Origin: a virus
Reading direction: 5' to 3' (one strand)
Virus record (IMG/VR): IMGVR_UViG_3300030419_004087
Location: 324 to 34,081 of that record
Length of the DNA: 33,758 bases
Shown here piece after piece: positions 1 to 33,758 of this stretch (its first letter is position 1; the number at the start of each line of letters is the position of its first letter). The notes beneath the pieces were generated by a model that was given only the letters and a program-made list of their open reading frames with translations, did not search any database and was not told the origin of the DNA. A program made the translations under genes and the position numbers.

Positions 1-262
1 GATATCTCATTGTTGGAGTGTTTTTTATAATAAGGGAGATTGTGTAGAGTTACATAATCATTTTCCTTATGCACTATCTTTTGCTTATTATGTTAATATG
101 CCTAAGGGGTCTTCTCCTATAATGATTGATGGTGAGGTTATATATCCAGAAGAAGGTCAAGTTGTATTTTTTCCAGGTAGTTCATTTCATAGTGTTCCTC
201 CAAGTAAAGTAAGTGGTAGATGTATGATTGCTGGTAATATAATGTATGTTGACAAATACTAA
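1..262 (+). CDS. 2OG-Fe(II) oxygenase, 3' end only
   Basis: The frame is open from base 2 to the stop at 260-262; the start lies outside the window, leaving 86 C-terminal residues. They carry the iron-site pattern of the 2OG-Fe(II) oxygenase group common in T4-like marine phages (2OG-FeII_Oxy_5-like): an LHNH motif (bases 50-61) giving the two-His proximal pair, followed by SFAYYVNMPKG, then a distal His in FFPGSSFHSVPP (His codon 188-190) and an Arg in GRCMIAGN (Arg codon 218-220) suited to bind the 2-oxoglutarate carboxylate. Such enzymes hydroxylate protein or small-molecule substrates using O2 and 2-oxoglutarate; the substrate here is unknown. It lies just upstream of a glycosyltransferase, which would fit a virion or host-surface modification role, but that is inference. 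The fold assignment is fairly secure; the substrate is not. Confidence 0.75.
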   Translation, partial: ISHCWSVFYNKGDCVELHNHFPYALSFAYYVNMPKGSSPIMIDGEVIYPEEGQVVFFPGSSFHSVPPSKVSGRCMIAGNIMYVDKY

Positions 263-265
263 ATA
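259..265 (+). promoter_or_regulatory. T4-like late promoter box (CTAAATA)
   Basis: CTAAATA overlaps the stop codon of the oxygenase gene and lies 35 bases before the ATG at 301. The T4 late consensus is TATAAATA, and T4-like cyanophages use CTAAATA/ATAAATA variants. Such motifs are not rare by chance in AT-rich DNA, so position is the main support. Confidence 0.45.
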
Positions 266-300
266 AACTGATAAAATTAAAATGAAGCGAGTTTCTAAGT

Positions 301-1074
301 ATGGCTAAAGGATTTAAAGTTAAAACTGTTGCACCAAAGACCAAAGAACCAGATTGGGATATTGATGCAATTAAGGAAAGAATGCGTGGTAAGGCAATTG
401 TATTTTGTCTTCCAGGTCGTGGATGTTCTTACATCTTTTTAAAGAATTTTGTACAACTGTGCTTTGATATGGTTCAGAACGGTATGTCTATCCAGATATC
501 CCAGGACTATTCATCAATGGTTAACTTTGCACGTTGTAAAGTACTGGGTGCTAATGTATTACGTGGACCGAAGCAAGTACCTTGGGATGGTAAACTCACA
601 TATGACTACCAACTCTGGATTGATAGTGATATAGTCTTTGATACTTCGAAGTTCTGGCAACTATGTGATCTAGCTCTTCCAGCAGAAGGTAAGGGTGAAG
701 AAAGAGAGATCGCAGCAGGTTGGTATGCTACAGAAGATGGTAGTACTACTTCGATTGCTCATTGGTTGGAAGAGGATGATTTCCGTAAGAACGGTGGAGT
801 TATGAATCATGAAACCGTTGAGACAATGGCAAAGCGTAAGAAACCATTTACTTGTGATTACACTGGTTTTGGTTGGGTCTTGATTAAGAATGGAGTCTTC
901 GAAAAACTCGAATATCCTTGGTTTGCTCCTAAGATGCAAGTCTTTGAGAGTGGAGATGTCCAAGATATGTGTGGAGAGGACGTATCGTTCTGTTTAGATG
1001 CACAAGATAGTGATTATGAGATTTGGTGTGACCCTCGTATTCGTGTAGGCCACGAAAAAACTCGCGTTATCTAA
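301..1074 (+). CDS. GT-A-type glycosyltransferase-like protein
   Basis: 257 residues, probably cytoplasmic: no signal peptide or membrane segment is visible. A WIDSDIVF stretch (D108-S-D110) is a DxD-type motif that in GT-A glycosyltransferases binds the metal and sugar nucleotide. Near the C-terminus CGEDVSFC followed by EIWCDPRIRVGHEKT matches the GED...dP...vGH pattern of many GT-A enzymes, where the acidic residue can act as catalytic base. The first in-frame ATG at 301 was chosen; no clear Shine-Dalgarno precedes it. It follows a 2OG oxygenase and is followed two bases after its stop by a small unknown gene. A role glycosylating virion proteins or host surface is plausible but not shown. 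Similar proteins occur in T4-like marine phages, often annotated only as hypothetical. Donor and acceptor cannot be told from the sequence. Confidence 0.65.
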   Translation: MAKGFKVKTVAPKTKEPDWDIDAIKERMRGKAIVFCLPGRGCSYIFLKNFVQLCFDMVQNGMSIQISQDYSSMVNFARCKVLGANVLRGPKQVPWDGKLTYDYQLWIDSDIVFDTSKFWQLCDLALPAEGKGEEREIAAGWYATEDGSTTSIAHWLEEDDFRKNGGVMNHETVETMAKRKKPFTCDYTGFGWVLIKNGVFEKLEYPWFAPKMQVFESGDVQDMCGEDVSFCLDAQDSDYEIWCDPRIRVGHEKTRVI

Positions 1075-1076
1075 CT

Positions 1077-1271
1077 ATGGGAGTCTTTGGTAGTAAACCA
1101 CAATTTAGTATGAAAACCGATGATCAACTTTGGTATGAAATATCGGAGAATCTCACCGAACTCTCTCGTAGAGATGAAGTTAACTACCGCGTCCGTGCCT
1201 CGAAGGAGTCCGTAATTAAAAAATTACGCTCCTTAGGGATTGTTGACGCAGAAAAACCCTTTAAATCATGA
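1077..1271 (+). CDS. small protein of unknown function (64 aa)
   Basis: 64 residues, mixed charge, predicted soluble; no domain recognised. It starts two bases after the stop of the glycosyltransferase gene and its last codons overlap the next small gene (ATGA at 1268-1271), so it belongs to a tightly packed, probably translationally coupled cluster. The middle (LSRRDEVNYRVRASKESV) is rich in charged residues and probably helical. Codon use resembles the flanking genes. No function is proposed. Confidence 0.6.
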   Translation: MGVFGSKPQFSMKTDDQLWYEISENLTELSRRDEVNYRVRASKESVIKKLRSLGIVDAEKPFKS

Positions 1272-1360
1272 TTATGCAACTTGCTTCTTACATTAGTCTT
1301 ATTATTGTCGCAGGAATTTGCGGTTTAGTAGTACTAATGAACCTTTATAACCCGCATTAG
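1268..1360 (+). CDS. 30-residue single-span membrane peptide
   Basis: A 30-codon reading frame starts with the ATG that overlaps the TGA of the preceding gene (ATGA, 1268-1271) and ends at TAG 1358-1360. The product is almost entirely one hydrophobic span: SYISLIIVAGICGLVVLMN followed by LYNPH. The ATGA overlap and tight fit between two genes favour real translation. Its stop codon overlaps the ribosome binding site of the next gene. A small inner-membrane peptide is the simplest reading; partner and role are unknown. It might instead be a chance frame, but composition and overlap argue against that. Confidence 0.5.
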   Translation: MIMQLASYISLIIVAGICGLVVLMNLYNPH

Positions 1361-1367
1361 GAGATTT

Positions 1368-1514
1368 ATGGCAAAAATGAAGGCAGGAGTCCTTGGTACT
1401 CAAGTTATAGAGACCATGCCGAAGAAAACTCGACAAGGAAACTCCCAATATAGTAAATTATCCGCGACTTCTCGCAACAAAAAGAGAAAAAAATACCGAG
1501 GACAAGGAAAATAA
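1368..1514 (+). CDS. small basic peptide (48 aa)
   Basis: 48 residues, strongly basic in the second half (NKKRKKYRGQGK at the C-terminus, preceded by SATSR). The stretch PKKTRQGNSQYSKLSATSR looks like a conserved small protein I recall from T4-like cyanophage genomes, where it is unassigned; this recollection was not checked. An AGGAG ribosome binding site (1359-1363) overlaps the stop of the membrane peptide gene. The composition suggests nucleic-acid or ribosome binding, or an unstructured tail, but no fold is recognisable. It is followed within 10 bases by a terminator, so it probably ends this transcription unit. Confidence 0.6.
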   Translation: MAKMKAGVLGTQVIETMPKKTRQGNSQYSKLSATSRNKKRKKYRGQGK

Positions 1515-1521
1515 CAGATTT

Positions 1522-1563
1522 AGTGTCTAAATAACCTCAAATAAGGTGTTTAGGCACTTTTTT
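1522..1563 (+). terminator. Rho-independent terminator
   Basis: AGTGTCTAAA (1522-1531) pairs with TTTAGGCACT (1549-1558), one G-U pair included, extended inward by ACCT/AGGT around a short A-rich loop. Six T residues run from 1558 to 1563. It lies just after the stop at 1512-1514 and closes the small-gene cluster. Confidence 0.75.
1527..1533 (+). promoter_or_regulatory. late promoter-like box inside terminator arm (CTAAATA)
   Basis: CTAAATA forms part of the 5' arm of the terminator hairpin, 57 bases before the ATG at 1591. A transcript starting some 6-7 bases downstream would lack the 5' arm and so not form the hairpin. Whether it is used is inference. Confidence 0.35.
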
Positions 1564-1590
1564 AATACAATTTTTTTAAAGGAGGTCAAC

Positions 1591-1752
1591 ATGGAACCAA
1601 AAATGCTCCGAGAAATCAATCATGACCAGTTGACACCTAAAAAAAGTGATAAAATGGAAAGTGCTAAGGACTTTTATAATCGTTTAGTCGATGAAGATGA
1701 CCTTTTTTGCAATGAAATTGAGTCTTTTGAAGTTATTACAGAGTATCGTTAA
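1591..1752 (+). CDS. small acidic protein of unknown function (53 aa)
   Basis: 53 residues, starting MEPKMLREINHD and ending FEVITEYR; acidic in its second half (RLVDEDDLFCNEIESFE). The start at 1591 is chosen over an in-frame upstream ATG at 1546 because AAAGGAGGT (1578-1586) sits at ideal spacing before 1591 and because 1546 lies inside the terminator hairpin. This is the strongest Shine-Dalgarno in the window, suggesting efficient translation. No domain is recognised. It stands alone between a terminator and the baseplate operon. Confidence 0.65.
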   Translation: MEPKMLREINHDQLTPKKSDKMESAKDFYNRLVDEDDLFCNEIESFEVITEYR

Positions 1753-1760
1753 CGAACCTT

Positions 1761-1768
1761 AATAAATA
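1761..1768 (+). promoter_or_regulatory. late promoter box (AATAAATA) before gp25
   Basis: AATAAATA lies 23 bases before the gp25 ATG at 1792, in the 39-base gap after the small acidic gene. It matches seven of eight positions of the T4 late consensus TATAAATA and would start the baseplate transcript. Confidence 0.5.
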
Positions 1769-1791
1769 ACTAATATTCTTTATATAATTTC

Positions 1792-2193
1792 ATGCCAGCA
1801 CAACGGGTAAGCAAGGCTTTTAAAGATATCAGCATGTCATTTAAGTATAATCCCTTAAGTGGTGACTTAATTGCCTTGAAAAACGAAAATGCTATTTCTA
1901 GGTCAATACGAAACATCGTAATGACTACACCTGGCGAAAAAATTATGGATCCTGCTTTTGGTTCCAATCTTGGTTCTATTTTATTTGAAAATGTAGATGA
2001 AATTTCTGCAATTGCTATAAAAGATGAAATTGAAAGTTCTTTAAAGAATTATGAACCAAGAGTTAAATTAATGGAACTTTTAGTTGATCCAAATTATGAT
2101 AATAATCAATTTGACGTAGTTATTTCATATCAAATCGTTGGTGTTGATATTCCACCCACACAATTAGAATTTGCGCTGCTGCCCACAAGATAA
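1792..2193 (+). CDS. gp25: baseplate wedge subunit gp25
   Basis: 133 residues, against 132 in T4 gp25. The core motif TTPGEKIMDPAFGSNL (about residues 45-60) is the hallmark of the gp25-like (lysozyme-like fold, non-enzymatic) baseplate family; the C-terminal half, with NYEPRV and strands ending LEFALLPTR, also fits. gp25 is the small wedge protein that contacts gp6 and the sheath initiator region of the contractile tail baseplate. Its stop is directly followed by the ATG of gp6 with no spacer, suggesting translational coupling. No clear Shine-Dalgarno is seen before its ATG. Acts in the cytoplasm during assembly and then in the virion. Confidence 0.92.
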   Translation: MPAQRVSKAFKDISMSFKYNPLSGDLIALKNENAISRSIRNIVMTTPGEKIMDPAFGSNLGSILFENVDEISAIAIKDEIESSLKNYEPRVKLMELLVDPNYDNNQFDVVISYQIVGVDIPPTQLEFALLPTR

Positions 2194-4125
2194 ATGGCTC
2201 TTTTAAATTTTACAAGTCTGGATTTTGACCAGATCAAAGATATACTTAGAAATTATTTGCAAGCCAATTCCAATTTCACGGATTATGACTTCGAAGGTTC
2301 TAATTTATCGTCAATTTTAGATGTTTTAGCATATAATACTTACATAACTTCATATAATGCTAATATGATCTCTAATGAGGTCTTTATTGATAGCGCAACA
2401 CTAAGAGAAAACGTTGTTGCACTAGCAAGAAACATTGGATATATCCCAAGATCAAGAAAAGCATCAAGAGCATCAGTAAAATTCACTGTAGAACCAGGAA
2501 TTACACCTCCACCATCAACAATTACCCTCAAAAAAGGTCCTGTTACGAGTACAGGTAACAATTTTGGTGGCGATTCCTTCGTTTTTGGCATTACTAAGGA
2601 CATTTCTAAACCAGTTATTGATGGAGTTGCATATTTTTACGATGTTGACGTATATGAAGGTACTCTTGTTGACCAATCTTTCCCATATTCGTCAGATAAT
2701 ATCAATCAGAGGTTTATTTTATCAAATGCTGGTGTAGATTTGGACACTTTACAGGTTTATGTACGTCCAAGTTCCACTTCATCGCTATTATCTACCTATA
2801 CTAGACAAGATAGTCTGTTTGATGCTGCTTCAGGTACTGCTATTACTGGAAAATCGCTTATTTACTACCTTCAAGAGGTTGAAGATGAGCAATATGAGAT
2901 CATTTTTGGTGATGGAATCTTCGGAAAGGCATTAGAAGACGGAAATGTCGTCGAAGTTTCGTATATTATCAGTAATGGGTCTGAAGGAAACGGTATTTCT
3001 AACATGAGTTTTAGTGGAAGACTCACTTATAATAGAAATGCAGTTGAAAATGTCGTTACAACAGGAATTTCTCTTGTTACTACTGATACTCCATCAAGTG
3101 GTGGACAAGAAATTGAAACAATTGACTCTGTTAAGAAGTATGCACCACAAATTTATGCTACTCAGAACAGAGCATTGACCGCAAATGACTATGAAATCCT
3201 AATTCCAAATAAAATTTACCCAGAAACGGAGTCAATTTCCGTATTTGGAGGGGAAGAATTGGTTCCTCCACAGTATGGAAAGGTTTTTATTAGTATAAAA
3301 CCTAGAACTGGTGATTTTGTACCTAATGCGATCAAAGAAAACATCAAAAGAGACCTTAAAAAGTATGCTGTAGCAGGAATTGTACCCGAAATTTTAGACC
3401 TTAAGTACCTTTATCTCGAATTAGAGAGCAAAGTTTACTATAATTCTAGTTTTGCTCCTAATCCTATGTTCGTTTCTTCAACGATAATGAACAATGTTAA
3501 TAAATTTGCTGAATCTGCAGAGATGAATAGGTATGGTGCAAGGTTTAAGTACAGTAAATTCTTGAAAATTATTGATCAGAGTCATGAAGCAGTCACTTCT
3601 AACATTACAACTGTCCAAATAAGGAGAGATTTAAGGTTAGCTATTGATCAATTTGCTGAATATGCCATTGATTTTGGTAATCAATTCCATGTTGCTTCTA
3701 TGGATGGGCATAATATTAGGTCTAGTGCCTTTAGAATATTGGATTTAGAACCAAAAGTTTACCTTACTGACGTTCCAAATGCAGATAAAGAGACTGGAAC
3801 TATCAATTTATTCTCTTTAGATTCCCCTGGATCGACTACTCCAACAATTCAACGACAAAATGTTGGATTAATTAACTACAAAAAAGGTCGTATTACATTA
3901 AATCCTATCAATATTACTGCAGGAAAAGAGAAGGATAACCAACAATTAATGGAAATTTCTGGAATTCCAGAATCAAATGACGTTATCGGATTACAGGATC
4001 TTTATTTGCAACTAGATAGTAATAATGTAGAGATGATTGTTGATGAAATTGCTTCCGGTGCTGACCCATCAGGATCTACTTATACTGTTACCCCAAGTTA
4101 CAACCAGAGAAAGATCATAAGATAA
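2194..4125 (+). CDS. gp6: baseplate wedge subunit gp6 (baseplate J-like)
   Basis: 643 residues, close to T4 gp6 (660). The N-terminus (TSLDFDQIKDILRNYLQANSN, split here only by reading) and the segment with DVLAYNTYITSYNANMISNE are typical of cyanophage gp6 proteins, followed by a baseplate-J-type central region (FGDGIFGKALEDGNVVEVSY about residues 237-256) and LTANDYEILIPNKIYPETES. In T4, gp6 dimers form the iris ring that holds wedges together around the hub. The gene abuts gp25 and is followed four bases later by the giant gp7-position gene. C-terminal to about residue 520 the protein has a further domain, including YKKGRITLNPINI, that fits a receptor-proximal beta segment. The assignment is secure from motifs and gene order. 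Confidence 0.9.
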   Translation: MALLNFTSLDFDQIKDILRNYLQANSNFTDYDFEGSNLSSILDVLAYNTYITSYNANMISNEVFIDSATLRENVVALARNIGYIPRSRKASRASVKFTVEPGITPPPSTITLKKGPVTSTGNNFGGDSFVFGITKDISKPVIDGVAYFYDVDVYEGTLVDQSFPYSSDNINQRFILSNAGVDLDTLQVYVRPSSTSSLLSTYTRQDSLFDAASGTAITGKSLIYYLQEVEDEQYEIIFGDGIFGKALEDGNVVEVSYIISNGSEGNGISNMSFSGRLTYNRNAVENVVTTGISLVTTDTPSSGGQEIETIDSVKKYAPQIYATQNRALTANDYEILIPNKIYPETESISVFGGEELVPPQYGKVFISIKPRTGDFVPNAIKENIKRDLKKYAVAGIVPEILDLKYLYLELESKVYYNSSFAPNPMFVSSTIMNNVNKFAESAEMNRYGARFKYSKFLKIIDQSHEAVTSNITTVQIRRDLRLAIDQFAEYAIDFGNQFHVASMDGHNIRSSAFRILDLEPKVYLTDVPNADKETGTINLFSLDSPGSTTPTIQRQNVGLINYKKGRITLNPINITAGKEKDNQQLMEISGIPESNDVIGLQDLYLQLDSNNVEMIVDEIASGADPSGSTYTVTPSYNQRKIIR

Positions 4126-4129
4126 CCAC

Positions 4130-7100
4130 ATGGCACATAAAAGAGTTCAGCTGAATAAGGTTGTAAAGGATCAACTACCTGCACACGTTAGGGAGGAGAA
4201 TCCTTTAGTAGGTGAATTTTTAAGCCAATATTACCAAGCACAGGAAATACAAGGTGGTCCATTAGATATAATTACTAATCTTGATTCTTATATTCAGTTA
4301 AACAAATCTGGAAATCTTGTTGGATTCACAACTATTATGAATCCGGTTGGATTATTTGACACTGAAATTAGTGTTAAAAGTACCCAAGGATTCCCAGATA
4401 GTTGGGGTTTACTTCAGATTGACGATGAAATTATTACATATACTGGAATAGGAACTACTGCTTTTAAAGGTTGTGTCCGTGGATTTAGTGGAATTAGTTC
4501 ATTTAGCAATCCAGATGAACCAGAAGAATTTATTTTTACTGTTTCTGCAGCATCAACTCATGCAGTTGGAGTTGGAACTTCTGGTGGACAAGTATTAAAT
4601 TTAAGTGCAAGATTTTTAGAAGAATTTTTAAAGAAGTCAAAACAGCAATTTTTACCAGGATTCCAAAAGGATTTAAACCCAGCTTTAAATCAACCCCAAT
4701 TTATTAGACATTCTCAAGATTTTTATAATGCAAGGGGAACTGATGAAGGATTTAAAATCATGTTTAGATCCTTGTTTAATGAGAATGTAGACATCGTTAG
4801 ACCAGCGGATTATGTAATTTCACCATCGGATGCAAATTACAGGAAAACCCGTGATATGATCATAGAACCCATCCAGGGGGACCCTAATGACCTAGTTAAC
4901 AAAACACTCTTCCAGGACCCCGTAGAGAACCTCTCAAGGGCATATGGCCCTATCTCTATGGTAGAACGCATTAGAGTTGGTCTTTTAACTGATACTTACT
5001 ATAAAGTTAGTGTTGATGCCTCTTTTGGTACTAAGGATGGATCTACAGAACTGCTATACGGTACATTTGGTGTACATGCTAATACTAGGTCAGTTGGATC
5101 TGTTAGTGCAGGACAGACGTATATTGATGTTGATTCTACTATAGGATTCCCTCAGAAGGGAGCTCTTACATTTAAGTACAAAAATGGTACTACTGGAATT
5201 GTTACATATTCTTCAACCAGTATTACTCAATTCATAGGAGTCGCTGGAATAACGACTACAATCAAGAATACAGAGCCTATTAAGCAAAATGCCTATGCGT
5301 ATGCTTTAGGGCAAGCAGACAGCACTGCAGGGGTCACTACGGACGGTATACGAGTAAGAATCACTTCCGTACTAAATGATGTAGAAGTACCAAATACTTA
5401 CTATCAGAAGAAAGGATCTAGGATTAAATTAAAGTCTTTAGGAAAAGTTGCTCATATAGATGATCATAAGTCAAATAATTGGATTTATAATATTTCACCT
5501 CGATACAATGTTAAAACAATAACATTACAGGATGCTTCTAACAACACGTATGAGGTAACAACTGAGGATTTCCATAGAATCAGAATTGGTGACGTTTTAA
5601 CTGTAAACACTAAGGATAGTTCTATAGATACCACTTATACAGTAACTGATGTTATAAGCAATCTAGTACTTAGAATAAGAGGTGCTGCTATAGGTAATTT
5701 GGCAGCAGTGGATAGTATAACAAAAACTATCAAGAAACCAATTTCAACTCTACATCCACATCTGAACAATTATACAGCAAATGTTCAGAATGTTTATATT
5801 GATCAAGTAGGATATGCTCATACACAATATACCACAAAGAATTTAGTAGGATCAAATTCATTACCATCATTTAGTGATGCTACTTTAGAACCTAATACTC
5901 AAAAAATAACTCTCTCAGGTACTTTTGTTGGTGCTGATACTATTATTGGTATAACAACTGGTACTCATGATCATAACTTCTTTACTGGAGATGCGATTTA
6001 CTATACTCCACAGAAAGATTCAAATGGAACTGTAATGAGTTTCATGTTTGATGGTGGGAATGGTGGAGAAGGTCTATATTTTGTAGAAAGGATTAATCAT
6101 AATGATATTAAATTAGCAAAATCTAATTCAAACCTTTATGATGGAAACTATGTAACAATATCTCAAGCTACTGTACAAACAACAGTTACAAATAATACTT
6201 TTGAGAAGTATGATTTCCATAATAGACAAGTTTTACCACAAAGACTCTTCAGAGAGTTTAGTATCCCCGTTTATGATGGTAAAAAGTATCCAACAACCAT
6301 TGGATATAATGGAATGTTAATTAATGGTGTTGAAGTTATAAGTTATAAGTCTAAGGATCTATGTTATTATGGAACAATTAAAAATATTGATGTTACTGGT
6401 GGTGGATTTAACTATGATGTTATAACTCCACCTCAATTAGCAGTTAATGATGGTGTAGGATTTGGTGCTACCGGATTTGTTTCCACTAAAGGAAGTTTTG
6501 CAGAAATTAGAGTTCTAGATCCAGGATTTGATTATACTGAAGTTCCTATTATTAATATTAGTGGGGGAAATGGACAAGGTGCAGAAGCAGAGTGTAAGTT
6601 ATCTACTGTTCCTCATCAAGTTGTCTTTAATGCTGGTCCTCTTTCTCAGACGGTTGCTATAACCACTACTATCGTTAAAAATTCTCTTGGATTTAATACT
6701 GATGGTAACTATAACGTTGGATTCTTAACGTACCATAAGTTCCGTAATTATGAAAGAGTTATATATGACACATTTGGAGAGAAATCTTTAGTTGGTTTAG
6801 ATACTGGAGCATTTTATTATGTTAATACTACTAAACCATCCGGTATAGCAACTGCTGCAAATTGGGTTGGTAATACTGGATATACTTGGATAGAAAATAA
6901 AACAGTAAGACTTCATACAGATTTAAATGAGTGTATTGCTGGTGTTAATACATTACCTTTTAATGGTTTTGGTGAAGGAAACCATGTATTAAGATCTTTA
7001 AATGGAAAAGCACAAGTAACTAGTATTAAAGTTACTAATCCAGGTGAAGGATATGAGAATAAGCATAAAACTTGTGGACCTGCTGGTATTAACACAGCAC

Positions 7101-10100
7101 TTGATATTGTAACAATTTGGAATCATGATTATAAATCAGGTGAAATTGTTACATATTCTGCTGATCCAGATGGAGTTTCTATTGAAGGTTTATCTAGTGA
7201 TAAGGAATATTATGTTAATGTTTTAGATGCTAATTCCTTTAAATTATCTACTGTTGGTGTTGGAACTACTGTAAAGGATTTTTATTATAAAACGAAACAA
7301 TATGAAAATCTAAGATCGGTTGGTTTAGCAACTCACAATTTCAATTATCCTCCTATTAAGGTAGAAGTAAGTGGAATTGTAGGTATTGATTCTATAGAAG
7401 GAAAAACCTTTGAATGTATTCCTCAACCACTTGTTCGAGGAGAAATTACATCTATTCACTTAACTGATAATGGTGTTGGATATGGTGCTTCTGAAATAAT
7501 AAACTTCAATAGGCAACCAAGAATTGACATGTACACCGGAAGAAACGGTGAATTAATGCCAATTGTCCATAATGGAGAGATCATTGACGTTGCTATTAAT
7601 AACAGAGGTGATTCTTATAATACACCACCTGCAATCTCTGTTGTTGGTGTTGGAACTGGTGCAGAGTTAGTTCCTGAGATCTTTAATGGTCAAATTGTAA
7701 ATGTTAAGATTAACAAGAAGGGTGTTGGTTATGGACAGTCCACAACTGCTCTTAATGTAGAACCAGCAGGTGAATTTGGAATATTCCTTGCAAATCTTGA
7801 TACATGGCAAGTAAATGAGGTTCAAAAGAATTATGCAAATATAGATGGTTCTGATGTTTTCTTAGAAAAACCATTAAATGTTAATAATGGATTGCAATGT
7901 TCTTATGCATATGCACCTAGAAGTTTAAGAAAAGTTATTTACCAAAATGATGCAGTAGGTGATCCTTTATATGGTGTAGAAGACCTATCACTTCTTAATG
8001 GGTTAACCGAAGAAGATAAGAGTAGACATTCTCCTATTATTGGTTGGGCTTATGATGGACTTCCAATTTATGGTCCATATGGATATGAAAAGACAACTGG
8101 TGGAAATATTACTCAACTTCAATCTGGATATTCTATAGATTACAAGGAACATAGACCTCCTCTTGGTGTATTCCCATCAGGATTCTTTATAGAAGACTTT
8201 ACCTGGAATAGTAGTACTGATGAGAAGTATCTTGATGAGAATAATGGAAGATATTGTATAACTCCAGAGTTTCCAAACGGAACATATGCGTATTTTTCCA
8301 CTTTTGAGACTTCTTTAACCTCTGGTAATTTACCATCAGGTGCTCCAGATCCTTTTGCGAATTATAAGAGACCTGCTTTCCCATATATGCTTGGAGAGTC
8401 TTATGCTGCTCAACCAAATGAATTTAATATTTTATCTAGAAATCGTCAAGAGAGAATTGATTTAAACAAAACATCTTGGGTAAGAAATACAGAACCTTAT
8501 GAGTTATTACAGGATGATAGTTATTATGATTATCTAAAACAGTCTTATAAGTATATAACTCAAGAAACTATAGTTAAGTATGCAGAAGAAGGTTCAATTG
8601 AGAAAGTTGGAATTGTTACTGGTGGAAAGAATTACCAGAAAGGTGATCAACTTGTTTTTGAAGATAAAGTAGCAGATAACTTTAATGCAGTAGCAAAGGT
8701 TTCTAAAGTCGTTGGTCCAGGAATTGGAACAATTGCTGTAACAAATACTAAGTTATTAAATATTCAGTTTTATCCTTCTGATAGAAATGAGCACTTTATT
8801 GGATTCCATACAACACCTATTGGTATTCAGAATGGTGATAGAGTTTATGTTTCTGGACTTTCTACAACAAGTTCAGGACTTAATGGTAGGACATTTAAAG
8901 TAGGAATTTCATCTGGAACATGGGTATTATCAAGAGCTCTTGGTGCAATTTCTGCTACGGGTATCGTTACTTATATTAATATGGTTGGAGAATTTCCAAA
9001 CCCACATGATGCAATGAATACGACGGAAATAAGGGAAAATGATATTTTAAAAATTGGTGCTGGTAGTACTACGGTATCATCTGATCCTGGATACCAGGAA
9101 CAAGTTAAGGTATTAAATGTAGATAAAGCTAATTCTAGAGTAAGAGTTTTGAGACAATATAATGGTACTGTAGGAATTGCCCATACTGTTAGATCGGTTG
9201 TATTAGAAGATCCTAGATGTTTTACTATTGATGTTGGATTTAGTACATCATTTGATAATAATGTTGAGCATACGTACTATTTTGATCCAAGGGAATCTCT
9301 TGGTTTAAGTACTAGTGCTGGAGTTGGTATTGGAACAACAGTTTCCTTTGAAAATCCAGGTTCTGGAGTAAATCGGTTATTCCTCCCAGCAAGAACAATT
9401 TATCTACCAAATCATAAGTTAAACACTGGTGATGAAGTATTCTATAAGAGAAACACTGGAGACTCTATTGGTATTGCTACAAGAGCTGATAATTGTATTG
9501 CCGTTAATCCATATACTACAAATTTATCCGAAGATGTACCTTTATTTGTTGCAAGGATTAACAATGACTTTATTGGATTATCTACAGTCAGAGTAAGTAC
9601 TGGTACAACAGTTGGTAGTGGAACTTCGGAAATGTTTGTTGGAGTTGCACAAACTACTAAAGATCAGGGATTAGTTTATTTCTTAGGTATTGGAACTGGT
9701 AGATATCATAGTTTAACTGTGAAATATCCAGGAACAGTGACTGGTGGAGCAGAGATGAATAAGATCACTGTTTCTACTGCTTCTACACATGGTTTAAAAC
9801 ATTTTGACACTGTTTACTTAACAGTTGATGCAGGAATTACTACATCTGTACCAATTAAGTATAATAAGACAAATAGAAAATTAGTTGCTAGAACTCTTGA
9901 TTTCACTGCAGCTGGTATTACCACTCAGGCATCTGTAGCAGGTGTTTTAAATGCAATTGAAATTAATAACCATGAATTAAAAACTGGGCAAAGAGTTATT
10001 CACACATCTTCTGACCCTGCAGATGGATTGATAAATGATGAGGAATATTTTGTATATGTTGTCAATAAAGATAAGATCCAACTTTGTGGTAGTAGATTCC

Positions 10101-13100
10101 AATCGCATCAAAGAAGACCTAAATTTGTTCAGATTACAGATGCAAAAGCAGGAATGCTTAACGTTGTTAATCCACCATTAGAATTTTATAAAAATGGTAC
10201 AGTAACCTTTGATTTGTCGGATTCTTCTTTATCATATACAAAAGGTGCTACAACTTATCCAGCATTCTCTTTCCATCTATATACTGATTCCAATTTCATT
10301 CATGAATATGATTCAAATGAAATGGAAACCACATTTGAGGTTCAGAGAACTGGTACTGTTGGAATTGATGGTAAAGTAACATTAAATGTTAATCAATATA
10401 CTCCAAAAGTACTTTACTATAATATATCTCATAATACTTCAGCAGATAACCCCCAAGTAAATAAAGAACTTGTTTTAGATAAGGGGATTGATGATAATAA
10501 TATTATTCAAATTAAAGAAAGTCGTTATGCTGGACAATTCGATGTTTTGGCATCTTCTAAGAACACATTTGAGTTTGATTTACCAACATATCCTGAAGTT
10601 CCTTATTATAAGACTTCATTGGGATCAAAATTAGAATATACAACATCATCTAAGAGTGCTTATGGTCCTATTGCATTAGTTTCTCTTGCTGATAAGGGAA
10701 GAGGGTATAAGAGATTACCTGGAATTACTACTGTAACTACTAAGTCTGGATCAGGTGCTCTATTAGAAGCATCTAGTGAATCAATTGGAAAGATTAAAAC
10801 CACAGAAATAGAAAATATCGGTTTTGATTATCCATGTGATTTTACATTAAGACCTCAATCAAAACTTCCTCAAGTTATTAAGATTGAAGCACTATCTGGT
10901 CTTAAATTTGTTGGTATTACTTCTTATGGTAGAGGTTATATTCAACCACCTGCATTGGTTGTTCTTGATGGTGTTACAAGAAAGAAAATTGATGACGTTG
11001 ATTTAAGATATAATCTGGAAACACCAGATGAACCTGGATATGTTGATATTATTCAAAACACTTATGGATTATCTAACGTTACACCATACATTATTCCAGT
11101 AAACAATCCAAATGGAATTAGAGCATCTAATCTCGTTTATGATGCATCCACTGATGAAGTAACAGCAACACTTAAGACTGCTTATAGTCTTCAGGAAGAG
11201 TTTCCAATTAAAATTGGTGATAAACTCTTTGTAGAAAATGTTAGTGTTGGTATTGGATCAACTGGTAAAGGATTTGATTCTCAATATTACGATTATCAAG
11301 CATTTGAAGTTAAGTCTGTTCATCAAAACTTAGGTAATATTGGTATTGTAACCTATAGTATGAATGGATTAGTTCCATCTGGAGAGATTCCAGGAAACTT
11401 TGATAGTTCTTTATCTTCTGCTACTCTGGTTCAGGAGAAATTCTTCCCACAATTTAACCCACAGTTAAAACCCAATATCTTTAACTCTAATGAGGTTGTT
11501 AAATCTGAAAGTAGTACTGGTCCTGTACAAGGTCTTGCATTTGAGTGGGATGCTGAAAGTAAGTGGTTGACTGTAGAGGCTTCAAACGACTTTGAAATTG
11601 GTAAATTGATCGAATCTTTAGACTCTGGTGCTAAAGGAATTATTAAAGATATTATTCTTACATTTGATACAAATTATCTTTTAGATTACTATTCATTAGT
11701 AGATAATGGTTGGGAATATAATACCGGATTCCTAAATGATCCTATACAGAAAGTTCATGATAATGAGTATTATCAGAGTTTCTCATATGCTGTTAAGTCT
11801 AGAGTTTTCTATGATAAGTGGAAGGATATTGTTAATACTTTAAATCATACTGCAGGATTCCAGAAATTTAGTCAACTTCAAGTTGAATCCAAACTTCCTG
11901 ATGGAAATAAGAATGATATGCAAGTCGGACTTGCTGGAACTGTTACTGGTATTATTAATATTCAGAATGAAGAAAGTTTGCATAATGTCAATAATTTTGA
12001 TTTGGTAACTGAGAACTTAAAGGATAGATCTCCTGCTGCAGGATTCTTCTCAGATGAAGTTACATTCCAGAATCGTATCTTAATTGATTATGCTGAATCT
12101 GTTGGAAACAGAGTTCTAAAAATAGATGATATTAGTCCACAATTTAGAAGTAGACCAAGACCAGAACCTTGGATGGAAGTTGGTAGATGGGATATTGCTA
12201 ATAATAAAGAAAATAGATTTATTGTTTATATTAGAGATAGGTTATTTACCCAAGAAAGACAAATAATGATGGTTAATGCCTTGTATGACCCTCTTAGTGG
12301 TTATTCAATGGTTAACCAGTACGGTGCTGTTGATACCGTAGTTGATCTTGGTCAAATGGATACTGTAGTTGATGGTGATGATGCAGTTCTACAGTTCCAT
12401 CCAAGGAAATATGAATTCAACAATTATAATGTAATATCTCTTTCATACAACTTAGATGAACTTGGACTTACAACATCTTTAACTGCTGTTGGTAGTACAG
12501 TTATTGGATCATCAACAACTCCTCCAGGAGCATTAGTTAGTGTTGGATCTTCTGTAGTTCTTGCTGGATATGCACATAGTGCTATAAGTGGTATACCTCA
12601 AGAAGTAGAAATTTGTACTGTTGGTACAGCATCTAGTGCTGGTATTGCTTTAACTACTACTCCTGCAGGTACTCAACAACATCAATTATTTAATCCTAGA
12701 TCTGCTAAGATTATTGTTTCTGTAGCAACAACTAACGATACTGCTGAATATACTGAAATTAGTATGATTCATGATGGTTCAGAAGTAGAATGGCATGAAT
12801 ATGGTCAATTAAGTATTCATTCTAGAAGAGATCCTTTAGTTGCTGGTTCTTTGGGAACATTTAGACCATATTTGGTTGGAGTTGGAACTACTGCGGCATT
12901 AAAGGTTGGTTATACTCCAAATGCTGGTATTCAGACTGCTTGGGTTAGTACTATGACTGTTGGGTTCTCATCTGAGACCTTTACTGGAATAGGAACCTAT
13001 GGATTGAAGAATGGTCAGATGATCTCTAAATCTACTTCAATTGCATCTGCAGGTGTTGGTCAAACTGTTGGAATTGCAAGTTATATTAATGAATTTGATG

Positions 13101-16100
13101 GTGGTTATTGTATTGTTCAAGTTAAGGATACAACCAATGATAGATATGAGTTCTGTGAGGTTATGATGGTTGATGATGACACAAATGTGTACATCACTGA
13201 ATATGGAAATTTACAAATTGGTTCTGGTGCTTTCCTTGGAATAGGTACTATTGGTGGAAAGAGAACAGGTACTGTTTCGGAATTAACTTATACTCCACCA
13301 GCTAATACTGCTGTAGAGGTTAAGACTTTCCTTAATGCACTTAAAGTTGAAGAAAATTCAGCAGATCCAGCATTAGTAGAATTACAAAGTGGTTCAATTA
13401 GAAGTGGATTTGATATCTATGACGGAACTTTCTATAGTAAGAAGACTGAATTTGATATATTGTATGGTGGTAATCAAATTTTTGAAAGAAGTTTTAATGG
13501 AACAGATACTGATATAGTCAATTTAACTGCTAATACTATTACAATTCCTGATCATTATTTTGTTTCTGGTGAAGAAGTTGTATATAGCGTTAAGGATCCT
13601 GGTCAAGCAACAGGTGTTGGTACTACAGGAACTGCTATTGGAATTGCTGCTACTTATTTCTCTGGAGTTGGTACGGTTGGATATGTACCATCATCTGTCT
13701 TTATTGTTAAGAAGAGTGAAAGTCAGATTCAATTTGCAAGAAGTGCTCAAGATGCACTAGTAAATCCTCCAGTTGTTTTAGATCTTACAACCGTAGGTAT
13801 TGGAACTTCTCATAGTATTAGTTCTAGAAATGGAACAGAAAACACTAGAGCATTAATAGCGATTGATAATGTAATTCAATCTCCAGTTGTATCAAGTGGT
13901 ATAGCAGCATCTTTATCAAAAGACCTTTCTATTACTGAAGATATAGCATACTTTACTGGAATAACCTCATTCTTTGCAGGGGATGATGTCAAAGTTGATA
14001 ATGAGATAATGAAGATAGCCGCTGTGGGTCATGGAGGAGTTTCTAATGCGGTTAAAGTTTATCGTCATTGGATGGGAACCACTATTGCTGGACATTCATC
14101 TCATGCACCAGTTACTAAGATGTCTGGTGATTACAATATTATTAAGAATCAACTTAGTTTCTCTGATGCACCTTACGGTAAGGAACCTCCTGTAGGTCAT
14201 TCAACAAGTCTTCCAAATGACAGAGATTGGGTTGGTATTACAACATCTTCAACTTTCAGTGGAAGAATCTTTATGAGATCTGGTGTTAAAGGATCCGATT
14301 ATGATGCTTATACAACCAATTATGTAATAGACGATGTTTCTCAGCAATTTGATGGTCAAGAAACTGCATTTACCTTAAAAGTAAATAAATCAAATGTTAC
14401 TGGTATTGCAACTCAGAACGGTATTGTCCTTGTTAATGGTATATTACAAGGTTCTGGAGATTTAAGTGATTATAATTTAACTGAGGCTGCTGGAATTTCA
14501 TCCGTTGCATTTACAGGATTGGCTGCTTCTGTTACATATGATGTAAATAATGCTTCTGTCCCTGTTGGTGGTCTTATTGTTTCCGTTGGTTCAACAGAAG
14601 GATTTGGTTATCAACCTTTAGTTGGTGCTGGTGCAACTCTACATTTTAATAATATAGGTGTTGTTACTTCTGTTAGCATTGGTTATAGTGGATCTGGTTA
14701 TAGAGTACTTCCTGGAACAGTTGGAGTTGGATCGACTGCACCAGGTGGAGTTGGTATTGCAACAGTTGTTAAAGTAGGTGTTGCTCTCTCCACTACAGGA
14801 AATCCAACAATTCAATATATTGGAACAGCAGCGGTTCATAATGGTGCTGTTGTAAGTATTGCTATTACTCAAACTGATCCAATTCCTGGAATTGGTACTC
14901 AAAATCCAGTAACAGTTGGAACTGGTCAGTCAACATTTAATGCAGTAATTGATGAACCTGTACCTTACCAAGATATTCCACTTTGGTATAGTTCTACTTC
15001 TCCTGGAACAGGATTGGGAACTGTAGCAAGAGCTACTGTTAAGGTCAGTCAAGGATCTAGTATAATTGATTTTGAAATCACTAATCTTGGTTATGGTTAT
15101 CGTGAAGGTCAAATTTTAACATTACCAACTAGAGATACTTCTCCTGGACTTGCTTATGCTGATGGTCAATGTGTTGTAGGAATTCCTACAGTATCTGGTG
15201 GAGTAGTTAAAGAATTCCAGTTAACTCTAGAAAGAGTTAAGCATGATGAATTTAATATGTGGACTATGGGTGAACTTGAAGCACTTGATGATTTCTCAAG
15301 TTATTTTGATGGTGCAAGAAAGTCTTTCCCAATCACTAAAGGTGGTGAAGCATATGCTATTCAAGGTAGAAAAGGTTCCCCAATTGTTATTCAAGATACA
15401 ATTATTCTTACAATTAATGATGTTTTACAAGTACCTGGAGAAGGATTTGTATTTACTGGTGGTGCAAGTTTAACTCTTACTGAAGCACCTAAGAAAGGTG
15501 ATACTTGTAGATTCTTCTTCTATAGAGGAACTGGTGGTGAAGACGTGAAAGATAGAGATATTGTTGAAACAGTTAAGATGGGTGATGATTTAGTACTGTC
15601 ATATGATCGTAAGTATAATGGTACAAGAGATCTTATTCAGTTCCCAAGAACTGTTGTAGATGTTAAGTCTTCTGATCAGGTTGATACTAACCCATATTTT
15701 GGATATGGATTAGGTGATGATGAAACTGAAGTAAGACCAGTTAATTGGAAGAGACAAGTTGAAGATAAGTATATTGATGGAAGAATTGTTCGTAAGGATC
15801 GTCCTTTATATGAACCAAATATTTTCCCAACTGCATACTTAATTCAACCAATTGGTGTTGGATCAACCGCTGTTTGGGTTGATAATTGCAAACCATTCTT
15901 TGATCCTGAGAACGAAAACCCAATTACTAGAGATTTCCAAAAGGATATTCAGATTGTAAATGCAAGTAGTCACTATGATAAATTTACAGGTGCTGCTGGA
16001 ACTTGTGTAGTTTCTGTTGCTGGTACTGTGACATCTATTACTCTATCTAATGGTGGTACTGGTTATAGTGCTGTTCCTGAAGTTCGAATTTCAACTCCAA

Positions 16101-16903
16101 CTGGTATTGGAGGTACTCCTCTCGCAGGTATTGGAACAACTGCAAGAGCAACCGCTACTGCAGTATTAACAGATGGAGTTGTTACTTCTGTTACTGTTGA
16201 TACTCCTGGACTCGCATATACTACTTCAAGTGTTCCTTCAGTAGTTATTGCTGGACCAACATATGTTAGAGAAGAGAATACTCTTGATACTTATGAAGGT
16301 GATTATGGTATCTTAAGTGGTGTTGGTATAGTTACTAACATTTCAGATGCAAATAATACTGGTGTGGGAATGACTTATGGATTAGTGTTTGATATGTTTA
16401 TTCCTCAACTTTCTCCATTAAGGAATGATGCTATTACAAGTCCTGATGCGGTTACAGTATGTGGATTACAAACTGGTCATTACTTTATGATCAATGGATC
16501 TAATATTGGTTCTGGTGTTACATCTTTGGATGCATCTGGTCATCAAATTGGTATTGGAACGACTGCTATTGATAATGTATATCAGGTTAAACATTATACT
16601 GGAATAACTACTGTTGGATTTGGATCTACTGTTCCTGGAGCACTGAGAAGAATCTTTACTGCAGTTGAAAATTGGGAAGGTATTCAAAATACTGTAGGAT
16701 ATTCTACATTAGGTCAGGGTATTACCAGTTCCTTCTTAGGTGAATATAGTTGGGGTAAACTGCAATTTAAGGGTAGGATGAGAGCAATCGAATATCCTGT
16801 TTCCTTGGTTGATGGTATTACTGGAATTCAGACTGGTCCTCAAATTAAGAGGAAGATAGGTCTGAAAGCATCCAATTACGTTGTAACAACACTAGACTCT
16901 TGA
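4130..16903 (+). CDS. giant modular baseplate protein, gp7 position (4257 aa)
   Basis: An uninterrupted 4257-codon frame, over four times T4 gp7 (1032 aa), between gp6 and gp8 where T4 has gp7. Residues about 155-235 resemble the conserved part near the C-terminus of T4 gp7: SQDFYNARGTDEGFKIMFR then SLFNENVDI. I infer a gp7-type wedge core with an enormous extension. The rest is beta-rich modules: 'IDxE...RG' (res 81-125, 3278-3333), 'HxxxTGDxVxY' (about 607, 991, 1751, 1943, 3135), a YHYH domain (1298-1424), GxGY-P repeats in many places, a 'KVHDNEYYQ' block (about 2535-2590), two 'IHDG' domains (2858-2944, 2983-3071) and two 'NGxLQ' domains (3403-3465, 3723-3821). Short GIGTT/VGVGT strings recur throughout. 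No signal peptide or membrane span. Probable roles: wedge backbone plus baseplate appendage. Structural assignment is firm; gp7 homology moderate. Confidence 0.8.
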   Translation: MAHKRVQLNKVVKDQLPAHVREENPLVGEFLSQYYQAQEIQGGPLDIITNLDSYIQLNKSGNLVGFTTIMNPVGLFDTEISVKSTQGFPDSWGLLQIDDEIITYTGIGTTAFKGCVRGFSGISSFSNPDEPEEFIFTVSAASTHAVGVGTSGGQVLNLSARFLEEFLKKSKQQFLPGFQKDLNPALNQPQFIRHSQDFYNARGTDEGFKIMFRSLFNENVDIVRPADYVISPSDANYRKTRDMIIEPIQGDPNDLVNKTLFQDPVENLSRAYGPISMVERIRVGLLTDTYYKVSVDASFGTKDGSTELLYGTFGVHANTRSVGSVSAGQTYIDVDSTIGFPQKGALTFKYKNGTTGIVTYSSTSITQFIGVAGITTTIKNTEPIKQNAYAYALGQADSTAGVTTDGIRVRITSVLNDVEVPNTYYQKKGSRIKLKSLGKVAHIDDHKSNNWIYNISPRYNVKTITLQDASNNTYEVTTEDFHRIRIGDVLTVNTKDSSIDTTYTVTDVISNLVLRIRGAAIGNLAAVDSITKTIKKPISTLHPHLNNYTANVQNVYIDQVGYAHTQYTTKNLVGSNSLPSFSDATLEPNTQKITLSGTFVGADTIIGITTGTHDHNFFTGDAIYYTPQKDSNGTVMSFMFDGGNGGEGLYFVERINHNDIKLAKSNSNLYDGNYVTISQATVQTTVTNNTFEKYDFHNRQVLPQRLFREFSIPVYDGKKYPTTIGYNGMLINGVEVISYKSKDLCYYGTIKNIDVTGGGFNYDVITPPQLAVNDGVGFGATGFVSTKGSFAEIRVLDPGFDYTEVPIINISGGNGQGAEAECKLSTVPHQVVFNAGPLSQTVAITTTIVKNSLGFNTDGNYNVGFLTYHKFRNYERVIYDTFGEKSLVGLDTGAFYYVNTTKPSGIATAANWVGNTGYTWIENKTVRLHTDLNECIAGVNTLPFNGFGEGNHVLRSLNGKAQVTSIKVTNPGEGYENKHKTCGPAGINTALDIVTIWNHDYKSGEIVTYSADPDGVSIEGLSSDKEYYVNVLDANSFKLSTVGVGTTVKDFYYKTKQYENLRSVGLATHNFNYPPIKVEVSGIVGIDSIEGKTFECIPQPLVRGEITSIHLTDNGVGYGASEIINFNRQPRIDMYTGRNGELMPIVHNGEIIDVAINNRGDSYNTPPAISVVGVGTGAELVPEIFNGQIVNVKINKKGVGYGQSTTALNVEPAGEFGIFLANLDTWQVNEVQKNYANIDGSDVFLEKPLNVNNGLQCSYAYAPRSLRKVIYQNDAVGDPLYGVEDLSLLNGLTEEDKSRHSPIIGWAYDGLPIYGPYGYEKTTGGNITQLQSGYSIDYKEHRPPLGVFPSGFFIEDFTWNSSTDEKYLDENNGRYCITPEFPNGTYAYFSTFETSLTSGNLPSGAPDPFANYKRPAFPYMLGESYAAQPNEFNILSRNRQERIDLNKTSWVRNTEPYELLQDDSYYDYLKQSYKYITQETIVKYAEEGSIEKVGIVTGGKNYQKGDQLVFEDKVADNFNAVAKVSKVVGPGIGTIAVTNTKLLNIQFYPSDRNEHFIGFHTTPIGIQNGDRVYVSGLSTTSSGLNGRTFKVGISSGTWVLSRALGAISATGIVTYINMVGEFPNPHDAMNTTEIRENDILKIGAGSTTVSSDPGYQEQVKVLNVDKANSRVRVLRQYNGTVGIAHTVRSVVLEDPRCFTIDVGFSTSFDNNVEHTYYFDPRESLGLSTSAGVGIGTTVSFENPGSGVNRLFLPARTIYLPNHKLNTGDEVFYKRNTGDSIGIATRADNCIAVNPYTTNLSEDVPLFVARINNDFIGLSTVRVSTGTTVGSGTSEMFVGVAQTTKDQGLVYFLGIGTGRYHSLTVKYPGTVTGGAEMNKITVSTASTHGLKHFDTVYLTVDAGITTSVPIKYNKTNRKLVARTLDFTAAGITTQASVAGVLNAIEINNHELKTGQRVIHTSSDPADGLINDEEYFVYVVNKDKIQLCGSRFQSHQRRPKFVQITDAKAGMLNVVNPPLEFYKNGTVTFDLSDSSLSYTKGATTYPAFSFHLYTDSNFIHEYDSNEMETTFEVQRTGTVGIDGKVTLNVNQYTPKVLYYNISHNTSADNPQVNKELVLDKGIDDNNIIQIKESRYAGQFDVLASSKNTFEFDLPTYPEVPYYKTSLGSKLEYTTSSKSAYGPIALVSLADKGRGYKRLPGITTVTTKSGSGALLEASSESIGKIKTTEIENIGFDYPCDFTLRPQSKLPQVIKIEALSGLKFVGITSYGRGYIQPPALVVLDGVTRKKIDDVDLRYNLETPDEPGYVDIIQNTYGLSNVTPYIIPVNNPNGIRASNLVYDASTDEVTATLKTAYSLQEEFPIKIGDKLFVENVSVGIGSTGKGFDSQYYDYQAFEVKSVHQNLGNIGIVTYSMNGLVPSGEIPGNFDSSLSSATLVQEKFFPQFNPQLKPNIFNSNEVVKSESSTGPVQGLAFEWDAESKWLTVEASNDFEIGKLIESLDSGAKGIIKDIILTFDTNYLLDYYSLVDNGWEYNTGFLNDPIQKVHDNEYYQSFSYAVKSRVFYDKWKDIVNTLNHTAGFQKFSQLQVESKLPDGNKNDMQVGLAGTVTGIINIQNEESLHNVNNFDLVTENLKDRSPAAGFFSDEVTFQNRILIDYAESVGNRVLKIDDISPQFRSRPRPEPWMEVGRWDIANNKENRFIVYIRDRLFTQERQIMMVNALYDPLSGYSMVNQYGAVDTVVDLGQMDTVVDGDDAVLQFHPRKYEFNNYNVISLSYNLDELGLTTSLTAVGSTVIGSSTTPPGALVSVGSSVVLAGYAHSAISGIPQEVEICTVGTASSAGIALTTTPAGTQQHQLFNPRSAKIIVSVATTNDTAEYTEISMIHDGSEVEWHEYGQLSIHSRRDPLVAGSLGTFRPYLVGVGTTAALKVGYTPNAGIQTAWVSTMTVGFSSETFTGIGTYGLKNGQMISKSTSIASAGVGQTVGIASYINEFDGGYCIVQVKDTTNDRYEFCEVMMVDDDTNVYITEYGNLQIGSGAFLGIGTIGGKRTGTVSELTYTPPANTAVEVKTFLNALKVEENSADPALVELQSGSIRSGFDIYDGTFYSKKTEFDILYGGNQIFERSFNGTDTDIVNLTANTITIPDHYFVSGEEVVYSVKDPGQATGVGTTGTAIGIAATYFSGVGTVGYVPSSVFIVKKSESQIQFARSAQDALVNPPVVLDLTTVGIGTSHSISSRNGTENTRALIAIDNVIQSPVVSSGIAASLSKDLSITEDIAYFTGITSFFAGDDVKVDNEIMKIAAVGHGGVSNAVKVYRHWMGTTIAGHSSHAPVTKMSGDYNIIKNQLSFSDAPYGKEPPVGHSTSLPNDRDWVGITTSSTFSGRIFMRSGVKGSDYDAYTTNYVIDDVSQQFDGQETAFTLKVNKSNVTGIATQNGIVLVNGILQGSGDLSDYNLTEAAGISSVAFTGLAASVTYDVNNASVPVGGLIVSVGSTEGFGYQPLVGAGATLHFNNIGVVTSVSIGYSGSGYRVLPGTVGVGSTAPGGVGIATVVKVGVALSTTGNPTIQYIGTAAVHNGAVVSIAITQTDPIPGIGTQNPVTVGTGQSTFNAVIDEPVPYQDIPLWYSSTSPGTGLGTVARATVKVSQGSSIIDFEITNLGYGYREGQILTLPTRDTSPGLAYADGQCVVGIPTVSGGVVKEFQLTLERVKHDEFNMWTMGELEALDDFSSYFDGARKSFPITKGGEAYAIQGRKGSPIVIQDTIILTINDVLQVPGEGFVFTGGASLTLTEAPKKGDTCRFFFYRGTGGEDVKDRDIVETVKMGDDLVLSYDRKYNGTRDLIQFPRTVVDVKSSDQVDTNPYFGYGLGDDETEVRPVNWKRQVEDKYIDGRIVRKDRPLYEPNIFPTAYLIQPIGVGSTAVWVDNCKPFFDPENENPITRDFQKDIQIVNASSHYDKFTGAAGTCVVSVAGTVTSITLSNGGTGYSAVPEVRISTPTGIGGTPLAGIGTTARATATAVLTDGVVTSVTVDTPGLAYTTSSVPSVVIAGPTYVREENTLDTYEGDYGILSGVGIVTNISDANNTGVGMTYGLVFDMFIPQLSPLRNDAITSPDAVTVCGLQTGHYFMINGSNIGSGVTSLDASGHQIGIGTTAIDNVYQVKHYTGITTVGFGSTVPGALRRIFTAVENWEGIQNTVGYSTLGQGITSSFLGEYSWGKLQFKGRMRAIEYPVSLVDGITGIQTGPQIKRKIGLKASNYVVTTLDS
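8021..8400 (+). other. YHYH-type domain within the giant protein
   Basis: Residues 1298-1424 of the giant contain SRHSPIIGWAYDGLPIYGPY and, further on, NNGRYCITPEFPNGTYAYF. This pairing of a 'GxAxDGxPIYGP' segment with a 'TPEyPnGTYaYF' segment is the signature of the YHYH family, best known from secreted bacterial and marine proteins. Its function in virions is not established. Confidence 0.75.
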
Positions 16904-16922
16904 TTTCTTTAATAATTGTCGT

Positions 16923-16929
16923 CTAAATA
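16923..16929 (+). promoter_or_regulatory. late promoter box (CTAAATA) before gp8
   Basis: CTAAATA in the 58-base gap between the giant gene and gp8, 32 bases before the ATG at 16962. An internal late promoter here would keep gp8 and downstream genes expressed independently of the 12.8-kb gene upstream. Confidence 0.5.
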
Positions 16930-16961
16930 GATAAAATTAGAAGCTCTATACGTAGTCACAA

Positions 16962-18512
16962 ATGTCTGCTATTATAACTGATCAAATCAGAATATTGAAT
17001 GCAAAGAATTTTGTTGCTGGCGTTTCCACCAACATTAATTCGTATTATGCATTTGTTGGACTACCAAATCCAACAAGTTTACAATCAGATTGGGATTCTG
17101 CTCCGCCAGCTCCAGTTGACTCTTTTTCGTCAATGAACGATTATTATGATACTATGATCGCGGTTAAGAAGATAACTCCCGATGATGTTAAGTTAGTAGT
17201 ACAAAAGAACTCCTGGAGTTCTGGTACAACTTATGATTATTATAGACAAGATTATAGTATTACTAATCCTCCTAAGAATTCTGGTGGAACTACGTTATAT
17301 ACAGCAAACTATTTTATTGTTAATAGTGATTATAGAGTTTATATTTGCTTACAGAATGGAACAACCCCAGAGACTCCCGACGGAAAACCTTCTCTGGACG
17401 AACCGACATTTACTGATTTAGAACCAAGAATTGCAGGTACTTCCGGTGATGGTTATATTTGGAAGTATCTTTATAGTATTAAACCAGCAGATTTAATTAA
17501 ATTTGATTCTACTGATTTCATGCCTGTTCCTGCGAATTGGGAAGATAATGTAGAAGACAGTGCTATTAGACTTAATGCAGTTGATGGTGGTATTAAGATT
17601 GTTGTTATTAAGAATAGGGGAACTGGTATAGGTACTGCTAACCAGACTTATACAAGAGTTCCAATCAAGGGTGATGGATTTGATGCAGAGTGTACGGTTG
17701 TTGTGAACAATGATCAACAGATTGAGAGTGTAACGGTATCAAACGAAGGATATGGGTACACTTATGGTAGTGTTGATTTAGCAGCAGGTGCAGTTCCTAC
17801 GCCATCTACAGCACCAACACTTGATGTTATAATTCCACCTCCTGGTGGACATGGTAAGAACATTTATAGTGAATTGGGTGCTACTATGGCACTTATCTAT
17901 GCACGAATTGAAAATGATGCTGAAAACCCAGATTTTATAACAGGAAACCAAATCGCTAGACTTGGTATTATTGAAAATCCATATGCATGGGGATCAACTC
18001 AGTTGCTTACTCTTGATAAAGCTGCTGCTACCTATGCAATGCGTTTAACTGGTACTGGTTATAGTTCTACAACATTTACTGGTGATAGTATAATTACACA
18101 AACAACTGGTACTGGTGTTACTGCTATAGGTAAGGTGGTAAGTTATGATCAGATTACGGGAGTTTTAAAGTATTGGCAGGATAGAACGATGTCTGGTTTC
18201 AACACTGTTGGAACTGCTCAAACTAATCCAATTTATGGTTATAACACAACAAGATTTACTGCAGAACCTACTGCAGGTGGAGACAGGATTATTGTTGGAG
18301 GAAGTTCTAATTTAGCGATTAGCACAACATTTGCGGGTCTCTCCACTTCAATAAATAATAGAACATATTATCTTGGTCAATCATTTACTAAAGGATTGGC
18401 AAATCCAGAAATTGATAAATTCTCTGGAAATATGATTTACATTGATCAAAGACCTTCTATCACTAGATCTTCTAATCAAAAAGAAGACATCAAAATAATA
18501 TTGCAGTTCTAA
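16962..18512 (+). CDS. gp8: baseplate wedge subunit gp8, enlarged
   Basis: 516 residues against 334 in T4 gp8. The N-terminal part (YYAFVGLPNPT, then DYYDTMIAVKKITPDDV) and a GDGYIWKYLYSI segment match the T4 layout (...GDGYVWEYLFEI). The last 31 residues (SGNMIYIDQRPSITRSSNQ then KEDIKIILQF) correspond closely to the T4 gp8 C-terminus (SGEMIYMENRPPI...EEINILFTF). gp8 joins gp7 and gp10 in the wedge. The extra length includes a GxGY-P repeat pair (bases about 17589-17790; VTVSNEGYGYTYGSVDL) of the type abundant in the giant protein upstream. The stop is six bases before the next ATG. Start at 16962 is the first ATG after the late promoter box; no Shine-Dalgarno is evident. Confidence 0.88.
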   Translation: MSAIITDQIRILNAKNFVAGVSTNINSYYAFVGLPNPTSLQSDWDSAPPAPVDSFSSMNDYYDTMIAVKKITPDDVKLVVQKNSWSSGTTYDYYRQDYSITNPPKNSGGTTLYTANYFIVNSDYRVYICLQNGTTPETPDGKPSLDEPTFTDLEPRIAGTSGDGYIWKYLYSIKPADLIKFDSTDFMPVPANWEDNVEDSAIRLNAVDGGIKIVVIKNRGTGIGTANQTYTRVPIKGDGFDAECTVVVNNDQQIESVTVSNEGYGYTYGSVDLAAGAVPTPSTAPTLDVIIPPPGGHGKNIYSELGATMALIYARIENDAENPDFITGNQIARLGIIENPYAWGSTQLLTLDKAAATYAMRLTGTGYSSTTFTGDSIITQTTGTGVTAIGKVVSYDQITGVLKYWQDRTMSGFNTVGTAQTNPIYGYNTTRFTAEPTAGGDRIIVGGSSNLAISTTFAGLSTSINNRTYYLGQSFTKGLANPEIDKFSGNMIYIDQRPSITRSSNQKEDIKIILQF

Positions 18513-18518
18513 TTAACT

Positions 18519-21500
18519 ATGGCTCAACAAACTAATTTAAACGTTTCCCCATATTTTGATGATTTTGATCCGAAATCTGGATACCATAAAGTACTTTTCA
18601 AGCCAGGATATCCTGTTCAGGCTAGAGAATTAAGTGGATTGCAATCTATTTTACAGAATCAACTTGAGAAATTTGGTCAGCACTTTTTCAAAGAAGGTGC
18701 GAAAGTAATACCTGGAAATACTGCATATTCTGCTGAATATTTTGCTGTAGAGTTAAATAATACTCATTTGGGAGTTCCTGTTGATTATTATATTAATCAA
18801 TTGGTTGGTAGAAAGATAATTGGATTGACTACTGGTGTAACTGCTATTATTAATAAGGTCCTAGAGGCAGAGATGTCTGAAAGGGGTAATTTAACGATTT
18901 ATGTGTCATATATTTCTGCTGGTGTTGAAGATAGTGAGATAAAATCATTTCAAGATGGAGAAATGTTGACTGCAGATAGTGATATTACGTCTGGTCCAGA
19001 GAATAATGCTTATATACCATCTGGAGAATCTTTTGCTTCATTGATTCCCACAAACGCTACTTCTACTGCAGCATCATTTTCAATTTCAAATGGAGTTTAT
19101 TTTATAAGGGGAAATTTTGTCAATGTAGAAGATGAAACAATTATTTTAAGTCAATATGATGCTAGTCCTAGTGGTAGGATTGGATTAAGAATTGAAGAGG
19201 ATATTATCAATGCTGATGAGGATGAAACTCTAGCAGATAACTCTAAAGGATTTAATAACTATGCTGCACCAGGTGCAGACCGTCTTAAGATTACTTGTAG
19301 TTTATATTCAAAACCATTAGATGATTTTAATGATTCCAATTTTATTGAATTGGCAGTTGTTAAAGATGGTGAATTACAAAGTCAAACAGCAAACACTAAC
19401 TACAATTATATTGCAGATGAATTAGCACGTAGAACACATGCAGAATCTGGTGATTATACTGTTACACCTTTTGATCTTATTGTAAAGAATTCATTAAACG
19501 ATAATCTTGGAAATAATGGTGTATATCAAGAAGGTGAATATACTCCAAATGGAACTTTGGTTAACGATGATCTTGCACTTTACCAAATGGGTCCAGGTAA
19601 GGCATTTGTAAAAGGATATGAAATTGAAACTATTAGTTCTACATATCTAGATGCCCCAAAACCAAGAACAACAAAAAGATTAGAAAGTCAAAGTGTACTT
19701 TATAATACAGGAAATACCTTATCTTTGAATAATGTTTATGGATTACCTACAATTGGAATAGGTAATACTTATATTGTCAGTTTGAGAAGTGAAAGAACAG
19801 GTTCTAGTCAAATTGATGTGCAAGGACAAGAAATTGGTGTTGCTAGAGTTTATGATTGTGCATTAGAGTCTGGTTCATATTCCCAATCAAATTCTGATAC
19901 CAATGTTTGGGATATTGCTCTTTATGATGTTCAATTAACTTCTCGTATAACGTTAAATGAGAAGATTAGTCTCTCTATTCCATGTTTTGTAAAAGGAAAG
20001 TATAGTGGTGCTACCGGATTCTTAAAAGATGCTGTTACTAGAAGTACTTCTTTAGATGTTTATGAAAAATCTGGAGAATTTTTAGCAAATGAACCATTTG
20101 ATTTTAATGGTACTCCAAATAATAGAGTTGCTGTTGCTGTAACTTCCTATGGAATGCAAGATGTTAAATCTATCTACGGTGGTCCTGATCTAGGTGCTGT
20201 TGGTGCTGCAAATACATTTAATGCAGATGTTATACAGAAACCTAGTTTTACAATTGGTGGTGCTAGTATTACTGCCAGAGCACAAGCAACAGGAAAGGCT
20301 ACAGTTACTAGCGAAAATGAATTATTCCCAGGAAATTTAAAAGTAGGTAATCTCTTAAAATTTGGTGGATTTGGAAATAATGAAGCATCTTATGCAAGAG
20401 TTACTGATGTATCAACTACAAATGTTAAGATAACTGGTGTTACAACTGTTGCTGGAGTTGTTGAAGGAGAAATTCCCCAAGTTGGAGCCTCTACTTTATA
20501 TGTTCCAAATATGCAAGTTGTAAGTACTCCACTTTCTCTTGCATCTGAGACTAGTCTTTATACTTTAATGCCGAAGTCATTTATTTCGGATGTTGATCTA
20601 ACTGATGCTGTTTTGACTATTAGAAGGTCATATACAGTTGATATTGATGGTACAAATGGACAATTAACAGCATTATTGGTTGCAGACACAAATGAGTCAT
20701 TTACTGCGTTTGATGAAGAGCGATATGCAATGACAAGATCTGATGGAACAACCATCGCACTTACAGACGATATGTTCCTGTTTACTGCAGGTGCTACTCA
20801 ATTGCAACTTAAGAATTTGGGTGCTTCTGATGTTGGTGCAACATTAATTGCAACATTGAAGAAAGCTAAACCATCTGCAAAAATTAAGAGAAAAAATAGG
20901 GTAAATTCTGTTATTGTTAATGCTTCAAAACTTACAAGTTCAGGTATTGGTGCAACAACTAGAAATGATGGATTAGTTCCTGGTAATTTCCCATTAGGAA
21001 CTAGAGTTCAAGATGAGAGGATTGTATTAAATTATGGAGATATTGTTGATATTTTAGGAATTTATGAATCCAATGATACTCAAAATGCGTCTGCTCCTAA
21101 GATGATTTTGTCAGCAATGACAGGTGCTACAGGAAAAACTGCGGATTTAGTTGTTGGTGAAAAGATTATAGGTCAGAGTAGTGGTGCAATAGCATTTTAT
21201 GCTGAACAAATAACAGATGCTCAAGTTACTTATATTACTCAAAATGAAACAGGATTTGAAGAAGGTGAGGCAGTTCTTTTTGAAGAGTCTAAAGTTAATG
21301 CAGTTGTAACTACTTTAGATCTACCTAGTCGCAATATTTCTGCAAACTTTACATTCAATAGTGGTCAAAAAGGTACTCATTATGATTATGGGTATTTGGT
21401 TAGAAGACAGAATGCTAGACCACCAACAAAGAGTTTGAAGGTTTACTTTACTAATGGATATTATGAAGATAATGATGAAGGTGATATAACAACAAAGAAT

Positions 21501-24500
21501 TCCTATGATAGTTGGAATTATGCTTCAGATATTCAGACTATTAATGGCGAACGAAATACTGATATGATTGATATAAGACCAAAAGTTGGGACTTATACTG
21601 TACAAGAAAATGTAAGATCACCATTAGAGTTTTATGGTAGGAATTTCACTGGTAGTGGTAATTCTGCTAAGAATATTTTAGCTTCTGATGAATCATTAAT
21701 TGTTAATTTCTCCCATTATCTTGGTAGAATAGATAGGATTTTCTTAACAAAAACAGGAACATTCCAAGTTCAATATGGTGATCCAGCAGAAAGACCAGAG
21801 AGACCTGTCGGTATTGATGATGCATTAGAAATTGGTTCAGTTGATCTACCTCCATATCTTTTCATTATGGAAGATTCAACTGTTGATTTCTTATCTCATA
21901 AGAGATATAGAATGCAAGATATTAGGGATCTTGAAGATAGAATTAAGAATCTTGAATATTATACTTCTTTGTCTATGCTTGAAACAGAAACAGCAAATAT
22001 GTTTGTTCCTGATGCAGATGGATTGAATAAATTTAAATCTGGATTCTTTGTTGATAACTTTACATCAATTAAGGCACAGGAAGATGATGTTAAGATACGA
22101 AATAGTATAGATCCTACAAATCAAGAATTACGACCACAGCATTATACTAATTCTATTGATTTGATGTGTGGTCCTGTTGATGGCGTTGATGCTCAAACTG
22201 ATCATCAATTCTTAACTCCAGAAGGTACAAATATAAGAAAAGGTGCTGGTATTGTAACTTTAGATTATAAAGAAGTTGACTGGTTAAGTCAACAGTTTGC
22301 TACTAGAACTGAAAGTGTTACTCCATTTTTGGTTAGTTTCTGGCAATTATCAGTAAAATTAACACCAAATTCCGATACTTGGACAGATACTGCAAGAATT
22401 AAAGCAAAAATTACTAAAACTGAAGGTAATTTTGCTGGAATTATGGCTCAAGCTCAAAATCAGTGGGGTGTTGATCCTCAAACTGGTCTTAGTCCAATTC
22501 TATGGAATGCTTGGGAAGATAAATGGACTGGAAAAGATCATAAAGATAGAACTAAGCAAAGAACAGAAACAAAGAGTAGGAAAAGTAGACATATTATTAA
22601 AAGAGGATGGATTAATGGTGGTAGTGGACGATCAAGAATACGAGATGATAAGATTACTAAAACAGTAACTAAACAGGATACAATCAGAGATACTTATGAT
22701 ACTGGAACTTCTACCAGAACAGGTATTAGAAAAATTGTTACTGAGCAATGGGATAATGAATCTCTTGGAGATAAGGTTGTTAGTAGAGACATCGTTACAA
22801 TTATGCGTTCTAGGAACGTTGAGTTTAGATGTACTAAGACTAAACCATTAACTCAATTGTACGCATTCTTTGATGGTACACATGTAACAAAATACTGTAC
22901 TCCTAAACTACTTGAGATTGCAATGCAATCTGGTAAGTTCCGAGTCGGTGAAACTGTTATTGGAACTATGAAAGGATCGGGGATACAACCTGAAGGTACT
23001 GATAGTCCATTTATTAAGTTTAGAGTTGCTGTTTCCAATCATAGGGAAGGACCATATAATGCACCAACAGAGACTTATACAAAGAATCCATATCAATCAC
23101 AAGTTGCTGCAACTGGATTAGAGACTTTCTTAGGAACTCCTGGTACTGTTCAGTTGGCTGGTAGTGCTGGTGGTGCTGATATTCCATCAACATATTCTAC
23201 AACTTCAACAATTCTGAATATTGATACCTTCTCTTTAAGTGATCAACCACAAGGAAAATGGTTTGGATATGCTCATGCTGGTATGAAACTGAGAGGACAG
23301 AAGAGTGGTGCTCAAGCAAAAGTTACTCAAATGAGATTAATTTCAGATCTTGGGGCTAATTTGATTGGATCTTATTATATTCCAAATCCAAATAGTGGTA
23401 ATCATCCTAAGTTTGAAACAGGTACAAGAACATTTACTTTAATTGATAATCGTCGAAATAACCAGGATGATACCGATACCTTTGGTTCAGATAATTACAC
23501 TGCTACCGGAACACTAGAAACAGTTCAGGAGACAATCATTTCTACTAGAAATGCCGTAGTTACTACTAAGAACCATAAGGCGAAAAAGAAAATTAGAAGA
23601 TTCTCTGGATCTGCTGTTATTAAGAAAGATGAAGTTATTAAGACAAATACTCAAAAAACTCAAGGTAAACCACGTTGGTATGACCCATTAGCACAATCTT
23701 TCCAGGTTACTGATGAAGGTGGAGTTTTCTTAACTAGTTGTGATATTTACTTCAAGACGAAGGATGACATGGAAATTCCTATGACATTCCAACTTCGTAC
23801 AATGAAGGATGGTACTCCGACACAGAAAGTTATACCGTTCTCTGAAATTGTTAAGACTCCAAAACAAATTAAGGTCTCGCCGACGGGAACTGTTGCAACT
23901 ACGTTTGAATTTGAAGCACCAGTTTATCTTGAAGGAGCAAACACAGAGTATGCTATTTGTTTAGCATCTTGGTCAACGAAATATCAGGTCTTTATATCAA
24001 GAATTGGAGAATCTGATCTATTAACCGATGAATTTATTTCTCAGCAACCATATTTGGGATCACTATTTAAGTCTCAGAATGCTTCAACATGGGATGCATC
24101 ACAATGGGAAGACCTTAAGTTTAAACTCAGAAGAGCAGAATTTAAGACTAGTGGAACTTTAGAAATTTATAACCCAGTTCTTTCCGAAGGTAATGGGCAA
24201 GTTGCAACATTGCAACCAAACTCAGTTAACGTACAGGCAAGAAGTATTCGTATTGGTATAGGATCAACATTACAAGATACTGATCTTACCCTTGGAAATA
24301 CTATTAATCAAACAGGATCCAATGCAACTGGAGACTATGTTGGAACTGCTGGTATTGGAACTGGCACTATGGGGGTTGTTAATGCTGGATTAGGATATAC
24401 ACCATCTTCTGGAAATTATACCTTTACTGGTGTTGGTCTCACTAATATAACGTCTAGTGGAGATTATATGTATGCTAATGTCCATATTGCAGATGGTGTT

Positions 24501-26171
24501 GCAACTGCTGCAACGATTACTTCATCTAGTAGTGGATTCTCTGCAGGTGATGTTCTTGGTATTGCAACTATTGGTAATGCTAATGTTGGTAGAAATGCCA
24601 GACTTTCTGTAGTTTCTATTGGACAAACTAATGAATTACTACTTGATAATGTTCAAGGCAATTTTGTAACTGGAACTGGTAAAACAATGTCGTTTGTTCA
24701 TCCAGTAACAGGAATTACAACTCAACTGAATTCCATGACTGGTGGAATGGTAATGCCTGAAAAAATTTCAATAACTCAGGATGGTCTGCATGTTACTGTT
24801 GACCATAGAAATCATGGTATGCATCATGAACTTAATAGGGTAGAAATTAGTGATATTGCTTCCGATGTTCCTGCAACGAAACTATCGGCGAATTATAAGA
24901 CAAATTCCAGTTCAAATATATCAATTGATAGTAGTGCTAATTTTGGAACATTTGAAAATGTTTCTGTTGCGACAACTAATCCTGGTTTAGCTAGAATTGG
25001 TGATGAAATTATCAAGTATACTGGAGCTTCTAATAACAGGTTAACTGGAATAACAAGAGGGGATAATAGACAAAATTATGTAAAAGGTACTCCTATTGAA
25101 AAATATGAACTTGCTGGAGTTTCTTTAGCGAGATTCAATAAGACTCATTTATTAAGTGAGATTACTGATAGAGATCCTGATCCTATGTCCTTCGATCACT
25201 ATACTATTAAAATTGATCAAAGTGCTTATAATCCTGGAACTAATGATCTGTATAGGGTTAATAGATCAAGTACTCAGTCTAGTTTCCCAATCCTTTATTG
25301 TAATGATACTAAATCTGCTGGTGGATATTATACAAAGGCATCACAAAATATGCCTTTCCAGATTATAAATCCATCGATTCAGAATACAACTGTTCCTGGA
25401 ACAACTATAAGTGCAACAATGAGAACTGTTTCTGGATCAAATATGGCAGAGTGTGATGGTCAAAGTCCCGATCTTCCTTTTGTAGATCAAGGATATGAAG
25501 TTGTTACTTTAGGTAAGAGTAATTATCTGACTTCTTCAAGAATTATTGCTTCAAGAGTTAATGAGCAGAATAATGATGTATTTACCAATTATCCAGGCAA
25601 GAGATCTTTTGGTATGACGATTACGTTGCAAACATCTGATACATTATTAAGTCCTGTTATTGATTTGCAGAGAATGAATGCAGTTCTAGTTTCGAATAGA
25701 GTTGACGTACCTGTACAAAATTATATTACTGATAGTAGAGTTAATGGAATTGATACTGATCCTACAGCATGTATGTATATTTCTAGAGAGAATACTTTGG
25801 AAACTTCTGCATCTTCTATTAAGATAATGCTACAGGCTCATATCAACCAATATAATGATATTAGAGCATTCTATGCAATTAGTGATTCACAAAACTTTGA
25901 TCCAATATTTATTCCATTCCCTGGATATAAGAATATAAGTAATCAAGGTACACTAATTGAATTAGATAAGAGTGATGGAAGACCTGATAAACTTACTCCT
26001 CTTTCTGATGCTGGTGGATTTAAATCAAGTGAAGTGAATTTCATGGATTATGAATTTAGTGCAGATAATTTACCTGCTTTCACTAGTTACAGGATTAAGT
26101 TTGTTCTTACTTCAACTAACCAAACATTTGTTCCTAGAGTTTCTAACTTGAGGGTTATTACCTTAGCATAA
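18519..26171 (+). CDS. giant DUF4815-type virion structural protein (2550 aa)
   Basis: 2550 residues. The N-terminus (MAQQTNLNVSPYFDDFDP, then PGYPVQARELSGLQSILQNQ) is characteristic of DUF4815 structural proteins of T4-like marine phages. Later parts: 'SGA' modules (near residues 95, 490, 876, 1580); GTHYDYGYLVRRQN about residue 950; a likely helical stretch YRMQDIRDLEDRIKNLEYYT about 1129; two Lys/Arg-rich stretches (bases 22530-22745 and 23557-23680); a PRWYDPLAQSFQV block (about 1719 on) with beta-rich sequence; a GxGY-like region (24366-24630); and an 'IDxE...RG' module (residues 2134-2198). It lies in the gp9-gp12 interval of the T4 order, so it may supply the peripheral wedge and fibre-attachment functions of those missing genes; that is inference from position. 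The start is the first ATG, six bases after gp8. No signal peptide or membrane span. Confidence 0.85.
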   Translation: MAQQTNLNVSPYFDDFDPKSGYHKVLFKPGYPVQARELSGLQSILQNQLEKFGQHFFKEGAKVIPGNTAYSAEYFAVELNNTHLGVPVDYYINQLVGRKIIGLTTGVTAIINKVLEAEMSERGNLTIYVSYISAGVEDSEIKSFQDGEMLTADSDITSGPENNAYIPSGESFASLIPTNATSTAASFSISNGVYFIRGNFVNVEDETIILSQYDASPSGRIGLRIEEDIINADEDETLADNSKGFNNYAAPGADRLKITCSLYSKPLDDFNDSNFIELAVVKDGELQSQTANTNYNYIADELARRTHAESGDYTVTPFDLIVKNSLNDNLGNNGVYQEGEYTPNGTLVNDDLALYQMGPGKAFVKGYEIETISSTYLDAPKPRTTKRLESQSVLYNTGNTLSLNNVYGLPTIGIGNTYIVSLRSERTGSSQIDVQGQEIGVARVYDCALESGSYSQSNSDTNVWDIALYDVQLTSRITLNEKISLSIPCFVKGKYSGATGFLKDAVTRSTSLDVYEKSGEFLANEPFDFNGTPNNRVAVAVTSYGMQDVKSIYGGPDLGAVGAANTFNADVIQKPSFTIGGASITARAQATGKATVTSENELFPGNLKVGNLLKFGGFGNNEASYARVTDVSTTNVKITGVTTVAGVVEGEIPQVGASTLYVPNMQVVSTPLSLASETSLYTLMPKSFISDVDLTDAVLTIRRSYTVDIDGTNGQLTALLVADTNESFTAFDEERYAMTRSDGTTIALTDDMFLFTAGATQLQLKNLGASDVGATLIATLKKAKPSAKIKRKNRVNSVIVNASKLTSSGIGATTRNDGLVPGNFPLGTRVQDERIVLNYGDIVDILGIYESNDTQNASAPKMILSAMTGATGKTADLVVGEKIIGQSSGAIAFYAEQITDAQVTYITQNETGFEEGEAVLFEESKVNAVVTTLDLPSRNISANFTFNSGQKGTHYDYGYLVRRQNARPPTKSLKVYFTNGYYEDNDEGDITTKNSYDSWNYASDIQTINGERNTDMIDIRPKVGTYTVQENVRSPLEFYGRNFTGSGNSAKNILASDESLIVNFSHYLGRIDRIFLTKTGTFQVQYGDPAERPERPVGIDDALEIGSVDLPPYLFIMEDSTVDFLSHKRYRMQDIRDLEDRIKNLEYYTSLSMLETETANMFVPDADGLNKFKSGFFVDNFTSIKAQEDDVKIRNSIDPTNQELRPQHYTNSIDLMCGPVDGVDAQTDHQFLTPEGTNIRKGAGIVTLDYKEVDWLSQQFATRTESVTPFLVSFWQLSVKLTPNSDTWTDTARIKAKITKTEGNFAGIMAQAQNQWGVDPQTGLSPILWNAWEDKWTGKDHKDRTKQRTETKSRKSRHIIKRGWINGGSGRSRIRDDKITKTVTKQDTIRDTYDTGTSTRTGIRKIVTEQWDNESLGDKVVSRDIVTIMRSRNVEFRCTKTKPLTQLYAFFDGTHVTKYCTPKLLEIAMQSGKFRVGETVIGTMKGSGIQPEGTDSPFIKFRVAVSNHREGPYNAPTETYTKNPYQSQVAATGLETFLGTPGTVQLAGSAGGADIPSTYSTTSTILNIDTFSLSDQPQGKWFGYAHAGMKLRGQKSGAQAKVTQMRLISDLGANLIGSYYIPNPNSGNHPKFETGTRTFTLIDNRRNNQDDTDTFGSDNYTATGTLETVQETIISTRNAVVTTKNHKAKKKIRRFSGSAVIKKDEVIKTNTQKTQGKPRWYDPLAQSFQVTDEGGVFLTSCDIYFKTKDDMEIPMTFQLRTMKDGTPTQKVIPFSEIVKTPKQIKVSPTGTVATTFEFEAPVYLEGANTEYAICLASWSTKYQVFISRIGESDLLTDEFISQQPYLGSLFKSQNASTWDASQWEDLKFKLRRAEFKTSGTLEIYNPVLSEGNGQVATLQPNSVNVQARSIRIGIGSTLQDTDLTLGNTINQTGSNATGDYVGTAGIGTGTMGVVNAGLGYTPSSGNYTFTGVGLTNITSSGDYMYANVHIADGVATAATITSSSSGFSAGDVLGIATIGNANVGRNARLSVVSIGQTNELLLDNVQGNFVTGTGKTMSFVHPVTGITTQLNSMTGGMVMPEKISITQDGLHVTVDHRNHGMHHELNRVEISDIASDVPATKLSANYKTNSSSNISIDSSANFGTFENVSVATTNPGLARIGDEIIKYTGASNNRLTGITRGDNRQNYVKGTPIEKYELAGVSLARFNKTHLLSEITDRDPDPMSFDHYTIKIDQSAYNPGTNDLYRVNRSSTQSSFPILYCNDTKSAGGYYTKASQNMPFQIINPSIQNTTVPGTTISATMRTVSGSNMAECDGQSPDLPFVDQGYEVVTLGKSNYLTSSRIIASRVNEQNNDVFTNYPGKRSFGMTITLQTSDTLLSPVIDLQRMNAVLVSNRVDVPVQNYITDSRVNGIDTDPTACMYISRENTLETSASSIKIMLQAHINQYNDIRAFYAISDSQNFDPIFIPFPGYKNISNQGTLIELDKSDGRPDKLTPLSDAGGFKSSEVNFMDYEFSADNLPAFTSYRIKFVLTSTNQTFVPRVSNLRVITLA

Positions 26172-26173
26172 TT

Positions 26174-26425
26174 ATGTCTGAATATTTAAAAGTAAAAGAC
26201 CATCCTGATCTGTATAAAGATTCAAGATCGGATCATGTAGTCAATACTAACGTAACTGAATATGAACAGTATATGGCTCGACGTGCAGCAAGAAAAATTG
26301 AAAAGCAAAAAGCACAACACAATGAACAAGATCTTATCAGTATGAAAAGTGATCTTGATAATTTAAAAGGTGAGATTGGTGAAATCAAATCACTATTAAA
26401 GGAGTTAGTGTCTAATGTCAACTAA
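26174..26425 (+). CDS. small coiled-coil protein (83 aa)
   Basis: 83 residues, hydrophilic. The C-terminal 40 residues (DLISMKSDLDNLKGEIGEIK then SLLKELVSNVN) show heptad spacing of Ile/Leu/Val typical of a coiled coil; the middle EQYMARRAARKIEKQKAQ is basic and helical. It starts two bases after the stop of the DUF4815 gene and overlaps the next gene by 11 bases, so it is translated as part of the structural operon. Possibly an accessory or chaperone of the giant proteins or a small neck or whisker component; no family is recognised. The T4 whisker gene wac (also coiled-coil, but far longer) sits in about this position; that is only a positional parallel. Confidence 0.7.
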   Translation: MSEYLKVKDHPDLYKDSRSDHVVNTNVTEYEQYMARRAARKIEKQKAQHNEQDLISMKSDLDNLKGEIGEIKSLLKELVSNVN

Positions 26426-26801
26426 AAAGATTACTTTTGATCCAGATGCTGGAGTTGCATATGCTGCTAATTTAGTTCTACTTGGTGGGGCAAATTTTAA
26501 AGCAAATTTTGAAGTTGTAGATACTTCAAATGCTGCCTTTAATTTTACTGGATACAGTGGTTCATCTCAGATGACTAAGAGTGTTGCTGTTGGATCTACT
26601 GGATTTCCTGCTGCAACCTTTGCTGTTGGTTTTACAAGTGCTGTTGGTGGAAAATTCAATATTTCTTTAGGAGCAACTGCTTCTAGAACTTTGAATGAGG
26701 GTAGATATGTTTATGATGTCATTGTTAGTTCTGGGACGACATTTTACAAAATTGTTGATGGAACAATTTTAGTCCAACCAGGTATTTCATCTGCACCATA
26801 A
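26415..26801 (+). CDS. small Ig-like structural protein (128 aa)
   Basis: 128 residues. The pattern LLGGANFKANFEVVDTSNAAF followed by NFTGYSG, then an amphipathic strand series ending LNEGRYVYDVIVSSGTTF and VDGTILVQPGIS, matches small beta-sandwich domains common in phage tails and fibres ('F.v.d..g.a.nltGy...G.YvYDv.....g...G...v.PgvS'). It is likely a virion component, perhaps attached at baseplate or neck. It overlaps the upstream coiled-coil gene by 11 bases and precedes gp13. The ATG at 26415 is the first available. No closer family is recognised. Confidence 0.65.
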   Translation: MSTKKITFDPDAGVAYAANLVLLGGANFKANFEVVDTSNAAFNFTGYSGSSQMTKSVAVGSTGFPAATFAVGFTSAVGGKFNISLGATASRTLNEGRYVYDVIVSSGTTFYKIVDGTILVQPGISSAP

Positions 26802-26804
26802 ATA
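26797..26804 (+). promoter_or_regulatory. late promoter box (CATAAATA) before gp13
   Basis: CATAAATA overlaps the TAA stop of the Ig-like protein gene and lies 20 bases before the gp13 ATG. An AGAGGT ribosome binding site (26810-26815) falls between box and start. Confidence 0.45.
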
Positions 26805-26824
26805 TTGATAGAGGTATAGTATAA

Positions 26825-27670
26825 ATGTCCCAACCGTCTACTAGATCAGAATTAAAGCAATATTGCTTAAGGCAATTAGGAGCTCCTGTACTAGAAATTA
26901 ATCTTGCAGATGAACAATGCGAAGATTTAATTGATGATGCGATTCAAATTTTTCAAGAAAGGCATTTTGATGGTGTATATCCAACTTTTTTAAAGTATAA
27001 ATTAACTCAAGCAGATATTGATAGAGGAAGGTCTAGAGGTGGAGATAAGAATGTAGGATTAACTACAACTACTGCAACTGCAACAATTGATGGTGGTACA
27101 ACAAGTTTTAGTTGGGAAGAAAATAGTAATTATTTACAAGTACCTCCTGATGTTATAGGAGTACAGAAGATATTTCATTATGATGGTTCTAACACTGTTA
27201 CTAATAACATGTTTAGTGTTAAGTATCAGTTATTCTTGAATGACATTTACTATTGGGGTTCTACTGAAATATTAACTTATGCAATGGTTAAGACATATCT
27301 TGAAGATATTAATTTTCTATTAACCACACAGAAACAAATTAGGTTTAATAAACGGCAAGATAGATTGTATTTGGATATTGATTGGGGAAATGTTACAGAG
27401 GATGATTATATTATTATGGATTGTTATAGGGTGTTAAATCCAAATGATTATCCAAGAGTTTGGAATGACTCATTCCTAAAACCATATTTAACTGCTCTTA
27501 TGAAAAGACAGTGGGGACAAAATCTTGTTAAATTCCAAGGAGTAAAACTACCTGGTGGAGTAGAGTTAAACGGAAGACAGATTCTTGATGATGGAGAAAA
27601 AGAATTAGAAAGGATTCGTGAAATGATGTCTAACGCTTATGAACTCCCACCATTAGATATGATAGGTTAA
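26825..27670 (+). CDS. gp13: neck protein gp13
   Basis: 281 residues (T4 gp13 has 309). The N-terminus SELKQYCLRQLGAPVLEINL and the later FQERHFDGVYPTF match T4 gp13, which has the same 'LR.LGAP...v.l...Q..d.i..A...y.e.HFDG' layout. gp13 forms, with gp14, the head completion/neck complex that closes the packaged head and receives the tail. The C-terminal part (PYLTALMKRQWGQNLVKFQG, then LPGGVELNGRQILDDG) is the typical conserved part of the family. An AGAGGT ribosome binding site precedes the chosen ATG. Five bases separate its stop region from gp14. Confidence 0.9.
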   Translation: MSQPSTRSELKQYCLRQLGAPVLEINLADEQCEDLIDDAIQIFQERHFDGVYPTFLKYKLTQADIDRGRSRGGDKNVGLTTTTATATIDGGTTSFSWEENSNYLQVPPDVIGVQKIFHYDGSNTVTNNMFSVKYQLFLNDIYYWGSTEILTYAMVKTYLEDINFLLTTQKQIRFNKRQDRLYLDIDWGNVTEDDYIIMDCYRVLNPNDYPRVWNDSFLKPYLTALMKRQWGQNLVKFQGVKLPGGVELNGRQILDDGEKELERIREMMSNAYELPPLDMIG

Positions 27671-27674
27671 GATT

Positions 27675-29111
27675 ATGGCACTTAACCCGTATTTTCAGCA
27701 AGGTTCTTCTGGAGAACAAAGTTTAGTTCAATCGCTTATTAATGAGCAGTTGAGGATGTATGGTGTCGATGTTCATTATATGCCTAGAAAGTATGTCTCA
27801 GAAAGTACAATATTAAAAGAAGTAACGCAATCTACTTTTGATGATGCATATCCATTGGAAGCATATATTGATAATGTTGAAGGGTATGGTGATAATCCAA
27901 CATTGCTGTCTAAATTTGGTATTCAAGCAACTAATGAAGTAACATTAATAATTTCAAAAGAGAGGTTTGAAACTTATATTTCACCTTTGATGAAGAATGA
28001 ATCAAATGTAAAACTTTCAACTAGACCTAAAGAAGGAGATTTGATTTATTTCCCATTTGGTGATCGTTTATTTGAAATTAAATATGTAGAGCACGAAAAA
28101 CCATTTTATCAACTTAGAAATACTTATGTTTATGAATTACGTTGTGAACTCTTCCGTTATGAAGATGAGGTTATTGATACTGGAGTTGATGAAATTGATG
28201 ATACCTTAGAAGGTATTGAAGGTGTTGATGGTGAGACCACATTAATTGGTTCTGGTGGAACTCAGAAATTGACTGTTGTTGGTAGTGCTGTTCAAGCAAC
28301 TGCTGTAACAGGAAAACTTAATGGTGGTGTCCAATACATTAGTCTAACAAATAGGGGTAATAGTTACGTATATTCACCAAGAGTTGCAATATCTTCTGCA
28401 CCATCTGGAGGACTTACTGGTATAGCAACTGCAAATTTATTGGAAGGTATTGCTGTATGTTCAGGAGCTATTGATGATCCAAATAAGAGGGTAGTTCAGA
28501 CTGTCAATTTGGTAAATCCTGGTTATGGATATACTAACAATCCTCAAGTCGAATTCTATGCTAATGGGGATAATGGCGTTGGTGCTGCTGCTACTGCTAA
28601 GATGGAGAACGGCACTATAGGTATTGTTACAATCACCTCAGGCGGTTCTGGATACACTACATCTCCATCTATTACATTTACCGGAGTATCTACTACAGGT
28701 GCTGCAGCAACTGCAATTGTAAGTGCTGCTGGTACAATTTCTGCTATTCATATCACTAATGCTGGTGCTGGTTATACTGTCGCACCAACAATGACAATTG
28801 CTGCTCCAGGAAGCAGTGGATCTGGTGATTTTTCATTCAATGAAATTATTACTGGTGGAACAAGTGGTACTACTGCAAGAGTAAGAATTTGGAATTCTGT
28901 TACCAGCGAACTAGAAGTTGGTAATATAGATGGTAGTGGATTTAAGATTGGAGAGACACTTACTGGAGGAAGTTCTGGCGCAACGCAAGTTGTACGTTTA
29001 ATAGATCTAACTAATTTTGATGACGCAGGATTTGCTGATAACGATGATTTTGAACTTGCTGCTGATGATATTATTGATTTCACTGAAGGTAATCCATTCG
29101 GACAACCATAA
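27675..29111 (+). CDS. gp14: neck protein gp14 with repeat extension
   Basis: 478 residues against 256 in T4 gp14. Residues 1-165 are the neck domain: LVQSLINEQLRMYGVDVHYM, PRKYVS, then KEGDLIYFPFGDRLFEIKYV and PFYQLRNTYVYE, matching T4 gp14's EGDLIYFP...FEI..VE...PFYQ. From about 213 to 382 come GxGY-P repeats (ITSGGSGYTTSPSITFTGV; ITNAGAGYTVAPTMTIAAP), and from 386 to 442 two tandem 'SGA' modules (NEIITGGTSGTTARVRIW; GETLTGGSSGATQVVRL). The protein ends with ADDIIDFTEGNPFG. So the neck core is followed by about 230 residues of the same modules found in the baseplate giants, which may decorate the neck. With gp13 it closes the head. No frame break is seen. Confidence 0.88.
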   Translation: MALNPYFQQGSSGEQSLVQSLINEQLRMYGVDVHYMPRKYVSESTILKEVTQSTFDDAYPLEAYIDNVEGYGDNPTLLSKFGIQATNEVTLIISKERFETYISPLMKNESNVKLSTRPKEGDLIYFPFGDRLFEIKYVEHEKPFYQLRNTYVYELRCELFRYEDEVIDTGVDEIDDTLEGIEGVDGETTLIGSGGTQKLTVVGSAVQATAVTGKLNGGVQYISLTNRGNSYVYSPRVAISSAPSGGLTGIATANLLEGIAVCSGAIDDPNKRVVQTVNLVNPGYGYTNNPQVEFYANGDNGVGAAATAKMENGTIGIVTITSGGSGYTTSPSITFTGVSTTGAAATAIVSAAGTISAIHITNAGAGYTVAPTMTIAAPGSSGSGDFSFNEIITGGTSGTTARVRIWNSVTSELEVGNIDGSGFKIGETLTGGSSGATQVVRLIDLTNFDDAGFADNDDFELAADDIIDFTEGNPFGQP

Positions 29112-29114
29112 ATA
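29107..29114 (+). promoter_or_regulatory. late promoter box (CATAAATA) before gp15
   Basis: CATAAATA overlaps the gp14 stop (29109-29111), followed by an AAAGGA ribosome binding site (29121-29126) and the gp15 ATG at 29138. The order box, binding site, start is the cleanest promoter arrangement in the window. Confidence 0.5.
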
Positions 29115-29137
29115 AAATATAAAGGAATATAATAGCA

Positions 29138-30127
29138 ATGTTTGAGTATTTTTATAACGAAATTTTTAGAAAGACGATTATCTCTTTTGGTACTCTCTTC
29201 AATGATATTAACATTAAACAGGATAATTCTGTTGTAAAAGTACCATTGGCATATGGACCCACTCAAAAGTTTTTAGCAAGGTTAGAACAATCTCCAGATT
29301 TAAGTCAAAGAGTTGCAATATCTTTACCAAGAATGTCCTTTGAATTTACTGGACTTACTTACGATCCTTCTAGAAAAGTTACTACAACACAACAAATTAC
29401 AGTAAAGGATCCTGATAATGGAACAAATATAAAAAAGGCTTATATGCCTGTTCCATATAATATGCAATTTGAACTTGCTATTATGTGTAAGTTGAATGAC
29501 GATGCATTACAAATTGTAGAGCAAATACTTCCATATTTTCAACCACAATATAATTTAACTATAAAACTTGTTGAGAGCATCAAAGAAAAAAGAGATGTTC
29601 CAATTGTTTTAGAAAATGTTACTATGCAAGATGATTATGAGGGAGATTTTACTTCACGTAGAGTTCTTCTTTATACACTAAGATTTACTGCAAAAACATA
29701 TCTATTTGGTCCTGTTACTTCTGCTACTTCCGATATCATCAAGAAGGCAAGCGTCAGATATCTTGCTGGTGGTTCCAAGAGTACAGAAAGAGATATTACA
29801 TACTCTGTTACTCCAAGAGCAACTAAGGATTACACTGGAGATGTTGTTACCAATCTCGCAGAAGATATTGATGCAGTTGCATTGACTATTAATGTTGTTA
29901 ATGGTAGTGCAGTTACTGCGAAGAAATATATTGATGTTGATGGTGAAGAAATGTATGTCAAGTCAATTAGTGGTAATAAACTTACTGTTGAAAGAGGTAA
30001 GGATGGTAGACTTGCTGCTGCTCATGTAAATGGAACACCGATTAAGGGTATAGATTACACTGGAACCGAAGATAGTGATCTTGTTGAAATGGGTGATGAC
30101 TTTGGATTTAGTGGAGTGATTACATGA
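29138..30127 (+). CDS. gp15: tail sheath stabiliser/completion protein gp15
   Basis: 329 residues against 272 in T4 gp15. MFEYFYNEIFRK recalls T4 MFGYFYNSSFRR, and DDALQIVEQILPYFQPQYN matches T4 DDMFQIVEQILPYFQPHFN almost exactly; the segment SRRVLLYTLRFTAKTYLFGP matches the SRRRIEWSLTFEVNGWMYPP region. gp15 is the hexameric terminator that stabilises the tail sheath and tube and joins the tail to the neck. Extra C-terminal sequence (about residues 245-306) is an 'IDVDGEEMYVKSISGNKLTV' module with a following ERGKDGRLAAAHVNGTPI, absent from T4 gp15 but shared with the giant proteins. The AAAGGA site supports the ATG at 29138. Its TGA overlaps the gp16 ATG. Confidence 0.92.
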   Translation: MFEYFYNEIFRKTIISFGTLFNDINIKQDNSVVKVPLAYGPTQKFLARLEQSPDLSQRVAISLPRMSFEFTGLTYDPSRKVTTTQQITVKDPDNGTNIKKAYMPVPYNMQFELAIMCKLNDDALQIVEQILPYFQPQYNLTIKLVESIKEKRDVPIVLENVTMQDDYEGDFTSRRVLLYTLRFTAKTYLFGPVTSATSDIIKKASVRYLAGGSKSTERDITYSVTPRATKDYTGDVVTNLAEDIDAVALTINVVNGSAVTAKKYIDVDGEEMYVKSISGNKLTVERGKDGRLAAAHVNGTPIKGIDYTGTEDSDLVEMGDDFGFSGVIT

Positions 30128-30549
30128 AAATGACTAATCTAGATGATGCTTTTAATGTAGATTCAACTATTGTACCCACAAAACAAAATGTTGGTATAAC
30201 ACCCGAACAAAAACCAGATAGACTTACTCAAAGTGATGTTGAGAAAGACTATGAATATACTCGTGGTAATCTTTATAGTATTATAGAAAAAGGTCAAGAA
30301 GCAATTAATGGCATTCTAGAACTTGCTCAAGAAAGTGAAATGCCTAGAGCATATGAGGTTGCTGGTCAGTTAATTAAGAGTGTATCTGATGCAACTGATA
30401 AGTTGATGGATTTGCAGAAGAAATTAAAAGATGTAGAAGAAGAGAAACAACAAAAAGGACCATCCACAGTTAATAATGCATTATTCGTTGGATCAACAGC
30501 AGAACTTCAAAAACTACTAAAATCTGGACTACCTAAAGAGAATAAATAA
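30124..30549 (+). CDS. gp16: small terminase subunit gp16
   Basis: 141 residues (T4 gp16 has 164). DYEYTRGNLYSIIEKGQEAI and the helical hairpin that follows (ILELAQESEMPRAYEVAGQL, then IKSVSDATDKLMDLQKKL) are the conserved central helices of T4-like small terminases, which oligomerise into rings that regulate the large terminase motor. A C-terminal NNALFVGSTAELQKLLKS segment is also characteristic. The start at 30124 overlaps the gp15 stop (ATGA); an alternative ATG lies at 30130. The large subunit gp17 is not in the window: the next genes are an unrelated structural protein and a DUF2997 gene. Confidence 0.88.
   Translation: MKMTNLDDAFNVDSTIVPTKQNVGITPEQKPDRLTQSDVEKDYEYTRGNLYSIIEKGQEAINGILELAQESEMPRAYEVAGQLIKSVSDATDKLMDLQKKLKDVEEEKQQKGPSTVNNALFVGSTAELQKLLKSGLPKENK
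30541..30548 (+). promoter_or_regulatory. late promoter box (AATAAATA) after gp16
   Basis: AATAAATA overlaps the gp16 stop and lies 44 bases before the ATG at 30592, in a 42-base gap. It would give the fibre-like gene its own late transcript. No good Shine-Dalgarno is seen just before 30592. Confidence 0.4.
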
Positions 30550-30591
30550 ACTTGGGAGAGAAATCCTAAAGTACCTTAGAGTATCCATAAG

Positions 30592-33500
30592 ATGTCGGAC
30601 CAGTTACCATCACTGGATGATTTACTAGAGAGTAAATTACCTTCAGTCGATGACTTTATAAAAGAAGATACTTTACCTTCAGTTGATGAGTTTCTTGAGA
30701 AGGAAGAAGAGATTATAGAAGAAGAGAGTTGTGGTGAAGGAGAATATTTTTGTAATGATGAGCAAAAATGTAAACCTATTCCTAAAGGGCATAAAGTTCT
30801 AGAAGATGGAGAACTAGTTAAGGAACAGGTAGACCTTACAGAAATAGTACGTCTAATTAATGACGTTAGAAAGGATATTCCTGTTGTACCAGAAATACCT
30901 GAGATAAAGTATTACGATGAAGAATTAGAAAAACTTACAGCATATGTTGAGGAGATAAAAGAAAGTATCCCAGAGATACCAGAACAGAAAACATATGATG
31001 TAGAAGTAGAAGCAATATGTGATTTAATTGACAACTTAAGGGAAGAAGTAAAGGATCTTCCTATACCTAAGTATTATGAAGAAGAAATAGAGGGTCTTCA
31101 GAAGAAGGTTAATGGGTTCTATCAGGATATGATGGATCTTCCCGAACCAAAATATTATGAGGAAGATCTTAAGTCATTAAAAGAAGAAATAATAGCAGTA
31201 AGAGAAGCAATACCAACTTTCCCCAAATGGGTTAATGAAGTTAATGAAGTTCCTGATTTTAAATGGATTGGTAAAACTTTTAGTGTAATTGACGATGACT
31301 TTATTAAAGTACAGGATCATTTAGATTCTATTAAGAATAGAATCGATCAGGAAGTCCAACAGATTACTGAAACTATTGAAGTTAAAAGATTTGAATCTAA
31401 AACTGATATCACTAAATTAAATGAGGATTTAGAAGAAACTAAAGAAAAAATTTATAAGGAATTAAGGGAAGCAGCTCTTAAAATATATGATGCTAAAAAT
31501 GGTTATAAAGATGATGATAGAAAATTAAAAAAGCAGTTGCTTAATCAGTTTCATGTTTTAAAGCAAAATGTTCTTGATGAAATAAAGGAATTTAATAGAA
31601 AGAATATTGAGATTAAAGATTTATATGGTGGTTATTTTGATGGACTCACAGAGGAAATATCTAATCTTCCTGAGGTAAAATATTATGATGAGGATATACA
31701 AGAGATTAGAGAAGAGATTAAACTAGATGCTGATAATCTAAAATCTCTTAAAGAACTGGTTCAGGAAATAAAAGAAAAGCAGATTAAATTTAAGCAAGAA
31801 TTTAATGAAGTAAGGGATCTACAAGAAGGTCTTTTAAACGAACCACCAGATAATAAACAATCTGTAGATGGTGTTGGAGATCCATTAGCACCACTAGATA
31901 AGCAGTTTCCTACTTTAAAATCCTTAGCAGATCATTATAGATTATTCATTAATAGAACTCAGCAACAGATTGCTACTATAGGTGGCGGTGGTGCAGGATT
32001 TATAAAAGATCTTGGTGATGTTACTTTTACAGAATCAACAGGAACAAATAAGTTACTTATTTACAATGGTGATGGATGGGTTGGTATTGCAAGTACTGCT
32101 TTGTCAGGTTCATCAACATTACATGAAGCGTTGGCCAAGGGTAATGTATCTGGCATTGGAATGAGTGTTGGAGTTATTACTGCAACAAATGGTTATTTCA
32201 GTGGTATTGTAACTGCATCTACACTTAATTATGATGTTGTAACTGATATCTATTCTACTGGTATTGTTACAGCAACTAAGGGAATACAAGTTACAACTCT
32301 TGGTTTAAATGTAGCATCTGGTGTTGCAACACTTACGGATGGTCTTAGGGTTGGTTCTGCTGCCACAATATACTCAAACGGTAATGCATCATTTTCTGGT
32401 ATTGTAACCGCTAAGGGTGGATTTGTTGGTGATGGTAGTGGATTAACAGGTGTTGCTAATACTGATAATGTATCGTCAACAACTCTAAGTGTATCTGGTG
32501 TTGTTACTGCAATTGGTGGTCTCTATGTTGGAACTGCTGCAAGTATATTCGCTAATGGTAATGTTGCTTGTGGTATTATAACGGCAACAAGTTTCACAGT
32601 TGGGGGAACATCCCTTGCTGAAACTATTGCAGATACAGTTGGTGGTATGGTTAGCAGTAATACTGAATCAGGTATTACCGTTGCATATCAAGATGCTGAT
32701 AATACTTTAGATTTTACTGTAGGAACATTAAACCAAAATACAACTGGTACTGCTGGTGGATTAAGTGGGACTCCCAATATTACAGTGGGAGATGTTGTTG
32801 CTGCTAGTTTAGATATTTCTGGTAACACTGATATTGATGGAACATTAGAAGCAGATGCAATTACGGTTGACGGTACTGCTCTGAATGAATATATTGCTGA
32901 TACCGTAGGTGCTATGGTTAGTAGTAATACTGAGTCTGGTATTACTGTAGCCTATGTTGATGATGATAATACATTAGATTTTACTGTTGGAACATTAAAC
33001 CAAAATACAACGGGTACTGCTGGTGGATTAAGTGGAACACCAAATATTACAGTAGGAGATGTTGTTGCCGCTAGTTTAGATATTTCTGGTGACACGGATA
33101 TTGATGGGACATTAGAAGCAGACGCAATTACGGTTGATGGTACTGCTTTAAATGAATATATTGCTGATACTGTAGGTGCTATGGTTAGCAGTAATACAGA
33201 ATCAGGTATTACCGTTGCATATCAAGATGGTGATAATACTTTAGATTTTACTGTAGGAACATTAAACCAAGATACAACTGGTACTGCTGCAGGAATAACT
33301 GAAGCAGATACTTCTGTTTCTTCTACAAGTGCAACAACGGTTTTATCAATTGCACATGCATCTTATCGTGGAGCATTTGTCAATACACTAATTACTCAAG
33401 GATCAGCATATCAAATTGGTAAATATTCAATAATACATGATGGTACAACTGCAACAATTGTTGAGGAGAGTGCAATTGCTACTGGTTCTATGTTAGGTTC

Positions 33501-33603
33501 ATTTAGTGCAACTATTAGTGGTAGTAATTTATTAATGCAAGTTACAATGGGAAGTTCATCTTCTGCAACAGTAACTGTTAAAGCAGATAAGGTTACAGTA
33601 TGA
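30592..33603 (+). CDS. coiled-coil plus fibre-like virion protein (1003 aa)
   Basis: 1003 residues with distinct zones. Residues 5-39: three short repeats LPSLDDLL, LPSVDDFI, LPSVDEFL. Residues 47-66: a Cys motif CGEGEYFCNDEQKCKPIPKG (C47-x6-C54-x5-C60). About 80-425: acidic, helical, with PxxKYYxEE motifs spaced exactly 27 residues (four copies), then long coiled-coil sequence. About 465-675: glycine/threonine-rich repeats with ...SGIVTA... and GDGSGLTGV, typical of tail-fibre beta helices. 679-900: two full and one partial copies of an 89-residue repeat. 904-1003: an 'IHDG' domain like those in the giant at 4130-16903. The order suggests an anchor, stalk, shaft and tip, so a fibre or spike-like protein. 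It sits directly after gp16, where T4 has gp17. Structural role is inferred from composition; no T4 counterpart is recognised. Confidence 0.7.
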   Translation: MSDQLPSLDDLLESKLPSVDDFIKEDTLPSVDEFLEKEEEIIEEESCGEGEYFCNDEQKCKPIPKGHKVLEDGELVKEQVDLTEIVRLINDVRKDIPVVPEIPEIKYYDEELEKLTAYVEEIKESIPEIPEQKTYDVEVEAICDLIDNLREEVKDLPIPKYYEEEIEGLQKKVNGFYQDMMDLPEPKYYEEDLKSLKEEIIAVREAIPTFPKWVNEVNEVPDFKWIGKTFSVIDDDFIKVQDHLDSIKNRIDQEVQQITETIEVKRFESKTDITKLNEDLEETKEKIYKELREAALKIYDAKNGYKDDDRKLKKQLLNQFHVLKQNVLDEIKEFNRKNIEIKDLYGGYFDGLTEEISNLPEVKYYDEDIQEIREEIKLDADNLKSLKELVQEIKEKQIKFKQEFNEVRDLQEGLLNEPPDNKQSVDGVGDPLAPLDKQFPTLKSLADHYRLFINRTQQQIATIGGGGAGFIKDLGDVTFTESTGTNKLLIYNGDGWVGIASTALSGSSTLHEALAKGNVSGIGMSVGVITATNGYFSGIVTASTLNYDVVTDIYSTGIVTATKGIQVTTLGLNVASGVATLTDGLRVGSAATIYSNGNASFSGIVTAKGGFVGDGSGLTGVANTDNVSSTTLSVSGVVTAIGGLYVGTAASIFANGNVACGIITATSFTVGGTSLAETIADTVGGMVSSNTESGITVAYQDADNTLDFTVGTLNQNTTGTAGGLSGTPNITVGDVVAASLDISGNTDIDGTLEADAITVDGTALNEYIADTVGAMVSSNTESGITVAYVDDDNTLDFTVGTLNQNTTGTAGGLSGTPNITVGDVVAASLDISGDTDIDGTLEADAITVDGTALNEYIADTVGAMVSSNTESGITVAYQDGDNTLDFTVGTLNQDTTGTAAGITEADTSVSSTSATTVLSIAHASYRGAFVNTLITQGSAYQIGKYSIIHDGTTATIVEESAIATGSMLGSFSATISGSNLLMQVTMGSSSSATVTVKADKVTV
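30604..30708 (+). repeat. three N-terminal LPSVDDF repeats
   Basis: Protein repeats of 11-12 residues: LPSLDDLLESK (30604-30636), LPSVDDFIKEDT (30637-30672), LPSVDEFLEKEE (30673-30708). They open the fibre-like protein and look like a short acidic linear motif in triplicate. Confidence 0.8.
30898..31224 (+). repeat. 27-residue PxxKYYxEE repeats
   Basis: The codons for the leading Pro lie at 30898, 30979, 31060 and 31141, exactly 81 bases apart (PEIKYYDEE, PEQKTYDVE, PIPKYYEEE, PEPKYYEED). A degenerate fifth (FPKWVNEV) falls two residues early near 31219, and a distant copy PEVKYYDED is at 31669. DNA sequences have diverged while spacing is exact. Confidence 0.85.
32626..33300 (+). repeat. 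267-base tandem repeat (89 residues), about 2.5 copies
   Basis: Equivalent points (the codon after IADT) fall at 32638, 32905 and 33172, exactly 267 bases apart. Two full copies and a partial third encode ADTVGxMVSSNTESGITVAY ... NTLDFTVGTLNQ ... SGTPNITVGDVVAASLDISG. Copies 1 and 3 are closer to one another in the first part than to copy 2. Confidence 0.9.
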
Positions 33604-33609
33604 TAAATA
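33602..33609 (+). promoter_or_regulatory. late promoter-like box (GATAAATA)
   Basis: GATAAATA overlaps the stop (33601-33603) of the fibre-like gene and lies 17 bases before the ATG at 33627. Confidence 0.4.
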
Positions 33610-33626
33610 AACTTTTAATATAAAAT

Positions 33627-33758
33627 ATGCCACAACAAACTATAAAGTTTAATATTAGGCAAGATGGTACTGTAACTGAAGAAGTTATGGGTACTATCGG
33701 CAATGAATGTGAAAATCTCACTAAGAGAATCGAAGAGAGATTGGGAACAGTTCAGAGC
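33627..33758 (+). CDS. DUF2997 family protein, 5' end
   Basis: The frame runs from ATG 33627 to the end of the window (44 codons, incomplete). The pattern IKFNIRQDGTVTEEVMGTIG followed by NECENLTKRIEERLG matches the DUF2997 signature 'I.f.I..DG.V.E.v.G..G..C...T..iE..lG'. In cyanobacteria such small proteins are encoded beside ycf35 (DUF1257) and are of unknown function. Presence in a phage suggests an auxiliary metabolic or host-derived gene. The start is set by the tight spacing after the late promoter box; no Shine-Dalgarno is seen. Whether a DUF1257 gene follows cannot be seen here. Confidence 0.75.
   Translation, partial: MPQQTIKFNIRQDGTVTEEVMGTIGNECENLTKRIEERLGTVQS

Follow-up and report, generated by a model that had tools for sequence, protein, structure and literature searches.

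The shaft of T4 fibritin (gpwac) is a parallel trimeric coiled coil segmented by short interruptions, and in fibritins the N-terminal domain is conserved while the C-terminal one is exchangeable or varied, as described in PMC3797505 and PMC3004832. In T4, gp9 is trimeric, and its C-terminal domain is where the long tail fibres attach coaxially (PMC3004832). Beta-layers published for alpha/beta coiled coils prefer hydrophobic residues at b1 and b2, with a small one at b2 (PMC4786415). Marine T4-like phages, or cyanomyoviruses, have been reported without recognisable wac, g10, g11, g12, g34, g35, and g37 (PMC2984593).

We describe here a T4-like locus with a fibre gene whose product carries an array of P-x-x-K-(Y/T)-Y motifs. 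We propose, with a probability of roughly 0.7, that residues about 83-213 of this protein form the proximal stalk of a homotrimeric phage fibre, built as a proline-jointed coiled coil that keeps its hydrophobic core.

The locus and its genomic slot

The window, i.e., the whole stretch of 33,758 nucleotides analysed, corresponds to bases 324-34081 of a 34,081-base virus record. In the phage collection, it is related at the DNA level mostly to Synechococcus phages and cyanophages. Its genes follow a T4-like order, consisting of gp6 (2194-4125), a gp8-like wedge gene (16962-18512), gp13 (26825), gp14 (27675), gp15 (29138), and gp16 (30124-30549), and then the fibre gene (30592-33603). The baseplate region also contains two very long ORFs, one of 4257 aa (4130-16903) and one of 2550 aa (18519-26171). 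The C-terminus of gp14 (27675-29111) is extended by a region of about residues 197-423, which gives matches to parts of large virion and baseplate wedge PHROGs. The gene under study and its upstream neighbour are as follows:

30124..30549, + strand: small terminase subunit gp16, the upstream neighbour (PF11053 and phrog_445)
30592..33603, + strand: fibre protein gene, an ORF of 1003 aa, next after gp16, whose homologues occupy the same slot

The position of the gene is conserved. Among 214 ORFs with two or more motifs, which come from redundant loci, gp16 lies upstream in 172 of the 177 that have more than 1.2 kb of upstream sequence; gp17 lies downstream in 32 of the 44 with more than 2.5 kb of downstream sequence, and no gp17 is found there in 12 of the 44. 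The cultured orthologue, SynMITS9220M01_093 (1167 aa, annotated “hypothetical protein”), is located in the gp16-gp17 interval of a Kyanoviridae phage, and the proteins in the same slot of S-SM2, P-TIM68, and Bellamy are annotated as tail-fibre-like. A second fibre type, with a PSDFF N-terminus, also occupies the slot after gp16. Stalk units are further found in two shorter fibres (L176 and L278, 566 and 579 aa respectively) with a different gene context.

PHROG tail-fibre families match the window protein and its relatives, including phrog_28263 (“tail fiber protein”), which matches residues 15-159 (E 3.4e-7); the two best PHROG matches, phrog_30390 and phrog_30733, are both of unknown function. 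This family relation and the fibre-like domain order described below are those of a phage tail or virion fibre, as judged from sequence and predicted fold; on the virion, the protein may act as an adsorption or connector fibre.

The earlier note had recognised no known repeat family, and this agrees with Pfam, in which neither the window protein nor the corresponding part of its relatives reaches the cut-off of any family. Below the cut-offs, ATG17_like (E 1.6e-4, with 21.7 bits where the cut-off is 43) and YwqH-like (E 0.0044) were set aside as coiled-coil look-alikes. Similarly, the best PDB profile match, the haemagglutinin 7a9d (E 4.8e-4), and those with E values of 0.01-1 (haemagglutinins, designed bundles, a trimeric autotransporter, a short tail fibre, and reovirus sigma-1) were taken as coiled-coil resemblance. 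In cellular genomes, 67 stretches match the peptide patterns and none of them encodes a relative, and a search of the open-access literature found no description of this motif or repeat.

Domain organization of the fibre protein

From the N-terminus, the protein consists of three LPSxxDF motifs, an optional cysteine module, the segmented stalk, a tryptophan region, a long coiled coil, a fifth motif, a joint ending in GGGG, a beta-rich shaft, and a C-terminal domain. Each stalk unit is split at its first proline, with the helix part counted from K and the linker running to the next K. The features are:

30604..30693, + strand: N-terminal tract with three LPS(L/V)D(D/E)(L/F) motifs, residues 5-34 (sequence conservation)
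30730..30822, + strand: optional cysteine module CGEGEYFCNDEQKCKPIPKGHKVLEDGELVK, residues 47-77 (phrog_30733 match at residues 38-80)
30907..30987, + strand: stalk unit 1, helix part of 21 and linker PEIPEQ (6) (AF2 helix 107-125)
30988..31068, + strand: stalk unit 2, helix part of 24 and linker PIP (3) (AF2 helix 137-153)
31069..31149, + strand: stalk unit 3, helix part of 24 and linker PEP (3) (AF2 helix 161-181)
31150..31230, + strand: stalk unit 4, helix part of 21, then PTFPKW into the tryptophan region (AF2 helix 190-206)
31213..31302, + strand: conserved tryptophan region PTFPKWVNEVNEVPDFKWIGKTFSVIDDDF, residues 208-237, closing the segmented part (A1 conservation)
31264..31662, + strand: long coiled coil, residues 225-357, briefly interrupted near 269-272 (AF2 helices 225-268 and 273-357)
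31669..31695, + strand: fifth motif, PEVKYYDED, residue 360, which restarts the helix after the long coiled coil
31879..32022, + strand: post-stalk joint DPLAPLDKQFPTLKSLADHYRLFINRTQQQIATIGGGGAGFIKDLGDV (conserved in A1 and A2)
32023..33288, + strand: beta-rich shaft with internal repeats (sequence; short low-confidence strands in AF2)
33289..33600, + strand: C-terminal beta-sandwich, residues 900-1003, predicted to fold like the T4 gp9 C-terminal domain (AF2, VIA, Foldseek)

In the N-terminal tract, L5, P6, S7, L16, P17, L28, P29, and S30 are invariant in 32 A1 sequences, and a regular expression finds three copies of the LPS motif in 94 and two copies in 12 of 106 main-family N-termini. The motifs, LPS(I/V)(D/E)(D/E)F, are conserved though the surrounding tract is acidic and variable, and other fibres of the slot start with a [PS][SG]DFF motif in their place. 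We consider the LPS motifs candidate virion-docking peptides.

Of 109 distinct main-family fibres, 18 carry the cysteine module. A similar module occurs in T4-GC119-type proteins encoded between the slot and gp17 in SynMITS9220M01, S-SM2, and Bellamy, and also in a P-SSM4 protein. The module seems to move between neighbouring genes.

Within the tryptophan region, W213, P221, D222, F223, W225, I226, G227, and F230 are invariant in A1. A stretch similar to the post-stalk joint is found in the S-CAM7 and AG-345-O18 fibres. The shaft contains near-identical repeats (SNTESGITVAY.D.DNTLDFTVGTLNQNTTGTAGGLSGTPNITVGDVVAASLDISG) at 32650-33200, and a portion of the C-terminal half is 63.6% identical to a tail fibre of Pelagibacter phage HTVC033P, in two pieces that cover 21% of the query.

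The AF2 model of residues 431-1003 (49.0 overall) is confident only over about the last 100 residues, where ten-residue blocks score 72-88 over model residues 481-570. VIA aligns this domain with T4 gp9 (1qex_A; Z 14.3, rmsd 1.7, 102 aligned residues, 12% identity), with a baseplate entry of Klebsiella phage KP1 (Z 11.5) and a tailspike (9.1) as the next matches; T4 gp9 is also the one Foldseek match with E below 0.001 (E 3e-4). Whole-model matches with rmsd above 20 were ignored in these searches. By sequence, no convincing match to the C-terminal domain was found in PDB (one at E 0.62, to VioB), and the C-terminal half matched nothing there up to E 1. Sequence relatives of the gp9-like domain are present in S-SM2, DSL-LC02, and S-SRM01, and the tip is thus common to fibres with other stalks.

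The motif array in the window

As the earlier note had reported, four P-x-x-K-(Y/T)-Y motifs follow each other at exactly 81 bases: PEIKYYDEE at 30898 (residue 103), PEQKTYDVE at 30979 (residue 130), PIPKYYEEE at 31060 (residue 157), and PEPKYYEED at 31141 (residue 184). The extended form PxxKYYxEE given there describes the motif in part, since the final EE is complete in units 1 and 3, and is VE in unit 2 and ED in unit 4. The distant copy at 31669, 528 bases after the fourth, is a motif of the same kind and does follow a long coiled coil, as had been noticed; all five belong to one 1003-aa ORF. The spacing of the four motifs, 27 codons, is not due to chance. The autocorrelation in the window is sharp at lag 27, and the lag-27 self-similarity of residues 100-213 was reached by 0 of 10,000 shuffles, even when the best of lags 10-44 was taken. 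The pattern P..K[YT]Y occurs five times in residues 1-443, and 20,000 shuffles of this region gave either no copy (19,884) or one (116).

The four units are 22-37% identical to one another in protein, 46-56% in DNA, and 26-44% at third codon positions, in keeping with the drift of the DNA that had been noticed; a tandem repeat at the DNA level is therefore ruled out in the window. From the protein and third-position identities, the array in the window is old. Across fibres, adjacent unit pairs of equal length have a median DNA identity of 57% (197 pairs), and recent tandem copies are found elsewhere, for example 24-residue units at 85-92% DNA identity in L079. In L278, two adjacent 66-base units are identical, which indicates that arrays can grow by unit duplication.

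Unit lengths in relatives

From the exact spacing and the drifted DNA, the earlier note had concluded that selection acts on a length of 27 residues, as in a helical unit of fixed pitch, and had pointed to variable spacing in homologues as evidence to the contrary. In the best 80 of 179 relatives' loci, 81 ORFs gave 65 distinct N-terminal regions, whose motif spacings range from 20 to 33 residues: 20 (9), 23 (2), 24 (32), 27 (109), 30 (4), 31 (6), and 33 (4). The conclusion about length thus fails, though the part of it that describes a repeated helical unit under structural constraint stands. The gap from the preceding motif to the fifth motif also varies in these 65 homologues, being 176 (47), 180 (12), 172 (2), or 168 (1). 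Two further scans brought the set to 144 distinct repeat regions, in which 27 is the commonest spacing (267 of 422 units) without being fixed.

Instead of a fixed 27, the units follow a two-part rule, in which the length of the helix part goes in half-heptads and that of the proline-first linker in threes. With a relaxed motif and spacings up to 50, the 144 regions yielded 453 units, leaving out three main-family rows with a 58-residue gap. Helix parts have 17 (41), 19 (9), 21 (188), 24 (169), 26 (14), or 28 (31) residues (other, 1), and linkers have 3 (294), 6 (127), 9 (28), or 12 (3) residues (other, 1), so that 451 of the 453 units are on this lattice and 2 are off it. A total of 27 is reached by two routes, 24+3 (167 units) and 21+6 (123 units), which is why it is the commonest. 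The window itself contains both, with units of 21+6, 24+3, and 24+3, and then a last helix of 21.

In 311 distinct units, hydrophobic residues (VILMFYWC) occupy 1982 of 2019 places at unit positions 3, 7, 10, 14, 17, 21, 24, and 28, and 383 of 4382 (8.7%) at the other positions. Helix parts of 17, 21, 24, and 28 residues finish on a core position, while those of 19 and 26, which make up 18 of the 311 units, finish two residues past one. In 310 of 311, the helix part ends in I, L, V, or F right before the first proline. As exceptions to the rule, prolines also occur elsewhere than at a triplet start, with 41 immediately preceding K and 11 located at distance 4 or 7. Helix position 11 is Cys in 95% of the units with 28-residue helices and in 20% of those with 24-residue ones; in the window, the second unit has a Cys (VEAIC, 31012-31030), a possible inter-chain contact.

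The rule was put to a later test in IMG/VR with a 23-base pattern for PE(V/I)KYYDE/D, which gave at least 114 new loci. Among the matches listed, at least 202 units had not been seen before, and 196 of 202 are on the existing lattice; the 6 off it are 32+6, 21+24, and 21+29, each twice. Since many of these units are still homologues, the scan tests the rule and not its independence. Six of 114 ORFs among the matches listed have no tandem unit. In one pattern match (L297), a lone PEIKYYD stands in sequence that does not look helical, and was taken as chance.

Lengths have changed repeatedly. On a tree built from the conserved domain downstream, with 108 rows of which the 100 that have three units were counted, unit state (helix plus linker) changed at least 17, 14, and 8 times in slots 1, 2, and 3, and total unit length at least 16, 14, and 8 times; these are parsimony minima, which recombination inside the array could inflate. 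The units are homologous, so that counts of units are not independent events, and recombination between units could also keep their lengths to the lattice in the absence of selection on each one. The number of units varies less than their length does, with three parsed units before the conserved tryptophan region in 101 of 109 main-family fibres and two in 8. As many as nine motifs are found in other fibres that carry such units.

Proposed structure of the stalk

The AF2 monomer of residues 1-460 has separate helices at the units and breaks at the linkers, in line with the helical units suggested by the earlier note, and no compact fold, all at low confidence (mean pLDDT 58.8, pTM 0.18). We suggest that short alpha-helices pack through their hydrophobic stripe (3, 7, 10, 14, 17, 21, 24, 28) into a three-stranded coiled coil, and that in nearly all units the helix stops on a core position. 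Past the helix, the chain would be extended through one to four (P-x-x)n triplets, in a polyproline-II-like conformation, and would re-enter the core at the second tyrosine of K-Y-Y. Such a proline joint would break the helix, keep the core, and uncouple the heptad register between segments. With the register decoupled in this way, units would change length mostly by whole core layers, i.e., by 3 or 4 residues in the helix and 3 in the linker. As a whole, the stalk would space the N-terminal docking tract from the beta-rich shaft and its exchangeable tip, with rigid coiled-coil rods on proline struts holding shaft and tip off the anchor.

The fibre protein is probably a homotrimer, because of its gp9-like domain, the collagen region of the S-CAM7 fibre, and the beta-branched residues at a and d. 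The S-CAM7 tail fibre carries PEVKYY units and, further on, a Pfam Collagen match of 157.8 bits (cut-off 27.2). In the units, I and V together make up 82% of a and 51% of d positions; in GCN4 variants, many beta-branched residues at a and d favour trimers over dimers. The trimer motif RhxxhE, which was found in 0 of 311 distinct units, counts against a trimer.

Among the alternatives, the likeliest, though in our view still improbable, is that the post-linker K-Y-Y forms the three-residue beta-layer of a trimeric alpha/beta coiled coil, with no extended proline strut. The d-ending helices (17 and 24; 141 of 311 units) suit it well, as L(d)-P-E-V-K-Y-Y-D-E-E-I(a) fits the hexad register e-f-g/c-b1-b2-b3-e-f-g given in PMC4786415. 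However, the a-ending helices (21 and 28; 152 of 311 units) do not, since the distance from a to a over a three-residue linker is 10 and a nonad is 9. The b1 and b2 places also hold K/R and mostly Y rather than a hydrophobic and a small hydrophobic residue, and linkers of 6, 9, and 12 residues are left unexplained.

A monomeric helical repeat of hairpins or a solenoid, rather than a parallel oligomer, would have a unit of suitable size, since solenoids also use a helix followed by a short proline turn, about 27 residues in all. This we regard as quite unlikely, as the units have one narrow 4-3 hydrophobic stripe with few hydrophobic residues outside it, AF2 packs no compact fold, and the same chains carry domains of trimeric kinds (Collagen in S-CAM7, and the gp9-like domain). 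Least probable of all is a ruler in which 27 residues is itself the selected length; the predominance of 27 and the sharp lag-27 signal in the window speak for it, but the range in relatives and the repeated changes of total length in all three slots speak against it, and as stated it is ruled out.

Beyond the proline-jointed coiled coil, the stalk may combine two alternating lattices, in which three-stranded coiled coil (3.5 residues per layer) and three-stranded polyproline-II-like struts (3 per layer) are joined by K-Y-Y into one unbroken hydrophobic core and, capped by the gp9-like domain, make an extended socket or proximal half-fibre that replaces some of the T4 fibre genes reported missing. 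We put this forward tentatively and rather doubt it in full. If so, each joint would reset the register, and the stalk would be a modular rod that evolves its length in whole layers.

Implications

Fibres determine which cell a phage infects, and a fibre family in a conserved slot after gp16 is a concrete candidate for part of the missing T4 fibre set; such a fibre could take the place of one of the genes reported missing. The length rule offers a clean and testable case of a coiled-coil rod that changes its length with its core kept. It predicts that insertions of 3, 4, or 7 residues in the helix and of 3 in the linker are tolerated, and that those of 1 or 2 are not. For protein designers, (P-x-x)nKYY is a candidate joint for splicing coiled-coil segments out of register.

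Comparison with known systems

The S-CAM7 tail fibre (phrog_28263) carries the same units as the window protein. Unlike the latter, it has a glycosyltransferase and other non-terminase neighbours within the 12 kb seen, and a collagen region. The proteins of S-SM2 (SSM2_107), P-TIM68, and Bellamy (121; phrog_30742) share the gp16-gp17 slot and a GGGG..LDDVD joint, but the S-SM2 protein and the first 700 residues of those of P-TIM68 and Bellamy are without the KYY array. With T4 gp9, the likeness is confined to the predicted fold of residues 900-1003, which is that of the gp9 C-terminal domain; sequence identity is 12%, and the domain here terminates a 1003-residue fibre.

As in the alpha/beta coiled coils described in PMC4786415, the helix here would depart locally within a trimeric coiled coil, and the d-ending helices have a hexad-like register. 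The linkers here are instead led by proline and come in multiples of three, K-Y stands where small hydrophobics are favoured, and about half of the units misfit a nonad register.

T4 fibritin is similar in having a coiled-coil shaft in segments, seen here as a heptad stripe with proline joints in sequence and model, and also in combining a conserved N-terminal domain with an exchangeable C-terminal one. No fibritin family was found in Pfam up to E 0.1, and of the 25 PDB sequences that profile A1 brought up to E 1, none is named as a fibritin. The joints differ, being (P-x-x)nKYY here and small loops in fibritin, as do the C-terminal domain, which here is formed by the last 104 residues and matches that of gp9, and the location of the gene, which here follows gp16. 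Without detected homology, then, the stalk may work in much the same way as the segmented coiled coil of T4 fibritin.
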